From: Phycisphaerae bacterium
GTDB lineage: Bacteria; Planctomycetota; Phycisphaerae; Phycisphaerales; UBA1924
Length of the DNA stretch: 64,000 nucleotides
Assembly (NCBI GenBank): GCA_030432905.1
Contig: JAUILU010000001.1
Coordinates: forward strand, 372,001-436,000
Reading direction: 5' to 3'
The notes under the pieces were generated by a model that was given only the letters and a program-made list of their open reading frames with translations, was not told the DNA's origin and ran no database searches. Shown one piece after another: positions 1 through 64,000 of this stretch. A program made the position numbers and the translations under genes. Numbering within the stretch: the stretch's first letter is position 1; each line of letters opens with the position of its first letter.

Positions 1-425
1 GCGAGCCGGTCATGCCTCGCGGCATCTGGAACCCGCTCACACTTGAGGGAGCCGACAACCCAGACATGCCCGAATTCTACCTCAAGGGCGGCTGCATCAT
101 CCCGACAGGCCCAGTCATGCAGCATGTCAGCGAGAAAGCGCTCAATCCGCTCACACTCGTCGTAGCTCTCGATGAGAACGGAAGCGCCGAGGGCACGCTC
201 TACGAAGACAGCGGCGACGGCTACGAGTTCAAAGAAGGCGACTTCCTCCTGAGCACCTACTCGGCAGAACGCCGAGGCGATACGGTTGTTGTTACGCTCA
301 GTTCGAGCGATGGCGAGCGCGAACGACCGGATCGCCAGATGAACGTCAGGCTCATCCTCGAAGACGGCACCGAAGTACAGGGCCAAGGCACCGACGGCGA
401 AGAGATCACAATCGAGCTGCCGTAA
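1..425 (+). CDS. GH31 alpha-glucosidase family protein, C-terminal part (5' end outside window)
   Basis: The reading frame is open from base 3 (gag ccg gtc atg ...) to the TAA at 423-425, so the ATG at 12 in the ORF track is probably internal and this is the 3' end of a longer gene. The visible 141 residues match the C-terminal beta-sandwich region of GH31 glycosidases: a short beta segment with FYLKGGCIIPTGP (compare the family's RGGxIIPxxP), then LTLVVALDENGSAEGTLYEDSGDGYEF, the usual acidic turn. The catalytic barrel is not in the window, so substrate specificity cannot be read; alpha-glucosidase or alpha-xylosidase are the common activities. It converges on the sugar ABC transporter ATPase gene with only 14 bases between the stops. 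The neighbouring sugar importer and GH13 gene support a role in alpha-glucan breakdown (inference). Confidence 0.75.
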   Translation, partial: EPVMPRGIWNPLTLEGADNPDMPEFYLKGGCIIPTGPVMQHVSEKALNPLTLVVALDENGSAEGTLYEDSGDGYEFKEGDFLLSTYSAERRGDTVVVTLSSSDGERERPDRQMNVRLILEDGTEVQGQGTDGEEITIELP

Positions 426-439
426 GTCGCCAGGGTCAG

Positions 440-2068
440 CTACAACGCAGCCGCTGATTCCTGCGTCGCGAGCGTGAGCACGCCGGTCTGGGTCATCTCG
501 TCGCCTTCGAGTGTGCCCGTGCAGACACCGTCGGCGAGGACCATGATGCGATCCGAGAGCGCCAGCAGTTCGGGCATCTCGCTCGAGACGAGCACGACCG
601 CGAGCCCGCCGTCCACTGCTTTGCGGATCAGCTTGTAAACCTCGGCCTTGGTCCCGACGTCGATGCCCCGAGTCGGTTCGTCGAGCAAGAGGACCTTTGT
701 TTCCTTGCCCATCCACCGCGCGATGAGGAGCTTCTGCTGGTTGCCGCCCGACAGCTCGCCCGGCTTGCTGCTCGTGGACGCGGTCTTGACGTGGAACTTC
801 TCGACCCGCTGATTCACGACGCCCATCTCGGCCTGGCGGCGGCGCAGCCCAAACGGAAACTTTCGGTTTGCCAATGCGGGCATCCGTGGGGCAACGATGT
901 TCTCATCCACACCGAGTTGGAAGAACAGGCCTTCGTGGCGCCGGTCTTCAGGAACAAGTCCGATGCCGGCTTTGATCGCTGCACGGACATCGCGCATGGG
1001 AAGCGACCGCTGGCCCACCGTAACAGTTCCGGTAGCTTTGCTATCTAAGCCAAAGATCGCCGCGAGCAGTTCGCTTCGACCAGCGCCCACAAGCCCCCCG
1101 ACACCGAGCACTTCGCCCGCGCGAACTTCGAGTGAGATTTTGTGCAAAGTGCCCGGCGACGAGATCGACTCTGCCTTGAGCACCACGCTGCCGGGCGGGG
1201 CGTGCGCGCTGTCGATGCCCGAAAGTTCTTGCAACGCCTCGGCTTCGCTGGTTTCCGATTCGATTTTGCCCGTAGGAGTAACGATGCGTTTGCCGATCAT
1301 CTGTTCGACGAGCGTGGCCTCGTCGATCTCGCTCACGTTGTTCGTCGCGACGAATCTGCCGTCACGCAGCACAGTCACCCGATCACAGCACGAGAAGATC
1401 TCGCCCATGCGATGCGAGACATAGATCACCGTCAATCCCTGCTCGGCCAGCTCACGGACGATCTCGCCGAGCCTGTCCGCTTCTGCTATCGAGAGCGAGC
1501 TCGTCGGTTCATCGAACACGATGACTCTCGGCGATGACCCGCCGCGGCGAGCGCCGTCTTCGAGCGAAGCCGCAATCTGGCAGATCTGCCGCTTACCCGG
1601 GCTAAGTTCACCGAGCGGCTTTCGGACATCGATCGCGGGGTCGAGCCGGTGCACAAGATCCTGGGCTCGCTTGATCATCTCGTCGAAATCGACTGTGCCG
1701 AGTTTGCTGCAAGGCAGATCGTGCAGGCACAGATTCTCGGCGACGCTCAGGTTCGGGCACTGCGCGAGTTCCTGGTGCACGATGCGGACACCCGCCGCGA
1801 ACGCGTCATCGATAGACCCGAGCCTGAGCTGCTTGCCGTCGAGTGCGATCGTGCCCGTGTCTGGCTTGTGCAGTCCCGCGATAGCCTTGCCGAGCGTGCT
1901 TTTGCCAGCGCCGTTCTCGCCCATGAGCGCGTGCACCTCGCCCGAGCGGAAGCTGACCGAAACATCGCTGAGTGCTTGCGTGATCCCAAAACGCTTTGAC
2001 ACGCCTTCGACACGCAGAAACTCGTTGTTGTTCGAATCGGCCAATGTAACGCTCACATAAAAAGACAA
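440..2068 (-). CDS. Sugar ABC transporter ATP-binding protein, RbsA/MglA/XylG type (two ABC domains)
   Basis: Cytoplasmic ATPase of a CUT2-family monosaccharide importer, about 542 residues. Domain 1 has Walker A GENGAGKST near residue 50, signature ELSPGKRQ and Walker B VIVFDEPTSS. Domain 2 has the degenerate Walker A typical of this family (GGLVGAGRSE), signature ELSGGNQQK and Walker B VLLLDEPTRGID. Length and the two-domain layout match RbsA. It is the last gene of the permease, binding protein, ATPase order on this strand. The start is uncertain: the track's start at 2068 is a TTG lying on the base of a hairpin and T-tract in the 39-bp gap after the binding protein, with no visible Shine-Dalgarno. 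GTG at 2056 or TTG at 2044 are alternatives. The exact sugar cannot be told from sequence. Confidence 0.9.
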   Translation of the reverse strand: MSFYVSVTLADSNNNEFLRVEGVSKRFGITQALSDVSVSFRSGEVHALMGENGAGKSTLGKAIAGLHKPDTGTIALDGKQLRLGSIDDAFAAGVRIVHQELAQCPNLSVAENLCLHDLPCSKLGTVDFDEMIKRAQDLVHRLDPAIDVRKPLGELSPGKRQICQIAASLEDGARRGGSSPRVIVFDEPTSSLSIAEADRLGEIVRELAEQGLTVIYVSHRMGEIFSCCDRVTVLRDGRFVATNNVSEIDEATLVEQMIGKRIVTPTGKIESETSEAEALQELSGIDSAHAPPGSVVLKAESISSPGTLHKISLEVRAGEVLGVGGLVGAGRSELLAAIFGLDSKATGTVTVGQRSLPMRDVRAAIKAGIGLVPEDRRHEGLFFQLGVDENIVAPRMPALANRKFPFGLRRRQAEMGVVNQRVEKFHVKTASTSSKPGELSGGNQQKLLIARWMGKETKVLLLDEPTRGIDVGTKAEVYKLIRKAVDGGLAVVLVSSEMPELLALSDRIMVLADGVCTGTLEGDEMTQTGVLTLATQESAAAL

Positions 2069-2091
2069 CCGGCTGGCTTTCGCCTGCCGGT
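2056..2091 (-). terminator. Intergenic hairpin plus T-tract between binding-protein and ATPase genes (attenuator candidate)
   Basis: Read on the minus strand, ACCGGCAGGCGAAAGCCAG runs into CCGGT, forming a 6-bp stem, one mismatch, 3 more pairs and a GAAA loop, followed directly by TTGTCTTTTTAT. This has the form of a Rho-independent terminator but lies inside the sugar transporter operon. Partial termination here would give more binding protein than ATPase, a common need in ABC importers (inference). Confidence 0.6.
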
Positions 2092-2107
2092 CGCGAGAGT
2101 AGTTTAC

Positions 2108-3142
2108 TTATTCCCCGCCGCGCGGGTCCCAGACTTTCCAGTTCTCTGCGTACTCGTCCACGTTGTCGGCGTTGACGATATCGAACTCGGCGTAGTTCAT
2201 GACGCTCTCAGGATCTTGGCCGTTGTGGACCTTGTTGAAGAGGAGCATGACAGACTCGTAGCCCCAGCCGTAGTAAGGCTGACCGACGAGAACCTGAACT
2301 TGGCCTGCCTTGACGTAGTCGAGCGGGAGCGGGAGCGGATCCATGGAGACGACCTTGGCACTCTCGTAGATGCCATCGAGGGCGTTGTCTGTGTAGAGAG
2401 GCCAGCCGCCGACGAGCGCCCATCCAGTGATGTCAGGGTTGCTCGTCTGGACCTGTTGCATCTTGGCGGCCATGTCAGCCGCGGTTTCCTGTGCGTAGAA
2501 GACATCGCGGATTTCGATGCCCTCGTGCTTGGCGGCTTCTTCCCGGACGCCATCGACACGGGCCGAGAGGTTTGCCGAGTTCGGGTTGCCGCTGAGCACC
2601 GCAACCACACCAGTGCCATTGAGCTGGCCAGCGAGTTCTTCCATTACCTTGGCACCGGCGGCCTTGTCGTCGACGCCGTAGTACGCAAAGCGGTCGGAGC
2701 TTGACGCATCAGAGTCGAACGTTACGACGGGAACGTTGCCAGCCGCGGCTGCGTTGATCGAGCTCTCGAGCAGGTTCGCATCCGTACAACTGATCGCGAT
2801 GCCGTCGACACCTTGGCTGGTCAGCAATTCGACAAACTCGGCCTGCTTCTGGGCATCCTCGGTCGCTGGGGTGCGCCAGTTGACCGTGACCGTGATGCCT
2901 TCGTGCTGCTCACTAAGCTCCTTCGCCGCGGCTTCAGCGCCGACCCGGGCAGCTTGGAAAACCGGGTTCTGCTCCGCTTTGGCGATCACACCGAAGGTGT
3001 ACGTCTGGGCGGAAGCCGCGGGTGCTGCGCCGTCACCGCCCGAGGTTGCCGTGTTGTCTCCGCCGCCTTCGTTGCCGCAGGAAGCGAGCAGCGTCGCCGC
3101 GCCGAGGCCGAGCATCATTGAAACTGTTCTGCGTCCGAACAT
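2108..3142 (-). CDS. Sugar ABC transporter substrate-binding lipoprotein (RbsB-like, PBP type I)
   Basis: Periplasmic solute receptor of the CUT2 importer, 344 residues. The N-terminus MFGRRTVSMMLGLGAATLLASCG is a lipoprotein signal with lipobox LLASC, predicting a lipid-anchored Cys at about residue 22. A low-complexity G/A/S linker follows, then a periplasmic-binding-protein type I fold with YTFGVIAKAEQNPVFQ at its start and GVDGIAISCTDANLL and VPVVTFDSDA as typical hinge and ligand-cleft segments. ATG at 3142 is preceded by GGGGGATG, a good ribosome binding site. It lies 42 bp downstream of the permease gene. The family covers ribose, xylose, galactose, rhamnose and AI-2 receptors; I cannot choose among them. 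Confidence 0.88.
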   Translation of the reverse strand: MFGRRTVSMMLGLGAATLLASCGNEGGGDNTATSGGDGAAPAASAQTYTFGVIAKAEQNPVFQAARVGAEAAAKELSEQHEGITVTVNWRTPATEDAQKQAEFVELLTSQGVDGIAISCTDANLLESSINAAAAGNVPVVTFDSDASSSDRFAYYGVDDKAAGAKVMEELAGQLNGTGVVAVLSGNPNSANLSARVDGVREEAAKHEGIEIRDVFYAQETAADMAAKMQQVQTSNPDITGWALVGGWPLYTDNALDGIYESAKVVSMDPLPLPLDYVKAGQVQVLVGQPYYGWGYESVMLLFNKVHNGQDPESVMNYAEFDIVNADNVDEYAENWKVWDPRGGE

Positions 3143-3184
3143 GGGTCATCCCCCTGTAAGTAAATCTCTGAGATTGTGAACGGC

Positions 3185-4423
3185 TCACCCCTTCGGTGCG
3201 AGCCTCGTCTTTGCCTGGTCGATCACCACCGCGATGATAATCGCCACCCCCATTACGATCTGGTTGTACGCCTGATCCACGCCGAGGATAATCATGCCGT
3301 TGTCGATGAGCTGGATCACGATGGCCCCGAGGACAGCACCCATCGCCGAGCCCCTTCCGCCCATGAGCGACGCCCCGCCGATGACGGTTGCTGCGATCAC
3401 TTTGAGCTCGTACGCCATGCCCGCGTTAGGCTCTGCCGCACCGAGGTAGCCGAGATACACCGCAGCGCTCAGACCCGCGAGCAGGCCGAGCAGCGTGTAA
3501 ACGATGATCTTGACCCGCCCGACCGGGATGCCCGCGTATTTAGCCGCGGTCTCGTTGCCGCCCACGGCGTACACCTGCCTGCCGACCACAGTTTTCGAAA
3601 GCAAGAACACACCAACCGCGCCGACCAAAAGCATGACGATCACGGGCACCGGGTAAACGCCCGCGATCTCAGCCTTGAAGAAACCGCTTGTGAAACTCTC
3701 GGGGAACTGGCCAACGGACTGGCCTTTGCTGAGCACGAAGATGATGCCCCGATATGCCGCCATGGTGCCCAGTGTGATCACAAACGGATGAACGCGTAAG
3801 CCGACGATCATCGCGCCGTTTGCCGCGCCGCACGCCGCACCTACAAGACAACACACACCGATGCCAACTGGCACCGATACCAGCAGACCCGCATCGTCAC
3901 CCACGACGTTTTTGAGCGCGAACGCCCCGATGAGCGCCGCCAAGCCGTAGATAGCACCAACCGAGAGGTCGATACCCGCGAGGATAATGACCGCGGTCAT
4001 CCCAACTGCCATGATCGCGATAAAGCTCGCATCCTTGGCAACGAGGACCAGGTTCTCCTGGTCAAGAAACTTGTTGACAGTCTTCCGACCAAACACCGCG
4101 TTCTGCCCGGCGTTGTATGAATAGCCGTTGTTCTTCGCGTAGGTTTCTGTGCCGGAATCGGTGGTGACATTCCATCCCGCAACTTGCGGCAAGGGCCTAG
4201 CTCCGGGCTCCCCCTCGGTCCCGTCAGCGTAGTACTCGACAACCGTTGCCGACTGGGCGACTTCGATCCTGAATTGTTTCTGCTTCGTCCCGCCTCGGAT
4301 CGCGAGGATCACGCCGATCAAAACAATGACGAGCACAAGCCCGGCTTCCTGCGCACCTGCGAGTCGGCGCATCAGCGATGGCTGGCTTGCGTTTCCGGTT
4401 TGTGAGATTGTGTCTTTAGTCAC
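3185..4423 (-). CDS. Sugar ABC transporter permease, RbsC/XylH type, with an unusual extracytoplasmic insert
   Basis: Inner-membrane channel of the CUT2 sugar importer, 412 residues. TM1 is at about residues 27-43 (LVLVIVLIGVILAI). The conserved family block NLVLVAKDASFIAIMAVG leading to ILAGIDLSVGAIYG begins only near residue 124, so about 70 polar residues (roughly 45-115, rich in Thr, Gly, Asn and Tyr) are inserted after TM1. From memory, RbsC-type permeases of about 320-330 residues have a much shorter connection there. The rest follows the family, including the cytoplasmic loop VGRQVYAVGGNETAAKYAGI that contacts the ATPase and several hydrophobic helices. The start is GTG at 4423 with no strong Shine-Dalgarno. 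It is first in the operon. Confidence 0.87.
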   Translation of the reverse strand: MTKDTISQTGNASQPSLMRRLAGAQEAGLVLVIVLIGVILAIRGGTKQKQFRIEVAQSATVVEYYADGTEGEPGARPLPQVAGWNVTTDSGTETYAKNNGYSYNAGQNAVFGRKTVNKFLDQENLVLVAKDASFIAIMAVGMTAVIILAGIDLSVGAIYGLAALIGAFALKNVVGDDAGLLVSVPVGIGVCCLVGAACGAANGAMIVGLRVHPFVITLGTMAAYRGIIFVLSKGQSVGQFPESFTSGFFKAEIAGVYPVPVIVMLLVGAVGVFLLSKTVVGRQVYAVGGNETAAKYAGIPVGRVKIIVYTLLGLLAGLSAAVYLGYLGAAEPNAGMAYELKVIAATVIGGASLMGGRGSAMGAVLGAIVIQLIDNGMIILGVDQAYNQIVMGVAIIIAVVIDQAKTRLAPKG

Positions 4424-4447
4424 GGGAGAAACTGTAGCGGATAATCA

Positions 4448-4460
4448 TGCACTAGGTGCA
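4448..4460. promoter_or_regulatory. Inverted repeat TGCAC-TAG-GTGCA upstream of the sugar ABC operon
   Basis: A perfect 5-3-5 inverted repeat, TGCACTAGGTGCA, lies 25 bp upstream of the permease start codon in a 113-bp intergenic region. Position and symmetry fit an operator for a local repressor. It differs from the TGTATACA palindromes further right, so it may belong to another regulator. No clear -35/-10 pair was recognised. A chance origin is possible for so short a repeat. Confidence 0.35.
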
Positions 4461-4536
4461 GAGTTCAAAGCTTCAACCCTCCGTGACGCATGGCGTCGAC
4501 CGATCCGTTGGTCAACCACACTCCCAACACAGTCTC

Positions 4537-5499
4537 TTAGTCGATCGTCTGCAGGAATACAGAGCGATCCTTCTTGTGAGCATTGATGCTCTGCGGGTTG
4601 CCTCTCAGGTCGGGGCGCGTATCTGTGGATGAAAAGAAGAGATCATGGATCGAGATCGTGATCCCCTTGTATTCCTGCTGGTTCTTCAGGAACTCGGCGT
4701 GCCCATCTGAGAAGACGAAATTGCCGCCCTCGTCACCGAAGGTGTCAAACTCGGAGTAGAAACCGGGTGTCGTACCAGCAGAAGTCGCCAGCGACGAAGA
4801 AGCCGAGTTGGTGCCGCCTCCGTACCAAGCAGAGGTGCCGATATCCGGGCCAGCAGTCTCGGTTCCCCAGAGCGGGACAGGGTATGTCACAGCTGGTTCA
4901 ACAGCCCTCAGCCCAGAGAGGTAGAGGTAGCTGATGTTGTACGAGATCACCTCGAACTCACTGCCCGGGGGCTGAGGCCTGACAGGACGGCCCTGATCGA
5001 TCGAAGAGATGGTCGAAGGATTGATGATGGGCGGGCCGTGGTAGTCGTAGTCTTCTTTCTGCGCTGGCGAAGTCAGCACCTCGAGCGAATCAACATAGGT
5101 AGACATGATCGGGGTCTTGCTGCCCGCCCAGTTCCGTGAATCGTCAGGCGACCCACCAAGACGCGACCACCCTTCGGGCGAGTCGATGGTGCCGTCCTGT
5201 GTGCCGACCTGCCAGTGACTGAAGAGCCCGGCCACGCCGCCCATCTTGTGCTGATCGCCAAAGACGTTCGCGTTGTTGCCCGGAGTCGGAAGCACAGGGA
5301 ACCAGTCTTTGTGGTCGTTTGCGTAGAGCGTCATCATGAGGCCCATCGACCGCACGTTTGAAAGATCCGAAGCCTTCCTTGCCGACTCGCGGGCCTTGCC
5401 GAGGGCAGGCAGCAAGATGCCGATCAGCAGCGCGATGATGGCGATGACCACCAAGAGTTCAATAAGAGTGAAGCCCTGGGCAGAGTGATGCTTCTTCAT
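4537..5499 (-). CDS. Pseudopilin-like secreted protein (type II secretion G / prepilin N-methylation domain, H-X9-DG type)
   Basis: A 320-residue protein with a prepilin leader, MKKHHSAQG followed by [16 protein letters not shown], so cleavage before Phe and membrane insertion by the long N-terminal helix are predicted. The C-terminal part contains [13 protein letters not shown], close to the FxDGHVxxL box of the large, planctomycete-rich pseudopilin families. The ORF track starts 44 codons too early: ATG at 5499 has the Shine-Dalgarno GAGGT about 10 bases upstream, and the extra N-terminus does not look exported. These large solitary pseudopilins are very numerous in planctomycetes and their function is unknown. 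It lies between the sugar transporter and the GH13 gene, divergent from the latter. Confidence 0.82.
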
Positions 5500-5698
5500 T
5501 TCGGTGACTACCTCATTTACTGCCCGTGTGCACGAGTCGTCTGCGGGCTGATGCGGCTTCGGAATCCAGAAGCGTGTTGAGCGTTCCGGGCATCCCGCTT
5601 TGCCATGTATCATGCTATACGAATTCTTCAAGGAGTGGCCATGATTTCTATGTGTCTATCGGCCTTTTTGGCCCCGGCTGTTCTCCATTCAAACACCG

Positions 5699-5724
5699 TG
5701 GTATACAAACCCCGTTGTATACAA
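5699..5724. promoter_or_regulatory. Paired TGGTATACAA / TTGTATACAA palindromes upstream of the GH13 gene
   Basis: Two near-identical 10-bp palindromes, TGGTATACAA at 5699-5708 and TTGTATACAA at 5715-5724, have centres 16 bp apart. They lie 49-74 bp upstream of the preferred GH13 start at 5773 and in the region shared with the divergent pseudopilin gene. TTGTATACAA-like sites are known targets of some GntR-family (FadR-type) regulators. The assignment to that family is inference, and no regulator gene is in the window. Related copies occur at 7642 and at 11115 and 11137. Confidence 0.55.
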
Positions 5725-5772
5725 CCCGAATTCACAATCGTGCATAAACAGACTCGGCTCGTGGACATCGTC

Positions 5773-7617
5773 ATGCCCAATCAGGGCGATGTGGTAGAGC
5801 GGTCAACACAGGCCCGCAGCGTGTCGGCGCCGATCGATGGATCACAGATCCGGCTCATGCTCGACATGGATGAACAGATCCGGATTCGCTCTACCGATGG
5901 CCGAGCCACAGAGTGGAGCGATCCGTTCAAGCAGCATGCCCCAGAACCCGAAGCCGAGCAGACCCCGTCATGGGCCCTCGGGGCGGTCTGGTACAACATC
6001 TTCCCCGAGCGATTCGACAACGCCGAGCCTCGCAACGATCAAGGCTGGCCCCACGGCACACCAATCGGCTGGCAAGACAACTGGTTCACGGTCACCCCAG
6101 ACGAGTTCGAAGCCTCAGCGAATCGCGCCATCGCATCACCCAGACGCTACCGGGACGACCACGAACGAGACCGACAGCCGCTTCATGACGTCGTGTTCGA
6201 GCGCCGGTTCGGCGGAGATATCCAGGGCATTCAGCGGCGCCTCGGCCACGTCGAATCACTCGGAGCGACAGCAATCTGGCTCTGCCCAGTGTTCGATGCG
6301 GTCAGCCTGCACAAGTACGACGCGACCGATCACCGTCACATCGATCCAAACCTCGGCTGGCCCGGCAAGGTCCCGCCGAACGCGCGTCAAGAATTCACTC
6401 AGGACCATAACCACTGGGACTGGACACCCGCGGACTTGGCATTCGTTGACGGGCTGATTCCAGCGGTGCACGAACGGCAGATGAAACTCATAATCGACGG
6501 CGTGTGGAACCACGTCGGAACAGCCCACCCGGCCTTTCAGAACGCGCTCGAACAAGGTGCGGCGAGTCCTTACAGCGACTGGTTTGATCTACACTACGAT
6601 GGTTCGGGGCGTGTCACTGCTTGGCGTGCATGGGACAGAAGGAACGGCAATTTACCCGCTTTTTCTCAGAGAATGGGCGATCTTGTGGCCGGACCGAAGC
6701 GCCACGTTTTTGACGTGACCAGCCGATGGATGGACCCGAACGGCGACGGGGATCCGTCAGACGGCATCGACGGCTGGCGGCTCGATGTTGCTAACGAAGT
6801 CGGTATGGCGTTCTGGAAAGACTGGCGCAGCCACGTTCGATCGATCAACCCAGATACTGTGCTTTTCGGCGAACTCTGGTTCGACGGCGAGGACTACTTC
6901 GGCGGCAAGGCGTTCGATGCGCAGATGAACTACCCGGTCGCGTTTGCTCTGCTGCCCTGGCTCTCGGGTGAACCGAATGCAGAGATTGCTGAAGACGTGA
7001 CCAAGGCACTCGATCACCATCCGGCGACGGTGCTGACGCAGATGAACTTGCTCGCATCTCACGACACAGCCCGACTCGTTTCTCTCCTTGCCAACCCCGG
7101 GCTTGAGTATGACCAAGGTGCAGGACTTGGCGCCGAAGACTTCGACCGGTCAAAGCCAAACCCAGAGAGCTTCGACCGGCTCGAACTCGCGTATGCAGTG
7201 CTGACGGCGCTACCCGGCTCGCCCATGGTCTTTGCTGGCGATGAACTCGGCGTGTGGGGCGCGGATGATCCGGAGAATCGGAAACCATTGCCCTGGCCCG
7301 ATCTCACGGGTGACCCGAGGGAAGCCGAGTTGGCACTGCGTACGACCGACAGGATTTCTCGCTGGCTCCGGCTGCGATCAGACCCAATCGTCGGCGATGT
7401 CCTCCGATACGGCGGCTGGAGATTGTCAACAGTGCAGGACATTCTGGTCATCGAGCGCGATCTCAACGGACAACGGGTTCGGTTGTACGCCAATCCGTTA
7501 AGGTTGCGCAAAGAGACTGATATCGGTCCTGTATGGCCGTGCTCAGCTCGGCTTGTTGTGCTCAACGAATCAGGAGACTGGGTCGATATTCACGGACCGT
7601 CCGAGAAGCCAGGGTGA
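5773..7617 (+). CDS. GH13 alpha-amylase family enzyme (neopullulanase / cyclomaltodextrinase-like)
   Basis: Glycoside hydrolase acting on alpha-1,4 (and perhaps alpha-1,6) glucan oligosaccharides, about 614 residues. The entry motif WYNIFPERFDNAEPRND is typical of the neopullulanase group. All four GH13 regions are visible: I LIIDGVWNHVG, II DGWRLDVANEVG with the nucleophile Asp, III FGELWFDG with the general acid Glu, and IV LLASHDTARL with the transition-state His-Asp. The ORF track begins at 5605. An ATG at 5641 has an AAGGAG site, but the stretch 5641-5772 has poor GC at third positions, rare codons (ata, cta, tgt) and the paired operators, so I prefer ATG 5773 (GTG 5761 also possible). 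No convincing signal peptide follows from 5773, suggesting a cytoplasmic enzyme fed by imported oligosaccharides. Confidence 0.85.
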   Translation: MPNQGDVVERSTQARSVSAPIDGSQIRLMLDMDEQIRIRSTDGRATEWSDPFKQHAPEPEAEQTPSWALGAVWYNIFPERFDNAEPRNDQGWPHGTPIGWQDNWFTVTPDEFEASANRAIASPRRYRDDHERDRQPLHDVVFERRFGGDIQGIQRRLGHVESLGATAIWLCPVFDAVSLHKYDATDHRHIDPNLGWPGKVPPNARQEFTQDHNHWDWTPADLAFVDGLIPAVHERQMKLIIDGVWNHVGTAHPAFQNALEQGAASPYSDWFDLHYDGSGRVTAWRAWDRRNGNLPAFSQRMGDLVAGPKRHVFDVTSRWMDPNGDGDPSDGIDGWRLDVANEVGMAFWKDWRSHVRSINPDTVLFGELWFDGEDYFGGKAFDAQMNYPVAFALLPWLSGEPNAEIAEDVTKALDHHPATVLTQMNLLASHDTARLVSLLANPGLEYDQGAGLGAEDFDRSKPNPESFDRLELAYAVLTALPGSPMVFAGDELGVWGADDPENRKPLPWPDLTGDPREAELALRTTDRISRWLRLRSDPIVGDVLRYGGWRLSTVQDILVIERDLNGQRVRLYANPLRLRKETDIGPVWPCSARLVVLNESGDWVDIHGPSEKPG

Positions 7618-7641
7618 GCCCTAGGTGTTCGCCGTAAGTCC

Positions 7642-7657
7642 CTGTATACAGCTGTAT
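7642..7657. promoter_or_regulatory. CTGTATACAG palindrome upstream of the dockerin-tailed surface protein gene
   Basis: The perfect 10-bp palindrome CTGTATACAG (7642-7651) is followed at once by a second half-site CTGTAT (7652-7657). It lies 24 bp after the GH13 stop and about 120 bp before the ATG of the next gene. It shares the TGTATACA core with the sites at 5699-5724 and 11115-11146, so it is taken as a member of the same operator set. Confidence 0.5.
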
Positions 7658-7707
7658 TTTCGTTCCCATTGATGCGCCCGCGTCGACTATGATGTGGGAG
7701 TGAAAAA

Positions 7708-7721
7708 CCGCGTTTTCGCGG
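7708..7721 (+). promoter_or_regulatory. Short 5'-leader hairpin CCGCG-TTTT-CGCGG
   Basis: A perfect 5-bp GC stem with a TTTT loop lies 56 bp upstream of the ATG at 7778 and probably in the mRNA leader. The leader of the opposite-strand paralogue has a comparable small hairpin (CCCGG ttcccg CCGGG near 11035-11050). It could stabilise the mRNA; there is no T-run, so it is not a terminator. Confidence 0.35.
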
Positions 7722-7777
7722 GGAGTTGTAGTAGAACCAGGAGGGGCTCGCGAAAGCGATCTCGGGAGATGATTACG

Positions 7778-9925
7778 ATGAAGACTTCGATATCTGCGGC
7801 GATGCTCGCGATGCTTTGCGGCCAAGCCATGGGCCAGGTCACTGTTGACGGCCAGATCGACGGGAGCGAGTCCTCGCTCTACACACGCGCGTGGGTTCAG
7901 AACCAGCCGACCAGTTTCGGCGACAACCTGCCGCAGACCGGCGAGCCAGAAGACAACTCCGACGCGGTCAACGTCACCACGGGTCTCGAGGTGCGCATCC
8001 CGCTCTCGAACTTCTCGCTCAGTGACGCGATCCCGACCGGCCAGATCCGCATTGCAGGCTGGGTCATCAGCTCGGGCAACGACTTCATGTCCAACCAGGT
8101 CATCGGCGGCCTTGGTGGCCCGGGTGCCAACCTCGGTGATCCTGCGATCGTCAATTTCAAAGCCCCAAGCGGCTCAAACCCCAGCGGCGTTCCCGGTGAC
8201 CAGTTTGCGATCGTTCCGGCTGGCGTCGTCTCCGGCGCACTGACCATCGACGGTACAGCCGACGGTGCATACGGCGCCCCCATCTTTGTCAGCGATACAG
8301 GCACCGGCTTCGGCGACGCCGGCGACCCGGACGCGGTTCTCACCGGCGGCGGCTCGGAGATCTCCAACCTGTACGCGACGCTCGCAGATGAAGACTCCGA
8401 CGGCAACGCGGACGCCCTGTACGTCCTTGTCGGCGGCAACCTCGAAGAGAACTTCAACAAACTCCACCTCTGGTTCGATGTCGATGCCGACGCGGGTTCG
8501 CCCGCGGGCCAGAACGTTGTCCGCGATGACAACGTTGACATCAACTTCAACGCCATCAACCGCCAGGCAGGACTCGAGTTCGACGACGGCTTCACCGGCG
8601 ATTTCATGTTCATCTACGGCTTCGGCGATACCGGCGGCCAGTTCGAGTCGTTCGCCGACTTCGCGAGCACTCCGACCGACGGCGGCGGCATGGGTGCGTT
8701 CATCGGTGCAGGCACACCAGTCCTGCTCACCTCGACCGTTGGGTCGGGTCTCGGTGAAGGCATCACCGCTTCAGTCGATAACTCCAACGTCGGCGGCGTC
8801 GGTCCTTCAGGCTTCTCGCCGACCCTCCCTGACCGCGATGTCGCGCTCGGCTCGGAACTCGACGCGGTTTACACCTACGTCGATGTCCCCAACAACAGAC
8901 TCAATGTTCTGTTCGCCGGCAACCTGCAATCCAACAACAACCGCCTTGTGATCTTCCTCGACGGCGATCCCACTGACGGTCAGAACACGCTCCGCAACGA
9001 CAACATCGACATCGCGTTCAACACACTCGACCGCATGGGCACCAACGACGGCACCGACCCGAACGATGTCGAACCGGAAGGTCCCGGCCTGACCTTCGAC
9101 ACTGACTTCAACGCCGACTACGTCGTAATCGTCAACAACAACGGCGAGACCGGCAGCACCAACACGTTCTTCTCCAACGCCGCTGTCCTCCGCCTCAACG
9201 GCCCGAACATCATCCAGGGCTTCAACACCGACTTCGGCGCCTACGACGGCGGCCTCAAGTCCGCTCCGGGCAACGACCCGATCCTCTTCGACGGCGATGT
9301 GCCCCCGACTGGCGTCGATGTCGAGCCGGGCACCGGTGAGGACATCTTCACCAACTTTGCCCCGCGCGACGCGGCTGCGGCGTTCCTCGCCAACGGCGTA
9401 CTCGGCTTCGAGACACCGAACCTGCTGCAACTCGCACTGGATAACAACAACATCGGCGGCGTCTCCGACGTGGCCGGCGGCGATGTCAGCGACGCGTGCA
9501 ACGTCACGACCGGTGTTGAACTGAGCATCGATCTCGACGAACTCGGCTGGGACAACGCCACACCGATCAAGATCGCGGCGATGATCACCAGCGGCGACAG
9601 CGGCTTTGTCTCTAACCAAGTCGCAGGCGGCCTGCCGAGCGACGCAGAGCTCGGCGAAGTCCGCGACATCGACTTCTCGATGATCGCTGGTACGCAGTAC
9701 GTCACCGTCGGGGACACCGGCGATTGCAGCGCGGCCCGCCTCTGTGCTGACCAGAACAACGACGGCCTTGTGACGCCGACCGACTTCTCGGCATGGATCG
9801 GCAACTACAACGCCAACAGCCTCATCGCCGACGTCAACCAAGACGGCATGGTCACACCGACCGACTTCTCCGCCTGGGTTGGTGCGTTCAACCAGGGCGC
9901 CAATGGCCCGACCTGCATGCCGTAA
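7778..9925 (+). CDS. Secreted multi-repeat protein with C-terminal dockerin-like (GC-type) domain
   Basis: A 715-residue exported protein of unknown function. ATG 7778 is chosen because GGGAG lies 9 bases upstream and MKTSISAAMLAMLCGQAMGQ is a clean signal peptide; the track's extra 28 residues are Arg-rich. The body is built from about three copies of one module that also makes up the whole PEP-CTERM neighbour at 10106-10999. Recurring elements are VDGQIDG, NNRLVIFLD/NKLHLWFD, SNVGGV, NVTTGxE and SNQVxGGL. The first copy seems collapsed, with its head joined directly to a tail. Residues about 652-705 hold two dockerin/EF-hand-like repeats, each with a calcium-loop D/N pattern followed by VTPTDFSAW. 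A role in binding glucan at the cell surface is suggested only by the neighbouring GH13 gene and operators. Confidence 0.8.
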   Translation: MKTSISAAMLAMLCGQAMGQVTVDGQIDGSESSLYTRAWVQNQPTSFGDNLPQTGEPEDNSDAVNVTTGLEVRIPLSNFSLSDAIPTGQIRIAGWVISSGNDFMSNQVIGGLGGPGANLGDPAIVNFKAPSGSNPSGVPGDQFAIVPAGVVSGALTIDGTADGAYGAPIFVSDTGTGFGDAGDPDAVLTGGGSEISNLYATLADEDSDGNADALYVLVGGNLEENFNKLHLWFDVDADAGSPAGQNVVRDDNVDINFNAINRQAGLEFDDGFTGDFMFIYGFGDTGGQFESFADFASTPTDGGGMGAFIGAGTPVLLTSTVGSGLGEGITASVDNSNVGGVGPSGFSPTLPDRDVALGSELDAVYTYVDVPNNRLNVLFAGNLQSNNNRLVIFLDGDPTDGQNTLRNDNIDIAFNTLDRMGTNDGTDPNDVEPEGPGLTFDTDFNADYVVIVNNNGETGSTNTFFSNAAVLRLNGPNIIQGFNTDFGAYDGGLKSAPGNDPILFDGDVPPTGVDVEPGTGEDIFTNFAPRDAAAAFLANGVLGFETPNLLQLALDNNNIGGVSDVAGGDVSDACNVTTGVELSIDLDELGWDNATPIKIAAMITSGDSGFVSNQVAGGLPSDAELGEVRDIDFSMIAGTQYVTVGDTGDCSAARLCADQNNDGLVTPTDFSAWIGNYNANSLIADVNQDGMVTPTDFSAWVGAFNQGANGPTCMP

Positions 9926-9969
9926 TCACGCAAGCTCCTCCGGGAGCAGCAGACAACTCAAGTACACAC

Positions 9970-9999
9970 AGCGGCTCCGCATTGCGGGGCCGCTTTTTT
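9970..9999 (+). terminator. Rho-independent terminator
   Basis: AGCGGCTCCGC-att-GCGGGGCCGCT forms an 11-bp stem with one T-G pair and a 3-base loop, followed by TTTTTT. It lies 45 bp after the stop of the dockerin-tailed protein gene and ends that transcript. Confidence 0.88.
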
Positions 10000-10049
10000 G
10001 CGCCCATGCCTCTGACATCCGCGAGCGAATCGGCGAACAAGCAAATAGA

Positions 10050-10081
10050 AAAGGGGACGGCCCATGCAAGCCGTCCCCTTT
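10050..10081 (-). terminator. Rho-independent terminator for the PEP-CTERM protein gene
   Basis: The perfect 12-bp inverted repeat AAAGGGGACGGC / GCCGTCCCCTTT has an 8-base loop. Read on the minus strand it is followed by TTCTATTT. It lies 25 bp downstream of the stop of the minus-strand gene at 10106-10999. With the terminator at 9970 it separates two convergent genes. Confidence 0.85.
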
Positions 10082-10105
10082 GGGAGTGATGAAAGTGTGT
10101 AAGAC

Positions 10106-10999
10106 TTAGCGGCGGCGACGAGTCGCTGCGATACCGCCCAGACCGAGCAGAACAGCAGAAGCCGGTGCCGGAACCTTGAGGGTGACGAATTGGTCACCGG
10201 CGAGGTTGTTGAAATCGATACCGGCGAGGCTGCCGTCGATGAAGTTGCCCATCATGTCGTTGCCGAGGCTGCCAGTGCCAGCCGGAGCGCCGCCAATGAT
10301 CTGGTTCGAGACGTAGTCGTGCGACCCGCCGTTGATGAAACCAGCAAGGCGGAGCAAGCCGCCTGTGTAGCCGAGTTCTGAGAGCGGAATGGCGATCTCG
10401 GTACCGGTCGAAACGAGTGCGGGGTCCGAATCATTCGGGTTGCCGAAGTCAGCGACGCCGCCCACGTTGGACTGGTTTGTGCCGAGTGTGTAACCGTTGC
10501 CGTTGGCACCGCCTGCAGCGATCTGGTCGCCGTCAACGTAGGCGCCGCCGCCCTGGAAGCCACCGGGGCCGCCTCCTGCGGAGTTGAGCTGGGCAGCACT
10601 GGTGTAGTGCTCATTCCGGTCACCGTTGACGGTGTATGTGAGGTAGTAGTCGGCCTCGAAGCCCGAATCGAAAGTCAGGCCGCCGAGCTTGTCGTTGAGC
10701 TGGTTAAAGTCAACGTCGGCGTTATCGTTCCGGAGTGAGTTCTGGCCGCCCGCGGTCGAGTCGAAGAACAACTCAAGCTTGTTGAAGTCCTGAACGTTGC
10801 CCGTAACACCGAGGTACAGGTTGTTGGTGTCGCAGTAGGCCCAGATGCCGTTGATCTCGCTGCGGTTGTTGCCGAAGGTCGTGCCTTCGTTGTTCGACCA
10901 GATCAGCTGGTAGTCGGTTTCGACGATCTGGCCGTCGATAACCTGACCCATAGCCGAGCCGGACAGCCCAATGAGGGCCATAGCGCAAATATTCTTCAT
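10106..10999 (-). CDS. PEP-CTERM-type sorted surface protein, single copy of the 7778-9925 repeat module
   Basis: A 297-residue exported protein. The signal peptide is MKNICAMALIGLSGSAMGQ. The C-terminus has VPAPASAVLLGLGGIAATRRRR in pieces: a PAPAS motif, a short hydrophobic helix and an RRRR tail, the PEP-CTERM layout recognised by exosortase-type systems. The body is one copy of the module repeated in the convergent neighbour: VIDGQI, NLYLGVTGN, FNKLELFFD, NSLRNDNADVDFNQL, SNVGGVADF and YVSNQIIGG. ATG 10999 has GGGAGAG upstream. Paired TGTATACA sites lie about 115-150 bp upstream. No enzyme motif is visible, and a binding or structural role is likeliest. Confidence 0.82.
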   Translation of the reverse strand: MKNICAMALIGLSGSAMGQVIDGQIVETDYQLIWSNNEGTTFGNNRSEINGIWAYCDTNNLYLGVTGNVQDFNKLELFFDSTAGGQNSLRNDNADVDFNQLNDKLGGLTFDSGFEADYYLTYTVNGDRNEHYTSAAQLNSAGGGPGGFQGGGAYVDGDQIAAGGANGNGYTLGTNQSNVGGVADFGNPNDSDPALVSTGTEIAIPLSELGYTGGLLRLAGFINGGSHDYVSNQIIGGAPAGTGSLGNDMMGNFIDGSLAGIDFNNLAGDQFVTLKVPAPASAVLLGLGGIAATRRRR

Positions 11000-11114
11000 G
11001 TGTTATCTCTCCCTGGTTACCCATGTAAATACCACCCGGTTCCCGCCGGGATGGCTGTGTCTCTTCCGTTAAGAGTGTACAAGGTTGCCAGCCGTGGGTG
11101 AATCAGGAAAAGGG

Positions 11115-11146
11115 CTGTATACACGATTTCATGGCGCTGTATACAG
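11115..11146. promoter_or_regulatory. Paired CTGTATACA(C/G) palindromes, centres 22 bp apart
   Basis: CTGTATACAC (11115-11124) and CTGTATACAG (11137-11146) sit 22 bp centre to centre, about two helical turns, and the two arms form a larger inverted repeat GGCTGTATACA...TGTATACAGCC. They lie about 115-150 bp upstream of the PEP-CTERM protein gene and end 2 bp before the stop codon of the following ABC ATPase gene. Spacing on one DNA face supports cooperative binding of a dimeric regulator (inference). Confidence 0.6.
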
Positions 11147-11147
11147 C

Positions 11148-12032
11148 CTAAATCTTCGTGGTATTCTTCTCGGACCCGACGTACGAGGACGTAGCCTCTC
11201 GCTTGACCACCAGCTCAACTAGTTTCTCAGGCGGATCGGCACTGGTTTGCGATTGCGGCTGGCACTGCCGGCACATGATGACCGGCTCTCCCCCAACTTC
11301 ACAGCCGACCCTGCCATCGACACGGAACACCGATTCGAATATGCGCGGGCAGAGCACTTCGCTTGGCAGGCCATCGGCAGCGACGACCCCCTCGTGGATC
11401 ACGACGACTCGCTTAAAGAACCTCAGCGCGAGATCCAAGTCATGCAGCACACACACCACCGTGCGTTGCTTGGCTGAGTTGAGCTCCTGGAGCAGATGCA
11501 ACAAGCCAAGTTGGTGCTCGATATCTAAACCAGTCAGTGGCTCATCGAGCAAGAGGTGATCCGGATCCTGTGCCAGAAGCGTGGCGAGGCGGACGCGTTG
11601 TCGTTCGCCGCCTGAGAGATTCTCCATCCGGCGTTTGGCGAGGTGAGTCACCTCGCACGTCTGCATTGCGTCGCGGACAGCTTCCGTGTCGGTGTGCGTC
11701 CAGCGTGACAGGAACGAACGCTTGGAGTGACGCCCGAGCCCAACATGCTCTTCGACGGTGGTCAGACTCGGAGGCTCGGCGGTCTGTGTCAGCAGGCCCA
11801 ACTTGCCAGCGCGTGTCCGCGGCGGCATCGCGGTCACCGCTTGGTCATTGATGGTCGCGCTGCCAGAAGTCGGCTTAAGCAGCCCCGCGAGCGTGCGGAC
11901 AAGCGTGGACTTGCCCGAGCCATTGGGCCCGACAACCGCGACGATCTCGCCGGTCTGGATCGTCAGATCAACCCCGCGGAGTATCTCCGTTGGACCGAAG
12001 CTGACTCGGAGTTTGTCGGCCGCGATGGTCAT
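11148..12032 (-). CDS. ABC transporter ATP-binding protein, FecE/BtuD/HmuV type
   Basis: Cytoplasmic ATPase of an importer for iron-siderophore, heme or cobalamin, 294 residues. Walker A is GPNGSGKSTLVRTLAG, the signature LSGGERQRVRLA, Walker B HLLLDEPLTGLD and the switch His is in VVCVLHDLDLALRF. The family core ends near residue 240; a further roughly 50 residues with CEVGGEPVIMCRQCQ form an unusual Cys-containing tail. ATG 12032 overlaps the permease stop by 4 bases (ATGA), so translation is coupled. It is the last of three genes. Confidence 0.9.
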   Translation of the reverse strand: MTIAADKLRVSFGPTEILRGVDLTIQTGEIVAVVGPNGSGKSTLVRTLAGLLKPTSGSATINDQAVTAMPPRTRAGKLGLLTQTAEPPSLTTVEEHVGLGRHSKRSFLSRWTHTDTEAVRDAMQTCEVTHLAKRRMENLSGGERQRVRLATLLAQDPDHLLLDEPLTGLDIEHQLGLLHLLQELNSAKQRTVVCVLHDLDLALRFFKRVVVIHEGVVAADGLPSEVLCPRIFESVFRVDGRVGCEVGGEPVIMCRQCQPQSQTSADPPEKLVELVVKREATSSYVGSEKNTTKI

Positions 12033-13063
12033 CGGAGCCAGCCCGATCGATAAAGCAAGTAGATGAAGTACGGCCCACCGATGAGCCCAGTGACAACACC
12101 GACGGGCAGTTCACTCGGCGCGAGAACGGTGCGTGCAAGCAGATCGGACCAGAGCAGAACAGATGCGCCCGCGAACGCTGAAACGGGGAGGACGAAACGG
12201 TTCGTGCCGAGCACGAGGCGTACGAGGTGCGGCACAACTAGGCCTATGAAACCAACTAAACCCGCGACACTCGCAGCAGATCCCGCAAGCAGCGAAGCCG
12301 CAGCGAACGCGATGAGCCTCGTGCGCTCTACACGGACTCCCATGGTTGAAGCCGCGTCGTCACCGAGTTCGAGCACACGCATACTCCGGTGGAGCGACAT
12401 CGCCATGACCATGCCGACGATGGAATAGGGCAGCATGAGTCTGAGGTGCTGCCAGCCCCGGCCGTTGAAGGAACCGGTGGTCCAGAACATGACAGCAGGG
12501 ATGCGGTCAGCGAACGCGGTGATGAGCAGCCCGATGATCGCGCCGAGGATCGCGTTCACTGCAACGCCTGCGAGGATCATGCGCACAGGTGACGCTCCCC
12601 CGCCTGGTCGCCAAGACACGGCATAGACAAAGACCGCGGAGACCATCGCCCCGATGAACGCGGCGATCGGAAGCAGCACCGCGACCCCTGGCAGCACAGC
12701 GAGCACAACCGTTGCCGCCATGCCCGCGCCGGCGGTGATGCCGATCAGCCCCGGATCAGCGAGCGGGTTCCGCGTCACGCTCTGAAGCAGCACGCCCGAA
12801 ACCGCGAGGTTACAACCAGCGAGAACCGCGCACAACGCTCGTGGGAGTCTTGCATCAAGCACAATCCGGCGGGTGGTCTCGGCTGCATCACCCGCGAACA
12901 CAGCCAGCACCTCGGCGACCGATATATCAACCGCTCCGAGCGCAAGCGACGCCAGCAGGCCCGCGATAATCGACACGCCGACCACGCACGCGCCGATCTT
13001 CAGTCGAAGCGCATTCGGGCTGGATGCTTCCAGCTCGGATTGGTTCGCGGCAAGCGTGGTCAA
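12029..13063 (-). CDS. FecCD-family ABC importer permease
   Basis: Inner-membrane permease of the iron/heme/cobalamin importer, 344 residues with about ten hydrophobic helices. Family blocks are visible: DARLPRALCAVLAGCNLAVSG, GLIGITAGAGMAA, and GLVGFIGLVVPHLVRL near the C-terminus, the stretch that contacts the ATPase. The start is a TTG at 13063 that overlaps the stop of the binding-protein gene by 4 bases (TTGA). The protein is expected to work as a homodimer with the ATPase dimer below and the lipoprotein at 13060 above. Confidence 0.92.
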   Translation of the reverse strand: MTTLAANQSELEASSPNALRLKIGACVVGVSIIAGLLASLALGAVDISVAEVLAVFAGDAAETTRRIVLDARLPRALCAVLAGCNLAVSGVLLQSVTRNPLADPGLIGITAGAGMAATVVLAVLPGVAVLLPIAAFIGAMVSAVFVYAVSWRPGGGASPVRMILAGVAVNAILGAIIGLLITAFADRIPAVMFWTTGSFNGRGWQHLRLMLPYSIVGMVMAMSLHRSMRVLELGDDAASTMGVRVERTRLIAFAAASLLAGSAASVAGLVGFIGLVVPHLVRLVLGTNRFVLPVSAFAGASVLLWSDLLARTVLAPSELPVGVVTGLIGGPYFIYLLYRSGWLR

Positions 13064-13986
13064 GGAAGCTTGGACCTCGCCTCGTCGATAATGCCCCGGA
13101 TCTCGGCGATGGCGCGAGGCAGCTCGGAGCCGGGACGCATCGCGTAAAGATCATCCTTCAGGAACGTGACATGGTTGCCCTTAACCGCTGAGAGTTCACT
13201 CCAAAGCGCATCGCGTTGGAGCATCGCTCGCGCTGATTCCTCAGCACCGTGGAAGATCACGAGCAGATGATCAGGGTCGCGATCGATGACGGCTTCCATG
13301 CTCAGTGGTGCAAGCCCGCGGAACACCCCGTGGGTTTCCATGTCGTCGGTGATCATCACACCACCGGCGCTTGCGACGAGATTGCCGAGGTAGCTGCTCG
13401 GCAAGAACGCGTAGAACGCGTGCGGGGTGCCGAACACAGCGAGCACACTGACTGGCTCAGCGTCTTCAGCAGGAGCCGAGATACTCGCGCGTACCGAATC
13501 AGCCAGTTCACTCGCGGCTTCGGTCGTATCAACAAGTTCGCCGAGTGTCTCGATGTGCTTCGTCACGTCGGCGATCGTGTCAACGTCCATCGTGACGATC
13601 TTGGCGCCGGTGGATTGCTCGATCGCGGGCATGAACTGGGCGTAGACGCTGGTTGTCACGACCACGTCAGGTGAAGCCGCCATGAGTTGTTCAAGGTTTG
13701 GCCCCGCGGAGTGGTCAACGGTGATCGCAGGGATGCCCTCCCAGGTGGGCGGGATGTCGCCTCTTAAGAGCGGGACAGCGACCGGGGTAACGCCCATCTC
13801 GATGAGTTGATCAGCCGCGAAAGGCAGCAGCGTCGCAACTCGGATGGTTTCCGATGCTTCCGAAGTTGTCGCTGTGGTGTCGGTCGTTGGCGCATTTGAA
13901 TCTTTGCCGCTGTCACAGGCGGCAAGACTCAACGAGACGACGAGACCCACTGAGAGTGTCGTAAGTCGATTGATCTTTGCTGACAT
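13060..13986 (-). CDS. ABC importer substrate-binding lipoprotein, FecB/BtuF/IsdE type
   Basis: Periplasmic receptor for the FecCD-type importer, 308 residues. The signal MSAKINRLTTLSVGLVVSLSLAAC carries lipobox LAAC, then a Ser/Thr-rich linker. The mature part shows the type III binding-protein pattern of two lobes and one long helix: TIRVATLLPFAADQLIEMG, LEQLMAASPDVVVTT and HAFYAFLPSSYLGNLVASAGG. The last segment resembles heme and siderophore receptors more than BtuF in my reading. It is the first gene of the operon, and a Fur-like inverted repeat lies about 105 bp upstream, which favours an iron-linked substrate over cobalamin. Which ligand is bound cannot be settled from sequence alone. 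Confidence 0.85.
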   Translation of the reverse strand: MSAKINRLTTLSVGLVVSLSLAACDSGKDSNAPTTDTTATTSEASETIRVATLLPFAADQLIEMGVTPVAVPLLRGDIPPTWEGIPAITVDHSAGPNLEQLMAASPDVVVTTSVYAQFMPAIEQSTGAKIVTMDVDTIADVTKHIETLGELVDTTEAASELADSVRASISAPAEDAEPVSVLAVFGTPHAFYAFLPSSYLGNLVASAGGVMITDDMETHGVFRGLAPLSMEAVIDRDPDHLLVIFHGAEESARAMLQRDALWSELSAVKGNHVTFLKDDLYAMRPGSELPRAIAEIRGIIDEARSKLP

Positions 13987-14490
13987 GAATAGTTCCGTTT
14001 GCGTTGTTCGATGAGCCGAGTTCTTGCCTTGCGATAATTTTCAAAGGGCATCGCTGGACGCTGTGTTCATATGGGGGTACGGTAGCACTCTTGAGACTGC
14101 GTCTCAATTGCAACTGGGAATTCCCGGAATCCCACGAGCACCCCAGGCCCCGACGCGACCGATCGTACGCCGATTGGACGGACCTGGAGCTCGAAAACAA
14201 CCCGGAAAGACCCCGCAGGTCCGGTTAGAAAGCCGGCACTCGTGGGAGGTTTGAGCTGTGCCGTTGACAGGTCACGGCGTTCATGCCGCATCCCTGTTTC
14301 GCGTCATCCCTGTGTGCAACGAAATCGAGCAGACGACGAAGGCCCGTGCGCCCACTTGAGCCACGTGCTAAGGCGATCTGTTCGCGCTCATGAACCGCCT
14401 AGTCCAGTCGCGGTGCTTGCCGTAACAGTTCGGCTGCTCACTCAAACCAAGACAACACGTTCATTCGTTTATGCAAGGAGAGAGATTCAA
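13987..14490. other. Intergenic region between divergent genes (Fur-like box; otherwise no gene seen)
   Basis: These 504 bases separate the minus-strand importer operon from the plus-strand PEP-CTERM gene. They hold the inverted repeats described separately at 14091 and 14116. The ORF track extends the plus-strand ORF to 14242 and shows short ORFs on both strands, but none has a good Shine-Dalgarno or protein-like composition. I looked for a cobalamin riboswitch on the minus strand and did not find a convincing B12 box. Confidence 0.5.
14091..14107. promoter_or_regulatory. Fur-box-like inverted repeat TTGAGAC-TGC-GTCTCAA
   Basis: A perfect 7-3-7 inverted repeat lies 105 bp upstream of the importer lipoprotein gene. 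Its TGAGACtnnGTCTCA pattern resembles known Fur-box variants. A second palindrome, GGGAATTCCC at 14116-14125, lies next to it. Control of an iron or heme importer by Fur would make biological sense, but planctomycete Fur sites are not something I can verify here. Confidence 0.5.
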
Positions 14491-15213
14491 ATGACTATCT
14501 GCACTCACACAGCCGCCGTACTTACCATCGCCGCCGCCGGCCAAGCCATCGCCCAGCCGACTGAGATCCTGGTTGACAAGGACTACATGTCTTCCGGTTT
14601 CTTCCAGAGCGACTACCTCCGCGGCGAAGAAGTCGGCAGTTCGAGAGATTCGAGCCGGGTGTCATCGCCGACTATCTTCGGTGTGACCGGCGAGACCGCG
14701 TACTTCGGTTTCGATTTCGACCTGTCGCAGTTCAGCGGCCCGGTACCCTCGGCTGTCTTCCGCGTTGAGACAATCAACAACAGCTTCTTCGGCAACCCGG
14801 ACCCGTCGAACCCTGCTGACATCTCTGTTCACAGCCTCTCGGCGGATCCGCTTGCTGTGGTCGATCAATCGCTCGCATCTGGCGCAGGCTCTTGGATCGA
14901 CTTCCGCGACAGCGAGATCACCGCCGGCTCCGTAGTTTCGACCACTTCGGTTGACGGCCTCGGTGTGTTCGAGTGGGACATCACGGCGCTCGTCAACGAG
15001 TGGATCGCCAACGGCAGCACCAACTTCGCCTACACCATCGGTACGAGTGCTCTGCTCGATCCGGAGGGTGATGCCGCGGTCGCGTTTGTCAATTCGACCT
15101 ACTCGGGCCTGACCGGCAGCGAACTGACCGCACGGATCTCGATCGTTCCGGCGCCCGCGTCAGGCCTGCTCATTGCTTCCGCTGGCCTGATCGCATTCCG
15201 CAGGAGAGGGTGA
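14491..15213 (+). CDS. PEP-CTERM-type surface protein with DNRLRE/CBM96-like domain
   Basis: A 240-residue exported protein. ATG 14491 is preceded by AAGGAG with 10-base spacing and opens a signal peptide, MTICTHTAAVLTIAAAGQAIAQ; the ORF track's 83 additional residues are not credible. The mature part has the pattern of DNRLRE (CBM96-like) domains: TAYFGFDFDLSQF, SAVFRVETINNS and near the end VFEWDITALVNEWI with FAYTIG. Such domains are beta-sandwiches linked to polysaccharide binding. The C-terminus VPAPASGLLIASAGLIAFRRRG is a sorting tail like that of the 10106 gene. A monocistronic unit; the next gene begins 133 bp later. Confidence 0.78.
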   Translation: MTICTHTAAVLTIAAAGQAIAQPTEILVDKDYMSSGFFQSDYLRGEEVGSSRDSSRVSSPTIFGVTGETAYFGFDFDLSQFSGPVPSAVFRVETINNSFFGNPDPSNPADISVHSLSADPLAVVDQSLASGAGSWIDFRDSEITAGSVVSTTSVDGLGVFEWDITALVNEWIANGSTNFAYTIGTSALLDPEGDAAVAFVNSTYSGLTGSELTARISIVPAPASGLLIASAGLIAFRRRG

Positions 15214-15346
15214 CACCCATGTCTCGCGGTGGCGGGGATTCGCGTCGGGCGGCTCTGTCTTGTTGACACCCGTTCCGTACCCCGCCACTGCGAGGCTTTC
15301 GACGCTCATTCATCTAAGCCCAACGACTCACACAAGGAACGCACAC

Positions 15347-16099
15347 ATGCCCACAACAGTTGCCAAATTTGCACTGCCGATTCTTGCCAGCACTATCTGC
15401 TCCCAGGCAAGTGCACAGTTCGTAACCCCCGATGGCTACGGCTGGATCCGCGGGACCACAAACACGGTCTGGGGAGAATGGGACGATTTCTCCTCCGCCT
15501 CCGGCCCGAACACACCCGACGTCGGAACATTCCCTGCCCCGCTACCCGCTGGATGGGATGAACTCGCGGCGACCTGCATCACTCCTTCGGCCTTCCTGAC
15601 CTCTACGGGGAACATCTACTCGTTCAGCGAGCCGATAGAATTTGAGATCGTGGTACCCAGCTATGACTTGTCAGGCAGCACGACGACGATCCTGCTTCAG
15701 ACACGCACACTCGGCAGTGAGGTCGATCCGAAAACCGTGACCTGCAACGACTTGCCGCCGGTGGAAGTTGTCGAAACGATGCGAGTCGACGTCGGCCAGG
15801 GATTCCTTGTTCAGACACTCTGGCGTTTCGAAGTAGCCGCAGCCACAAGCCATCTCATCGAGTTTGGCGCGATCGCATCGTCCATGAGCCTCGACGGTCT
15901 TGCTGTCGATACATATACGACACAATCCGCCTGCCTTGCCGACGTCAACGCCGACGGCAGCGTGACCCCCACCGACTTCTCCGCGTGGGTCGCTGCGTTC
16001 AACAACAACCTGCCAGGTTGTGACCAGAACGGCGACGGCGCCTGCTCGCCGACCGACTTCTCGGCATGGATCACAAACTACAACAACGGCTGCCCGTAA
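15347..16099 (+). CDS. Secreted protein with C-terminal dockerin-like (GC-type) domain
   Basis: A 250-residue exported protein of unknown function. ATG 15347, with AAGGAAC upstream, opens the signal peptide MPTTVAKFALPILASTICSQASAQ; the track start at 15260 is too early. The middle 130 residues look like a beta-rich domain with no motif I recognise. The last 55 residues hold two dockerin-like calcium-loop repeats, DVNADGSVTPTDFSAW and DQNGDGACSPTDFSAW, nearly identical to the tail of the 7778-9925 protein although the rest is unrelated. This suggests a shared anchoring or sorting module. A terminator follows at 16140. Confidence 0.78.
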   Translation: MPTTVAKFALPILASTICSQASAQFVTPDGYGWIRGTTNTVWGEWDDFSSASGPNTPDVGTFPAPLPAGWDELAATCITPSAFLTSTGNIYSFSEPIEFEIVVPSYDLSGSTTTILLQTRTLGSEVDPKTVTCNDLPPVEVVETMRVDVGQGFLVQTLWRFEVAAATSHLIEFGAIASSMSLDGLAVDTYTTQSACLADVNADGSVTPTDFSAWVAAFNNNLPGCDQNGDGACSPTDFSAWITNYNNGCP

Positions 16100-16139
16100 A
16101 GAGCAAGCCCATAGCAAATCAATACGTCCTGATCTCGAG

Positions 16140-16173
16140 AGCCGTCGCACCCACCCTCGTGCGGCGGCTTTCT
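16140..16173 (+). terminator. Rho-independent terminator after the dockerin-tailed gene
   Basis: AGCCGTCGCAC-ccaccctc-GTGCGGCGGCT forms an 11-bp stem with one T-G pair, followed by TTCTC. It lies 40 bp downstream of the stop at 16099. The T-run is short, so efficiency may be moderate. Confidence 0.7.
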
Positions 16174-16229
16174 CATAGGTTTGGAGAATCAGGAGTCAGC
16201 TGTTGAAGGTGGTGTTGAATAAGTAAGAA

Positions 16230-16301
16230 AGCGGGTGATCGGAGTCGAACCGACGACATTCAGCTTGGAAGGCTGACGTTCTACCACTGAACTACACCCG
16301 C
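16230..16301 (-). tRNA. tRNA-Gly (anticodon TCC)
   Basis: The minus strand folds as a 72-nt cloverleaf. The acceptor is GCGGGTG / CACCCGC, the D-arm contains GTTCAGTGGTAGAAC, the anticodon arm is TCAGC-CTTCCAA-GCTGA with anticodon TCC (reads GGA), and the T-arm contains GGTTCGACTCC. CCA is not encoded. It lies just upstream of the S9 peptidase terminus and is transcribed in the same direction, away from the dockerin-tailed gene. Confidence 0.95.
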
Positions 16302-16349
16302 GTGGTCTGGGATCATAGCTCCCTCAACCTGACCGTGTCTCGTGTCGGG

Positions 16350-18758
16350 CTACCGGGTATTGAGCCGCGTCTCGAACAGCTTGTAGATCCGGCGGTACTC
16401 ATCGAGCCAGGCGTCGGGCTCGGCGAAGCCGTGGGCCTCCATCGGGTAGAGCGCGACTTCCCAGTCCTGTTTTTCCAGTTCGATGAGCCTCTGCTGGAGT
16501 CTAATCGTGTCCTGCACGAGGACGTTGTCGTCGAGCATGCCGTGGCAGATCAGCAGCCCGCCCTCGAAGCCCTCGGCGAACTCGATCGGGCTCGACCGCT
16601 CATACGCCTCGGGGTCGATGTCGGGGGTGTTGAGGATGTTCGAGGTGTAGCCGTGGTTGTAGTGCGCCCAGTCTGTCACGGGCCTTAGAGCCGCGGCGGC
16701 CGTGAACACATCGGGCTCCTTGAACGACGCCATGATCGCAAGGAAGCCCCCGTACGACCCGCCGTAGGTTCCGATGCGATCGGGTGACACGCCGAGTTCT
16801 TCGACCATCCAACTTGCGGTATCGACCATGTCCTCGAGTTCCGGGCCTCCCATGTTGCGGTAGATCGCCTCGCGGAAGTCTTTGCCGTAACCGGCCGAGG
16901 CGCGGAAGTCGATGTCGAGCACGACGTAGCCCTTGTACGCCAACAGCGAATGGAACATCATCTCCCGGAAGTAGTAAGGCCATCCCCGATGCACGTTCTG
17001 CGTGTAGCCCGCGCCGTGCACGAAAATCACGCCGGGTTTGTCATTGGTCACCCCACCACCGCCGTCAAACGAGTACACACGCCCGCGGATGGTCCGCCCG
17101 TCCCTGCACGGCACATCGACATACTCGGGCTCGATCCAGGGCAGTTGCATAAACGCCTTACTCACCGAATGCGTCAGTTGTGTCGGCTGCGCGCCCTGCG
17201 CTAACTCCTGCACGAACAACTCGCCATCGGAGTCGTTCGTCGAGACCTCCATTAGCAGCCGATCACCGGCAGGCGACAGCTCGAACCGCTCGACCCGTTC
17301 GCCGAACTCAGTGACTAGCTCGGCCGCATCCGACGTGAGATCGATCTGCGCCACCTCGTACACCGCCGGGTCCGTCATGTTCGTCAGCGCCAAGAGCAAG
17401 GAAGGCTCCGGTGTCTGCACGACATCCCAGAACTCGAACGAGCCGCTGGTCACCTGCCGAACCGAACCGCCTTCGTAAGCATGAATGTGCGAGAACCCAG
17501 AGGATTCGGATAGGAACCAGAACCGCTCGCCGTTCGGCGTCCAGCCCATGCGGTTCGTCCGCCAGTTGATCCAACCCTCGGTCGATTCCCTGAACAGCGA
17601 CTTTGCAACCGGGTCATCATCACCAAGATCCACCGACACGATCCAGCGGTCCTTGTGGTCGTGGCTGCTGACACGGAACACAAGCGAACCCAACCCGGGA
17701 CGGAAACTCAGGTTGCCGATCGACACCGACCTCGGCTCGGGCCCTGTGGCTTCATCCGTCTCGTCAGCATCGTTTGCTTCGTCAACTCTGAGAAACGCGA
17801 GCGGGTCGTCCGTGATACCGGGTAAACCCGACAGATCAATACGAACTGATGTGTCTTTGTGTGTATCGATCAGGAACAGCATCTCCGCCGGGCTCTCACG
17901 TACACCGACCTTGTGGCGCACGCTGCTCGTATCCACATACCCGTCTTCGGTCACGTACGCGGGCATCTCGTCACGCTCGGCGTTCTCCCAAGGCTCCGAG
18001 ATCACCACCGCGAGAAATCGGCCGTCGTCGGATAACGCATGCCGACGCCGCTGGTACTTCTTTCCTAAGTAGAAAGGCCCGGGCACATCGAGCGTGTTGG
18101 CCCGGCTCACCTGACGCGACACATCGCGTCTGTGCCGGTCGCGTTCTTGCCGCTTGGTGATTGTTGTAAACAGACGCTCCTGCTGACGGTCCAGGTAGTC
18201 GTCGCCCTCTTCCTCTTCCTCGTCCTTTGGCTCGTCCTCGAAACGAACGTCCGCGACCTGACTGACCGACCCGCTTACAAGGTCGAGCACGAACCAGTCG
18301 CCGCCCGACTCGTAACCAATCCGCTTTCCGCCCGAGAGAAACCTCGGCGACGATTCACGCGATACCGTCCGTGTCAGCTGCACACGCTCTGCGTCCGACA
18401 AATCCTCACAGAACAAGTCCCCGCCCCGCGAACAGACCCTCGCTGACCGGTCAGCGCTGTACACCCAGCTCGCCCTTGCAAGCTCGGCGTGTTCTTGCAT
18501 CCCAAGAAGCGTCTCCTCACCGGTTGAGAGATCGATCGAGACGAAGTCCTCACCCAAGCCGCCCAGGGCGTCACGGAAGAACAGCACCGACTTCCCATCG
18601 TCTGACCAGTACGAACGTTCAGGGAACAGCCCGATCCACTCGGGGTCGGCCATGATGCGTTCGAGCGTGATGCCGTGGGTGTCGTCACCCGGCTGAGACG
18701 ACACACCGAAGCACACGCAGGACACACAGACAGCAATCGCGGCAAGCAGTACGTTCAT
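16350..18758 (-). CDS. S9 family serine peptidase (prolyl oligopeptidase / dipeptidyl-peptidase IV-like)
   Basis: An exported peptidase of 802 residues: the signal peptide is MNVLLAAIAVCVSCVCFGVSS, the beta-propeller spans about 40-540, and an alpha/beta hydrolase domain forms the last 250 residues. The catalytic triad is visible: Ser near 668 in GTYGGSYGGF, Asp near 743 in GMLDDN, His at 776 in EAHGF. It probably clips short peptides from N-termini in the periplasm. An odd feature is a highly charged insert at about 173-215 (DEPKDEEEEEGDD then a K/R-rich stretch) in the propeller. It is flanked by tRNA-Gly and serC and looks monocistronic. Confidence 0.9.
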   Translation of the reverse strand: MNVLLAAIAVCVSCVCFGVSSQPGDDTHGITLERIMADPEWIGLFPERSYWSDDGKSVLFFRDALGGLGEDFVSIDLSTGEETLLGMQEHAELARASWVYSADRSARVCSRGGDLFCEDLSDAERVQLTRTVSRESSPRFLSGGKRIGYESGGDWFVLDLVSGSVSQVADVRFEDEPKDEEEEEGDDYLDRQQERLFTTITKRQERDRHRRDVSRQVSRANTLDVPGPFYLGKKYQRRRHALSDDGRFLAVVISEPWENAERDEMPAYVTEDGYVDTSSVRHKVGVRESPAEMLFLIDTHKDTSVRIDLSGLPGITDDPLAFLRVDEANDADETDEATGPEPRSVSIGNLSFRPGLGSLVFRVSSHDHKDRWIVSVDLGDDDPVAKSLFRESTEGWINWRTNRMGWTPNGERFWFLSESSGFSHIHAYEGGSVRQVTSGSFEFWDVVQTPEPSLLLALTNMTDPAVYEVAQIDLTSDAAELVTEFGERVERFELSPAGDRLLMEVSTNDSDGELFVQELAQGAQPTQLTHSVSKAFMQLPWIEPEYVDVPCRDGRTIRGRVYSFDGGGGVTNDKPGVIFVHGAGYTQNVHRGWPYYFREMMFHSLLAYKGYVVLDIDFRASAGYGKDFREAIYRNMGGPELEDMVDTASWMVEELGVSPDRIGTYGGSYGGFLAIMASFKEPDVFTAAAALRPVTDWAHYNHGYTSNILNTPDIDPEAYERSSPIEFAEGFEGGLLICHGMLDDNVLVQDTIRLQQRLIELEKQDWEVALYPMEAHGFAEPDAWLDEYRRIYKLFETRLNTR

Positions 18759-18820
18759 GCCGCGTATCGTACGAGATCCCGAGCCAATACGCCCGGGTTC
18801 CAGTTCGTGATTCGGCTGCG

Positions 18821-19942
18821 TTACCCGTTCTTCTTCGAGAAGTCGTCCATGAACGAGGCCAGTGCCTCAGCGCCGGCGATCGGGAATGCGTTGTACATGC
18901 TCGCGCGCATGCCGCCAATCGAGCGGTGGCCCTTCAGGTTCGCCATTCCGTTCGCCTCGGCCTCTGCGACAAACTTCTTGTCGAGCTCTTCGCTGGGCGT
19001 CTTGAAAGTCACGTTCATCAGCGAGCGATCGCCAACCCTCGCGTGCGGCGTGTAGAAGTCGTTCGAGTCGATCGCGTCGTACAGCACCTTCGCCTTCGCT
19101 TGGTTGATCTTCTCGATCTCAACCAGGTCGCCCTGACGCTCGATCCACTTAAACACCTGACCCATCAGGTAGATCCCAAACGTCGGCGGCGTGTTGTACC
19201 GGCTCTGCTTCTTCGCCTGAAGCTGGTAGTCGAGCATCCAGGGCAGATCACGGACCTGTTTCTCGAGAATGTCGTCGCGCACGATCACAAGCACAGTGCC
19301 CGCGGGGCCTAGGTTTTTCTGACCGCCCGCGTAGATGAAGCCGTACTTCGTGACGTCGATCGGCCTGCTGAAGATGTCGCTCGACGCGTCGCACACGAAC
19401 CACGCATCGCCCGGAGGCGTCGGCGGCATGCGGTGCCACTCGGTGCCCATGATTGTGTTGTTGCTCGTAAAGTGCACATAGGTCGGGTTGTCCGAGTAGT
19501 TGATATCCGCGTCATCGGGGATCCGGTCGAACGCGGTCGCCTCAGACGAGCCCGCGACGTGGACCTTGCCGTAGCGCCCGGCTTCTTTCATCGAATCCGT
19601 CGCCCACTTTCCGGTGCCGAAGTAGTCAGCAGTTTTGCCATCGGCGAGGAACGCCATGGGGACCTGGTAGCACTGGGTCGTCGCGCCGCCCTGCAGGAAC
19701 AGCACCCGGTAGTTGTCCGGGATGTTGCCCACACGTCTGCAGTCGGCCTCGGCCTCTTCGAGCACCCGGTCGAACTCCTTGCCGCGGTGGCTGTGCTCGA
19801 GGATGCCGATACCGGAGCCGAACAGCGACCACAGGTCCTGCTGCGTGTTCTTGATGACATCCTCCGGGATCGCGCCCGGGCCAGCGGAAAAGTTGAATGC
19901 ACGCTTGTCGGTGTTCAATTCGGTCGTTGCGTACGTCGTCAT
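18821..19942 (-). CDS. serC: Phosphoserine aminotransferase
   Basis: PLP enzyme converting 3-phosphohydroxypyruvate and glutamate to phosphoserine and 2-oxoglutarate, step two of serine synthesis; 373 residues, normal for the family. Characteristic blocks are NFSAGPGAIPEDV at the N-terminus, VLFLQGGATTQ, and GFIYAGGQKNLGPAG with the PLP-binding Lys. The C-terminus carries RSIGGMRASMYNA. It lies 27 bp downstream of a phosphoglycerate dehydrogenase gene on the same strand, so the first two steps of the pathway are likely cotranscribed. The third enzyme, serB, is not in the window. Confidence 0.96.
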   Translation of the reverse strand: MTTYATTELNTDKRAFNFSAGPGAIPEDVIKNTQQDLWSLFGSGIGILEHSHRGKEFDRVLEEAEADCRRVGNIPDNYRVLFLQGGATTQCYQVPMAFLADGKTADYFGTGKWATDSMKEAGRYGKVHVAGSSEATAFDRIPDDADINYSDNPTYVHFTSNNTIMGTEWHRMPPTPPGDAWFVCDASSDIFSRPIDVTKYGFIYAGGQKNLGPAGTVLVIVRDDILEKQVRDLPWMLDYQLQAKKQSRYNTPPTFGIYLMGQVFKWIERQGDLVEIEKINQAKAKVLYDAIDSNDFYTPHARVGDRSLMNVTFKTPSEELDKKFVAEAEANGMANLKGHRSIGGMRASMYNAFPIAGAEALASFMDDFSKKNG

Positions 19943-19969
19943 GGCTGTCTCCAGTTGCCGAGCGTTGGC

Positions 19970-20971
19970 TCAGGCTTCTGCCGATTGTTTGCTGAGCTGA
20001 TCGCTGTTGATCACGTTCTCGCATGTTCCTGTTGCTTTGAAGTGCGACACAAGCCGTACCACCTCGTCGGCCACCGCGAGCTGCGCCTGGTCAGTTGAGG
20101 CGCCGCAGTGGTGCGAGCAGTAAACACCCGGGGTATTGGCGATCTCTGGGCACCAATCGCCGTCTTTAAAACCGGGCTGGTCGCAGTACACGTCGAGCCC
20201 CGCGCGGATGCCCTTGGTTCGGCACGCCTCAGCCAGCGCCTGCTCATCGACGACGGGCCCTCGGCTCGTGTTAATGAAGTACGCACCGGGCTTCATCGCG
20301 TTGAAGAACTCTGTGCCACAAGAACCCTCCGTCTCGTCTGTCGCAGGAACATGCACCGACACAGCGTCCATCTTGGGAAGTTGCTCAATGATCTCTTCTC
20401 GGGTGCAGCCGATCATGGTCGCGCCTAGCCGCTCCACTTCCCCCGCAGTCAGGTGCCGAGAAGTGGTGTAGACATGCATTCCGAATGCCTGAGCGCGTTT
20501 GGCGACTTCTTGGCCGATCGCGCCAAAGCCGTGGACGAACAGATTCATGCCCTTGAGCCCGCGTGCCTTGCTGAACTCTTTCTTGTTCCACCGGCCGCCC
20601 TTGAGCTGCTGATCCTGATCAGGCAGCCTGCGATCGAGATTGATCAGATGCCCCATCGCCGCCTCAGCAACTGCGACCGCGTTCATGCCCGGGCAGTTGC
20701 TGACCGCGATGCCCCGCTCTCCTGCTGCGACGTAGTCGATGTTGTCGTACCCAGAGCCCGCCCGGATGATGTACTTCAACGGCCCACCGGCGGCGATCAC
20801 ATCTGCGGGCACTTTCGTGCTCCGGACGACGAGCACCTCCGGCTGGATCCTGCCCAGAGCCTCAGCGAGCGTTTCAGGCCCGAGTTCCGGCTCGACCACG
20901 ACCTCGCAGCCGAGGGCCGACAGCCCCTCGATGCCCTGATCCTCAAACTTATCCGCAATCAGCACACGCAC
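19970..20971 (-). CDS. serA: D-3-phosphoglycerate dehydrogenase (short form without ACT domain)
   Basis: NAD-dependent 2-hydroxyacid dehydrogenase of 333 residues, first step of serine synthesis by neighbourhood with serC. Visible features are the active-site Arg region IIRAGSGYDNID, the Rossmann motif VHGFGAIGQEVA, TSRGPVVDEQAL, and the Glu/His end GLDVYCDQPG with SHHCGAST. The chain ends after the substrate domain, so the C-terminal ACT domain that mediates serine feedback in long SerA forms is absent. GTG at 20971 is preceded by AAGGAG. Other 2-hydroxyacid dehydrogenases look alike, but the serC neighbour makes SerA the likely identity. Confidence 0.88.
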   Translation of the reverse strand: MRVLIADKFEDQGIEGLSALGCEVVVEPELGPETLAEALGRIQPEVLVVRSTKVPADVIAAGGPLKYIIRAGSGYDNIDYVAAGERGIAVSNCPGMNAVAVAEAAMGHLINLDRRLPDQDQQLKGGRWNKKEFSKARGLKGMNLFVHGFGAIGQEVAKRAQAFGMHVYTTSRHLTAGEVERLGATMIGCTREEIIEQLPKMDAVSVHVPATDETEGSCGTEFFNAMKPGAYFINTSRGPVVDEQALAEACRTKGIRAGLDVYCDQPGFKDGDWCPEIANTPGVYCSHHCGASTDQAQLAVADEVVRLVSHFKATGTCENVINSDQLSKQSAEA

Positions 20972-21104
20972 GGCTGGCTCCTTACTGGAGGTCTACACCT
21001 GATCCGCGGATGATAGCTCAGTCCCACCTGACAAAACGTTCTTCTGTGAGCCTCCGCCGGCTGCTTTTTTGTCACTTCCCACATATGTTGAGTCCGATCC
21101 AAAT

Positions 21105-21140
21105 CACAAAAAAGCGGCACCCCCGCTCGGGAGTGCCGCA
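21105..21140 (-). terminator. Rho-independent terminator for the pseudopilin gene at 21171
   Basis: On the minus strand GCGGCAC...CCCGAGCGGG...GTGCCGC forms a long GC stem followed by TTTTTTGTGATT. It lies 31 bp after the stop of the pseudopilin gene and separates it from serA. Confidence 0.88.
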
Positions 21141-21170
21141 TTGAAACTACTTAATGGCAGCCGAATTGGT

Positions 21171-22304
21171 TTAGTTGCCAACCAAATTCATGAGACCCTC
21201 ATTCGTGACCGGGTCACCACCAAAGTCAACGCCTTGGAGTCCCATCCGGGTCTGATCGAAGTAAGAAGGGACCAGAGTGATCGATGCCCCGGGGGGATCC
21301 CACCATCTGATCGGTGTGTAGTTGTACAAATCTGTCTTGAGTCTATCAAACGGATCGTCCGCCCCCTTACCGGGCTTGTTTGGCTCGAAACCATAGTTCG
21401 AATCCTTGACGTTCTTGTTGTCGGCGTGGCCGTCGTAGAACAGAACCGGGACTTGGCTGTCCTCGAAAGCAAAGTACTGCTCGGGACCCGTAAAGCGCTG
21501 ATACGTTTCGTAGAGCAAGACCTTTTGACCGGGATATGCAACGTCGTCGAGTGACCTGCGACCCAGAACGTTTTTCTTGTTCGGCATAATGTAACGGTTG
21601 CTCGTGGCAGCACGCCCGACCGTTCGCGGCCACTGGTCGGAATCATTTAAGTTACCATAGTCAGGCGAGTAGTGCGCAGAGATCGTGGAGTAGGAAGAAC
21701 TGAACCCCCAACGCCAGAGATCTCTGAATGAAGTCGCGCCAGAAGGCGGACGAAATCCATTACCACCCATGGGATCATCCAAGTACCCGTTCATATCCTC
21801 CTGCCAAGTCGCACGGGCCTTGTCTCCGGGGGAAATCACCATCTCCGAGGGCAGTTGCTCGCCGATGTGATCATTGATCACCAAGTGATTGTAAAGCACA
21901 AAAGGTGTATGCCCGGTGGGAGCAGTGCCAACCGTCGGCGTAAGTTGATCATGCTTATACAGCCTCGTCACGATGTCGAGCTGCTGATACACAGCAGCGC
22001 GTGTGTCGCCATCTTGTGCATTTGGATTCAGGGCGGCACAGGCGAGCGCGAGGTCGGTATTCGAGGTCTGTGGAACTTGGCCGGCTTTCCATGAGAACGA
22101 ATACGCACGAGCATCATTTTCAGCGCCGTAGGAGGCGCTGGCAACACCCTGCTGGCGTTGGTTGTTTAGGCTCAACATGAGCTGCGCCCGCTTGCGTGCG
22201 TTACCGAGAGCTGGTAACAGAATTGAGATCAGGAGCGCGATAATCGCGATCACGACCAAGAGTTCAATCAGAGTGAACCCGCGACGGCCCTTCTGGCTGA
22301 CCAT
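21171..22304 (-). CDS. Large pseudopilin-like protein (prepilin N-methylation domain)
   Basis: A 377-residue protein with leader MVSQKGRRG and the prepilin helix [19 protein letters not shown], so processing by a prepilin peptidase and inner-membrane insertion are predicted. The C-terminal domain is extracytoplasmic, with [14 protein letters not shown] as the FxDGH-type box. ATG 22304 has GGGGAGGT upstream. It is a second member, after 4537-5499, of the solitary large-pseudopilin family that is expanded in planctomycetes, and it is not adjacent to the pilus operon. Function unknown. Confidence 0.82.
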
Positions 22305-22397
22305 TTGAACCTCCCCTTATTTACATATCGTCAAGGCCGAAGAATCCAGCACCAACGATCGGCGGCACCTTCAAGCAGAACGCTGTCAGGTAGAAGC

Positions 22398-22403
22398 ATT
22401 ATA
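22398..22403 (-). promoter_or_regulatory. Candidate -10 box TATAAT upstream of the pseudopilin gene
   Basis: A perfect TATAAT on the minus strand lies about 95 bp upstream of the ATG at 22304 in a 182-bp intergenic region. No -35 close to TTGACA at 16-18 bp spacing was found, so the call rests on the -10 match and position only. Confidence 0.3.
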
Positions 22404-22486
22404 TCGGCTTTTCGCTCTGAACGCACGAAAGGTTCGACTCAGAGCCGATTTCGTGTGAATCTGGTAAAAGAAGAGCCGCGGAAAGT

Positions 22487-23644
22487 CTAGTTTCCGGCCC
22501 GTCCGAGCCTCATCTGCTCGACCCGCCTGGCACGGGCATCAACCAAATCTTGGCGGCGTCTCTCGCTCACCTGAGCCAGCAGGGTATCGAATTCGGCATC
22601 ATCCAAAGACCCCGAGGCGATACCAAGCAAAGCACGATCATATGCGATCTGTTCTGCCGATTGTGTCTCAGCGCTGGTGTCGCCTGCCTGTTCGACCGCA
22701 GGTGATGGATCAATCTGGACCTCTTCACCCGGCGTCGGTTCTGGCTCAGGCACCTCAGCCGAATCCCGCGGTTCATCAGTAACGTGATCGGCGGCACCAT
22801 TGGTCAATTCATTCGATTCGTTGACTGCTGACGGGTCTGCGACTGCAGCATCCTCGTTCTGCACCTGCACCGGCGACGCCTGTGTCGTTTCGGGTTCTGA
22901 CAACTCAGAGATATACCCCCATGCCCAGAGCCCGACACCCGCGACGAGCACGGCTGCGAACGCCAGCGCAACGATCAAACCAACAGGCTTGCGCTGCTCG
23001 TCCGCAGAAATCACACGCACCTCGGGCACATCGAACGGCGGGTCATCGAACTCGTCATCCTCCTCAACTTTTTCCGGAGGCGGCGCAACCGGCATAGGCA
23101 AAGGCGTCTGAGTCGGGATCGTCGGCGTCGGGCCTTTCGTGCCGATCGAAGCCGCGATCGTCGCGGCGTCCGCATCGCCGGGCAGCAAATGCACTGGGCT
23201 CAGCCCCATGTTCTGCCGGTCGTCGTCAGCAACAAACGAAGCGTTGCACGACGGGCACAGCTTCGCAATCGGCATGACCGCGGTGTGGCACGCGTGGCAC
23301 TCGCCGAACAGGTGCCCGATCCCAGGCGTGTTCTTGGCGAACGTCCAGAACTGACGGGTCGAAGGACCGCGGATCACTGTCTCGGGACGGATCCGACCCC
23401 GTTGAACCATCCGGGTCAGCGTGCTCAGCGAGCAGCCCGGGTTGAACGGCCTCGTGACATCACGGATGAACCAAGGGCCCATCGCGTTCTGGGAACGCTG
23501 CCGCGAAAGGAGATCGAAGTGGCCGCCGCAGTGAGCACACTGTTTGTGGTGGGCGCTCAGCGAGCCGCAGTACGGGCAGAGGACCATCGACGGCCCCATG
23601 CCCTCGGGTTGTTCCGGGCGGTCCTGCGCTGGCTGATGGTCCAC
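22487..23644 (-). CDS. Zinc-ribbon and GYF-like domain membrane protein, function unknown
   Basis: A 385-residue protein. Two N-terminal zinc ribbons (CPYCG...CAHCGG) are followed by a GYF_2-like segment (GPWFIRDV ... TLTRMVQRGRIRPETVIRG ... FWTFAKNTPG), then a third ribbon (CHAC...CPSC). A Pro/acidic linker leads to a single transmembrane helix (VGLIVALAFAAVLVAGVGLW) and an acidic, low-complexity tail. The layout predicts a cytoplasmic N-terminus for protein-protein contacts. GTG at 23644 has GGAGGG six bases upstream, which decides the start. It is divergent from the parvulin gene, with only 48 bp between the starts. No function is proposed. Confidence 0.7.
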   Translation of the reverse strand: MDHQPAQDRPEQPEGMGPSMVLCPYCGSLSAHHKQCAHCGGHFDLLSRQRSQNAMGPWFIRDVTRPFNPGCSLSTLTRMVQRGRIRPETVIRGPSTRQFWTFAKNTPGIGHLFGECHACHTAVMPIAKLCPSCNASFVADDDRQNMGLSPVHLLPGDADAATIAASIGTKGPTPTIPTQTPLPMPVAPPPEKVEEDDEFDDPPFDVPEVRVISADEQRKPVGLIVALAFAAVLVAGVGLWAWGYISELSEPETTQASPVQVQNEDAAVADPSAVNESNELTNGAADHVTDEPRDSAEVPEPEPTPGEEVQIDPSPAVEQAGDTSAETQSAEQIAYDRALLGIASGSLDDAEFDTLLAQVSERRRQDLVDARARRVEQMRLGRAGN

Positions 23645-23692
23645 TCACATCCCTCCGCTTGACGTGCAGTCTATCCGACGCTCTGATCCCGC

Positions 23693-24679
23693 ATGACGAA
23701 ATCTCTCGCCGTACACGGTCTGACGTTGGCTGTCCTGCTCGGTTCCAGCATATCCGGCTGCACCTCCCCCGGGACCTCAAACCCGCTCACAACGCCCACA
23801 ACCGCGGATCAGCGATCCAGAAACAACACAACAAGCGCAAGACCCGCGCTCCTGATCGAGAATTCTGCTCTCTCCCGCGACGCGCTCTGGCCCGTGCTCG
23901 CCGAGATCGCCGGCACCGAGGCGATCCGCGAGATCGTGCTCGACCACGCCGTCAGCACCGAGCTTGGCCGAGCGGGACTGACGATCACGGAGTCCGACAT
24001 CGAAGCCGAGCGCACCAAACTCTCGAACCGACTCGCGCCTGAGAGCAGCGACGAAGAAGCCGCGGAGATCATGCGGCTCGTCCTCGAACGCCGAGGGCTC
24101 GGCCCGACAAGACTGGGCGCCCTCCTCAAACGCAACGCGGGCATGCGCAAGCTGATCGCTGACGAGGCAGTCCCGACCGTGGACATGATCGAGCTTGCAT
24201 ACAACGTCCGCTTCGGCGAGCAGCACCAGACGCGGATGATCACCACTGCGACACCGCAGTCGGCGCAGCAGGCGCTGCAAGAGATCAAGACCCGTTCGCT
24301 GGATACGGGGCTGCGCATCGCGTTTATGCAGGTCGCGGTCGAACGCTCGACCGACCAATCCGCGACACTCGGCGGCGACCTCGGGCCGATCAGCATGGAC
24401 GACCCGGGGCTTCCAGTGGCGATCCGCCAAACGCTCGCCGAGCTTGAGCCGATGCAACTCTCGACGATTGTCGCGCTCGACAACGGCTACGCGATCCTGC
24501 TCGTCGAGGAGATCATCCCCGCGCAGCAAACACTGATCGACGAGGTCTACGACTCGCTCGAACAGGAAGTCCGCGACAGACAGGAACGCCTGCTCATGGA
24601 TCGCCTTGGCCAGAATCTGCTGAACGAGTACTCGCCGAGCGTGCTGGACGCCTCGCTGCGCTGGAGCTGGGAACGCTAA
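23693..24679 (+). CDS. Parvulin-type peptidyl-prolyl isomerase lipoprotein (PpiC/SurA-like)
   Basis: A 328-residue exported protein with signal MTKSLAVHGLTLAVLLGSSISGC; the lipobox ISGC predicts a lipoprotein. The N-terminal helical part (about 50-160) resembles the SurA_N chaperone region. From about 175 a rotamase-like domain is visible: ARMITTATPQSAQQALQEI in modified form, then ATLGGDLGPISMDDPGLP, the parvulin GGDLGxxxxG box, and a YAILLVEEI strand. It probably helps fold envelope proteins. Sequence drift in the first parvulin strand leaves isomerase activity uncertain. It converges on rny with 6 bases between the stops. Confidence 0.78.
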   Translation: MTKSLAVHGLTLAVLLGSSISGCTSPGTSNPLTTPTTADQRSRNNTTSARPALLIENSALSRDALWPVLAEIAGTEAIREIVLDHAVSTELGRAGLTITESDIEAERTKLSNRLAPESSDEEAAEIMRLVLERRGLGPTRLGALLKRNAGMRKLIADEAVPTVDMIELAYNVRFGEQHQTRMITTATPQSAQQALQEIKTRSLDTGLRIAFMQVAVERSTDQSATLGGDLGPISMDDPGLPVAIRQTLAELEPMQLSTIVALDNGYAILLVEEIIPAQQTLIDEVYDSLEQEVRDRQERLLMDRLGQNLLNEYSPSVLDASLRWSWER

Positions 24680-24685
24680 GACGCT

Positions 24686-26281
24686 TTAGCGAGCGATCTC
24701 GATCGCGCGGGTCTCGCGGAGCACTGTCACGCGGATCTCGCCCGGGAAGGTCATCTCGGTGCTGACGCGTTTGGCGATCCGGTCGGCGACAAGGTATGCC
24801 TCGTCGTCGGTGATCTTGTTCGCATCGACCATGACGCGCACCTCTCGGCCCGCTTGGATCGCGTACGCCTCTTGGACGCCGTTCTCTGCGAGCGCGATGT
24901 CCTGCAGTTCGGTGAGTCGCTGGATGTAGCGTTCCATCGACTCACGCCGAGCGCCGGGTCTGGCGCTGCTGATCGCGTCGGCGGCCATGACGATGGGCGT
25001 GTAGAACGATGTTGACGGGATATCCGCGTGGTGACCGCCGATGACGTTGAGGATCGGTTCCTTCTCGCCGTGCTGCTTTGCAAAGGCCATACCGATCGCA
25101 GGGTGGCCGCCCTCCTGCTCGTGGTCCATCGATTTACCTATGTCGTGCAGGTAGCCCGCACGGCGAGCGATCGTGCCGTCGAGCCCGAGCTGGTCAGCGA
25201 TGATCTGGCTGAAGAACGCGACCTCGATCGAGTGACGGAGCACGTTCTGGCCGAAACTCGTGCGGTAGTGCAGCTTGCCCATCGCCTCGGAAACCTTCGG
25301 GTGCAGGCCACGCAGATTGACCTCGATCGCGGCTTCCTTGCCCGCCTTGATAACCTGCTGACCGATCTCGTCGCGGACCTTCTCGACGACCTCTTCGATG
25401 CGAGTCGGGTGCATCCTGCCGTCTTTGATGAGCTTGTTGAGCGACTGGACCGCGATGGCCTGGCGGATCTTGTCGAAACACGACACAACGATCACGCCTG
25501 GGGTGTCGTCCACGATGATGTCAGCGCCGGTCGCCTTCTCGATCGCGCGGATGTTCCGGCCCTCGCGTCCGATGATCCGGCCCTTCATGTCGTCGGAAGG
25601 AATCTGCACCGAGCGGACCGTTGAATCCGCGGTCACCTCGGTCGCGAACCGCTGAACCGCGTGGACGAGGATCTCGGTCGCCTTCTCATGCGCCTCGGCC
25701 TCGGTCTCTTCGCCGACTTTGCGGACGATCTTCGCCGCGTCGTGCCGGCATTCTTCTTCGATGCGCTCAAGCACGAGCGTCTTGGCCTCGTCGGCGTTCA
25801 TGCCCGAGATCGCGAGCAGCTTCTCTTTCTGCTGTTCGAGTGTCTGCTCGATTTCCTTCTGGGATTCGTTCAGCTTCGTCTCGCGGCTGTCCAGCTTCGA
25901 GCGAGTCTCGTCGATCTTTGACTGCTCACGTTCGAGCGCCGATTCGCGTTTGTCGAACTGCGACTCCCGCTTGTCCAGCCGACGCTCGGCCTCCCGGAGT
26001 TCCTTGCGGCTGTCATCGACCTCTTTGTCCAATTCGTCCCGGCGAGCCCGGAGTTCTTTCTCGAGTTCGAGTTCCCGCTCTTGCTTCTCAGACTTGGCTT
26101 TGAGCTCTGCGGTCTCGACGATGTTCTTGGCCTCGCTCTTGGCGGTGCCGATCGTCATGCCAACAAGCATCCGGAGCGCCAGCGCACCGAGCGGTGCGCC
26201 GACGACGATCCCGATCAGGATCCAGAGCCACGCCGGCATCGACGAGCCTGATTCAGTTTGAGCAATCCATGCGTTTACCAT
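24686..26281 (-). CDS. rny: Ribonuclease Y
   Basis: Membrane-anchored endoribonuclease that starts mRNA decay; 531 residues, normal for the family. Order of parts: N-terminal TM (about 17-40), a long charged coiled coil with many E/K/R (about 45-200), KH domain with GRIIGREGRNIRAIEKATG, then HD domain with HSIEVAFFSQIIADQLG and YLHDIGKSMDHEQEGGH. The C-terminus ends in IRVTVLRETRAIEIAR, as in RNase Y. ATG 26281 fits the first hydrophobic segment. The gene is alone on its strand, with 286 bp upstream before the PilZ gene. Confidence 0.96.
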   Translation of the reverse strand: MVNAWIAQTESGSSMPAWLWILIGIVVGAPLGALALRMLVGMTIGTAKSEAKNIVETAELKAKSEKQERELELEKELRARRDELDKEVDDSRKELREAERRLDKRESQFDKRESALEREQSKIDETRSKLDSRETKLNESQKEIEQTLEQQKEKLLAISGMNADEAKTLVLERIEEECRHDAAKIVRKVGEETEAEAHEKATEILVHAVQRFATEVTADSTVRSVQIPSDDMKGRIIGREGRNIRAIEKATGADIIVDDTPGVIVVSCFDKIRQAIAVQSLNKLIKDGRMHPTRIEEVVEKVRDEIGQQVIKAGKEAAIEVNLRGLHPKVSEAMGKLHYRTSFGQNVLRHSIEVAFFSQIIADQLGLDGTIARRAGYLHDIGKSMDHEQEGGHPAIGMAFAKQHGEKEPILNVIGGHHADIPSTSFYTPIVMAADAISSARPGARRESMERYIQRLTELQDIALAENGVQEAYAIQAGREVRVMVDANKITDDEAYLVADRIAKRVSTEMTFPGEIRVTVLRETRAIEIAR

Positions 26282-26567
26282 GCCGCGGCCCCTTCTGGCT
26301 GCGGGTCGGGTTCATCTAAGCACCCGTTCTGGTAGCGGACCGCCAACGCGACAATTGAGTCCGAAGCACACGTTCACATGCGGCAAAGACCGAAGCCGGC
26401 CTCGCCCAAAATCGCCTCTAGGAGACGGATAACGCGGTTGTCTGGGCAAATGTTCAAGGCCCAAGTGGAGTCAAAGCAGGTTTGGCGGGCCGGGATCAGA
26501 GCGTTCTCTTAGCCGACCACTGCCTGTATTGTTAGGCAGCCTACCGGCTCAACGCGACTCCCGCACC

Positions 26568-27413
26568 CTACGCAGCCTGGTTCATCCCCGAATCGGGTTT
26601 CTGAAGGCTTGCGACGTACCTGCAGACCTGCTCGGCAACGAACGGCTCGTACGCCCGATTCCGGATGAAGTCGAACGCGAAGCCCGCGTGGACATCGCCG
26701 CTGGAGTCCACCCGGGTGTGGGCCAGGCGAGCGGTCAGCCCGAGCGGGATCGGGACCGAGGGGGTCAGGTCGAGCCGCATCCAGAAGAGGTGGTGCTTGT
26801 TCAGGACCGCGACCTCAGAAGCCGGGATCAGCAGCCCCACGCCACCGCCGCCGATGTTGATCATGCTGGACGACAGGCTCTCGCCGAGATCGGGCTTGGC
26901 CAGCTCAAACGGGTCGTTGCAGGTTCCATGAGCCAGAGCGTCGATGACGGCTGACTGAGTCGCGACTTCGAGCGGCAAGGCCGACTCGGGGTTGTTCAGC
27001 TTGTACACGCGGATCGGGGGCAGCGAAAGCGACGTCGTCGAGGTGCGGTAGAAATTCCGACGCTGGCAGCGTTCGACGTTCATCGGCATCACGAGGCGGA
27101 GCGCCTTTGTGGTGCCGAAGCGCGTGTTGTAGTCGGTGTGCTCGATCACGCGGGAGCGGAACATCCAGCGGTTCTGCCCGATCGAGATGCCGCCGACCAG
27201 TTCGGTGCCGTTCTCGAGCGGCACATCGACGTGCATCGTAGAGGGCTGCTCGACGACAAGCGATTCGTCATCCATATCCAAGAGTCTGACACGCCAGATC
27301 AGATCTTTCGTGTTCTCAGGGCTATCCACACTGATCTCGATCGGACCGTTGCGTTCAACGAGACCGCTGAGGGAATCTCTCCACCGTTCCGTGCGTGATC
27401 GTCTGGCGGGCAT
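26568..27413 (-). CDS. PilZ domain protein, YcgR-like layout
   Basis: A 281-residue cytoplasmic protein. The N-terminal half (about 25-125) is a beta-rich YcgR_N-like region; the second half begins with ERCQRRNFYR, the RxxxR c-di-GMP-binding box of PilZ, followed by SMINIGGGGVGLLIP in place of the canonical D/NxSxxG. So c-di-GMP binding is likely, though the second motif is changed (Gly for Ser). AGGAGG lies 6 bases before ATG 27413. YcgR proteins brake flagella in proteobacteria; here no flagellar genes are near, and a link to the pilus operon or to the HD-GYP protein at 33259 is only inference. Confidence 0.78.
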   Translation of the reverse strand: MPARRSRTERWRDSLSGLVERNGPIEISVDSPENTKDLIWRVRLLDMDDESLVVEQPSTMHVDVPLENGTELVGGISIGQNRWMFRSRVIEHTDYNTRFGTTKALRLVMPMNVERCQRRNFYRTSTTSLSLPPIRVYKLNNPESALPLEVATQSAVIDALAHGTCNDPFELAKPDLGESLSSSMINIGGGGVGLLIPASEVAVLNKHHLFWMRLDLTPSVPIPLGLTARLAHTRVDSSGDVHAGFAFDFIRNRAYEPFVAEQVCRYVASLQKPDSGMNQAA

Positions 27414-27571
27414 GGTTGCCTCCTGGCTGCCCGGTCCTACACCGGGCCACCGTTGCGGATCGGCCAGCGCTTGGTCCGTCTTTATCAGAGCGGAGCAATG
27501 CCCCTGTAGGTTGGGTCAGTTCTCACAACTGGAACCCCCATAATAGTTGGTCTTGTGGATTCTCGGACGGG

Positions 27572-29668
27572 TCAGTTGGGTTCAGATTCGGCAATCTGTG
27601 CGAGAAGCTCGTGCGAACGAGCCGTGTGCCGATCTGCCCAATCGGTCGAACCAAACGCGGCGGCACAGAGCATGCTGGCCAGTTCGGTCTCTCGAGCGCC
27701 CTCCGCATGAGCAATTAGTCCCACCCACTCAGGCCGCTCCCGCCCGGAATCTTTCCAGTGGCTCAGCAGTTTCTGTCTGATTTCAAGGGCCGCCCTGGGG
27801 AGTTCCACAACGCGTGCCCGGTCACTATCCAGCCTGGGCTTGCGGTACCAGCGGTAGACCATGAATCCAGCGAGCGCCGACAGACCGACACTGAACACGA
27901 TCCTGAATATACGAACGCTCTCGCTGCCCGAGACACTGCTCCGCCCGGAGGACGAGAGATCTCGTTCATCCAAGCCGAACAACTTCATCTGATTGGTCTC
28001 GCTGAAGGAGACGACCGACGAAAGCCAGAAGCCGTCGATTGCGTCGAGGAACTTGCGCAGGAATCTGAGCTGCGATTCTTCGGGTGCGTGCAACGCGATG
28101 ACATCTGGCGTCGGGTCGAACGTTTCCCATCGACCCCGGCTCGTCTCGGCCTCGACCCATGCGTGCGCGTTCGAGCGCCTGACGATGTAGCTCTCATTGA
28201 CTGTGTCGTACTCAGCCATGACGTAGCCTGTCACGACCCGGGCGTTGATCCCGACGCTCCGGCACAGCCCCACCATCGCCGAGGCGTAGTACTCGCAGTG
28301 CCCTGTTTTGGCCTCGGTCAGGAACCATTCGATCGGGTCGATGTCCGCGGCGGCGTCCTGGATATCGAGCGTGTATGTGAACCCGCCGGTCTCAGCGAGC
28401 CAGGTCTCGATCGCCTCGGCGGCCTCGCTATCCCCATTCTGAAAGCGCAACTCGGGATTTGGCTCGATCTCCTCGGAAACTAAGACACCCTCCGCGATCC
28501 CGCGGATTACTTCATTGTTGAGAAAGTACGGATCGAGTGTTCGACCACGAGAGCCACGCAACCTCCTCGGCGATTTGTTTGAAACAACCTCGTAGGTAGT
28601 CAGTTGTGACCTGCTAGAACCGAGCCGCATGGTGAGTTGCTTTGTATCGACGGTGACGGTGCTTTCTTGCATTGTCGGAAAGTCAACCCTGCTTGGCTGC
28701 CAGATGGAAAACAGAATGCCGCTGTCAGAGGCGTTCGGTGTAAGCTTTATGATCTGCTTGAGAGATGCTTCGCTTGAGGCACCTTGGAACGTAAATCCGT
28801 GCCGGACTGGCTGGGGCCTGACGTCGTTGCTGGAGCCGTCGTCCAAGGTGCTCGTCCATCTTCTGTCTTCGTACTTTGTGAGCGCGTTGCCGCGAAGGTG
28901 GTAGACCTTGCCGAGCGCACCGAGCGAGCTGTCCGTGTAACGGTCACGGACTTGGACTTCCATAACCACGGTCTCGTCGTTTGAGATGAGCCCGCCCCGG
29001 CCGAGCTCGACCGAGTTCCGGAAGCCTGTCGCCCGGCCCATGGCGGGTCTGCTGAACCCGCCCAAGGTGTTGTCGCCCAGCCCCCGGGGCAAGAGCACAA
29101 ACGCAACGATCGAGATCCCGGAAACGAGCAGCAGTGCCGTGATGAACGTGCCCATCAGCGGGTTCTTGTCTGCCGATCTAGTTGGCTTGGTTTCGAGTTT
29201 GTCTTCGCCGCCGAACGTGATCGCGCCCTCGATCTGAAGCCGCATCGCTGTGTAGCCGAGCAGGGGAACAAAGATCAGGAGCATGACCCCGATGGCAAGC
29301 GTGCTGCTCGAGATTGAGGCGGCAAGCACGAGGAAGATCGCGATGATCAGCATCTGCATGTCGTCGCGTGCGGACCACCGCTCCATCGACTTGATGACCG
29401 CGATGAGTGCGACGAACTCCGCGAGCACCTCGATCTCGGCGCCGAGTTTCAGCACCCGGTACCCCGCGTACACCACAGCAAGAAACGTGCAGAGCGCCAC
29501 GAACCACTGCGGCGCGATCTGTTCCTCGCGTGTAAACGCGAAGTACCGCACCGCGACCATCACGGGCAGTGTCAGCAGCACGATCTCGCTGCCGGTCACC
29601 GCGAGCGAGTAGGTCAGGATCGCGATTGCCAGCGTGACTGTTGTGAGCCATGCAGCCTTCGGAGTCAT
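27572..29668 (-). CDS. TgpA-like membrane transglutaminase (DUF3488 + transglutaminase core)
   Basis: A 698-residue inner-membrane protein: about six N-terminal helices (DUF3488, to about residue 200), a periplasmic transglutaminase-like domain, one more TM near 600 and a short cytoplasmic DUF4129-like tail. The papain-like triad is visible: Cys in TGHCEYYASAM, His in NAHAWVEA, Asp in FDPTPD. The start overlaps the DUF58 stop by 4 bases. TgpA-DUF58 pairs, usually with a MoxR AAA ATPase, are common; no MoxR gene is in this window. The role is probably in envelope protein modification or proteolysis, with substrate unknown. Confidence 0.9.
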   Translation of the reverse strand: MTPKAAWLTTVTLAIAILTYSLAVTGSEIVLLTLPVMVAVRYFAFTREEQIAPQWFVALCTFLAVVYAGYRVLKLGAEIEVLAEFVALIAVIKSMERWSARDDMQMLIIAIFLVLAASISSSTLAIGVMLLIFVPLLGYTAMRLQIEGAITFGGEDKLETKPTRSADKNPLMGTFITALLLVSGISIVAFVLLPRGLGDNTLGGFSRPAMGRATGFRNSVELGRGGLISNDETVVMEVQVRDRYTDSSLGALGKVYHLRGNALTKYEDRRWTSTLDDGSSNDVRPQPVRHGFTFQGASSEASLKQIIKLTPNASDSGILFSIWQPSRVDFPTMQESTVTVDTKQLTMRLGSSRSQLTTYEVVSNKSPRRLRGSRGRTLDPYFLNNEVIRGIAEGVLVSEEIEPNPELRFQNGDSEAAEAIETWLAETGGFTYTLDIQDAAADIDPIEWFLTEAKTGHCEYYASAMVGLCRSVGINARVVTGYVMAEYDTVNESYIVRRSNAHAWVEAETSRGRWETFDPTPDVIALHAPEESQLRFLRKFLDAIDGFWLSSVVSFSETNQMKLFGLDERDLSSSGRSSVSGSESVRIFRIVFSVGLSALAGFMVYRWYRKPRLDSDRARVVELPRAALEIRQKLLSHWKDSGRERPEWVGLIAHAEGARETELASMLCAAAFGSTDWADRHTARSHELLAQIAESEPN

Positions 29669-30780
29669 CGTCTGCCCCTTGGCTGCAACACGAGAGATTC
29701 CTCACGTGCCGGGTCTAGAACAAGCGATCGACCGGGCGTTGTGCCGGGACCGATGGCGATGATGCCGTCGTTCATCCCGAGCGAGCGAGGTACGGAAGTG
29801 ATCTCGCCCTCGTCGCCGAGCATGGCGAGCATCGGTGCCCACGCGGGCCAGGCCGAGTCGGCATGGTCGGGTACGATCGTCACGCCGCAGGAGGGCACGT
29901 GCAGCCCCGCCGCAACTCCGTTTTCAACAAGCCTGCGCCCGGCGGCGAGCGCGAGCCTGACCGACGACTCCGCGAGCGGCTTGCGGTCTCGTAGGTCGTT
30001 TACGCTGGATTCGATGACAATCCAGACACGCTTGGTCTGCGGGGCTGCGACTTCTCGGCTGATGAGTTTGTTCCAGCGAGCCGACGCCTGCCAAGCGATC
30101 GTGGAGACTGGGTCGCCCCGCTGGTAGTCGCGGAGGTTGTAGAGCTCCGCCCCGCCGCCTTTGCGGCGCAGGTCCGCCCTGCCGTCGTCGCCGAGCGATT
30201 CGAACATGCCCAAACCGCCCCGAACCAACTCAACAGCTTTGGGCATCACGACGAGCGAGTCCTTGCCGTCGAAGCGGATGGATTTCTTTGAGATGCCGAA
30301 CGGGAACATCGTGTAGAGCCGGCCCGGCCCGAGCACCCATCGGCCCCGGTGCGGGAACTCGACATGCGCGAATGCCCGGGCATGATCGCCCGCGGCAACT
30401 CTCCCGATGCCGGCGTTCAAGGGAACAGCTGCCTCGGCTGGCCCAGCAGCGGCATCGACAATCCGCACCGCGAAGGCGGACACGACTCTGTTCTTGTTGT
30501 GGGTGTGGTACTCGATCCGCGTCGGCGTATCGGCTTCGATGCGAACAGGCAGCCGCCGGGCAAAGCGGAGCCCCATCATCGAGCTGCCAGCGATGAATCC
30601 GCTGACGATGACCGCCGCGAGGGCAAGGCCGACGGTAGCAAAGAGAAGATTGTTCTGGCTGCTCATCGCACCGAGCAAGAGCATGAACGTCGCGCCCACA
30701 TAGAGCACCGCGACGATGTGCACATGGTCACGTCGCGCGTCTGGGGCACGGAGGTCCAGGTTCCTGCCGAGGGTGCTCAT
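29665..30780 (-). CDS. DUF58 domain protein
   Basis: A 371-residue membrane protein with two N-terminal helices (about 20-65) and a VWA-like DUF58 domain. The domain hallmark is visible: LRRKGGGAELYNLRDYQRGDPVSTIAWQASAR, in parts the conserved REYxxGDxxRxIxW block. The partner of the TgpA-like protein, with overlapping genes (29665-29668). In well-studied clusters DUF58 proteins work with MoxR ATPases, suggesting a chaperone or complex-assembly role; this is inferred from family knowledge. Confidence 0.9.
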   Translation of the reverse strand: MSTLGRNLDLRAPDARRDHVHIVAVLYVGATFMLLLGAMSSQNNLLFATVGLALAAVIVSGFIAGSSMMGLRFARRLPVRIEADTPTRIEYHTHNKNRVVSAFAVRIVDAAAGPAEAAVPLNAGIGRVAAGDHARAFAHVEFPHRGRWVLGPGRLYTMFPFGISKKSIRFDGKDSLVVMPKAVELVRGGLGMFESLGDDGRADLRRKGGGAELYNLRDYQRGDPVSTIAWQASARWNKLISREVAAPQTKRVWIVIESSVNDLRDRKPLAESSVRLALAAGRRLVENGVAAGLHVPSCGVTIVPDHADSAWPAWAPMLAMLGDEGEITSVPRSLGMNDGIIAIGPGTTPGRSLVLDPAREESLVLQPRGRR

Positions 30781-30787
30781 GCCATAC

Positions 30788-31183
30788 TTATTCGCTTGAA
30801 GCCCGCATCGGCTTCAAAACCACCAAAAGCTTTTCGTTCGGGGTGGGTGTAGGCATCGAGACCTGAGCCGAGAGATAGCCCTCGGCTTCGACGGTAAAGG
30901 TGATCGGCTGGCCGAGCGCTCCATCGCCCTTGAGCGGGATCGAGAACACGCCCTGTTCGTCGGCGACCGCGGTCAGCGTCGTGCCCTGCCTTGCTTCCTG
31001 CTGTGCTTTGATGTTGGCGCCCGCGATGCCGACACCTTCGAGCCTCGTGTCGTTCAGCGGGACAGCCGTGATCACGCTCAGCCGACCCGAGATCACCTTC
31101 CCGGACACGTTCACCGGCGCACAGCCGACGACGAGCAGTGAGAGTGCAAATGCAGATAGAGACGCAGCGGGTTTGAATTTCAT
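30788..31183 (-). CDS. Small lipoprotein with carboxypeptidase-regulatory-like fold
   Basis: A 131-residue protein with signal MKFKPAASLSAFALSLLVVGC, lipobox VVGC. The mature part has the pattern of a carboxypeptidase regulatory (transthyretin-like) beta-sandwich: LEGVGIAGANIKAQQE, TTLTAVADEQGVFSIPL and FTVEAEGYLSAQVSM. It starts within the stop of scpB (4-base overlap) and ends 7 bp before the DUF58 start, so it belongs to the operon. Function unknown; possibly a small envelope partner of the DUF58/TgpA pair. Confidence 0.75.
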   Translation of the reverse strand: MKFKPAASLSAFALSLLVVGCAPVNVSGKVISGRLSVITAVPLNDTRLEGVGIAGANIKAQQEARQGTTLTAVADEQGVFSIPLKGDGALGQPITFTVEAEGYLSAQVSMPTPTPNEKLLVVLKPMRASSE

Positions 31184-31836
31184 GCCTCAGAACCTTCCAT
31201 GGTTGCCTCGGGTGTCGTGGCTACTTCTTCATCGGCTTCCTGATTGGATTCAGGCGAGTCCTCGGGTTTGACTCTCGCGGTGTTGACGACCGGCGCATCT
31301 GCCATCTCGGGCAGGTCTTTGAGATTGGCCAGACCGAACTGGGTGAGGAAGTCGCGTGTGGTGCCGTAGAGCATCGGGCGTCCGAGCTCCTCGGCTCGGC
31401 CTGCGATGGTGACGAGTCTTCTGTCCATGAGCGACCTGAGGACCTCGCCGCAGGCGACGCCTCGGATGGACTCGATCTCCGCACGAGTGACCGGCTGGCG
31501 GTACGCGACGATCGAGAGCGTTTCGAGGGCGGCTCTGCTGAGACGGTTGCTCGCGCGGTGCCCGTGGAATGACGCCAAGACCCCAGCCAACTCCGGCCTT
31601 GCCATGATGCGGAATCCCGAGGCGATGGTCTCGATGGTGAACGATCGGCCCGACTCGGTGTAGTCGGCGTTGAGCTTCTCGACCGCGGCGCGGATGGCGT
31701 CTGAATCGAGGCTTAGTCCCAGCGATTCGTTGAGAGCGTCGGCGATCTGGGCCGGCTTGACGGACTTGTCGGTCGTCATGAGGACCGATTCCACGGCCAT
31801 CTCGACGGAAACACTGGTAGCTTCTGTATCACTCAC
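31180..31836 (-). CDS. scpB: Segregation and condensation protein B
   Basis: Winged-helix kleisin-interacting subunit of the SMC-ScpAB condensin, 218 residues. Family blocks visible are ALETLSIVAYRQPVTRAEIESIRG, GEVLRSLMDRRLVTIAGRAEELGRPMLYGTT and FLTQFGLANLKDLPEM. The start is moved from 31974 to GTG 31836: AAGGAGG lies 7 bases before it and the extra 46 residues are not family-like. A 40-residue acidic C-terminal tail follows the conserved part. scpA is not in the window. It heads an operon with the lipoprotein, DUF58 and TgpA genes, an odd mix of chromosome and envelope functions. Confidence 0.93.
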   Translation of the reverse strand: MSDTEATSVSVEMAVESVLMTTDKSVKPAQIADALNESLGLSLDSDAIRAAVEKLNADYTESGRSFTIETIASGFRIMARPELAGVLASFHGHRASNRLSRAALETLSIVAYRQPVTRAEIESIRGVACGEVLRSLMDRRLVTIAGRAEELGRPMLYGTTRDFLTQFGLANLKDLPEMADAPVVNTARVKPEDSPESNQEADEEVATTPEATMEGSEA

Positions 31837-31904
31837 GGCTGGGCCTCCTTGCCGGTTCTGCACACATGTTAGCAGGACCGCGGGAACCGGATATCCTCTG
31901 CCAT

Positions 31905-32744
31905 ATGACGCACCACGGCGACATGCTCCCTGATCAGCAGCACCGCTACCCGGGTCTTCCGGAACTCTCACCAAGACAGCTCCATGACCGCAGAGAGGGC
32001 CTGTTCCTGCTCTTTGCCGGGATCTTTCTGGGCACGCTGGCCATGCTCAATATCCTGGGCATCTCGCGTTTCATCAAGCTCGCCGAGATCGATTTCAACG
32101 GCAACGGCACCCCGACCGTGTTCGCCGTCGCCGTCGGTGTGCTCCCGTACCCGATGACGTTCCTCTGCACCGACTTCATCAGCGAGCTGTACGGCAGAAA
32201 GCGGGCCAACCTCGTCGTCTGGATCGGGCTGGTACTGAACATCTGGGTCATGTTCATTCTGTGGATCGGCGGTGTGCTGCCCGGTATGGAGCAGCTGACA
32301 AGCGACGGCGAGATCGCGGTCGATGCCGCCGAGCGGTTGCCGGTGTTCTTCGAGATCCGATCGCTCGCGTTCGGGGCTGTCACCGCTTCGATGATCGCCT
32401 ACCTCATCGCCCAGCTTGTTGATGTCCACGTCTTCCACTACTGGAAGAAGCTGACGCGGGGCAGGCACCTCTGGCTCCGCAACAACGGCTCAACGCTTGT
32501 GAGCCAGCTCGTCGATACGGTCGCGGTGATCCTGATTACATTCTGGCTCGGCGCTCTCCCGATTGCCGACAAAGCGCCGACGTCCGAAGTCGTTACAACG
32601 CTGGCGGTGTTCATCGCGACGGGCTACGCGTTCAAACTGGCGGTCGCGTTATTGGACACAATCCCGTTTTACTATGGGGCCCACAGGCTTTCTCGGTACC
32701 TGAGGCTTCCTCCGCCGGGTCATGAAGGCTCGGCACAGTCCTAA
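31905..32744 (+). CDS. yhhQ: Queuosine precursor transporter, YhhQ/VUT family
   Basis: Inner-membrane protein of about 279 residues with six hydrophobic helices. The family signature is clear: VLPYPMTFLCTDFISELYGRKRANLVVWIG, in parts the (F/L)xxTDxxxExyGkkxA block of VUT proteins, and ALLDTIPFYYGAHR near the C-terminus. YhhQ-type proteins import queuosine precursors (preQ0/preQ1) for tRNA modification. The start is set at ATG 31905 rather than 31866; neither has a strong Shine-Dalgarno. Divergent from scpB with 68 bp between starts. No preQ1 riboswitch was recognised in that gap. Confidence 0.88.
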   Translation: MTHHGDMLPDQQHRYPGLPELSPRQLHDRREGLFLLFAGIFLGTLAMLNILGISRFIKLAEIDFNGNGTPTVFAVAVGVLPYPMTFLCTDFISELYGRKRANLVVWIGLVLNIWVMFILWIGGVLPGMEQLTSDGEIAVDAAERLPVFFEIRSLAFGAVTASMIAYLIAQLVDVHVFHYWKKLTRGRHLWLRNNGSTLVSQLVDTVAVILITFWLGALPIADKAPTSEVVTTLAVFIATGYAFKLAVALLDTIPFYYGAHRLSRYLRLPPPGHEGSAQS

Positions 32745-32863
32745 CAGAGTAACTTTGAATCTGGCTATCGGGTGCTGTGTGCAGCGGAAACGCCCCAGGT
32801 CAAACAAGTTGAAGCGGCTTCACGTCGATAATTGCTCTGTCCGAAAGATGGAGCGATTGTTAC

Positions 32864-33262
32864 ATGGACCTCAAGAGAATCCTGCTTGTTGATGATGAGC
32901 CGCACGTGACGCTGGTGCTCTCGCGGAAACTCGAAAGAGCCGGTTTCCGCGTGGAAGTGGCACGTGACGGCGAAGAAGGCTTCGCGGTTGCCTGCGACTA
33001 TCTGCCTGATCTTGTGATCAGCGATCTGCAGATGCCTCGCGCCGATGGTCTCACGCTCGCGACCAATCTCGCAGCCAACGAATCGACTTCATCGATCCCG
33101 ATTCTCATGCTCAGCGGTCGGGGGTTTCTGCTTGACACCTCGCTTGCGGCTTCGACTCGGATCACCAAGGTTCTCGAGAAGCCCTTTGCTGCGAGCGACA
33201 TCATCCAGAACGCGATCGAAATCCTCAGCGTCCACAGCGATGCAGGCGAGAAAGCGGCATGA
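32864..33262 (+). CDS. CheY-like response regulator (receiver domain only)
   Basis: A 132-residue single receiver domain: the acidic pair in ILLVDDEPHV, phospho-acceptor Asp in LVISDLQMPRADG, the Ser/Thr switch in PILMLSGRG and Lys in VLEKPFAASD. No output domain is attached. It overlaps the HD-GYP gene by 4 bases, so it probably regulates that protein or links it to a kinase. No histidine kinase is directly next to it; the nearest is at 44201-45670 on the other strand. Confidence 0.92.
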   Translation: MDLKRILLVDDEPHVTLVLSRKLERAGFRVEVARDGEEGFAVACDYLPDLVISDLQMPRADGLTLATNLAANESTSSIPILMLSGRGFLLDTSLAASTRITKVLEKPFAASDIIQNAIEILSVHSDAGEKAA

Positions 33263-34827
33263 GCAGCCTGACCACACTCGAATCGGACATCAACAGCAGG
33301 TGCGTCAACTCCGTCGGCACCGAGATCGCCGAACGCGCAGCCAAGCTCGGGTTCCGGACGCTCGTGCTCGATACAGAGCTTGAGCAGATCCGCAGCTTCG
33401 ATCTTGCCAGCGGCGACCTGCTTGGCAGCGAACGCTGGCACGCGGTCCTGCGATCCAAGCAGCACGAGTGGTCACAGGGAAAGTTCCGCGGCGGGACCGG
33501 CGTGCGTGTCTACGCGTGCCCGATCAGCCGGCGCCACCGCGAGATCGGCTGCGTGTTTCTTCACCGATTCCTGCCAAGGGTCGAGAAGAACGCCCTCTTC
33601 ACGGGCATACTCGAAGACCCGCGTGCACGCAAGTCACTCGATGATTCAGTGGCGATTAAGCACGCGGACGACGACATCATCGCATCGCTGCTGAAACAGT
33701 CGATCAACGACTTGGTCAGCATGCACGAATCCGACAACGACGTCGAGGACCTCAGCCATCGGCTCAGCGAGGCGTACGAAACGCTCGAGGTGCTCTACGC
33801 GCTCGGGCGTTCGATGGTGAACATCGACAAGCCGGAGAAGTTCGTGGTTCAGGCGTGCCACCGCATCCGTGAAGCGCTCGGCTTCGGGTTCGTCGCGATG
33901 CACGTCGGCAAGGACATGAACATCCTCCCCGCCAGCACGATCTGGGAGGGCGACCCCGACACAGGACCCGAGACGATCGAATCACGCGATCGGCTTCTCA
34001 ACGCGATCAAGCACAACGCCTCACTCAACGAGTGGGACGACTCGCTTGGCTCGGTCGTGCGAGCTGTGCCGAACGCCCAGGGATCCAACGCGCTCATCGT
34101 CGCGGGCGACAAGCAGACCGACGGCGGCCACATCTCCAGCTACGACACCAAGCTCATCGAAGCCTCTGCGCGATTCACTTCGACCTTCCTCTCGAACGCG
34201 CAGCTGTTTGATATCCAGAAACGCCTGTTCGTCGGGATCGTCGAGTCGCTCTCGGCGGCCATCGATGCAAAGGACGCGTACACCGAGGGTCACTCCCGCC
34301 GCGTTGCGTATCTAGCTGAACAGATCGCGCTGAACATGGGGCTGACCAGCTCGGAAGCGGAACGGGTCCGGATCTCTGGGCTCCTGCACGACGTCGGCAA
34401 GATCGGCGTGCCCGAGGCGGTTCTCTGTAAGCTAGGCCGACTGACTGACGAAGAATTCGAGGACATCAAGAAGCACCCCGAGATCGGCCACCGGATTCTG
34501 AAGGATCTAACCGGCCTTGAGGATGTGCTCCCCGGCGTTCTTCACCACCACGAACGCTACGACGGCAGGGGCTACCCCCACGGCCTCGCCGGCGAGGACA
34601 TCCCGATGATGGCCCGCATCCTCGCCTGCGCCGACACGTTCGACGCGATGAGCTCGAACCGTTCCTACCGATCCGCCATGCCACGCGAGAAAGTACTAGC
34701 CGAGGTGGACCGTTGCCGCGGCACGCAGTTCGACAGCGACGTCGTGACGGCGTTCCTGAAGATCGATCTGACGGTGTACGACTCGATGGTCGCCGAGGAA
34801 GCCGCGACCGTTCAGAAGGCCGCGTGA
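33259..34827 (+). CDS. GAF and HD-GYP domain protein, probable c-di-GMP phosphodiesterase
   Basis: A 522-residue protein. Residues 1-150 form a domain I do not recognise; 172-315 look like GAF; 325-505 are HD-GYP. The catalytic set is intact: EGHSRRVAYLAEQ, LLHDVGKIGVPE (HD at 377-378), and HHERYDGRGYPHGL (430-440, canonical HHExxDGxGYP). Degradation of c-di-GMP to GMP is therefore likely. Translation is coupled to the receiver gene (ATGA overlap), a common split version of the RpfG receiver-HD-GYP fusion. With the PilZ protein at 26568 it shows c-di-GMP signalling in this organism. Confidence 0.93.
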   Translation: MSSLTTLESDINSRCVNSVGTEIAERAAKLGFRTLVLDTELEQIRSFDLASGDLLGSERWHAVLRSKQHEWSQGKFRGGTGVRVYACPISRRHREIGCVFLHRFLPRVEKNALFTGILEDPRARKSLDDSVAIKHADDDIIASLLKQSINDLVSMHESDNDVEDLSHRLSEAYETLEVLYALGRSMVNIDKPEKFVVQACHRIREALGFGFVAMHVGKDMNILPASTIWEGDPDTGPETIESRDRLLNAIKHNASLNEWDDSLGSVVRAVPNAQGSNALIVAGDKQTDGGHISSYDTKLIEASARFTSTFLSNAQLFDIQKRLFVGIVESLSAAIDAKDAYTEGHSRRVAYLAEQIALNMGLTSSEAERVRISGLLHDVGKIGVPEAVLCKLGRLTDEEFEDIKKHPEIGHRILKDLTGLEDVLPGVLHHHERYDGRGYPHGLAGEDIPMMARILACADTFDAMSSNRSYRSAMPREKVLAEVDRCRGTQFDSDVVTAFLKIDLTVYDSMVAEEAATVQKAA

Positions 34828-34870
34828 GTCGGCGCCTAGTGACTCGTACACCTACCGTTGAATAGAATAG

Positions 34871-35983
34871 TTAGTTGACAATCCGTCGCCAGCTGCCTGG
34901 GACGATCGAGTAGCCCTCGGTCTCGGTGAAGCCGCGTGGCGGACCGTTGGAAGCTGAGGGATGATCGTTGACGGTGACATAGAACACAGAAGAATCAACA
35001 ACCAGATCTCCAGTGACGAAGATCTGTCCGACATGGAGCATGCTGCCATCAATCTCAAGATCACCATTGATATAGATGAGGCCCTGCTGCGATACGCTTG
35101 AGAAGTCTGATTCGTATCGCATATCACCATCTACGATTAGTGTTGGTCCGCCATGAGCCCCAAAGGACAGCTTCGAGTCTGCGAAGGTCACACGCTGATT
35201 TCCGAGGTTTGTGATCACGAGCGTGCCCGCGACTCTGACTTCGAAGAGATCGAGGTTTTGCCCGCCGGCATCGATGACGTAGATCCCGTTCGTGTCCGGC
35301 TTCAGGCCGTACGGCGCAGTTGAGGAACTAAAGTTAAGTGATTCGATTCGACCACCGTGCTGCGCTCTTGTTATAACGGTTCCGGCGTTCTCCCAGATGC
35401 TAATAAGAGCAGGGTCTGGCAGGTCCACTGGATTTGCTTCGTCGACGAGCGGGGGGCTGTGCTGCCCCCTGCTTGTCGTGTAGTGATCGAGCGCCGTACC
35501 GCCGTCCTCAAGGGACATCGTGAACCGATCAACAACCAGGGCTCCGCCGACTGTGATTGATTCAGTTAGTGACGGGTGTGGATCGGTTGAACCGGGATCG
35601 ATCGTGACCTCGAACGTTTGAGTCGCAGTACCGACGGTACCGGTGCCCGTAATCGTGAAGCCCTCGGTTGTGTCGTCGCCTAGGTCGCCGTCGGGGTCGG
35701 TGATCGTAGCCGAGATCTGGCCGTTTCCGAGGTTCATGGTGCGGATCGGAGTACCCGACGTGATCGCGTCGCGCCAGTCTTCTTTGAGTGAGACAAGGTG
35801 GATGCCCCACTGCACAGCAGACTCGGCGAGCACCGCGGCCTCGTCCCGCTCGGCGTCGGCCCGCGCGATGGCGTTCTGAGACTGCATCATCTTGTAGCCC
35901 ATGAGACCAATCATGGTCACGATCATGGAGGAGACGAGCACGAAAACGTAAATGGTGCCGCGACGTGAAGAAGGCTGATTCAT
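34871..35983 (-). CDS. PilX/GspK-like pilus-associated protein, last gene of the pilus operon
   Basis: A 370-residue protein beginning MNQPSSRRGTIYVFVLVSSMIVTMIGLM, a short basic stretch and one TM helix without the usual prepilin FTLIE motif. The following segment, NAIARADAERDEAAVLAESAVQWGIHLV, resembles PilX and GspK N-terminal helices. The C-terminal 200 residues are beta-rich with ladder-like patterns (INGDLEIDGSMLHVGQIFVTGDLVVD), suggesting a beta-helix. ATG 35983 overlaps the upstream stop by 4 bases (ATGA) and has GGGAGGTGG upstream, so the track start at 36001 is rejected. It is probably a tip or minor component of the pseudopilus. Confidence 0.7.
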   Translation of the reverse strand: MNQPSSRRGTIYVFVLVSSMIVTMIGLMGYKMMQSQNAIARADAERDEAAVLAESAVQWGIHLVSLKEDWRDAITSGTPIRTMNLGNGQISATITDPDGDLGDDTTEGFTITGTGTVGTATQTFEVTIDPGSTDPHPSLTESITVGGALVVDRFTMSLEDGGTALDHYTTSRGQHSPPLVDEANPVDLPDPALISIWENAGTVITRAQHGGRIESLNFSSSTAPYGLKPDTNGIYVIDAGGQNLDLFEVRVAGTLVITNLGNQRVTFADSKLSFGAHGGPTLIVDGDMRYESDFSSVSQQGLIYINGDLEIDGSMLHVGQIFVTGDLVVDSSVFYVTVNDHPSASNGPPRGFTETEGYSIVPGSWRRIVN

Positions 35984-36540
35984 GGCTGGACCACCTCCCA
36001 TTCGCTGCTGCGCAGGAAGGTCGTTGAGGCAATAGGCTTGCCCGCGTAGCTGGCCTCCACTGTGATCTTGCGGAGTCCCATTTCACTAGCGCTCACCGCG
36101 TTTGGATTCGAGAAGCCAACGACCTCGACGGTCACCGTTCTGGTCCAGCCGGTGTAGCCAGGCAGTACGTTGTCGTCCTGGTCTTTAGGAGGTGACTCTG
36201 TGTATCCGTGGTAGTTATCAATCACCGAGAAGAGGCTCCGCTGCCCCGCAGCTGAGACAACATTCGCGGCCTTTGCGTCAGCGCCATCTATCGTGTAACC
36301 GCCGGTCTTAATAAACAGGTCGATCCCATCCGTAGACCAATCCGCTACAGGGAGGTTTGAGATCTCTTCAGCGAGCGATCGGCAGAGCACCCGCCCTCTG
36401 GCCTGATTCGCGGCTCGGGCTTTGTGCCCCGCACTCGAAGCCGCGAGCGATAGAGCCGCGACCGCCAAGCCGCCCACGATAGCGGTCGCCATGACAACTT
36501 CGACCATCGCAAAGCCGCGGTATGTTTGCCTCAACATCAC
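35980..36540 (-). CDS. Minor pseudopilin, GspI/PilV-like
   Basis: A 186-residue protein with leader LRQTYRG and helix FAMVEVVMATAIVGGLAVAALSLAA. The methylation motif is FAMVE instead of FTLIE, as often in GspI/PilV, retaining Glu at +5. The C-terminal domain carries no recognised motif. The start is GTG 36540 or ATG 36537; both overlap the upstream stop. It is one of four consecutive minor pilin-like genes. Confidence 0.8.
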   Translation of the reverse strand: MMLRQTYRGFAMVEVVMATAIVGGLAVAALSLAASSAGHKARAANQARGRVLCRSLAEEISNLPVADWSTDGIDLFIKTGGYTIDGADAKAANVVSAAGQRSLFSVIDNYHGYTESPPKDQDDNVLPGYTGWTRTVTVEVVGFSNPNAVSASEMGLRKITVEASYAGKPIASTTFLRSSEWEVVQP

Positions 36541-37049
36541 GGCACCCTCGCGTTGAACAAACGGTACTCTGCGGACACGTTGACTGGTTCGCTGATCCCG
36601 GCGGAGATATCAACCCGGATTCGGTCAGCGGGCGAACTGGTCCGGCCTCTTGCAACGAGGCTTCCTGACTGGATCGGCGTGAACTTCATATCGATGACTG
36701 TCGCAAGCAGGTTGACCTGACCGCCGCCGTTGAACTCGCGCGTGAACGCGGTGCCGGCGGCCCCAGACCACTGGTACACCACAGCTTCTGGCGAAGTGTC
36801 GCCATCCTGATCCGGCAAGCGCAGGTTCAGGGTTCGAACATTTGGCATCGTGACCGAGCCAGCAAGCCTGATGTCATTGCCGAGCAGCGTAAGCGACTTG
36901 CCCGCCGCTGTCTGCATCTCAGCGAACCCGCCGGCTGTGGGCAGTGTCTTGGTGCTGATGACAATCGACGAACCGATCGCCGTCATGAGTATCCCCACGA
37001 CACTGAGACTGACGACGAGTTCAATAAGTGTGAAGCCACGACGTTTCAC
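36537..37049 (-). CDS. Minor pseudopilin, GspJ/PilW-like
   Basis: A 170-residue protein with a very short leader MKRRG and helix FTLIELVVSLSVVGILMTAIGSSIV, ideal for prepilin peptidase cleavage. Downstream helix and beta segments fit minor pseudopilins; PNVRTLNLRLPDQDGD and VVYQWSG are typical of GspJ-like chains. GTG 37049 overlaps the previous stop (GTGA). It is part of the minor pseudopilin set. Confidence 0.82.
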   Translation of the reverse strand: MKRRGFTLIELVVSLSVVGILMTAIGSSIVISTKTLPTAGGFAEMQTAAGKSLTLLGNDIRLAGSVTMPNVRTLNLRLPDQDGDTSPEAVVYQWSGAAGTAFTREFNGGGQVNLLATVIDMKFTPIQSGSLVARGRTSSPADRIRVDISAGISEPVNVSAEYRLFNARVP

Positions 37050-37660
37050 AGCAGCCCCCCGATCGAGAGCGAGATGCCGAGGATGTCAACTTTGATCGGC
37101 GGATCCGAGCTTTCCACATCTATGTCTTCATCTTCCGTGGGCTCGGCGAGGTTGAGATTGACGATCTGCACACTCGATAGCCCCTGTGTGAACACGATTC
37201 GTCGGCCTTCCCGGCCCGCGGTCAATGTCATCTGCCCAGACTCGAGCATCAGGCCGTGGCCTGAGATATCAAGCTGCGAATCGCCTCCAAACGAAACACC
37301 AAGCAGGTTCACGTTAAAGGGCTCTCTGCTCAGGTCGGTCACCTGATCAACCGCCGGGTCGCGTTCGCTCGGTTGACCGACCATTGTGTATGACTCGGTG
37401 TCTGCATCAACAACGATCGACATCGTACTGCTTGTTCTGTTCGCCTCGGCCGCCGTCACGTTTATGTCGGCGAGGACCTGCTGGATCGCGGAATCAACAC
37501 GGTAGCGTGTTGAAGCTCCAGAAAGCCTGGGTATCGCGATTACTGCGGTGACAGAAATAATGACGAGCACAACGATCAGCTCGACTAATGTAAACGCCCG
37601 CGTACGGCGTGAACCGTACGCGGCGTGAGATGATCTGGTTTGGGTTGCAATCTGCGTCAT
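37046..37660 (-). CDS. Minor pseudopilin, GspH/FimT-like
   Basis: A 204-residue protein with leader MTQIATQTRSSHAAYGSRRTRA and helix FTLVELIVVLVIISVTAVIAIP. Segment LADINVTAAEANRTSSTMSIVVD matches the GspH/FimT pattern (helix, then beta strand). The start is moved to ATG 37660 since GAGGTG lies six bases upstream, better than GTG 37669. The gene lies 21 bp downstream of the major pseudopilin and overlaps the next gene by 4 bases. Confidence 0.82.
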   Translation of the reverse strand: MTQIATQTRSSHAAYGSRRTRAFTLVELIVVLVIISVTAVIAIPRLSGASTRYRVDSAIQQVLADINVTAAEANRTSSTMSIVVDADTESYTMVGQPSERDPAVDQVTDLSREPFNVNLLGVSFGGDSQLDISGHGLMLESGQMTLTAGREGRRIVFTQGLSSVQIVNLNLAEPTEDEDIDVESSDPPIKVDILGISLSIGGLL

Positions 37661-37681
37661 AGGACGCACCTCACCCGATGA

Positions 37682-38161
37682 TTAGAAGTCGTTCCACTGA
37701 TCGCCCGAGCCGTTAACCTCAGCGTCGGTGCAGTTGGCGGTGATGGTGCCCGAGGCAGCAACGTAGAGCCAGCCAATGCCCGCGCCGTCAGCAGCTGCGA
37801 CACCGTTGGAACCCTGGCGGGTGCCGACCGGGAGAGCCGGGACCGAACGGAGGTACGGGCCGTAGATGTAGGCACCGGTCTTGGTTGCGTTGGTGTTACC
37901 CGATGCGTCGGAGTAGAGCAGCATCTGGTCACTGAAGTCTGCAACGGTCGGGAATGCGCCGCCGTGCTCTGCCGAGTAAAGCTCGATCGCACCGCGGAGT
38001 GTTGCCAGGTTGGAGACGAGTGCAGACTCAGCCGCACCTTCGGCACCACGGCTCATTCGTGGAATCGCGACAGCGCCGATGACTCCGAGAATGACGACAA
38101 CGATTACAAGTTCAATAAGGCTGAACGCACGACGGCTTGACCGATTTCGAAACAACTTCAT
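37682..38161 (-). CDS. Major pseudopilin, GspG/PilA-like
   Basis: A 159-residue protein, typical length for the major (pseudo)pilin. The leader MKLFRNRSSRRA precedes FSLIELVIVVVILGVIGAVAIPRM, the GspG-like N-terminus, followed by ALVSNLATLRGAIELYSAEHGGAFP, the alpha1 extension and loop. Two Cys are not paired as in type IVa pilins (only ANCTDAE is seen). ATG 38161 with AAGGGGG upstream is preferred to 38209. A 104-bp gap separates it from the PilP-like gene, so it may have its own promoter and be expressed more strongly. Confidence 0.88.
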   Translation of the reverse strand: MKLFRNRSSRRAFSLIELVIVVVILGVIGAVAIPRMSRGAEGAAESALVSNLATLRGAIELYSAEHGGAFPTVADFSDQMLLYSDASGNTNATKTGAYIYGPYLRSVPALPVGTRQGSNGVAAADGAGIGWLYVAASGTITANCTDAEVNGSGDQWNDF

Positions 38162-38265
38162 CCCATTTCCCCCTTTAAGGTTGGTGTGTGAAGAAGATCG
38201 GTTCAACAATCATGGGGCTTGATGACTCAGTCTGCGAATCGGCAGTATTTGCCTGTTGCAGGCCG

Positions 38266-38784
38266 TTATCGGTCGAGTCCAGGCCTTGCCAGGGGCAGGC
38301 GGATCTCGATCTCGCCGGACTGGAATATCGCCCCGTCCTTCTCGACTTTGATCAGTTTCACGCCGTCGATGGTCTCGCCGACCTTGATGAGCAACCCGTC
38401 AACGACAGCGATATCGCCGCCCTCTTGACTGAGGACCGAGGTCAGCCTGTGACGGGACGCGAACCCGCCTCCCGCTGTTGGCTCGGTGACTTTCGGAGTC
38501 CCGATCTCGATGTCGTCAACAGGCTCGCTAAATGCATCCAGCCTTCGCAGCGCCGGGATCAGCAGTTGCCCCTCCGCATTATCGAAGCGACCAGCCAACG
38601 GCTCACGCTCGATCGTCGGGGACTTCGAGGCATTCTGCTCAGGCTGACCGGCTTCGGCAGCAACCGGTGTCGCTTCGCCCACCCCCGCGTCTGCGCGTAA
38701 GACGAACTTATCGAACATAAGTCCACCGCCGGCTACAGCCAGAACGGCAACGTACACGAGATTTGGTTTCTTGTTCTCCGCCAC
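38266..38784 (-). CDS. PilP/GspB-like inner-membrane-anchored periplasmic protein
   Basis: About 172 residues from GTG 38784 (track start 39030 lies antisense to nothing but overlaps pilO and is not credible). One TM near the N-terminus (NLVYVAVLAVAGGGLMFDK), an acidic/Pro linker and a C-terminal beta domain: GGDIAVVDGLLIKVGETIDGVKLIKVEKDGAIF in parts, which matches the strand pattern of the GspB/PilP C-terminal domain (VxDGxxVxxGdxxxGxxvxxI). In type IV pili PilP links the PilN/PilO platform to the secretin; gene order fits that role. Confidence 0.75.
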   Translation of the reverse strand: MAENKKPNLVYVAVLAVAGGGLMFDKFVLRADAGVGEATPVAAEAGQPEQNASKSPTIEREPLAGRFDNAEGQLLIPALRRLDAFSEPVDDIEIGTPKVTEPTAGGGFASRHRLTSVLSQEGGDIAVVDGLLIKVGETIDGVKLIKVEKDGAIFQSGEIEIRLPLARPGLDR

Positions 38785-38836
38785 GGTTCGAGTTTCATAT
38801 TCGGTGCCGCGGCGTGCAAGTGAGTTGGACGAGATA

Positions 38837-39400
38837 TCAGCCGCCCTTGCCCGCACCACCGGTATGACCGTCAGGAGCCGCATACCAGACCATGCTGAGC
38901 TGGAGCCTGCCTGTAATGTCATCGTCGGTTTTGATGCGCTCAAAGCGGATGCCTTCGAGGCCCGTGTCCGGGAACTGACGCAGGAGTTCTTCGAGGAAGT
39001 TTCCCGCTTCGACGTACCCGGTACGCCCAACCAGGCTAATCGCCACGGCTCGATATCTGTCGGTCCGAACTTCAGCCCCGGGACGCACCGATTCCAGAGT
39101 CATCCCCGCATCCTCGGCGATGCTCGTTACACGCGAGAGCCTTGTGTTCATCTGATCGATGCTCGAAAGCTCGATGTCAAGGTCTTCGAGGCGTTGCGTG
39201 AGCTGCTGTGCGGTCTCGGTCGCCCGGCTCTCGGACGACTTCTGCTCTGCCATCTTGTTCTTAGCGACCCAGAGCTCTGCCTTTAGAGACACCGTGTCCG
39301 CGTACGCGAGTTGCAGCGGCCGAACACCGCCGATGTACATGCCGGCGATCGCGACCGCGACCATGCCGACTCCCATCAGATCAACCGATTTGAGATTCAT
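38837..39400 (-). CDS. PilO-like pilus platform protein
   Basis: A 187-residue bitopic membrane protein: TM at about 8-28 (LMGVGMVAVAIAGMYIGGV), then a coiled-coil stretch (AELWVAKNKMAEQKSSESRATETAQQL) and a C-terminal ferredoxin-like domain beginning at about 95 (TLESVRPGAEV). This is the layout of PilO/GspM. ATG 39400 overlaps the stop of the pilN-like gene by 4 bases. It probably pairs with PilN in the inner-membrane ring. Confidence 0.82.
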   Translation of the reverse strand: MNLKSVDLMGVGMVAVAIAGMYIGGVRPLQLAYADTVSLKAELWVAKNKMAEQKSSESRATETAQQLTQRLEDLDIELSSIDQMNTRLSRVTSIAEDAGMTLESVRPGAEVRTDRYRAVAISLVGRTGYVEAGNFLEELLRQFPDTGLEGIRFERIKTDDDITGRLQLSMVWYAAPDGHTGGAGKGG

Positions 39401-40005
39401 GGTGTGGCCTCTTCAATGATTTCACCGATCTCACATGCGATCTCGAACCCGACAGCGCTGCCGCTGACATCGGGGCGTGGCGTCGTGGCAACAAGCCGTA
39501 CTGAATCGAACAGTCTGCATTCTTCGAGGAAGAGCGCGTACTTCGTGGCATCGACCTGCAGCAGCGAGACGCCCGAGATCTTCACCCGGTAAGGCCCCGA
39601 AGCCGCGATGCTCGGCGGAGAGACTTCTGTTGGGTTATCACGCACAATCGACGTCTCGACCAGTTCGAGATACACGTCCTCGTTCAAGCCCGCCGCGAGC
39701 ACCGCAAGAAGCACGCTCCACTTGGGCTGCCCCGCGATGTCCTCGGCGACCCCGAGCTCGTGCGTTACCGTTTCGATCTGTTTCCATGCCGCCGCTTCAG
39801 AGGCGTCGAGCTGATTGATGACCGATTGCACGTTGTGCAGTTCATCCCGAACTGGTGTGTCCATGTCGCGCAGGAACACATTGGCCAAGACGCATGCGGT
39901 CACACCGAACAGGATCAGCGCCCCCACGCCTCGGATCCAAACGACCATTCTTCGACGGTACCTGATCTTCTCGCGATACGGCGCTGGCAGGAGGTTGGTT
40001 TCCAT
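39397..40005 (-). CDS. PilN-like pilus platform protein
   Basis: A 202-residue protein starting METNLLPAPYREKIRYRRR, the INLLP-type N-terminal motif that in PilN docks into PilM. It is followed by a TM (VVWIRGVGALILFGVTACVLA), coiled coil and a C-terminal domain with YRVKISGVSLLQVDATKYALFLEEC. The ORF track opens 180 codons too early, inside pilM; ATG 40005 overlaps the pilM stop by one base (TGATG). The conserved N-terminus supports both start and assignment. Confidence 0.86.
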   Translation of the reverse strand: METNLLPAPYREKIRYRRRMVVWIRGVGALILFGVTACVLANVFLRDMDTPVRDELHNVQSVINQLDASEAAAWKQIETVTHELGVAEDIAGQPKWSVLLAVLAAGLNEDVYLELVETSIVRDNPTEVSPPSIAASGPYRVKISGVSLLQVDATKYALFLEECRLFDSVRLVATTPRPDVSGSAVGFEIACEIGEIIEEATP

Positions 40006-40892
40006 CACGCGGCCTCCTTGCTGCGCATGGCAAGCCCGATCGCGGTCGCCCACTTCGAGTCGAAGTTGATCCCGCTCAACCAAGGCTTCGGTGCCAGATC
40101 GATCGGCATGTCGTTGGTGATGTCGGCCTCGAAATCCTGCAGGATGATCTCGCAGACCTTGTCGTACACATCGGGTTGGCCCAGCACGACGATGGTCGCG
40201 TTCTCGAGCGACGGGAAACGAGACGCAAGGTAGTCGATTGTCCCGCCGATGCCGGCGCTGGCTTTCTGGATTACATCCGACCCGCTCGAGTGCGCGATGT
40301 TCCTGGCAAAGAGCACGTTGCTGCCTTCGAGCGCGTAGAGACGAACACTCCGGCGGCCAGCATCGATAATGACCCGGCTGTTGGCGCCGGTCACCCTTCC
40401 CAGTGCCACGACCTCGGGCTCGATCGCTTCGACCACGACACCTTCGTTCTCGAATGGCTGGATCATCTGTGTCGCGTCTTCGTGCGAGTAAGCGATTGAA
40501 AAGTACTCCGAAGCGCCCTGCCTGCCATCGCTTGGGAGATCCCACAGCCGAGACTCGAACGGGCCCTTGATGGTCTTTGACATCTCGGCATTGGCGAGCG
40601 ACTCGACCGGCGCACCGGATGACCTTGGCGGGAGTTCGAGTATCGAAGTCGCGAGCCTATCGGGCGAGGCGCTGATCGCGATCCGGTGCATGTTGACGCC
40701 TTGCCGCTGCATCGCACTGATGAGCCTCTGGACGTCACGTTCGATCGGACAGACGTGGTTCGGTGTCCTCTGCGTTTCTGTAGCCGCGACAACCTCAACG
40801 CCCGTGCCTGATTGGCGCAACGCCACAGCACGGAGCGTAGTGCTTCCGACGTCTACACCGATTGACAGTCTGCTGAGCACGTTGTTTCCCAT
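40005..40892 (-). CDS. pilM: PilM-like actin-fold pilus assembly protein
   Basis: A 295-residue cytoplasmic protein with an actin/FtsA-like fold. Phosphate-1 motif is in IGVDVGSTTLRAVAL; phosphate-2 in RVIIDAGRRSVRLYALEG; the adenosine region in ATIVVLGQPDVYDKV is weaker. It is a little shorter than typical PilM (about 350). PilM binds the N-terminus of PilN and couples cytoplasmic ATPases to the membrane platform. ATG 40892 overlaps the gspF/pilC stop by one base. Confidence 0.85.
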   Translation of the reverse strand: MGNNVLSRLSIGVDVGSTTLRAVALRQSGTGVEVVAATETQRTPNHVCPIERDVQRLISAMQRQGVNMHRIAISASPDRLATSILELPPRSSGAPVESLANAEMSKTIKGPFESRLWDLPSDGRQGASEYFSIAYSHEDATQMIQPFENEGVVVEAIEPEVVALGRVTGANSRVIIDAGRRSVRLYALEGSNVLFARNIAHSSGSDVIQKASAGIGGTIDYLASRFPSLENATIVVLGQPDVYDKVCEIILQDFEADITNDMPIDLAPKPWLSGINFDSKWATAIGLAMRSKEAA

Positions 40893-42103
40893 TAGCCGGC
40901 CCCCGTCGAAGCTGTCAGGTCGAACAGCGGCAAGAAGAGGCTGAGCGCGATAAACCCGACGAACAAGCCGAGCACCACAAGGATCAACGGCTCGATAATG
41001 CTCGTGAGCGACCGAATCACGATGTCGTTGTCTTCATCCATAATGTCCGCGAGACTCATGAGCACCTCGCCGACCCGGCCTGTCTGCTCGCCGTTACGGA
41101 TTGCTTCACAGACCGACGTAGACAGCAGGCTCGACCCCGAGAACGCGTCGCTCATCGACTCGCCCCGCTCGACCTTGTCACGGGCGGACACGATCAGCTC
41201 TTCGTAGAGCACGTTGTTCGAGCTGTTCTGCGCAATCTCGAGTGATTCGAGCAACGGCACGCGGGCTTCCATCAGCACACCCAGAACTCGCGCGAACTTC
41301 GCGGTTTTGAACTCGCGAACAAGTTTGCCGAAGACCGGGATGCGGATATGAACGATGTCCTTAATCCGGTTGCCTTTCTCAGTGCGGATCCACTTGAATA
41401 AGCTGAACCCGGTGACGCCCACAACCGAGAGCACGATCCACCAGTAGGTCTTGGCGTACTCAGCGGTGACCATAATCATCGAAGTCGATGCGGGGATCGG
41501 CGCATCAAGGGTTTCGAAGAGTTCCTTGAACCTCGGTAGCACCGTGAACGCGAGCAGCACCAGGACGCCTGACGCGACCACCAGCAGGAGCGACGGGTAC
41601 ACCATCGCACCGGAGACGCTGTTACGAATCGACAGCTCTTGTCTGACGATCTTGGTGAGACGGTTGAGGATGTTCTGGAAGTCGCCGCCCGATTCGCCCG
41701 CGGCGATCATCGCGCGGTACAACTCGTCGAAGGCCGGGTACTTGGCCATCGCCTCGGCCAACGGCGTGCCCTCCTCGACATGCGACCTCAAGTCAGAAAG
41801 GACTTCCTTCCATTTCGCGTCGGAGGACTGATTCTCGACGGCTTCGAGCGCTTGAACGATCGGCGTGCCGCTGGTGATGAGCACCGACATCTGCCGGGTA
41901 AACGCTGCGACGTTCTTGAGCTGGCTGCCTGCGAACAGCGGCCTCGACACCTTCTCGCCTGTCGCCTTGCCGTCTTCGGCGATCGAGTCGACGTAGAGAC
42001 CATCTGCCTCGATCAGCGAGCGTGCCTCGGCCTCTGACGACGCTTCTTTTAGGCCGTTCTTCTTCGACCCGTCTTTGGTGTAAGCCGTGTACCGGTAGTT
42101 CAT
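40892..42103 (-). CDS. PilC/GspF inner-membrane platform protein
   Basis: A 403-residue polytopic protein of normal length. It has the N-terminal NYRYTAYTKDGSKKNG segment, then two T2SSF repeats: AAFTRQMSVLITSGTPIVQAL ... GESGGDFQNILNRLT and AKFARVLGVLMEARVPLLESL ... NGEQTGRVGEVLMSLADIMDED, each followed by hydrophobic helices. It is the rotor/platform on which the assembly ATPase acts. ATG 42103 overlaps the ATPase stop by 4 bases. Confidence 0.95.
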   Translation of the reverse strand: MNYRYTAYTKDGSKKNGLKEASSEAEARSLIEADGLYVDSIAEDGKATGEKVSRPLFAGSQLKNVAAFTRQMSVLITSGTPIVQALEAVENQSSDAKWKEVLSDLRSHVEEGTPLAEAMAKYPAFDELYRAMIAAGESGGDFQNILNRLTKIVRQELSIRNSVSGAMVYPSLLLVVASGVLVLLAFTVLPRFKELFETLDAPIPASTSMIMVTAEYAKTYWWIVLSVVGVTGFSLFKWIRTEKGNRIKDIVHIRIPVFGKLVREFKTAKFARVLGVLMEARVPLLESLEIAQNSSNNVLYEELIVSARDKVERGESMSDAFSGSSLLSTSVCEAIRNGEQTGRVGEVLMSLADIMDEDNDIVIRSLTSIIEPLILVVLGLFVGFIALSLFLPLFDLTASTGAG

Positions 42104-43857
42104 GCCGCCAACCTCGTTTCATTGGCGGCAGGGCCCTCATCTTCTTCCTGCCCATCGACATGCGTCACACGCAGCGCCTCTTCGAGACTCGTCAAGCCTT
42201 CCATAGCAACGCGCACCGCTTCTTCACGCAGCGATGGCACGCCCTGCTCACGCAGCTTGACCCGCAGCTCGTGCGATGGCGCACCGATGTGGACAAGCTT
42301 CCTGATCGCCGGCGTCACCGCCATGAGTTCGTAGACACCGACCCGGCCGCTGAAGCCTGAGTCGTGGCAGTTCTGACAGCCGGCACCCTTGTGGAAGGAT
42401 CTTGGCGACTCTGTCGAGAGCCCGGCGTCGAGCAGAGCCGCGTCGCTCGGGTAGTACTTCGAGACACATTGTGGGCAGATCTTCCGCAAGAGTCGCTGCG
42501 CCACGGACCCGATGATCGCGCCCGAGAGCAGGTACGACTCGATACCCATGTCAACCAGTCGCGCAACCGCACCCGGGGCGTCGTTCGTGTGCAGGGTCGC
42601 AAGCACGAGGTGACCCGTGAGCGATGCCTGCACCGCGACGCGAGCGGTGTCCTCGTCTCGGATCTCGCCGATCATGATCGTGTCAGGGTCCTGACGGAGA
42701 ATACTCCGCAGCGCCCGCGAGAAGCTCAGACCGATCTGCTCGTTCACCTGGATCTGGTTCACCAGACCGACCTGATACTCGACCGGATCTTCAACTGTAA
42801 GGATGTTTCGTTCTGGTGTTCGCAGCTGATCCAGCGCTGAGTAGAGCGTCGTCGTTTTACCCGAACCAGTAGGACCCGTCACGAGTAGCAAGCCGTGCGG
42901 CCTATCGAGGAGATCCCTGAACGTCGTCATGTCATCCTGGCGGAAACCAAGGTCTTCAAGGCGCACACGCAGGTTTGACTTATCGAGCACACGCGCCACG
43001 ATCTTCTCGCCGAGTAGCGTGGGCATACTCGACATACGGAGGTCAACCTCTCGGCCCTCGGCAATAATCCGCACACGACCCTCTTGCGGCAGACGCTTCA
43101 CGGCGATGTCCATCTTCCCGATGACTTTGAGTCGGCTGATGATCGCCGAGTGCATGCCCGGGGGTGGGTTCATCAGATCGCGGAGCACGCCGTCGATCCG
43201 GTAGCGGATCCGCGTGCCACGTTTGTCGGGCTCGATGTGGATATCGCTCGACCCGTCTTTAACCGCGGTCAGCAGCGCAATGTTGACGAGATTGACGATC
43301 GGGCTTCCCGCGATCATCTTGTCGAGGTCTGTTTCGGGGCCGTCGTCTACGGATTCACGCTCGACAACCTCAAGATCCTGATCGCCGAGCGACATCAAGA
43401 ATTCGTCTACATTAACGTTTCCGCCCTTGTACTTGCGCACATACTCGAGGATGTTCGCCTCGAGCGCGAGCACGGGCCTGATCTCGTACCCGGTCGCCGA
43501 CTTGAGTCTGTCGATCGTCGGCAGGCTCTTGGGGTCCATCATCGCAACCGTCAGCGTGTTCCCGACCTTGAACATAGGGATAACAACGGATTTCTCGCAC
43601 TCTTCTTCGCCGATCTCGGAGATCAGAGTCGGATCGATCAGGCCGTGACGCAGGTGACAGCCTCGCACGCCCATGCACTTGGCCAGCGAATGGACGAGCA
43701 CCTGCCCGGAGACGATGCCCTGATCGACGAGCAGCGCACCGAGTTTTTCGCCGGTTCTGGCCTGCTCCATGAGCGCGCGCTGCAGCTGCTCTTCGTTGAT
43801 GGCGCCATCTTCAATCAGCGCCTCGCCTACCCGCTTGTGTCGCCTACGCAGACTCAA
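42100..43857 (-). CDS. PilB/GspE assembly ATPase
   Basis: A 585-residue cytoplasmic hexameric ATPase that powers pilus or pseudopilus assembly. The N-terminal GspE_N region (about 10-150) carries the MshEN-like GEALIEDGAINEEQLQRAL repeat; Walker A is GPTGSGKTTTLYSAL, the Asp box ILTVEDPVEYQ, Walker B MIGEIRDEDTA and the His box ATLHTNDA. A C4 zinc site is present: KICPQCVSKY ... GCQNCHDSG. MshEN domains bind c-di-GMP in some homologues. The start is TTG 43857, overlapping the STAS stop (TTGA). No PilT-like retraction ATPase is in the window. Confidence 0.95.
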   Translation of the reverse strand: MSLRRRHKRVGEALIEDGAINEEQLQRALMEQARTGEKLGALLVDQGIVSGQVLVHSLAKCMGVRGCHLRHGLIDPTLISEIGEEECEKSVVIPMFKVGNTLTVAMMDPKSLPTIDRLKSATGYEIRPVLALEANILEYVRKYKGGNVNVDEFLMSLGDQDLEVVERESVDDGPETDLDKMIAGSPIVNLVNIALLTAVKDGSSDIHIEPDKRGTRIRYRIDGVLRDLMNPPPGMHSAIISRLKVIGKMDIAVKRLPQEGRVRIIAEGREVDLRMSSMPTLLGEKIVARVLDKSNLRVRLEDLGFRQDDMTTFRDLLDRPHGLLLVTGPTGSGKTTTLYSALDQLRTPERNILTVEDPVEYQVGLVNQIQVNEQIGLSFSRALRSILRQDPDTIMIGEIRDEDTARVAVQASLTGHLVLATLHTNDAPGAVARLVDMGIESYLLSGAIIGSVAQRLLRKICPQCVSKYYPSDAALLDAGLSTESPRSFHKGAGCQNCHDSGFSGRVGVYELMAVTPAIRKLVHIGAPSHELRVKLREQGVPSLREEAVRVAMEGLTSLEEALRVTHVDGQEEDEGPAANETRLAA

Positions 43858-44189
43858 GAGAAGCTCCGTACCGCGGTGCTGATGTCATCGAACTGCTCGC
43901 AGATCGCACCGACTTCTGTAAGCGCGAGAACCTCGCGGATCGTTTCGTTTGTGCCAGAGAGCCTCAGCACCCGGCCCGAGTTGACGAGCTTGGTACCAAA
44001 GGTGTTGATCATGTCGAGGCCCTTGCTGTCCGTGTAGGGCACCATCGAGAGATCGAGCACGAGTCGGCCCTTGTTCTCCATGTAGGCCTGCTCAAGCGAA
44101 TCGTGGAGCGACATCGCATCGATCCCCAGGAGTGGCCCCTTAGGCGACAAGATCGTGACCGCGGCTTGTTGCTGGATATCGATGTTCAT
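43854..44189 (-). CDS. STAS domain protein (anti-sigma factor antagonist-like)
   Basis: A 111-residue single STAS domain: GPLLGIDAMSLHDSL, RLVLDLSMVPYTDSKGLDMI, NSGRVLRLSGTNETIREVLALTEV. The DSKG motif holds the Ser that is phosphorylated in SpoIIAA-type antagonists. It sits 11 bp after the histidine kinase gene and overlaps the pilus ATPase gene by 4 bases. No SpoIIAB-like kinase or PP2C phosphatase is adjacent, so its partner could be the histidine kinase or a distant protein. Confidence 0.87.
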   Translation of the reverse strand: MNIDIQQQAAVTILSPKGPLLGIDAMSLHDSLEQAYMENKGRLVLDLSMVPYTDSKGLDMINTFGTKLVNSGRVLRLSGTNETIREVLALTEVGAICEQFDDISTAVRSFS

Positions 44190-44200
44190 GTCTTGCCGTC

Positions 44201-45670
44201 CTACGCCGCCAGTCTCGGCTTGGGCATCGAGAGCGTGAACGTGCTGCCCTTGTTGAGTTCGGAATCGAGGTGGAGCTCCCCGCCGTGCATCTGAGCGACC
44301 TGCCTCGCGAACGCGAGACCGAGCCCAGTGCCCTCGATGTCAGAGACCCTGCTGTCATCCGAACGAAAGAACTTCTCGTACACCTTCTCCTGCTCTTCCG
44401 GCGCGATGCCGATTCCCGTGTCCTCGATCGCGATCCGCAGGATCGATTCCTCGTCCTCGGCGCGAACAACCACTGAACCACCCGACGGCGTGTACTTGAT
44501 CGCGTTGCCGACAAGGTTGTGAAGCGTCGCAGCGATCTTGTCGCGGTCGCCGTGCAACACGGGAATTTTCGGAGGCAGATCAAACGTGAGCGATACGCCC
44601 CTGTTCGCGGCAAGCGACGCAAAGTCTTTCTCTAAGTCTTCGAGAAGCTGCTCGATACGAACATCGCCGCGGTCCATGCTGCGTGCGCCGGCTTCGAGCT
44701 CGGAGATATCGAGCAACTCAGAGACGATCCGCTCAAGGCGTAGAGATTCGCTGGAGATCACATTCAGAGCCTCGGCCCGGCACTTGTGATCCTCTTCGCC
44801 CGCTTCGATTGCCTCATCAACATACAAACGGATGTTTGTCAGTGGCGTCCGGAGTTCGTGCGTCGCCTGAGCTAGGAAATCGTGACGGGAACGCTCGGCA
44901 AGTCTCTGGCGTGTCACGTCGTGGACGATGACCGAGGCGCACACGTCTGGGTTATCCTTGATCGGCGCGACAGACATCCGCAAGATTTCTTCGTAGGTCT
45001 TCATTCCGTTCTCGCGCACGATGTCAACACCAACCCGGCGTTGAACCCTGCCCGAGAGCACATCTTCGAAGCTCGCCAGCGAGTCTCCCTCAAGGTACTG
45101 GCGAAGATCCTTGCCGATGAGCGTTTCTTCCCCATCTGCGAGGACTGACACGCTTGACGTGTTGTGCAGGACAACTCTGCCAGCAGCGTCAACGATGCAT
45201 ATCGCGTCCGGGTGAGATTCGAGCGCCACGACTGCAGCACCGGCATCCATCGCAGCGCCTTGCGCGTCGGTGACGATCGGGAGCTGCGTGGCGCAGATTC
45301 GGCTGTGAACCAGACTGTTCCACGCGTTTGCGGGCCCTGATCCCGGGTCGGTGACCAGCAGTTCTGCCTCGGTCACTTCTGGTTCATTGGCGATGGTCAC
45401 CGCTTCGGCGACGCACGCGATGTGAAACAGGTTCTTTCTGGTTCGGGCAAGAAGTATCAAACCCACGACAACCGGCAAACCAACGACGCCGTAGAGAATC
45501 GGATCGATGTTTGCAAGCCCGCCGAGCTTCCAAGCCGAGAAAGCGAGAACCAGCGCCCCCGCGAGAACCGGTGTAGCGGCGAGCATGACGAGATCGGCCG
45601 GTGTTCGCGCCGATTGCCTCGACAGGACACTGTCCGTCTTTGATTTCTTTAGATTTGTACCGATTTGCAT
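44201..45670 (-). CDS. Membrane sensor histidine kinase with PAS domain
   Basis: About 489 residues. Two TM helices lie near the N-terminus (about 28-75) with almost no periplasmic loop; a PAS domain follows (HPDAICIVDAAGRVVLHNT), then HisKA with FLAQATHELRTPLTNIRLY and HATPase with GNAIKYTPSGG, DTGIGIAPEEQEKVYEKFF and GTGLGLAFARQVAQMHGG. All phosphotransfer motifs are intact. ATG 45670 is preferred to 45697, but neither has a clear Shine-Dalgarno. It is the first gene before STAS and the pilus ATPase. No cognate response regulator adjoins it. Confidence 0.9.
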   Translation of the reverse strand: MQIGTNLKKSKTDSVLSRQSARTPADLVMLAATPVLAGALVLAFSAWKLGGLANIDPILYGVVGLPVVVGLILLARTRKNLFHIACVAEAVTIANEPEVTEAELLVTDPGSGPANAWNSLVHSRICATQLPIVTDAQGAAMDAGAAVVALESHPDAICIVDAAGRVVLHNTSSVSVLADGEETLIGKDLRQYLEGDSLASFEDVLSGRVQRRVGVDIVRENGMKTYEEILRMSVAPIKDNPDVCASVIVHDVTRQRLAERSRHDFLAQATHELRTPLTNIRLYVDEAIEAGEEDHKCRAEALNVISSESLRLERIVSELLDISELEAGARSMDRGDVRIEQLLEDLEKDFASLAANRGVSLTFDLPPKIPVLHGDRDKIAATLHNLVGNAIKYTPSGGSVVVRAEDEESILRIAIEDTGIGIAPEEQEKVYEKFFRSDDSRVSDIEGTGLGLAFARQVAQMHGGELHLDSELNKGSTFTLSMPKPRLAA

Positions 45671-45825
45671 ATGTACAATCCGCCCAGCCGGGGCCATTCC
45701 CGGTAGGACGGATATCGGTCGACAGGACTTTCACTTCAACCCCTGCCCGGATTAGCGGACCGCAAGTGAGGAATTCACACTTCTCACCAGGCATTCCCCT
45801 TACCCGGGCAGCGAGTTATCCGGCC

Positions 45826-48800
45826 CTAGAGCGTGTTACGCAGACGTCGCCCGCTATCTCGTGCAGGCTCCTCGGGCGGCACCAGCATTATCTGGACGTT
45901 AACGATCTCGAAGTCGTCGTAGTCGTCACCCGAACTGATCCGGCTCTCGATCTCGATCGTGTTCTCGCCCTCATTGAGCCACTCGGCGGGGAACGCCGCG
46001 AAGAACGGCCCGAAGCTGCCATCTCTTGGGGAACCAGTCAGCGGTTTGCGAACACGGTTGCCGTTGATACGGATCACGTTGTTGGTCTGCAGCCCCTTGG
46101 CCAGCATCGTCACACCCGCCAGTTCGCCGAGCATCGCGTGCTGCTCCGCGTTGACAACAAAGTCGGCCTCGTACACCGTGCCCTCGCTGTCTTTCTGGAA
46201 CTGGCTGTTAATCCGACCACCGAACGCGTTGTTGCCCAGGTGGTGCACCTCTGGGTTCTCTTCGATCGAGATCACCGCCTGACGTATCGGATCGAGCCGG
46301 ATCTCTCTGACTACGCCTTCTTCAAGGCGCGCTATTGGCAGGTTGAACGCCGAAGGTGTGTAGCCGGCGAGTGAAGCTGTGACCGCAACAAAGTCCGCGT
46401 CGAACTCCGGGCGGAGCACAAACGTGCCGTCGTCGCCAGTGTGCGTCTCAACAAGCCCGCCGAGGTCGGAGTCGATTTTCACGAGCGCATTCGGGATCGG
46501 CTCATTAGTCACCGCATCGCGGACAACACCCGAGAAATGACGCTCGATCGCTACCTGCTCAGGTGCCTCGATGCTTGCGGGCAGGGCAAGGTCGAGATCG
46601 AGCATCCCGATGTCTTGATCCTCAAAGTCAGGTCTAGACGCAGCGTTCGAGCGCATGTGCTCAGATACATCAGTTATCGAGTCGTCGAATGCGGATGCAT
46701 TGAGCGAGGCTTCATCAAGCAGAGGTTCAGCAAAGTCGGGGTTGCTGTCTCCTGAGAGCGCGAGTTCCGCTTCACCGATGTCCTCGAACGAGGCTTCAAC
46801 TTCGCCGACATCCGCCTGCTCTGTGGATGATTCCGCCGATTCTCGCATCACTTCACCAGGGAGGTCCAACTCGGCGAACGAATCGTCAGCCTGTGCCAGG
46901 TCTGGCATATCGAAGTCATACTCACGCGGAGCGGATGAATCTGTAGTCGGCAGATCCATATCAAGTCGCTCATCGATGATGCTCAACCCCACATCGGCGA
47001 TCTCGGTTTGCTGCGTAGAACCACCGATACGCACTGCCGCGGCCGACGACTCATCTGACATCAAAGATGGCGATACCGCAAGCTGAGTTTCTTCTCCGGT
47101 TCGCTCGCTGCCCGCGCGATCTGGCAACTCAACAGAATCCGTCACGCTCCCGATCGCCTCTAGTTCAGGCACGACCTGATCCATGACCTGCCTAGGGGTT
47201 GGTTCGCTGTGACTCGGCACCGACACCGGATTCACCGCATGCAGCGATTCGGACGATGAATCGAATGCCTGAAGCGTCAGCGCCTGATCTGAGAACTGAT
47301 CAGTCGCCGTGAGCTGAACCTCGGCCTGGCTCGGATCGGATTGACCACGCGCAAGCGCGGACTCTGACGTCGCCTGCTGTTCCGTCACAGCTTCGCGGCT
47401 CGAGGTCGCCGGCAATTCGTACGCGACTTCAGCCTGCTGCTGCGGCAATTCCGCCTGAGTCGTCTGGTCCTGCTCACGCGTCGGCATCGCCTGCGTCAAC
47501 CGAACCTCTGCCGGTGCGAGTTGGTCGTTCACCTGTGTCGGCGTGAGCTCAGACCGCAGTTCAGAGTCGAAGCGCGGCGCCTGAGTCAACTCCATCGCCG
47601 CCTGATCGACAGCCATCTCGATCGAATCGCTTTGAACTTCAGAAGCCACTTCTCCTCTAATCTGCGAGATCGCGCCCCCGCCAACCGACGACGAGACCAG
47701 CGTGACCTTCGATCCGCCGGGCGTGTTGAATAAGCCGTCGAGGTTGTTCGAGACCTGCCACACGGTCAAGAGCGCCAGTAGAAGCATGTGGACCAAACCC
47801 GAGATAATCAGGCACTTCGCCAGCAGACCCAGCTTTCGCCAGCGGGCCTTCCAGCGGTCGTCCGTCGTAATCTTCCGAAGCAGGGCGAGCAACGCAAGCA
47901 GGGCCAGCAGGAGCAAGAGCCAAGGCACAACGATCTTCAGGAAGTCGACGAGCGACATCCGAGCCGCGAGCATCTCGACGTCACGGTACACCTCGCGCGA
48001 ATGCGTGCGGTAGAGGTTATAGTCCCGGTCGTCGTCAGCACCATCAATGCGGTCAGAACTGAACGCTAGCCCGAAGCCGCCCATGCCGAGAGTCGGATCG
48101 AGTTCGTTCTGCGCTGTGTTAACACCGTCGCCGAGGTGCTCGATCGGAAAGTACTCGCCGTCAACGAGCCGAACGCGGTAGAGATCAAACCCGCCCACGC
48201 CGCCCGGCCTGTCTGACGCGAAGTACATGAAGTCGTTGACAGGGCTGACCTCGGGCGCGCCGTCGTTGAACGCGCTCGACAGTTCTTCAACGAGTGACGC
48301 CTCGGCGATACCGCGGTCGGTGATCTCCGCCGAGTAGATGTCGTACGGCAAGTTCTGAAACGACTCCCGCACGGTCGCTGGCCAGCGCCCGGAAGAATCG
48401 AGCACCTTCTCATCCGGGTTTCGTGGCCGATTAGATGCGAAATAGAATCGCATAGAGTCGGGCGAAATTGATGGGCCGTAGTCGTTGAACACGCTGTTGA
48501 CGCTCGATCCGAGCACGCGAGGCTCGCCCCAGCTGACGCCTTCGCGTTCAACAAACCAGATATCGTACCCACCGAGTGACCCCGGGCGGTCGCTGTAGAA
48601 ATACAGCCCGTCGCCGTCGGGCGTAAACGCGGGGCCGAGATCGTCGTACTCGGTATTCAGAGCGGCAACAGGTTCCGGCTCGGTCCAGCCATCGGGCGTG
48701 CGGATCGACTGGTAGATATCCGCACCGTCACCAGGCCGGCCTCGCACGAACAGCAGCGTCAGCCCATCGGGACTGAGCGTCGGTTCGTACTCGTCGTAGT

Positions 48801-49005
48801 CTGTGTTGAGACGATCGCCGAGCCATTCCGGCGGTTGCCACAGAACATCGCGCAGCTTGGCAACTTCTTTCGATGCCCTAATCGTGTCCGCATCCGTGTA
48901 CACCGCGCTCGAGCGCGGCAACGTGAGCCAGAGCGCGGCTCCAACGACAACCGCACCAAGAATCACGCCAAGCATGACCGGGAATGTCTTTGCCGATCGC
49001 ATCAT
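45826..49005 (-). CDS. PD40 beta-propeller protein with TonB/TolA-like SxxxH helix, fused to carboxypeptidase-regulatory and jelly-roll-like domains
   Basis: A 1059-residue envelope protein. Parts in order: TM about 8-30; five PD40 (TolB-type) propeller repeats about 68-335 (YEPTLSPDG, GPAFTPDGD, GPSISPDSM, APEVSPVND, DPTLGMGGF, each followed by an SDRPG-like turn); TM about 354-376; a basic loop (RKITTDDRWKARWRK); TM about 397-417 with S402-GLV-H406. Then comes a Gln/Glu/Ser-rich low-complexity stretch to about 815, a carboxypeptidase-regulatory domain about 823-905 (FSGVVRDAVTNEPIPNALVKI), and a C-terminal galactose-binding-like domain ending LNEGENTIEIESRI. S-x3-H at the fifth and ninth residue of the helix is the proton-coupling motif of TonB and TolA. 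Basic residues before it predict N-in/C-out, as in TonB. It lies 10 bp after the ExbD-type gene. An energised envelope-spanning role is inferred. Confidence 0.75.
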   Translation of the reverse strand: MMRSAKTFPVMLGVILGAVVVGAALWLTLPRSSAVYTDADTIRASKEVAKLRDVLWQPPEWLGDRLNTDYDEYEPTLSPDGLTLLFVRGRPGDGADIYQSIRTPDGWTEPEPVAALNTEYDDLGPAFTPDGDGLYFYSDRPGSLGGYDIWFVEREGVSWGEPRVLGSSVNSVFNDYGPSISPDSMRFYFASNRPRNPDEKVLDSSGRWPATVRESFQNLPYDIYSAEITDRGIAEASLVEELSSAFNDGAPEVSPVNDFMYFASDRPGGVGGFDLYRVRLVDGEYFPIEHLGDGVNTAQNELDPTLGMGGFGLAFSSDRIDGADDDRDYNLYRTHSREVYRDVEMLAARMSLVDFLKIVVPWLLLLLALLALLALLRKITTDDRWKARWRKLGLLAKCLIISGLVHMLLLALLTVWQVSNNLDGLFNTPGGSKVTLVSSSVGGGAISQIRGEVASEVQSDSIEMAVDQAAMELTQAPRFDSELRSELTPTQVNDQLAPAEVRLTQAMPTREQDQTTQAELPQQQAEVAYELPATSSREAVTEQQATSESALARGQSDPSQAEVQLTATDQFSDQALTLQAFDSSSESLHAVNPVSVPSHSEPTPRQVMDQVVPELEAIGSVTDSVELPDRAGSERTGEETQLAVSPSLMSDESSAAAVRIGGSTQQTEIADVGLSIIDERLDMDLPTTDSSAPREYDFDMPDLAQADDSFAELDLPGEVMRESAESSTEQADVGEVEASFEDIGEAELALSGDSNPDFAEPLLDEASLNASAFDDSITDVSEHMRSNAASRPDFEDQDIGMLDLDLALPASIEAPEQVAIERHFSGVVRDAVTNEPIPNALVKIDSDLGGLVETHTGDDGTFVLRPEFDADFVAVTASLAGYTPSAFNLPIARLEEGVVREIRLDPIRQAVISIEENPEVHHLGNNAFGGRINSQFQKDSEGTVYEADFVVNAEQHAMLGELAGVTMLAKGLQTNNVIRINGNRVRKPLTGSPRDGSFGPFFAAFPAEWLNEGENTIEIESRISSGDDYDDFEIVNVQIMLVPPEEPARDSGRRLRNTL

Positions 49006-49015
49006 GACCTATCCC

Positions 49016-49429
49016 CTATCGCGTGGGCACGGTGTCCAAATACGGCTCTTGAATCCCCGACAGCTTGCACGCATCGAGCACACCAACAACCTGGCTGTAC
49101 GTCGCGGCCTGATCCGCGCGGATCGTCACCTTCTGCTCCGGATTTGCCGCGACGGCCTCCGACACAATCGCCCGCAGGTCCTCGATGCTCACTGTTCGCC
49201 CGCTGACGATGATCTCGCCGTCGGATTGAACGTTGATGATCAGTTCGCGCAGCGTCATCGAAATAGGCCCGCCGCTCTCGGCGACCGGGAGCGCGATCTG
49301 CATCTCTCGCTCCGATTGCTGGAACGTCGTTGCAACCAAGAAGAAGATCAGCAGCAGGAACACAATGTCGATGATCGGCGTGAGTTCGATCGACGGCGAC
49401 GAATCGGTTGACTTGGCTTTGAGTAGCAT
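49016..49429 (-). CDS. ExbD/TolR-family proton channel subunit
   Basis: A 137-residue bitopic membrane protein. The single TM carries the essential Asp: IELTPIIDIVFLLLIFFLVATTF. The periplasmic domain follows (LINVQSDGEIIVSGRTVSIEDL, VTIRADQAATYSQVVGVLDAC), a normal ExbD fold. The ORF track adds 28 residues; ATG 49429 is chosen because it follows the ExbB stop at 49440 by 10 bases and starts the conserved chain. With ExbB it forms the proton-driven stator. Confidence 0.93.
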   Translation of the reverse strand: MLLKAKSTDSSPSIELTPIIDIVFLLLIFFLVATTFQQSEREMQIALPVAESGGPISMTLRELIINVQSDGEIIVSGRTVSIEDLRAIVSEAVAANPEQKVTIRADQAATYSQVVGVLDACKLSGIQEPYLDTVPTR

Positions 49430-49439
49430 GCTTGGGTCC

Positions 49440-50213
49440 TTAGCCGATCGCGCCGCCGCGCACCGGGAACGAATCGGCAACGACGCCGCTGTGCTCGTCT
49501 TCCAACTCTTCATCCGCGTGGCCGGTCGCGCTGGCGATCGCCTCGACCGCGTCCATGCACACCGAGTCCATCTGACGTGTTAGGTTCTCGATGCGGGAGG
49601 AGAACCAGTGGTACACAACCAGCGCCGGGATCGCAACGACGAGGCCCGCGGCGGTTGTGATCATGGCCTCATAGATTCCGCCTGCGAGCAGTTCGGTTTT
49701 ACCGAGCGAATCCGCCGAGACCGCGACGGTTTGGAACGCCTTAATCATGCCGAATATCGTGCCGACAAGACCGAGCAGAGGAGCGATCGCCGCGACGACT
49801 GACAACGCGCGCAGTCTTCTGCGGAGCATGAAGATCTCGTGCTCACCCGCGGCGGCCATGTGCTTCTCGACTGACTCCATCGGTCTGCCGATCCGCTCCA
49901 CACCACCGAGCACTGTGCGTGCGATCGGGCTGTCGGACTGCTTGCAGTAGTTGACCGCGTCTTGCTTGCCGCTTGTGCCGCGTTCGAGTAGCGGGAACAG
50001 GCCGCTGGCGAAGTTGTCGGGTATGACTTGTTTCTTGCGGAGCACGACCGCGCGTTCGACCGTGACCGTGACGATCACAAGCGAGCAGATCGCGATCGGG
50101 ATCATCATCAGGCCACCCTTGACCACGAAATCCCAGACCGAGTTGACTGCGACCTCCGTGGCCTCGGCTCCGGCGGCTTCCTGCGCGAGTGTGAGCAATA
50201 GTGACGTATCCAC
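49440..50213 (-). CDS. ExbB/TolQ/MotA-family proton channel subunit
   Basis: A 257-residue protein with three TM regions: VKGGLMMIPIAICSLVIVTVTVERA, VVAAIAPLLGLVGTIFGMIKAF and MITTAAGLVVAIPALVVYHWFSSRI. The last two contain the conserved family motifs (PLLGLxGTVxGM and TxxGLxxAIPAxxxYN). A long cytoplasmic loop lies between the first and second helix. GTG 50213 is the start. The gene lies 18 bp after the TPR gene, and all four genes of this locus are on one strand with gaps of 10-18 bp. Confidence 0.94.
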   Translation of the reverse strand: MDTSLLLTLAQEAAGAEATEVAVNSVWDFVVKGGLMMIPIAICSLVIVTVTVERAVVLRKKQVIPDNFASGLFPLLERGTSGKQDAVNYCKQSDSPIARTVLGGVERIGRPMESVEKHMAAAGEHEIFMLRRRLRALSVVAAIAPLLGLVGTIFGMIKAFQTVAVSADSLGKTELLAGGIYEAMITTAAGLVVAIPALVVYHWFSSRIENLTRQMDSVCMDAVEAIASATGHADEELEDEHSGVVADSFPVRGGAIG

Positions 50214-50231
50214 AGTTCCGACCTTTCTCTT

Positions 50232-53200
50232 TTACCCGCCCTGTTCTGTTCGTGGCATCAGCCGTTCGAGTCTGCGTTCGGACATCACGGCCCAGTCTGT
50301 TTCATTGAACCGCTCGATCACATCCGTGAACTGGCTGATCGCGTCCGCGTCACGGTCGAGTTCCTCGAAGCACCGGCCCGCCTCGTAGAGAGCCGCCGCC
50401 GACCACTTCGGGTAGGCGTACACAAGATCAACCCGCAGGAATTCGCGGACCGCTTCGTCGTGCTTACCCTGCGCGAAGAGGCATTCACCGATCTGGAACT
50501 GCGCCCTCGCGGCGGTCTCGCCGTCGTGGTGCTCGACGACCTTGCGGTACTCCGCGATCGCTTCGTCGTGCCTGCTCTGGTTCTCGATCGCCCACGCGAA
50601 TCCGAATCTCGCAAGGTACAACCGATCGTCGGTCGGATACTCGTCGATGAATTCTGTGTATGTATCTTCGGCTCTGGACCAGTACTGAAGCCCCCCGAAC
50701 ACCTCACCAAGCCTGAGCATCGCGACTGGACGGATCGCATCGTCATCGAACCCCTGCGCGATCTCAAACAGCATCTGCGCCTCGGACAGCTTACCAAGAT
50801 GCAGGTTCGATTCCCCGGCGAGCAGCGCCGACGACGCGTTGATCCGCTGGGTCGGCTCACGGGTGGCGAGTTCGTAGAGCGCATCGATCGCACGGGTGTG
50901 CTCGTTCATCTCTCTTGCACAGACGCCGAGCCTGTACATGGCCTGATCCGCAACCGTGGGGTCTAGCCCCTCGCGATCATGGAGAATCTGCTCGCAGAAT
51001 TCCGCAGCTTCGGCGTACTCGCCCGCGTTCATCGACAGCACAGCAAGCTCTAGCCCCGTGTGCTGCGCGAGCCGATCATCGGGATAGAGATCGAGCAGCA
51101 GAACGAACGAACCGGCCGCGTCTTCGGCGCGTTCGAGGGCAACGAGCGATCGGCCCCGTTCGTACAGAACAGTCGCCGCGGTCTCGGCTGCGAGTGCGCC
51201 AAGATCAGCTGGCCTGCGTGTGAACATCTCGGACGCCTCGACCGCCCGTTCGTGTTCACCAAGCCTGGCGAGCGCGATCACGCCGAGTGCGCCGGCCTTT
51301 GTCCGTATCTCAGCCTGCTCTGCGTTATCCGCCAGATCCGCGAGCACCCTGTACGCTCTCTCGTAGGAACCCGACGTCAGAAGAGCCCTGCCCTGTTCGA
51401 GTGACGAAGCGCCCGACAGCTCTCCATCGGACACCGACGCGGCACGCGCGAAGTACTCCGCCGCGTCCTCATCGTTGCCCGAATCTCGCGCAAGCTGTGC
51501 GAGTTGGCGGAGCGCGTAGCCGGCGACTTCGTCATCACCAGCCGAAGCCGCCGATTCAAACGCGGCAACAGCTTGGTCTGACTCGTCGAGTTCGAGCAGC
51601 ACGAGTCCGAGTTCGTACCTCGCCCGGCCGTCGGCATCATTGCCGGCGTCAACGATCTGGCTGAACGCCGACTGCGCCGCTCTGCGGTCCCCCGCCTGTT
51701 TGTGCGCCAGCCCAAGGCGAAGAGCCGCGGCGTCCCACGAGGGCACATCGGTGCCCAGCTCGACATACCGGCTAAGCCACGCCGCCGATTCCTGCCAATC
51801 CTCGTCGGAGTAAGCCATATCTCCGAGCGCTAGCAGTCCCGCCCTGTACTCGCTACTGACCTCGCCCGAATCGAACAAGTCGCTCAGCACGCGCCGTGCT
51901 TCTTCGCGTTCGCCGATCTGGCGGAGGCTCATACCGAGCCGGTACTGGACCGTACCACTTAGCCTGTGATTGGCCGGCATGTCTTCCCCCAGCCGAGCAA
52001 ACAGCCGAGCGGATGACTGGTAGTCGTCCTGCTGGTACGCGCTCTCTGCGGACAGGAATCTCGCTTCGTAAGCCGAATCACCGTCCAAACCGTCGGCGGC
52101 TTCGTCGGCGAGTCGGCTCGCGAGCCTTTGGTCATCTGAGTTCTGTGCAAAAGAAGCCGCAGCGAGCAGGGCTTGGTGAGAGAGCGAGTGGCCCGTGTAC
52201 AACTGGTTGAATCGGCGGAGTGTTCTGATCGCGGCCTCGTGGTCGCCGCTCTTTCCCTGCGCCAAACCAAGCTCGTACATCATCTCGGGAAGCAACTCGG
52301 AACGGTCGTGCTCCTCAACAGCGTCGGCCAGAAGCCGAGCCGCGCCTGCCGCGTCACCGGCCTCGCTGAGCGCCCGAGCCTGCCAATACGCCGCGTCGTC
52401 TTGCAACCGCTCGGGGCCGCGGGTCCGCACCTCATCGAGGAATTCATCGGCAGCCGCGTAGTCGCCGAGCAGCGTCGCGACCCGCCCGCGTTCAAGCTGG
52501 AGCTTGGCCATCGTCACTTCATCGAGATCGCGCTCACGGATCGTGCCCAGCATCTCGTTGGCTTCGGTGTGGCGATCAAGATCAGAAAGTACCTGCGCCA
52601 AGCCGAGCCTCGCGTCGAACGCGGGCATGCCCCCGGCTCGTTCCACAGCTCCCGAGTACGCCCGCAGCGCCTCGTCCAACCTGCCGATCGCTTGCAGGCT
52701 TCGACCCTGCGCAAGTAGTGCCGCTTGCGCGAGCGACGAGTTGCCCCTACCGATCCGTGCGAACCTGTCAGCCGCTGCTTGGTGCCGACCCAGCTTCGCC
52801 TCGGCAAGCCCCGCAAAGTAGGACGCCCGCTCGCCGACCGCACCGCTTAAATCAGACTCGTACTCTTCGAATGCCTCGATCGCGCGTTCCGATTGGTCCC
52901 CTCGGAATCGCGCCTCGACGAGTAACGCCGCGGCTTGGGGCGCCAGCTTGTGATCGCCGTGCCTTGAGAGCGCCCTTTCGAGCACACCCGCCGAGTCTCG
53001 TGATTCACCGATGGCGAGCTTGCTCCGCCCGACGAGCACCGCCGACTCCATCGCGTACTGGAACCTGTGTTTGTTCAGGATCGGCTCGAGCGCCTCGATC
53101 GTTTCGTCGTGCCTGCCAAGCCTGCTGGCCGCGACCGCCAAGCCGTAGCGTGCCTGGTCCGCGAGTTCGTGGTCGCCGTGCTTCTCGAGGAACCGCTTGT

Positions 53201-53360
53201 ACTCATCGATCGCGAGATCGTCGAGGCCCCTGCTGAGCATGCCTGAGGCGGCGTTGTAGTTGTCCACTGCCCTACCACCGTCCTGGGCCGCCGCCGGCGC
53301 GATAATCGCAAGCCCCGCCGATGCCGCAAGAACACCCGCCAATACACGTTTCTGGTTCAT
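50232..53360 (-). CDS. Large periplasmic TPR-repeat protein
   Basis: A 1042-residue exported protein with signal peptide MNQKRVLAGVLAASAGLAIIAPAAAQ. The whole mature chain is a solenoid of tetratricopeptide repeats (about 25 by eye), e.g. LARYGLAVAASRLGRHDETIEA, AAADRFARIG, AQYRLGMSLRQIGE-like units, ending in ALYEAGRCFEELDRDADAISQF. The last units resemble the TPR part of YbgF/CpoB of the Tol-Pal system. ATG 53360 has GGGAGC upstream. It is first in the ExbB/ExbD operon and probably a periplasmic scaffold; cargo unknown. Confidence 0.85.
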   Translation of the reverse strand: MNQKRVLAGVLAASAGLAIIAPAAAQDGGRAVDNYNAASGMLSRGLDDLAIDEYKRFLEKHGDHELADQARYGLAVAASRLGRHDETIEALEPILNKHRFQYAMESAVLVGRSKLAIGESRDSAGVLERALSRHGDHKLAPQAAALLVEARFRGDQSERAIEAFEEYESDLSGAVGERASYFAGLAEAKLGRHQAAADRFARIGRGNSSLAQAALLAQGRSLQAIGRLDEALRAYSGAVERAGGMPAFDARLGLAQVLSDLDRHTEANEMLGTIRERDLDEVTMAKLQLERGRVATLLGDYAAADEFLDEVRTRGPERLQDDAAYWQARALSEAGDAAGAARLLADAVEEHDRSELLPEMMYELGLAQGKSGDHEAAIRTLRRFNQLYTGHSLSHQALLAAASFAQNSDDQRLASRLADEAADGLDGDSAYEARFLSAESAYQQDDYQSSARLFARLGEDMPANHRLSGTVQYRLGMSLRQIGEREEARRVLSDLFDSGEVSSEYRAGLLALGDMAYSDEDWQESAAWLSRYVELGTDVPSWDAAALRLGLAHKQAGDRRAAQSAFSQIVDAGNDADGRARYELGLVLLELDESDQAVAAFESAASAGDDEVAGYALRQLAQLARDSGNDEDAAEYFARAASVSDGELSGASSLEQGRALLTSGSYERAYRVLADLADNAEQAEIRTKAGALGVIALARLGEHERAVEASEMFTRRPADLGALAAETAATVLYERGRSLVALERAEDAAGSFVLLLDLYPDDRLAQHTGLELAVLSMNAGEYAEAAEFCEQILHDREGLDPTVADQAMYRLGVCAREMNEHTRAIDALYELATREPTQRINASSALLAGESNLHLGKLSEAQMLFEIAQGFDDDAIRPVAMLRLGEVFGGLQYWSRAEDTYTEFIDEYPTDDRLYLARFGFAWAIENQSRHDEAIAEYRKVVEHHDGETAARAQFQIGECLFAQGKHDEAVREFLRVDLVYAYPKWSAAALYEAGRCFEELDRDADAISQFTDVIERFNETDWAVMSERRLERLMPRTEQGG

Positions 53361-53680
53361 AGCTGTAGCTCCCGTGTGACCAGATGCGCCGCTCTGTCGG
53401 TTCCGTCAGAGAAAGTGTGTGTACCGGGCTTCGTTGGGAAGTGGTGCACACCGCTTGCAGCGGCCGCTGATATATTTATTATTTTTCCAATATGTAGTTT
53501 ATGAGCGCAGCACAAACACCCGGAACCCACCGGGCATCGCGACGCAACAACTCACTCTGTTCGGCACAGGGTCGGCCCACCACCGTCTAGCCCAATCCCG
53601 ATACCGGATACCCTAGCGGAAAGTGCCGCCCGCACCAAGTCGGCCTCGCCGGGTTGGAGATATTCCGTGCCGACAAAGCA
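53361..53680. other. Intergenic region upstream of the TPR/ExbBD operon with an AT-rich island
   Basis: No gene is supported here. A strikingly AT-rich stretch, 53468-53503 (tgatatatttattattttt and on), stands out from the GC-rich surroundings about 110-145 bp upstream of the TPR start codon. It probably holds the promoter or an UP element of the minus-strand operon. The minus strand shows TTGGAA followed by TAATAAATATAT, but no clean -35/-10 spacing could be fixed. Confidence 0.5.
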
Positions 53681-53716
53681 ACCGACCCCTCGGATTTGGC
53701 GGTCCGAGGGGTCGGT
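53681..53716 (-). terminator. Perfect 14-bp inverted repeat, probable terminator of the PEP-CTERM gene at 53793
   Basis: ACCGACCCCTCGGA / TCCGAGGGGTCGGT with an 8-base loop is a perfect hairpin 77 bp downstream of the minus-strand PEP-CTERM gene. The downstream minus-strand sequence TGCTTTGTC is only weakly T-rich, so it may be an mRNA-end stabiliser rather than a strong terminator. Confidence 0.6.
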
Positions 53717-53792
53717 CTTGCGCTATGTGCCTGGCCCCGCCCTCCCTACTTCCATTCAGGAGGGCAGGACCCGTCACATCCCTTTGCCGTGT

Positions 53793-54437
53793 TTAACGCC
53801 TGCGTCGCCCCGCGATCAGCCCCGCGGCTCCGAACAGAGCAGCCGAAGCCGGTGCCGGGACCGGGCGGACGTTGACGCCGTCGATGCCCATGTAGGCCGC
53901 CGAGTCGCCGCCGCTGACCCACTGGGAAGCGATCGCCAGTTCGAAATCGTCTGCTGGCGCGATGAAGTCGAGCGTGCCGAACGTCCAGACGATGTCGTCG
54001 GCTGCGTTGATCTGCTTCGACAGCGTGACGGTGTCACCGAATGCGACTCCGTCTGCGTACATGCGGAAGAAGCCGTCGGCGCCGCTCCAGCCGGCCCCGT
54101 TGAACCCGAGGTTTGTGATGTAGAACTCGACCGTGTAGAGCTGCCCAGCGGTGAAGCCGGTCAGATCCTGCGCGAACGCCTCGTTGACGCCTGTGCCGTT
54201 GGCCCCTGCTCGGACGAACGTGCCACCATTGGGCGAGAGCACCCACGGGTTTCCGGTCACATTGAACGGGCCGGCTGAGTCGCAGGTGTCAACCGAGCCT
54301 GACCAGGAGAACCAGTCGGTCGGGGCGATGCTCGAACCGACCGGGCCGGTGAGATCGCCATTGGTGATGGCCTGTGCCCCCGCTACCGAGGCCATGCCAG
54401 CCGAGAGTGCGAACGCGATTGCTTTGTAGGTGTACAT
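53793..54437 (-). CDS. PEP-CTERM-type sorted surface protein
   Basis: A 214-residue exported protein. ATG 54437 has GGAGGA upstream and opens the signal MYTYKAIAFALSAGMASVAGAQA; the track's 27 extra residues are dropped. The mature body begins ITNGDLTGPVGSSIAPTDWFSW, a pattern of jelly-roll domains that bind sugars or lie in surface layers (FVRAGANGTGVNEAFAQDLTGFTAGQLYTVEFYITNLG in parts). The C-terminus VPAPASAALFGAAGLIAGRRRR is the sorting tail. No enzyme motif is seen. It lies alone, 108 bp upstream (by transcription, after) the sdaA gene. Confidence 0.8.
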   Translation of the reverse strand: MYTYKAIAFALSAGMASVAGAQAITNGDLTGPVGSSIAPTDWFSWSGSVDTCDSAGPFNVTGNPWVLSPNGGTFVRAGANGTGVNEAFAQDLTGFTAGQLYTVEFYITNLGFNGAGWSGADGFFRMYADGVAFGDTVTLSKQINAADDIVWTFGTLDFIAPADDFELAIASQWVSGGDSAAYMGIDGVNVRPVPAPASAALFGAAGLIAGRRRR

Positions 54438-54545
54438 GTCTTCCTCCGTTGATCCTGTTTCCCCCCGCCAACTCGGCGAGACACAGGAACATCCGGAGTC
54501 CGTCACCAGACACGACACGGCTTGTAGAAATTTCTTCGAGTTAGC

Positions 54546-55979
54546 TCAGCACTCGATCACGCGGACGCTGACGTTGAGCGCCAGACCACCCTCAGCGGTC
54601 TCTTTGTACTTGGTCGCCATGTCCACCGCGGTCTCCCACATGGTCTTGATGACGTCGTCCAGCGAGACCCTCGCCTCCGCCGGATCACTGCCGATGGCGA
54701 TGTTGGCTGCTGTAATCGCCTTGATCGCGCCCATCGTGTTCCGCTCGATGCAGGGGATCTGGACCAGACCGCCGGCAGGGTCGCACGTCAGCCCGAGGTG
54801 GTGCTCCATCGCGATCTCGGCGGCCATCAGGCACTGAGCCACGGTCCCGCCCAAGCAGTGCGCCAACCCGGCCGCCGCCATCGCGCTGGAAACCCCGATC
54901 TCCGCCTGGCAGCCGCCCATAGCCGCGGAGATGGTCGCGCCTTTCTTGAACAGGCTCCCGATCTCGCCCGCGACCAGCAGGAACTCGGCGATCCCGTCCT
55001 CGGTCGAGTCCTCGTAGAAGCACCAGTAGTACATCAGCACCGCCGGGATCACGCCCGCAGCGCCGTTGGTCGGCGCGGTCACGACGCGCCCGAAGCAGGC
55101 GTTCTCCTCGTTGACCGCGAGCGCGAACGTGCTGACCCAGCGGTTGATCTTCGTGAAATCGTTTGTGCTCTTGGCGATCGAGCCGAGCCACTGCTCGATG
55201 TTCGCCTCGGGCGTATTGCCCGGCACATCACCCAGCATCTGCTTGTTCATCCGGGCGGCGCGACGCACCACGTCAAGCCCGCCGGGCAGCATGCCCACCG
55301 TATGGCAACCCCGGTAGATACTCTCAAGCATCACTCGCCAGAGTTCGCGGAGACCGTCGCGGGTTTCTTGCTCGTTTTGCCAGGCCGCCTCGTTAGCCAG
55401 GACCAGATTCGCAATGGACCAGCCCTTCTCGTCGCAGATCTCCTGGATCTCTCGCGCTTTCTCGATCGGGTACGCGAGCTCGACGCTCCGGTGCTCGTTG
55501 GGGTGGTAGTCCTCTTGAACGACGAAGCCGCCTCCGACAGAAAAATAAGTAATCTCGTGCGTTGTGCCGTCGTCAAGGTAGGCGGTGAACCGCATGCCGT
55601 TCGTGTGGAAGTCCAGCCTCTCGTCCATGTGGTAGACGAGGTCCTCGGCCGCCGTGAAAGGCAGATCCTTCTCACCGCCTAAACAGATCTTACCAGAAGC
55701 GGCGATTGCCTTGGCCCGATCTTCAACGCCGGTCGTGCTGCAGGTTCTGTAGTCCTCGCCTGACAGCGCGAGGATGATCGCAACACCGGTCCCGTGGCCC
55801 CGGCCTGTCTTGGCGAGTGAGCCGTAGAGATCCGTCTTGACACGAGTGACCTTCTCAAAGTCACCCGCCTCGAGCAGCTTGCCCAGAAACTTCTGAGCCG
55901 CCCGCCAAGGCCCGAGCGTATGAGAACTCGACGGGCCGACGCCAACCTTAAAGATATCGAAAACGCTGATGGGTTCCAT
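54546..55979 (-). CDS. sdaA: L-serine ammonia-lyase (L-serine dehydratase), single-chain type
   Basis: Iron-sulfur enzyme that deaminates L-serine to pyruvate and ammonia; 477 residues, the one-chain form with beta and alpha parts. The beta part begins [21 protein letters not shown]; the alpha part includes [39 protein letters not shown] and [17 protein letters not shown], whose Cys residues ligate the 4Fe-4S cluster. ATG 55979 is preferred to the TTG at 55985. Together with serA-serC in the window it shows both synthesis and breakdown of serine. Confidence 0.96.
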
Positions 55980-56014
55980 AGCCAATTGTTGCGCGGCTAG
56001 GACGCACTTCTATC

Positions 56015-56869
56015 TCAATCCACACCTGATTCGGCATCAGCCCAAGGTGTGCGGACCCGCCAGATGCACAGACCCGATGCTTTAGGTGTCCCCGTTGCCC
56101 GCCCGCTAGTGAAGTACAGCCAGTTCCCATCGGGGCTCAGGCAAGGGCTGCCGTCGATCGCGCCCGTGTTGAATGGCAGCAGTTCTGGCTCGCTCCAGCC
56201 ATCTTCTGTCCGTTCGCTCATGTAAAGATCCGACAACCCCGGCCCCTCGGGCTCGCCCATCCGCACAAAGATCAACCGTTTCCCGTCGGGCGTGAGAAGC
56301 GCATCGTGTTCACGGTATCGCGTGTTGATCGGCGCGCCGAGCCGGTCCGGCTTGCCCCAGCCTTCACCGTCGGGCTGGGCGAGGTAGATATCCCAGTTCC
56401 CGGCCGCCTGCCTCGTAAAGCACAGCTCGCCGTCCTTTGACACCGTGGGGTAAGCCTCGGGCTCTCTGGTGCTGATCTCGCCCGCTACCTCCGAAGGCTC
56501 AGACCACTTCCCATCCTCGTCGCGCTGCATCGTCCACACGTCGGCATCGCGGTACATCAGAAAGCGTTTGCCGTCGGGCGAAAGATGCCCGTCCCCGGCA
56601 TCGACGCCGTCGAGCTGGCCGTCGAAGTAGTCCGTTTGCTCCCACGCGCCATCAACAAGCCTGAGCGATTCGATCGTGCCCACGCCGGTGGTATCGTCGT
56701 ACCGGGTCAGCACCAGCAGACCGCCCTCGGGCGAGAGCGTTGTGTTAAACTCCGTGTTCGTCGTCGAGACAACGCCCGGCCCGACCAGCTCGGGTGTGCC
56801 CCACCCTTGTTCTTGAGTTTCTTGTTCCGAAACCAAAACTAGTGCGCACAACACGCCGACACAGACCAT
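56015..56869 (-). CDS. Small exported PD40 beta-propeller protein
   Basis: A 284-residue protein with a short N-terminal hydrophobic segment (MVCVGVLCALVLVS), probably a signal peptide, followed by five PD40 repeats: TTLSPEGGLLVLTR, GHLSPDGKRFLMYRD, PTVSKDGELCFTRQ, ALLTPDGKRLIFVR and PCLSPDGNWLYFTSGR. The propeller is of the same kind as in the 45826-49005 protein, but without membrane helices. ATG 56869 has GGGAG upstream. Function unknown; PD40 propellers usually serve as protein-binding platforms. Confidence 0.8.
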   Translation of the reverse strand: MVCVGVLCALVLVSEQETQEQGWGTPELVGPGVVSTTNTEFNTTLSPEGGLLVLTRYDDTTGVGTIESLRLVDGAWEQTDYFDGQLDGVDAGDGHLSPDGKRFLMYRDADVWTMQRDEDGKWSEPSEVAGEISTREPEAYPTVSKDGELCFTRQAAGNWDIYLAQPDGEGWGKPDRLGAPINTRYREHDALLTPDGKRLIFVRMGEPEGPGLSDLYMSERTEDGWSEPELLPFNTGAIDGSPCLSPDGNWLYFTSGRATGTPKASGLCIWRVRTPWADAESGVD

Positions 56870-56968
56870 CGCTTGAACTCCCTGCCCGCTGCGGGAGAGC
56901 TGTACAAGAACGGCGGCTGCCGGATGCGATTTGATCAGGTTTTATGATCAGTTCATGAGCACTCAGAA

Positions 56969-57901
56969 TCACGCCTTGTAGAGATCCAACAGTGCCGCGG
57001 TCAATTCGGGATGCTCGAACTCAAAGCCGTCCTCTTCGAGCCTGATCGATCGGCAGTATCTGCCATACAGAGCCAGTTCCGGGTCTGTTCTCATGACCAG
57101 CGGCGCACCGATACGCACGAGCCACGCGGGCGCGGGCAAGCCAAACGGCACACCCTTAACCACGCGCCGAAGCTCACGCATGAACACCGCGTTCGAAACA
57201 GGGTTCGGAGCGGTCGCGATGTACACACCCTTGGCAGAGTCGCTCTCGATCGCCCACTGCATGATCCGGTTCATGTCAGTTTCGTGAATCCAGCTCATGC
57301 CCTGATTGCCGTGACCGACCTTGCCGCCAAGACCGAACTTTGCGAGCTTAGATAGCGTGAGCATCGCCCCACCAGATCGGCCTAGCACAAAACTCGTCCG
57401 AAGTACCACGCTCCGCATGCCCTCCGGAATCGCAGACTCGAACGCCTCCTCCCAAGCCCGGCCGACCGTCGGTGCCAACCCATAGCCTTGTGCCGAGTTC
57501 TCATCGCACATCAGAGACGGCGGGTCGCCATAGATATGCGCCGTTGACATCTGCACCCACACGCGTGGCTGCTTAGAAATCGTGCGCAGAGCCTCACCCA
57601 ATACACCGGTCGATTCGACACGCGACCTGAGAATCTCGTCGCAGTTGTCAGACGTTTTCATACAATCAACCGTCCGCCCCGCGAGATTGACGATTGCTTC
57701 CGCGCCATCGAGCGACGATGCCCATTCGCCGAGCGATCTCGCATCCCATTTGAGATGCGTCCATGGCCCATCCTCGGCGGGTGTACGCCGTGACAGGATG
57801 ACAACCTCATATCCGTCGCTTGAAAGGTGCCTCGCGAGATTCAGCCCGAGAAACCCGCTGCCGCCGGCGATCACGACTCGTTTCTTGTCCACCTCACCCA
57901 T
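56969..57901 (-). CDS. NAD(P)-dependent epimerase-like protein, TIGR01777 (SulA/YfcH) family
   Basis: A 310-residue Rossmann protein: [27 protein letters not shown] at the N-terminus, [20 protein letters not shown], and the C-terminal block [26 protein letters not shown] that typifies this family (DUF1731 region). ATG 57901 with GAGGTG upstream overlaps the DCC gene end by 8 bases; the track start at 58048 is not used. The YxxxK catalytic pair of short-chain dehydrogenases is not evident, as in the family. Substrate unknown. It is the last gene of the DUF2071-DCC-epimerase operon. Confidence 0.88.
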
Positions 57902-58289
57902 CGCGCTGCACCTCATCCGCGCTCGGCAGTCGGCAAGCCTTGGAAATTTTGTAACGGTTGGCCGCGAACTTGCGGTACGCCTTCTCGAAGAGCCACCGCC
58001 CGACCGGGACGATTGAAAGCACATAAACCGGCCAGAGCCACCACACACGCCGCATCACGAACCGGTACACATCCGCGCCGACGCAGTCTGGGCTTTCGTC
58101 TTCGAAAATCATCCTGATGTTGGCGACCAGTTCTTCCGGCGTGATGTCAATCCGCTCACGCACCCATCCCGCCTGCAGCGGCGCCACACCGATGCCGCGT
58201 TTTTCGAGCATGGGTTTCATCTTCGGAACCCAGCTCCGGCAGAAACCGCAAGTATCGTCATAGAGCACATGGCCGACCGTTTCACTCAT
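57894..58289 (-). CDS. DCC-family thiol-disulfide oxidoreductase-like protein (DUF393)
   Basis: A 131-residue thioredoxin-like protein with the family's CxxC box in [16 protein letters not shown]. Other family features are [13 protein letters not shown] and the C-terminal [28 protein letters not shown] 58289 overlaps the DUF2071 stop by 4 bases (ATGA). The reaction of DCC proteins is not established; a redox role is inferred from CxxC. It is the middle gene of a three-gene operon. Confidence 0.9.
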
Positions 58290-59032
58290 TGCAAATCCGA
58301 TCCTTTTAGCACCACCCGCGGGAACACCTCGACCGCCGACCCCTCGGCAAGAAACGCCGACGCAGGTTCGTTCGCCAGACACTCTGCGAATCGGTCGCCG
58401 TACATCAAAGCCGCGTCGAGATCCGCCCAGGCCCGGCTCGCCTTGGCAACGCGCCACTGCGGATGGGCGACCTCATACTCGGCGGTCTTGGCATCTCCGA
58501 GCCACGTGTAGCCCCAGTAGTGCTCGGCGATGAACTCTTCCACACTCCCGGTATCGGGCAGCGTGTACGCCGAATCGACCTCCACCCCGATTTCGCTCGG
58601 CCGCCCCTTGTAGTCCCACCGGTACGCAGCGGACGTCGCCTCACCAAGCCCGTTGAACCCGAGCTCATGGGACATGCGCACAGCCCGATATGGCTCGTTG
58701 TACACCGCCCTCGCGACCAGCGCCACGGCTCGCTTCGGAACAAGCTCCTTCACAAAGACTACCGCCCGCCGAGTCTCGCCCTGGACAGTGCGTTTGACAT
58801 AGAAACGCAGGTTCAGTTCCTCGAATCGACCATGCAGCGGGATCGGAAACCCACGCAGACGCGAGCCCTTGAACAGAAAGCCGACCAGACTGACATAGCA
58901 ACGCCCGTTGTGTGTGTCTAGCTCAGTGCCTGCTGGAACCAGCGGCTGAAGAATTCGGGGATCAATGTCGTAACTGAGCATCACAAGGTGACGCCAGCAG
59001 GCCGTCATGAATGGCTTACGGCTCTGTTTCAC
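58286..59032 (-). CDS. DUF2071 (YqjF-like) family protein
   Basis: A 248-residue protein with the DUF2071 pattern: WRHLVMLSYDIDPRILQPLVPAGTELD, YVSLVGFLFKGSRLRGFPIPLHG, LNLRFYVK, and SVEEFIAEHYWGYTWL. The start is GTG 59032; ATG 59008 is an in-frame alternative. It is the first of three overlapping genes with the DCC and TIGR01777 proteins. The function of the family is unknown; association with an epimerase-like and a thiol protein hints at a shared small-molecule pathway (inference). Confidence 0.87.
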   Translation of the reverse strand: MKQSRKPFMTACWRHLVMLSYDIDPRILQPLVPAGTELDTHNGRCYVSLVGFLFKGSRLRGFPIPLHGRFEELNLRFYVKRTVQGETRRAVVFVKELVPKRAVALVARAVYNEPYRAVRMSHELGFNGLGEATSAAYRWDYKGRPSEIGVEVDSAYTLPDTGSVEEFIAEHYWGYTWLGDAKTAEYEVAHPQWRVAKASRAWADLDAALMYGDRFAECLANEPASAFLAEGSAVEVFPRVVLKGSDLQ

Positions 59033-59060
59033 TCGCGCATTCTAGCTCTCATCTTTGCTT

Positions 59061-59606
59061 CTATCCGCGAAGCGTGCTCATGCCCTTGGCCTTTCTGGCC
59101 TCGTTCAAAGCAACCAGCACCGCTGGTTCTTTCGCGAGCAGCTTGATCAACTGGCTCCGCGTGCAATAAAGCCTGATCGACGCTTTCTTCATGTCCAGCG
59201 ACGCCGAGTAGATGACGTCTAGCGCCTCGGCGACCATCGCTGGGTAGTCGTTGTGGTCTACGTTACAGGCGATCTTGCCGTCCTTCACACGCGACTTCCA
59301 CATCGCCGAGCCGATGTCACCGATCGGGACCGGCGAGCGAGTCTGCAGGGCAAGCTGCAACCGAAGGCGCTTGAGCGCGACCCGTTTATTCTCTTGAGCG
59401 CTCCGGCGTTCGCCCGCATGCGCCTCCACGCCCGTTGGTCTGTGCGTCAGTTCAACAAGCGACTGAACCTTGTTGCGGTGCTGGCCGCCCGGCCCGGAGC
59501 TTCGGCCCCTGCCGAGGTCGCAGTCCTTCAATAGCGCCTCGTCATCGAGCGTCGCCGGGTGGGGCGATTTCACGAAGATCGGTTCAACAAGCGGGTGCGA
59601 ACTCAT
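59061..59606 (-). CDS. GGQ-domain release factor-like protein (peptidyl-tRNA hydrolase type)
   Basis: A 181-residue protein starting MSSHPLVEP with the class-I release factor catalytic domain: GRGRSSGPGGQHRNKVQ contains the GGQ that positions water in the ribosomal peptidyl-transferase centre, followed by LTHRPTGVEAHAGERRSAQENK. The codon-recognition domain of RF1/RF2 is absent, as in ArfB/ICT1-type rescue factors; but the C-terminus continues with a further about 80-residue segment (DHNDYPAMVAEALDVIYSASLDMKKASIRLY) that differs from the basic tail of ArfB. ATG 59606 overlaps the tsaD stop by 4 bases. Confidence 0.85.
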   Translation of the reverse strand: MSSHPLVEPIFVKSPHPATLDDEALLKDCDLGRGRSSGPGGQHRNKVQSLVELTHRPTGVEAHAGERRSAQENKRVALKRLRLQLALQTRSPVPIGDIGSAMWKSRVKDGKIACNVDHNDYPAMVAEALDVIYSASLDMKKASIRLYCTRSQLIKLLAKEPAVLVALNEARKAKGMSTLRG

Positions 59607-60652
59607 GCCATGCTCGGCGATGCGCGGAGTGTCAGATCGTCCGGCTTGCCCTGCTGCAACCGGTGAAAGCCGAGCCCGGCGATCATCGCCGCGTTGTCGA
59701 CGCAGTAGCACATCGCGGGTACAACGAGCCGAAGCCCGTGGCGATCGGCGAGCGACGCAAGCTCGCTGCGGATCCGCGAGTTCGCCGATACCCCGCCACC
59801 AACAACCAAGGACTTCGGTTTGGTCTGCATCGCTTCGAGCGCGCGTTCGAGTTTGAGCACGATCGCCCGGCTCGCCGCCCGCTGGAAGCTGGCGCATAGA
59901 TCACGGATCTGCTGTTCGTTCAGCTCGTCTTTCTCATTTGGGAACTTACCGCCAGGTCCTGGCACGCCGCGGACTTGGTAGAGCAGCGACGTCTTCAAAC
60001 CCGAGAACGAGAAATCGAGCGAATCCTTGCCGAGCCTGCTGACCGGAAAGTCGACCGCCCGTTCGTCCGCCCCCTCGCTCGATGCCAACGCATCGACCAA
60101 AGGACCACCCGGATGACCAAGCCCAAGAATCGCCGCGGCTTTGTCGTACGCCTCTCCGACTGCGTCATCGATCGTTCCGCCAAGCTTGCAAAGCTCGTCG
60201 GGCGATGCGCACTCGAACATCGCCGTGTGCCCGCCGCTGATGACCAGCCCGAGCGCCGGGTAGACCTCATCGAGTTGAAGCTCGGTATCCAGCAGCCCCG
60301 CCCAGAGATGCGCACGCACATGGTCAACCCCGACCAGCGGCACTCCGAGCGACCACGACAGAGCTTTGGCCGCCGAAACCCCTACGAGGAGCGCACCGAT
60401 CAACCCGGGCCTGTGCCCCACCGCGATAGCGTCCAGATCCGAAAGCTCGCAGCCCGCGTCCGCGATCGCTTGCTCGACAACGCCCGTGATCCGCTCGGCG
60501 TGCGCCCGGCTGGCGAGTTCCGGGACCACCCCGCCGTACTCTTCGTGGATCTCGTGCTGGCTCGAAACCACACTCGAACGCACGGCCCTACCGCCTTCAA
60601 CGACAGAGGCCGCGGTTTCGTCGCACGAGCTTTCGATGCCAAGAACAAGCAT
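59603..60652 (-). CDS. tsaD: tRNA N6-adenosine threonylcarbamoyltransferase
   Basis: Catalytic subunit of t6A37 synthesis on ANN-decoding tRNAs; 349 residues, normal length. Blocks visible: GIESSCDETAASVV, GGVVPELASRAHAERI, the metal-binding DHVRAH (HxxxH), ISGGHTAMFE, and CVDNAAMIAGLG with the third metal ligand Asp. ATG 60652. It is cotranscribed with the GGQ protein gene downstream and divergent from hflX with 57 bp between the starts. Confidence 0.97.
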   Translation of the reverse strand: MLVLGIESSCDETAASVVEGGRAVRSSVVSSQHEIHEEYGGVVPELASRAHAERITGVVEQAIADAGCELSDLDAIAVGHRPGLIGALLVGVSAAKALSWSLGVPLVGVDHVRAHLWAGLLDTELQLDEVYPALGLVISGGHTAMFECASPDELCKLGGTIDDAVGEAYDKAAAILGLGHPGGPLVDALASSEGADERAVDFPVSRLGKDSLDFSFSGLKTSLLYQVRGVPGPGGKFPNEKDELNEQQIRDLCASFQRAASRAIVLKLERALEAMQTKPKSLVVGGGVSANSRIRSELASLADRHGLRLVVPAMCYCVDNAAMIAGLGFHRLQQGKPDDLTLRASPSMA

Positions 60653-60709
60653 TGCAGCATGATACGCTTCGATACCCGGCCCGCCGGCTGCTAGAATCCG
60701 GCAGAACCT

Positions 60710-62146
60710 ATGAATGATTCAACACGCGACCATGTCGCGATCCAATCCGAACGAGCCGTGCTCGCCGCCGTCAGACTCCCAGATTCCAAGTACAACCCGG
60801 ATGATCCGTTCGGCGAACTCCAATCGCTTGTCGAGCAAGCCGGCGCGATCGTTGTGGGCACTCTCGACCAGATGCTCAACAGACCAGTCTCGGGCACCTA
60901 CATCGGCTCGGGCAAGCTCGAAGAACTCAAAGCCCTCTGCAACGAGCTCAACGCTCAGACAGTCATCTTCGACCACGAGCTCAGCCCGAAGCAGATCGCC
61001 AACATCGAGAAGGTCGTCGAACGCAAGGTGCTCGACCGCTCCGAGGTGATCCTCGACATCTTCGCTAGCCGAGCGACGACGCACGAGGCCAAGCTCCAGG
61101 TCGAGATCGCCCAGCTCGAGTACACCTACCCGAGACTCCGCTCGATGTGGTCCCACCTCGAACGCATCGCCGGCGGGTCGGCGGGCGGTGTGGGCACGCG
61201 CGGCCCCGGTGAGCAGCAGCTCGAAATCGACAGAAGACTCGTCCAGCGCCGGAAGTCGCACCTCAAGCAAGAACTCGACAAGATCCAGTCCCGCAAGGAA
61301 CGCTCCGTCGAGAAACGCAACAGCGACAACTTCACAGTCGGGCTCGTGGGCTACACCAACGCGGGCAAGAGCACGCTCTTCAACACACTCACCGAGGGCG
61401 GCGCGTACGCGGACGACCGACTCTTCGCAACGCTCATGACCCGCACCAGAAAGTGGGAACTCGGCAGCGGCATCGACGTCATGCTCTCGGATACCGTCGG
61501 TTTCGTCCGCGACCTGCCCCACAACCTCGTCGCGAGCTTCAAGGCCACGCTCGAAGAAGCGACGCACGCGGACCTGCTTCTGATCGTCGTCGATGTGTCC
61601 GACCCAGCCGCCGAGCTGCACTTCTCGGAGGTCAACCGCACGCTCGACGAGCTCTTCGATGGCGTCGCCAAAGCAAGCGCACGCGCCGCTTCGAAGGGCG
61701 TCCGCGAAAGCAGCGACGAGATCTGGCAACCGCCGGAACGGCTGGTCTTGCTGAACAAAGTCGATCGGCTCAAGAACAACACCGAACTACTCATCTGGCA
61801 GCAGCGGATCCCGAGTTCGCTTCCGATCAGCGCGCTTCCCGGCACCACCAACCAGCCGAGCCGGGGCCAGGACGAACTCGCAAATCGCGTCCGGCAAGCC
61901 ACACTCGGCGAACAGCTCGAACTCGAGCTGACTCTCCCGATGCGAGAAGCCAAAGCCCTGCACACGCTCGAGACCAAAGCAGAGATACTCGACCGAAAGT
62001 ACGAGGGCGACAAGGTCATCATCAAAGCACGGGTCGGGTCGAGATTGCTCGCGCAGCTCAGATCGGGCGGCGCACACATCTCGACCGACAAAGACTCCGA
62101 TCTCGCAGCCGCCCAGAGCGCGTGGCGAGAAGCACCCGAGTCGTAG
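60710..62146 (+). CDS. hflX: GTPase HflX
   Basis: Ribosome-associated GTPase that splits stalled 70S ribosomes; 478 residues. The N-terminal HflX domain has VGTLDQMLNRPVSGTYIGSGKLEELK, the helical linker ERIAGGSAGGVGTRGPGEQQLE, and the GTPase core G1 GYTNAGKSTLFN, G3 DTVGFVRDLP, G4 NKVDR. An insert around residue 325-345 (KASARAASKGVRESSDEIWQPPERL) lies between G3 and G4. ATG 60710. It is the only plus-strand gene among tsaD, CPBP and rpsT. A hairpin follows at 62161. Confidence 0.96.
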   Translation: MNDSTRDHVAIQSERAVLAAVRLPDSKYNPDDPFGELQSLVEQAGAIVVGTLDQMLNRPVSGTYIGSGKLEELKALCNELNAQTVIFDHELSPKQIANIEKVVERKVLDRSEVILDIFASRATTHEAKLQVEIAQLEYTYPRLRSMWSHLERIAGGSAGGVGTRGPGEQQLEIDRRLVQRRKSHLKQELDKIQSRKERSVEKRNSDNFTVGLVGYTNAGKSTLFNTLTEGGAYADDRLFATLMTRTRKWELGSGIDVMLSDTVGFVRDLPHNLVASFKATLEEATHADLLLIVVDVSDPAAELHFSEVNRTLDELFDGVAKASARAASKGVRESSDEIWQPPERLVLLNKVDRLKNNTELLIWQQRIPSSLPISALPGTTNQPSRGQDELANRVRQATLGEQLELELTLPMREAKALHTLETKAEILDRKYEGDKVIIKARVGSRLLAQLRSGGAHISTDKDSDLAAAQSAWREAPES

Positions 62147-62147
62147 T

Positions 62148-62185
62148 CCAAAAAAGAATAACCGGCCGGAGTTGCTCCGACCGGT
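62148..62185. terminator. Hairpin between hflX and tRNA-Glu, probably terminating tRNA-Glu (and perhaps hflX)
   Basis: ACCGGCCGGA-gttgc-TCCGACCGGT (62161-62185, one mismatch) is a strong stem. On the minus strand it is followed by TATTCTTTTTTGG, a good T-tract, 12 bp after the tRNA-Glu 3' end. On the plus strand only GCTTCTG follows, so it would be a weak terminator for hflX. Confidence 0.75.
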
Positions 62186-62196
62186 GCTTCTGAAAG

Positions 62197-62271
62197 TGAC
62201 CCCACGGGGATTCGAACCCCGGTTTTCAGGATGAGAACCTGACGTCCTAGACCGGACTAGACGATGGGGCC
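62197..62271 (-). tRNA. tRNA-Glu (anticodon CTC)
   Basis: The minus strand folds as a 75-nt cloverleaf. The acceptor GGCCCCA pairs with TGGGGTC (one G-T), the D-arm contains GTCTAGTCCGGTCTAGGAC, the anticodon arm is TCAGG-TTCTCAT-CCTGA with anticodon CTC (reads GAG), and the T-arm GGGGTTCGAATCCCC. CCA is not encoded. A tRNA-Glu(TTC) must exist elsewhere to read GAA, unless modification allows it. Confidence 0.95.
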
Positions 62272-62320
62272 ATCGGCTAAGCCAATCGTAGCCGACCGCG
62301 TCGAATGTTCAAGCTGCCCG

Positions 62321-63085
62321 CTACTTGCCGCTGGACATCATCGGGAGCGCCACCATCACCAGCAGGTCGTAGACCGCGTGCGCCCCTGCCGCGATCCCGA
62401 GCCCCCGCCCAAGAAAGAGCGTCCCGAGGAACACGCCGGACGCGAAGTAGAAGATAACCACTTCGACGTTCACGCCGCCCCCGCCGCCCGAGCGGTGATA
62501 GGCCGCGAAGACCAAGGCAGAGAACCCGACCGAGAGGACATTGCCAAGCTGTTTCCGCACGCCGCAGATGTCAACGAGCAATCCGTGCGCGAGCGCGATG
62601 AGGACGAACCTGAACACCAGTTCCTCGTAAACCCCCGCGCCTACCGCGATCGTCGCTCTCGCCCCGGCTGGCATCTCGGCGAACTCGCCACCAACGCCGC
62701 CGAGCAGCCCGGTCATCGCCGCCAGCACGAGCAGCGGCATCGCCCAGATGCACGACTCAGCCGCCATCAGCAGCAGCCCGCTTGCGCGAATCTTCCAAGG
62801 TCGTCGCTCGATCACCTGCCACGACACCAGCACCGTGACGAGCGCGATCGCCGGCAGGTGCATGCCAACGACACCGAAAAGCTCAAACAGCGTGCTCAGC
62901 AATCGGCGCGCAGCCAGGCCCATCGAGGCCAGTTCGTCCTGCCAGATCAGCGAGCCGAGTTCGTAAAACAACACCAACGGCAAAAGAAACACCAGAACCT
63001 GCAAAGGCCTGGTGGATTCCTGCCAGTAGTTGTCAAGATCGGATTCTTCGAGAACGATCGCGTCGGTATCGTCTGCGGCGCTCAT
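62321..63085 (-). CDS. CPBP-family intramembrane glutamic endopeptidase
   Basis: A 254-residue polytopic membrane protein. The conserved motifs of the CAAX-protease/bacteriocin-processing family are visible: YEELVFRFVLI (EExxxR), SALVFAAYH (FxxxH) and AAGAHAVYDLL (HxxxB). These are the catalytic residues of Rce1-type proteases. The N-terminus is acidic (MSAADDTDAIVLEESDLD). The substrate is unknown. It lies 16 bp from the rpsT stop on the same strand and may be cotranscribed with it. Confidence 0.9.
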   Translation of the reverse strand: MSAADDTDAIVLEESDLDNYWQESTRPLQVLVFLLPLVLFYELGSLIWQDELASMGLAARRLLSTLFELFGVVGMHLPAIALVTVLVSWQVIERRPWKIRASGLLLMAAESCIWAMPLLVLAAMTGLLGGVGGEFAEMPAGARATIAVGAGVYEELVFRFVLIALAHGLLVDICGVRKQLGNVLSVGFSALVFAAYHRSGGGGGVNVEVVIFYFASGVFLGTLFLGRGLGIAAGAHAVYDLLVMVALPMMSSGK

Positions 63086-63101
63086 CGAGTTCCTTGCAGC
63101 G

Positions 63102-63371
63102 TTACGAGGCGCTCTTGGCCTTGAGCTGCGCGGTCAGGCGGCTCTTTCTGCGGGCGGCCTGACGCTTGTGGATCACGCCCTTCTGAGCGGTGCGATCTAT
63201 GATCGAGCAGGCGCTGCGGAGCGCTTCCTGTGCGCCGCCGTTGTCGCCGGCGGACAGCTTGGTCTCAAACGTCTTGATGGCTTCGCGCATGGTGCGGAGG
63301 CGCCATCTGTTGCGTGAACGGTGCGAAAGGTTCTGACGAACGCGCTTCTTTGCTGAGACCGAGTGAGCCAT
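63102..63371 (-). CDS. rpsT: 30S ribosomal protein S20
   Basis: An 89-residue basic protein: MAHSVSAKKRVRQNLSHRSRNRWRLR at the N-terminus, TFETKLSAGDNGGAQEALRSACSIID in the middle, KGVIHKRQAARRKSRLTAQLKA at the end, the classic S20 pattern with the conserved KxxIHxNxAARxKSRL block (here KGVIHKRQAARRKSRL). AAAGGAAAT lies upstream of ATG 63371. S20 binds 16S rRNA early in 30S assembly. It is transcribed towards the CPBP gene. Confidence 0.97.
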   Translation of the reverse strand: MAHSVSAKKRVRQNLSHRSRNRWRLRTMREAIKTFETKLSAGDNGGAQEALRSACSIIDRTAQKGVIHKRQAARRKSRLTAQLKAKSAS

Positions 63372-63549
63372 TGAGCCGATTTCCTTTGGGCACGCAGCCC
63401 GTCGCTATCATCCCGGACGCCACGCCCGGACCCCCAGCGGGGCCTTCCCGCCGGGCGGTAGTCTTGCCCCGAAATCACGAAAGATCAACTCCTGACCCCC
63501 TAGGACTTGCCTCAGGGCTGGATTCTTCCCTATTGTCGCATCCGCAAAT

Positions 63550-63623
63550 GCGGGCGTAGCTCAACTGGATAGAGCACCTGACTACGGATCAGGAGGTTGG
63601 GGGTTCGAATCCTCCCGCCCGTG
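63550..63623 (+). tRNA. tRNA-Arg (anticodon ACG)
   Basis: A 74-nt cloverleaf: acceptor GCGGGCG / CGCCCGT with one G-T pair, D-arm GCTCAACTGGATAGAGC, anticodon arm CCTGA-CTACGGA-TCAGG with anticodon ACG (A34 edited to inosine in most bacteria, reads CGU, CGC, CGA), T-arm GGGGG-TTCGAAT-CCTCC. CCA is not encoded. Confidence 0.96.
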
Positions 63624-63932
63624 CTTCTTTGGCCCCTTGCCGAGCCACCCCACTCTACACAGATCCCAGCCCCTCAGACCGGGACCTCTTTTCGGGTCAG
63701 CCGATCACGTTCTCACCCAGCCTGAAGCAGTTGTGCCACCAACAAATCCTGCTATCGGCCCCACCCCATCCCAGCCAGAAGGCTCCACAAAGCTGTGTAC
63801 ACAACCCTCGCTACCGCCCTCGAACCGCGGCCTACCCACAGACGAAAGGGCTCGTCCAAGCCCTGACCCGTGTTTATTCACTTCATCTCGCTTACCGTGA
63901 AGTGATCGCTGGATCTGGCCGAATTCTGGGAC
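63624..63932. other. Intergenic region after tRNA-Arg; no gene seen
   Basis: These 309 bases contain no supported ORF. Two short symmetric sequences are present: TGTGTACACA at 63794-63803 and TCACTTCA-12-TGAAGTGA at 63878-63905, described separately. No clear terminator for tRNA-Arg was found. Confidence 0.4.
63878..63905. promoter_or_regulatory. Inverted repeat TCACTTCA-12-TGAAGTGA before an exported-protein gene
   Basis: A perfect 8-bp inverted repeat with a 12-bp spacer ends 27 bp before the ATG at 63933. Position and symmetry suit a regulator-binding site or a leader hairpin. No matching copies were noticed elsewhere in the window. Confidence 0.4.
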
Positions 63933-64000
63933 ATGAAGCGGCTCTTGGCTCTAGGTGTGCTCACACTCGCTGGCGGCAGTCTTGCCCCGGCGGTCGGACA
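63933..64000 (+). CDS. N-terminus of an exported protein (truncated by the window end)
   Basis: ATG 63933 opens MKRLLALGVLTLAGGSLAPAVGQ, a typical signal peptide with two basic residues, a hydrophobic core and an AVG-Q cleavage site. Only 22 codons are in the window, so nothing can be said of the product. The Shine-Dalgarno is weak. Confidence 0.6.
   Translation, partial: MKRLLALGVLTLAGGSLAPAVG

Follow-up and report, generated by a model that had tools for sequence, protein, structure and literature searches.

What does an ExbB/ExbD-type motor work on when its neighbors are a large TPR protein and a single polypeptide that carries both a PD40 propeller and a TolA/TonB-like helix? In the window, the 64,000-nucleotide stretch of a Phycisphaerae bacterium contig (JAUILU010000001.1) that was analyzed, the TPR protein, ExbB, ExbD and the 1059-residue PD40 protein are all encoded on the minus strand where the original prediction had placed them, with intergenic gaps of 18, 10 and 10 bp in that gene order, in line with the predicted gaps of 10-18 bp (Table 1). 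Our data favor the proposal that these genes encode a proton-driven envelope machine. We put the probability at about 0.7 that this is a force-transducer system powered by the proton motive force, standing as a sister to Ton, Tol and the proposed vWA transducers.

Table 1. Genes of the unit and predicted parts of the PD40 protein, with positions in the window.
Feature	Position	Strand	Basis and remarks
TPR protein, first gene of the unit	50232..53360	-	1042 aa; Sec-type signal peptide, periplasmic; first in 57/58 loci
ExbB/TolQ-type motor subunit	49440..50213	-	257 aa; GTG start; PF01618 (MotA_ExbB) 103 bits
ExbD/TolR-type motor subunit	49016..49429	-	137 aa; PF02472 (ExbD) 104 bits
PD40 protein, probable force transducer	45826..49005	-	1059 aa; parts listed below
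TM1 (residues 10-28), N-in anchor of propeller	48922..48978	-	Hydropathy; helix 2-28 in model
PD40 beta-propeller (residues 31-346), PorE/TolB-like	47968..48915	-	PF07676 92 bits; pLDDT mostly 85-94
TM2 (residues 358-376), back to cytoplasm; Lys/Arg-rich loop after	47878..47934	-	Hydropathy, model
TM3 (residues 398-416), putative motor-docking helix, S402xxxH406 and L413	47758..47814	-	Hydropathy; conservation
D-box/motor-box-like strand (residues 432-438, SKVTLVS), 18 residues past TM3	47692..47712	-	Conservation
Disordered linker (residues 427-820, ~390 residues)	46546..47727	-	pLDDT <50 throughout
CarboxypepD_reg Ig-like domain (residues 824-894)	46324..46536	-	PF13620, 24/26 members
C-terminal jelly roll, carbohydrate-binding-module-like fold (residues 899-1041)	45883..46311	-	Alignment; Foldseek

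The longest mechanical ORF for exbD begins within exbB, at 49513, whereas translation from the ATG at 49429 yields a typical ExbD. Many Pfam TPR models match the first protein of the unit, and its repeats also match the YbgF/CpoB model, with the CpoB N-terminal trimerization domain not found by Pfam. A scan of the locus for promoters and terminators gave no signal above shuffles. A small PD40 gene nearby (56015-56869) was rejected as a partner, as it has no strong relative at the homologous loci searched.

The third transmembrane helix of the PD40 protein is the feature that most directly links it to the motor. Hydropathy places this helix at residues 398-416, in good agreement with the SxxxH helix of residues 397-417 proposed earlier, and it carries the SHL of the SHLS motif (as defined in PMC12215075), the final Ser being replaced by Gln417. 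His406 is kept in all 70 aligned homologues and Ser402 in 65 of the 70, in an alignment whose rows were not chosen by the SxxxH pattern, and this conservation supports a role for TM3 as the motor-docking helix. The loop preceding TM3 is positively charged, which predicts the N-in/C-out orientation of TolA and TonB, such that the locus encodes, beside exbBD, the correctly oriented Ser-X3-His helix that characterizes SHLS transducers. The short strand past TM3 resembles the TonB D-box, SVTM (PMC10907165), at a spacing from the helix close to that in TonB, and the positions of V434 and L436 are hydrophobic in every row of the alignment. SHLS transducers also share the succession of a motor box/D-box strand, a long disordered linker and a globular tip found here, where the strand is predicted to bind ExbD. 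Neither TolA nor TonB has a counterpart to the two transmembrane helices that precede the docking helix, and these extra helices could alter the passage of force.

The residues expected of a working motor are likewise conserved. T152, T187 and P196 of ExbB, which align with the pore threonines of TolQ/ExbB, and D21 of ExbD, which aligns with the proton-carrying Asp of ExbD, are all conserved at ≥93%. Together with the Pfam matches of the two subunits, these pore residues give the locus the TolQ/TolR-type proton motor of Tol-Pal. This ExbB has no Trp at the positions aligned with Trp38/Trp32 of the ExbB/TolQ contact site.

Structure prediction is confident for the propeller and the tip, which flank the disordered segment. 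The top Foldseek matches of the propeller are TolB, as would be expected from the TolB-like propeller first proposed, while by family score it is closer to PorE, with 129 bits against the NCBIfam PorE model (curated cut-off 600) and 22.8 bits against the TolB model TIGR02800 (cut-off 343). In relatives, the linker has a median length of 446 aa. The CarboxypepD_reg domain, a sub-threshold Pfam match at residues 825-887, was absent from the original prediction. It is followed by a jelly roll with the motifs HHLGN, NSQFQ, SPxDGSFG and DDFEFVN, for which Foldseek matched domain III of PL4 rhamnogalacturonan lyase and the CBM-like PF14683 gave a weak match in 1 of 26 members. Most relatives have an alpha/alpha toroid in place of, or added to, the tip seen here. 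This toroid, with invariant Asp, Glu and Trp residues, is related in sequence and fold to squalene-hopene/terpene cyclases and in fold to alpha/alpha-barrel glycosidases; it is lacking in the lineage of the window and in others. The tip has been swapped repeatedly, with 12 changes on the tree, the starred branches forcing at least 4-5 per label. Elsewhere the genome yielded a single toroid protein (C11:554 kb), a distant and free-standing one, and we rejected the idea that a toroid is supplied in trans.

The four genes are a conserved module. Among the 58 homologous loci with enough flanking DNA, which were found by the propeller motif alone, 57 keep the order TPR-exbB-exbD-PD40, strongly the opposite of PD40 homologues never lying beside exbBD, the outcome that would have spoken against the original prediction. 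The order spans Phycisphaerae to Verrucomicrobiota, Kiritimatiellota and Lentisphaerota and is also present in closed, single-contig genomes, ruling out an assembly artefact. Given this order in motif-found loci, and the retention of His406 and Ser402, chance adjacency can be excluded as well. Within the class, 66 of 298 genomes have the system. In one congener (G001, 96% complete) none was found, and another (G003) retains only fragments of it. This distribution indicates an accessory system. In 38 of the 57 loci, the unit is directly preceded by same-strand genes for BlaI and an M56 (BlaR1-like) protein. About one third of the loci have no such pair, among them those of the window's genus and a distant Verrucomicrobiota/Lentisphaerota set, and regulation in the window's genus may therefore differ.

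The original prediction had offered two specific identities, a planctomycete counterpart of Tol-Pal and a dedicated TonB system, and neither survived. The genome has no match to the TonB C-terminal domain (PF03544) or to the TonB-dependent receptor plug (PF07715), although the positive control of each search matched, and on this ground we rejected a dedicated TonB system. TolB, made up of a Rossmann N-domain and a six-bladed propeller, is soluble in the periplasm and binds Pal, and Tol-Pal as a whole is normally a core system. The PD40 protein has only the PD40 propeller, plus an N-terminal TM anchor, without the TolB N-terminal (Rossmann) domain and without a TolA or TonB C-terminal domain, and no Pal is linked to the cluster, the genome's sole OmpA domains lying at C1:19 kb, C1:734 kb and C2:49 kb. 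On these absences and the patchy distribution we rejected a Tol-Pal counterpart. A re-wired Tol-Pal that stabilizes the outer membrane at division, in which the propeller does the job of TolB, TM3 and the linker that of TolA, the TPR protein that of CpoB and an unlinked OmpA lipoprotein that of Pal, would accommodate the Foldseek matches, the YbgF/CpoB-like repeats and the lipoprotein-like character of the unlinked OmpA-domain proteins. It could also account for the near absence of classical TolB, which scores above cut-off in 1 of the 298 class genomes. However, nearly all class genomes are without classical TolB and yet only 66 have the system, so the system does not fill this gap. The two congeners in which it was not found or is fragmentary, the missing domains and an anchored propeller beside the motor, where TolB is soluble, also make this version quite unlikely.

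Other assignments would keep the motor and change what it serves. The upstream BlaI and M56 genes, tips that are of binding type with no obvious catalytic motif, and the receptor-like swapping of these tips between lineages could all fit a signal transducer, in which the tip or propeller senses the state of the wall or glycans and the ExbBD module transmits or resets the signal, feeding the BlaR1-like protease and BlaI repressor, rather than producing work. We consider this unlikely, since the pair is missing from a third of the loci, the window's genus included, BlaI-BlaR1 is usually read as controlling downstream genes, and the proton-conducting residues are kept. The kinship of the toroid with cyclases and glycosidases, its invariant residues and the resemblance of the jelly roll to the PL4 domain raise the idea of a motor-driven envelope enzyme, with the motor presenting the tip to a polyprenyl or glycan substrate. 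The toroid is dispensable, being absent from the window's lineage among others, and no catalytic motif was identified, leaving this idea distinctly improbable. Even less probable is a T9SS/Glt-type secretion or gliding motor in which the PorE-like propeller, CarboxypepD_reg and proton motor move a surface component. PorE, the best family match of the propeller, unites TPR, propeller and CRD, and among the Glt gliding genes a motor of the ExbBD type occurs together with TPR proteins and a TonB-like transducer. The PD40 protein, however, has no OmpA domain, and the neighbors of the loci include no conserved gene for an outer-membrane barrel. A search of the genome for SprA_N gave no match, but neither did its positive control, so this negative carries no weight.

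For the preferred force-transducer system, the sequences themselves show the gene unit, the order of domains, the conserved docking and proton-path residues and the exchange of tips, and from these we infer the following model of assembly and force transmission. ExbB and ExbD would form the inner-membrane motor, and TM1 and TM2 would keep the TolB/PorE-fold propeller on the periplasmic side of that membrane. TM3 would dock on ExbB via Ser402 and His406, and the ExbD dimer could capture the D-box-like strand beyond it. With protons flowing, the ~390-residue linker would be pulled or moved, and with it the C-terminal tip; the large periplasmic TPR protein probably serves as an obligate adaptor. 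The tip, here the Ig-like domain and the carbohydrate-binding-like jelly roll, may engage a glycan or an outer-membrane or cell-wall partner; the four genes have no linked gene for a partner of either kind. Because most relatives have the BlaI-BlaR1 pair directly upstream, the most likely role is that of an accessory, probably inducible machine for envelope maintenance or for wall or surface glycans. The link to BlaI-BlaR1 suggests when the machine is used, and provides an immediate handle for tests. More tentatively, and with somewhat less than even odds, the system could represent a separate, PVC-native class of machine, its motor acting on a propeller anchored in the inner membrane and on a periplasmic tip that can be exchanged (toroid, Ig/carbohydrate-binding or both). 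Such a machine would derive from an ancestral six-gene unit, blaI-blaR1-TPR-exbB-exbD-transducer, and be switched on by envelope or cell-wall stress.

The locus looks like an apparently undescribed machine, with parts that are familiar to specialists and an assembly that is not. The original prediction knew of no described system with this fusion, and we found none in the open-access articles searched, and an earlier mention is possible. Tol-Pal shares the motor, the SxxxH helix, the TolB-fold propeller and the TPR partner, but here one polypeptide joins the propeller to the anchor and holds it at the inner membrane, the TolA C-terminal domain, TolB N-domain and linked Pal are lacking, and the distribution is patchy. 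TonB-ExbB-ExbD shares the ExbB/ExbD motor, the SxxxH helix, the D-box-like strand and the long linker, and differs in its TonB C-terminal domain and its receptors, whose plug domain is lacking from this genome. The Agl/Glt gliding machinery of Myxococcus likewise combines TPR proteins and an ExbBD-type motor with a TonB-like transducer of several domains, GltG. This transducer, however, has FHA and TonB_C domains, and the listed parts include neither a propeller nor a toroid nor a fused CRD (PMC3169522).

The nearest described kin are PorE and the vWA SHLS transducers (PMC12204202). PorE (PG1058, of type IX secretion) combines a PorE-type propeller and CarboxypepD_reg on one polypeptide, and has TPR too. 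It is, however, a lipoprotein of the outer membrane that has an OmpA domain but lacks a motor helix, whereas the protein described here has a TM anchor and no OmpA match; with this difference and a score far below the curated cut-off, we rejected a PorE orthologue. The vWA SHLS force transducers are predicted in PVC and other bacteria, and their function is not known (PMC12204202, 2025). They share the SHLS helix, the motor box, the disordered linker, the TPR-tolQ-tolR neighbors and PVC hosts, but are single-TM proteins with a vWA-fold tip, in contrast to the propeller on two extra TM helices and the toroid or CRD/jelly-roll tip found here. The PD40 protein has no match to the vWA domain, and the same genome also encodes a vWA transducer that has SxxxH and an ExbBD of its own (C1 ~189 kb). 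Only a handful of trans-envelope machines are known to combine a proton drive with a TonB/TolA-like helix: Ton, Tol, Glt and the predicted vWA transducers. The system proposed here would add one more conserved machine, whose transducer has a new architecture and interchangeable tips. Its hosts are bacteria with an unusual envelope and division in which classical TolB is nearly absent.

The four-gene set TPR-exbB-exbD-PD40 is a real, conserved proton-driven envelope module, and apparently an undescribed one. As originally observed, its genes lie on one strand at short distances (gaps of 18, 10 and 10 bp), and the class of each product was upheld by Pfam and NCBIfam (see table). A pattern derived from the propeller, applied to 84,980 species genomes with neighbours ignored, returned 77 loci, mainly from Phycisphaerae and other Planctomycetota, with a few from Verrucomicrobiota, Kiritimatiellota and Lentisphaerota and two outliers in Bacteroidota. 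The order TPR-ExbB-ExbD-PD40 is found on one strand at 57 of the 58 loci for which 5 kb or more of upstream sequence is available, and also in closed, single-contig genomes. Thus, the possibility that PD40 homologues never adjoin exbBD does not hold.

Features of the four-gene unit, of its PD40 protein, and of the upstream genes in relatives
Feature	Position	Strand or location	Basis
TPR protein	50232-53360	minus	ORF; class by Pfam and NCBIfam
ExbB	49440-50213	minus	ORF; class by Pfam and NCBIfam
ExbD	49016-49429	minus	ORF; class by Pfam and NCBIfam
PD40 protein, 1059 residues	45826-49005	minus	ORF; class by Pfam and NCBIfam
TM1	residues 10-28	PD40 protein	hydropathy
TM2	residues 358-376	PD40 protein	hydropathy
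TM3	residues 398-416	PD40 protein	hydropathy
BlaI-type repressor and BlaR1-like M56 peptidase	e.g. L091:1485-5201, L082:1672-5082 (loci range L076-L150)	upstream of TPR gene	

The surrounding genome (3.4 Mb, 94.75% complete) has Phycisphaera-type MAGs as near relatives. Downstream of the unit (window 40892-45697, minus strand) are genes for a histidine kinase, a STAS-type protein, and PilB-like and PilC-like proteins; the kinase, PilB-like and PilC-like genes keep this order in a sibling species (L052), and a link to the unit in regulation or function is possible. A small secreted PD40/PorE-like propeller of 284 aa (56015-56869, minus strand) shares 28% identity with the propeller of the 1059-residue protein, and no strong relative of it was found at the homologous loci searched.

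An AlphaFold2 model of the PD40 protein, built with 25 homologues, gives a confident propeller (residues 31-346, block pLDDT mostly 85-94), helical TM segments (pLDDT about 80-85) and disorder across residues 427-820; the C-terminal end is modeled confidently as two beta domains. The propeller and anchor had been recognized from the start, while the C-terminal CarboxypepD_reg and a second conserved domain near that end had been overlooked. CarboxypepD_reg (825-887) is sub-threshold alone, yet present in 24 of 26 homologues. The modeled C terminus is consistent with an Ig-like domain and a carbohydrate-binding-like jelly roll; PL4 rhamnogalacturonan lyases are among the Foldseek matches, and one of 26 members has a weak Pfam CBM-like match. 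TolB ranks first in Foldseek (E 6e-12) with low global TM-scores, which partly reflect the length and partial disorder of the query. Judged by profile scores, the propeller is closer to PorE, with 129 bits against a cut-off of 600, than to TolB, with 22.8 bits against one of 343.

A Lys/Arg-rich loop precedes TM3, which therefore runs from cytoplasm to periplasm, like the TolA/TonB helix. Among all 70 homologues covering TM3, selected independently of the SxxxH motif, His406 is invariant and Ser402 is kept in 65 (Ala in four, a gap in one), in line with the proposed TolA/TonB-like anchor, for which ExbB docking is predicted. Contacts of this Ser and His with TM1 of ExbB/TolQ are seen by cryo-EM in both TonB-ExbBD and TolAQR (PMC12215075). 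Eighteen residues past TM3, in an otherwise variable linker, V434 and L436 stay hydrophobic across the 70 rows and Q448 is kept; the V434/L436 patch resembles the D-box, which ExbD captures through strand addition (PMC10907165). The unit's ExbB keeps the pore threonines T152 and T187 and also P196, and its ExbD keeps D21. As a caveat, no Trp aligns with the contact Trp of ExbB/TolQ, and the SHLS motif ends in Gln rather than Ser in this PD40 protein. We put the probability of the motor-transducer reading, well supported at the sequence level, at roughly 70%; the substrate and physiological role of the module we infer.

The proposal of a planctomycete counterpart of Tol-Pal could draw on the near absence of classical TolB, above cut-off in one of 298 genomes of the class. 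The four-gene system, present in 66 of these 298 genomes and, at a stricter threshold, in 26 of 392 in a phylum-wide sample, had no match in one species of the same genus (G001, 96% complete), and all that a second (G003) retains is pieces of the TPR and PD40 genes, which lie close to the end of a contig next to the same downstream genes (L066:12655-13198) and may be a degraded copy. Because this distribution is that of an accessory system, a general Tol-Pal replacement does not fit. OmpA-domain proteins and TolB-like propellers occur elsewhere in the genome, unlinked to the unit. At L073:7667-10000 (G000:C1 ~718-720 kb), a lipoprotein-like PD40 propeller is followed by a separate lipoprotein-like protein with no Pfam match, which by eye might be two halves of a TolB-like pair. 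The alternative of a dedicated TonB system, meaning one for uptake, is rejected for lack of any match to TonB_C or to the receptor Plug domain in the window's genome.

The constant part of the motor transducer comprises propeller, anchor and motor, and the variable part is the tip. An alpha/alpha toroid forms the tip in most relatives, either by itself or with the CarboxypepD_reg/jelly-roll pair after it, whereas the window's protein and some others carry the pair only. The toroid (model pLDDT 92) is related to squalene-hopene/terpene cyclases by profile search (E 2e-15) and by Foldseek. On a propeller-TM tree of 61 rows (30 toroid, 18 CarboxypepD_reg, 13 both), the tip labels require 12 changes; for each label, no fewer than 4-5 are imposed by well-supported branches, and some toroid-only labels derive from contigs that end early. 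It is from these swaps that we separate constant and variable parts, a pattern expected of a re-targeted transducer. Several Verrucomicrobiota/Kiritimatiellota loci (L141, L142, L145, L146, L149) have tandem PD40 genes after exbD, the first copy with a toroid inserted within its propeller. At L144:8075-11665, a TPR part reads in frame into the rear portion of the PD40 protein and ExbB/ExbD are missing, which reflects either a real fusion or an assembly error. The window's genome also encodes a free-standing toroid protein (L154/L160, G000:C11 ~554 kb), distantly related to the transducer toroid.

Of the 57 loci that extend 2.5 kb or more upstream of the TPR gene, 39 have a gene for a BlaR1-type M56 peptidase (Pfam 97-111 bits in members scanned; the protein carries a long coiled-coil tail) directly upstream of it on the same strand, and in 38 of these 39 a gene for a BlaI-type repressor (109-114 bits in members scanned) is also found upstream. 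The pair, which the window's genus lacks, points to an inducible system in relatives. By analogy with BlaR1/BlaI action elsewhere, the signal is probably envelope or wall stress.

Membership in Tol-Pal, TonB, vWA and PorE systems was considered, and each failed on a tested feature. The window's genome does encode a vWA protein with an SxxxH TM helix and its own ExbBD set (L071:7227-10616, G000:C1 ~187-191 kb), matching the vWA force-transducer family (PMC12204202). Since that protein has its own ExbBD at C1 ~189 kb, the unit is a second, different system. In agreement with the original remark that no described system with this fusion is known, the papers searched do not describe any propeller-SxxxH transducer that has a toroid or CarboxypepD_reg tip. 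We place the system with the SHLS transducers, which carry a Ser-x3-His-type motor-docking helix, on an ExbBD motor, as a variant of them.

Follow-up and report, generated by a model that had tools for sequence, protein, structure and literature searches.

Planctomycetes have an outer membrane. Their Tol-Pal set is reduced (PMC8871954). The closest described relatives of the locus presented here are transducers that share an SHLS helix, with the published spacing S-x3-H-x6-L-x3-S, and in a cryo-EM structure S28 and W32 of TolQ contact the Ser/His of TolA (PMC12215075). Just past the helix of TonB lies the D-box, a strand captured by the ExbD dimer, whose pattern is hydrophobic-polar-hydrophobic-polar-hydrophobic-hydrophobic-polar (PMC10907165); from published residue numbers, V47 of TonB stands at H20 +27 (PMC10907165, PMC12215075). 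vWA SHLS force transducers have been described as a new class, present in Planctomycetes and others (Williams-Jones et al. 2025, PMC12204202). Finally, PorE combines a five-bladed propeller with a carboxypeptidase-regulatory domain (PMC7192894). We found no earlier description of a propeller-fused SHLS protein in the open-licence papers searched.

The window, that is, the whole 64,000-nucleotide stretch of Phycisphaerae DNA analyzed here, carries four tightly packed genes on one strand: TPR, exbB, exbD and a gene for a 1059-aa protein. We read this last protein, with a probability of about 85%, as a periplasmic force transducer that is powered by the proton motive force and belongs to a Tol-like envelope machine spread across the phylum. 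It comprises, in order, a membrane helix (TM1), a five-bladed PD40 propeller, a second helix (TM2), a basic loop and a third helix (TM3) with a C-x3-S-x3-H motif, followed by a D-box-like strand, a 376-aa disordered linker and a two-domain C-terminus. The features are as follows.

50232..53360 (-): gene for a secreted TPR protein, 1042 aa, with a YbgF/CpoB-like C-terminus (TIGR02795)
49440..50213 (-): exbB/tolQ (PF01618, 1e-29), with S44 (TolQ S28) and the Thr ring, T152 and T187
49016..49429 (-): exbD/tolR (PF02472, 1.1e-29), read from the MLLKAKS... start; the longest ORF is 49016-49513, and the proton-site Asp is D49 of that long ORF
45826..49005 (-): putative force-transducer gene, 1059 aa (ORF, Pfam, AlphaFold)
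48922..48987 (-): TM1, N-terminal membrane anchor, residues 7-28 (AlphaFold helix)
47968..48858 (-): periplasmic PD40 beta-propeller, five blades, residues 50-346 (Pfam PD40, 1.5e-26; pLDDT mostly >90)
47863..47952 (-): TM2, residues 352-381 (AlphaFold helix)
47827..47874 (-): basic cytoplasmic loop, residues 378-393 (composition)
47752..47826 (-): TM3, putative motor-coupling helix, residues 394-418, AlphaFold helix 394-426 (AlphaFold and conservation)
47812..47814 (-): codon of C398, one helical turn before S402
47800..47802 (-): codon of S402, equivalent of TonB S16 and TolA S18
47788..47790 (-): codon of H406, equivalent of TonB H20 and TolA H22
47692..47712 (-): D-box-like beta strand SKVTLVS, residues 432-438 (conservation, D-box pattern)
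46561..47688 (-): low-complexity linker rich in Ser, Ala, Glu, Asp and Gln, residues 440-815 (composition)
46285..46542 (-): carboxypeptidase-regulatory/transthyretin-like domain, about residues 822-907 (PF13620, 1.3e-06, below its cutoff)
45868..46284 (-): jelly-roll CBM35/BcsB-like domain, about residues 908-1046 (Foldseek and VIA structure matches)

A first-pass annotation had pointed to an SxxxH pair in the third membrane helix. The pair is indeed present: 47755-47817(-) translates into KCLIISGLVHMLLLALLTVWQ, residues 397-417 of the 1059-aa ORF, with S402 and H406. The positions given for them in the helix (5-6 for Ser, 9-10 for His) are not those of the predicted helix, which starts at residue 394, so that Ser is its 9th and His its 13th residue. 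The loop ahead of TM3 is basic, as had been noted (8 Lys/Arg versus 2 Asp/Glu in residues 377-397), and an N-in/C-out orientation of TM3, also proposed then, is therefore the expected one. The exbBD neighbors lie directly upstream on the same strand, again in agreement with the annotation. By itself, SxxxH is weak evidence, since 5 of 534 TM-like segments in other, unrelated ORFs of the fetched loci (about 1%) contain it as well.

An initial search of GTDB contigs with the full-length protein (1059 aa) found no relative, and no solved structure resembles it in sequence. In whole genomes, a first step recovered 12 full-length relatives from the same family and order; a second step, using an alignment of the TM2-TM3-strand region, gave matches in 82 of the 397 genomes scanned for the class and in 39 of the 392 for the phylum, most of the genomes compared being metagenome assemblies. 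AlphaFold models of 49 homologues (mean pLDDT 83) comprise TM1, propeller, TM2 and TM3. One sequence was excluded: at L036 (G012:C62, about 7570-8975), the propeller frame continues, close to where the contig stops, into sequence of unrelated kind, probably through an assembly chimera.

Conservation was counted in 106 distinct homologous sequences across Planctomycetota, over a 120-column region. Position 406 is His in 105 of them, the sole exception being a Tyr in L148; at position 402, 97 sequences have Ser and the other 9 have Ala. Free variation of the two residues, which the annotation had named as the outcome that would speak against it, is not observed. On a tree built without the helix, H406 requires one change, C398 three and S402 five, while the median helix column requires 26. 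With so many sequences retaining Ser and His and only five and one inferred changes, conservation of the motif is not due to chance. The annotation expected S402 and H406 to be the most conserved residues of this helix. This holds as far as the pair is concerned, but Cys398 (103/106) matches the His, and relative entropy over the whole region peaks at C398 and H406. The motif is therefore C-x3-S-x3-H. TonB and TolA have no Cys corresponding to C398. Together with L413 and W416, the three motif residues fall within about 80 degrees, on one helix face. S402, H406 and L413 fit the SHLS spacing, while the last Ser position is occupied by Gln417; among the 106 homologues, the Leu position is Phe in 47 and Leu in 41, and the last Ser position is Gln, Glu, Lys or other. 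This Leu and this Ser are poorly kept in TonB as well (PMC12215075).

The strand beyond TM3 (GGSKVTLVS in context) is also conserved: V434, which stands at H406 +28, is Val or Ile in 102 of the 106 homologues, and L436 is Leu, Val or Ile in 100. The corresponding TolA strand lies, as we take it from our own count of the TolA sequence, about 30 residues after H22. SKVTLVS is like a D-box strand, at the distance observed in TonB and TolA, and by analogy its capture by ExbD is predicted.

The motor genes themselves were analyzed in 90 aligned ExbD and ExbB proteins from these operons. The membrane Asp of ExbD and residues S44, T152 and T187 of ExbB are present in 90/90, and P196, the TM3 proline of ExbB, in 87/90. 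Alignment to the 90-member family pairs S44 with S28 of TolQ; a HMMER pairing of S44 with TolQ S31 falls in a poorly supported stretch and was discarded. At the position of the Trp that contacts TonB or TolA in E. coli, most ExbB proteins here have Leu or Val, so the Trp half of this contact is not kept. Taken together, the sequences lead us to infer strongly that TM3 would couple to the ExbBD motor.

The first gene of the operon encodes a protein that scores above the TIGR02795 (YbgF/CpoB) cutoff, with 212.8 bits versus 90.1, a score summed over five stretches that repeats may inflate; the match may in part reflect generic TPR similarity. YbgF is the CpoB family of the Tol-Pal system. The order TPR-exbB-exbD-transducer, on one strand, is found at 89 of the 89 loci that are not cut by a contig end, from the window's own family to distant classes, and 10 bases separate the end of exbD from the transducer ATG. 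Genes 3' of the operon are not conserved across loci. In the window, 40005-45697 (-) encodes a histidine kinase, a STAS protein, GspE, GspF and PilM, a succession that no locus read outside the window's genus shares. Elsewhere in the window, 53793-54518 (-) encodes a protein with a PEP-CTERM-like end, VPAPASAALFGAAGLIAGRRRR.

Blade motifs at residues 75, 125, 178, 251 and 304 indicate five blades in the propeller. Geometric alignment of its model gives five-bladed GH43/GH62-type propellers as best matches, with Z up to 21; TolB is also present among the first 20 Foldseek rows. Blade count and geometric alignment together rule out a six-bladed, TolB-type propeller. Furthermore, the protein scores 22.8 bits against TIGR02800 (TolB), whose cutoff is 343, and Pfam detects no TolB_N in the protein or in its own genome. 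NCBIfam places the propeller nearest to PorE and CHU_0125, with scores that fall far short of either cutoff; the best match is PorE NF052230, with 129 bits (1.6e-37) versus a cutoff of 600. The OmpA peptidoglycan-binding domain is absent from the protein by Pfam. Two other observations concern propeller proteins. A second one, a 308-codon PD40 frame without motor helix, occupies window positions 56018-56941 (-). L142, L145 and L147 are longer forms (1481-1755 aa) that carry, besides the terminal alpha/alpha toroid, another one ahead of the propeller.

The combination of propeller and carboxypeptidase-regulatory domain recalls PorE of type IX secretion (PMC7192894), and we may thus consider a secretion, pilus or gliding apparatus in which ExbBD force would move surface polymers or pilus parts. 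The histidine kinase, STAS, GspE, GspF and PilM genes that follow the operon in the window's genus point the same way. However, these pilus and secretion neighbors are absent beside the operon in most relatives and no PorK/L/M/N-type partners are seen within it, so that we consider such an apparatus unlikely.

We find that the motor helix is constant and the C-terminal grip exchangeable. In 89 full proteins, the end domain is an alpha/alpha toroid of the squalene-cyclase type in 44, the two-domain arrangement in 25 and both in 19, one protein being cut at a contig end. In the window's protein, the C-terminal model has a pLDDT of 90. A weak PF13620 match spans residues 825-887, and the transthyretin-like domain aligns with that of carboxypeptidase D over 80 residues (Z 12.2, rmsd 1.9). 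The jelly roll resembles rhamnogalacturonan lyase, CBM35 and BcsB carbohydrate-binding domains (Z 9-10). By this analogy of fold, our guess is that the C-terminal domains may bind glycans. A domain with the landmarks VHHLG...NSQFQ...DDFEFVN is an unnamed family with invariant residues; in L262, L267, L270 and L271 it also forms the end of proteins predicted to be secreted, from bacteria other than planctomycetes such as Desulfonema magnum. Neither TonB_C (PF03544; Pfam scan, E<=1) nor a TolA C-domain (PF06519/PF13103; Pfam scan) was matched in the protein. Accordingly, the term 'TonB/TolA-type' used in the first-pass annotation stands for the motor-coupling part but does not extend to the C-terminal domains, which have other folds.

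Could the protein nevertheless be a true TonB, energizing outer-membrane receptors for the uptake of large nutrients, with its C-terminal domains replacing the TonB C-domain as receptor grip? Its ExbBD partners, SHLS helix and D-box are what a TonB would have. In Bacteroidota, receptors have an N-terminal extension of the carboxypeptidase-regulatory kind, and SusC extensions of this sort are matched by the C-terminal model with Z 9.0-10.9. Against this, TonB_C is matched neither in the protein nor in its genome, and the PF00593 receptor barrel, which Pfam detects in 147 of 199 phylum genomes, has no occurrence in the window's own genome (G000). Three other genomes with the operon (G027, G072, G090) likewise have no receptors, and this makes TonB-style nutrient import quite improbable here. 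We also rejected a link by co-occurrence, in view of these four genomes and of G040, G044 and G045, which have receptors without the operon.

Elsewhere in the window's genome, two further proteins with S-x3-H are encoded close to other exbD genes. The first, L052 (G000:C1:180000-197000, 4191-10658 (-)), is a vWA SHLS transducer with exbB, two exbD and TPR genes, the arrangement of the class described by Williams-Jones et al. 2025 (PMC12204202); its SLLVH helix is the same, and the gene likewise stands next to an exbBD of its own. The second, L053 (G000:C1:450000-467000, 6424-7578 (-)), is a 385-aa protein encoded about 1 kb away from a third exbD; its end looks like that of TonB or TolA, and it has a C-x3-S-x3-H helix, VVCLLVSLFIHAG. 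Its helix, CLLVSLFIH, also has a Cys at Ser-4. L053 matches no Pfam family and is likely an undetected TonB or TolA. Since it resembles one by eye, the lack of PF03544 in this genome does not amount to the lack of any TonB/TolA relative. In records from Schlesneria and others, L257, L264, L209 and L260 have no propeller; they share the same C-terminal domain pair and a K-S-F-x-L-S-x-L-x-H helix, with a D-box-like strand in at least two of them. No exbBD lies alongside these four genes in the fetched DNA.

Alternatively, Ser and His could be kept for reasons other than motor coupling, for example because helices pack together in a membrane sensor or because the Cys/Ser/His face binds a metal or haem, with exbBD merely co-regulated. 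This could be argued from the conservation of Cys398, which TonB and TolA lack, and from L148, which has neither Ser nor His. We consider it improbable given the SHLS spacing of Ser, His and Leu, the D-box at the right distance, a gene order invariant over the phylum and the recurrence of this helix both in the vWA transducer and in the four proteins that have no propeller.

Returning to a force transducer, we may propose the following mechanism. TM3 would dock on TM1 of the neighboring ExbB pentamer through its C398/S402/H406 face, as TonB and TolA do by S-x3-H, and the ExbD dimer would capture the GGSKVTLVS strand, D-box-like, with its periplasmic domain. Proton flow through ExbBD would then turn or pull helix and strand. 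Through the long disordered linker, this force would reach the C-terminal domains, whose most likely hold in the outer envelope is a glycan or a partner bound to glycan. The propeller would sit at the periplasmic face of the inner membrane, held between TM1 and TM2, where it probably offers a platform on which the motor, or the TPR/CpoB-like product of the first gene, can dock.

What load is pulled, and to what cellular end, we infer only weakly. The best reading of a set formed by TPR, TolQ, TolR and transducer is that it most resembles a Tol-type envelope maintenance system rather than a nutrient importer. The gene set argues for such a role, and TolB_N is matched in only 7 of 199 phylum genomes, all weakly, a scarcity in accord with the reduced Tol-Pal of this phylum (PMC8871954). 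As a tentative and rather doubtful extension, the four-gene operon could be the planctomycete counterpart of Tol-Pal, a proton-driven system holding the outer membrane to the wall or remodeling it when these FtsZ-less bacteria divide, with propeller and TolA-like transducer fused and with exchangeable C-terminal grips, CBM-like or alpha/alpha toroid, binding envelope glycan directly instead of Pal. A conserved motor transducer of new layout, present across the phylum, is in any case a candidate for mechanical work in the planctomycete envelope, and two residues, S402 and H406, provide mutable test points for this role.

Comparison with named systems places the protein as follows. Because the defining domains that we looked for are lacking, it is not a TonB, TolA, TolB or PorE. 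PorE of Bacteroidota likewise unites a five-bladed propeller with a carboxypeptidase-regulatory domain in a single envelope protein, but it is a lipoprotein of the outer membrane that has TPR and a peptidoglycan-binding OmpA domain, whereas the window protein has none of these and spans the inner membrane. With the TonB of ExbBD, it shares the S-x3-H helix and D-box associated with ExbBD; it differs by the lack of a TonB C-domain, by a genome in which Pfam finds no receptor barrels and by three membrane helices instead of one. The likeness to E. coli TolA and Tol-Pal is broader: an S-x3-H-x6-L helix, a D-box-like strand and TolQ and TolR partners, with a PD40 propeller and a CpoB/YbgF-like TPR protein in the same operon. 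Here, however, the propeller is fused to the transducer, has five blades and is devoid of the TolB N-terminal domain, and there is neither a TolA C-domain in the protein nor a pal gene in the operon.

The vWA SHLS transducers (PMC12204202) share the SHLS helix, the motor box, a disordered linker and a C-terminal domain that is not that of TonB; their genes also adjoin TPR, tolQ-like and tolR-like genes, and they too are present in Planctomycetes. In contrast to these, the window protein has its motor helix in third position, after a propeller, one tolR instead of two, and a C-terminus that is not vWA: carboxypeptidase-regulatory and CBM-like in the window, or alternatively an alpha/alpha toroid. 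The protein thus belongs among the SHLS force transducers, as a member with the motor helix third, a fused propeller and new C-terminal grips.
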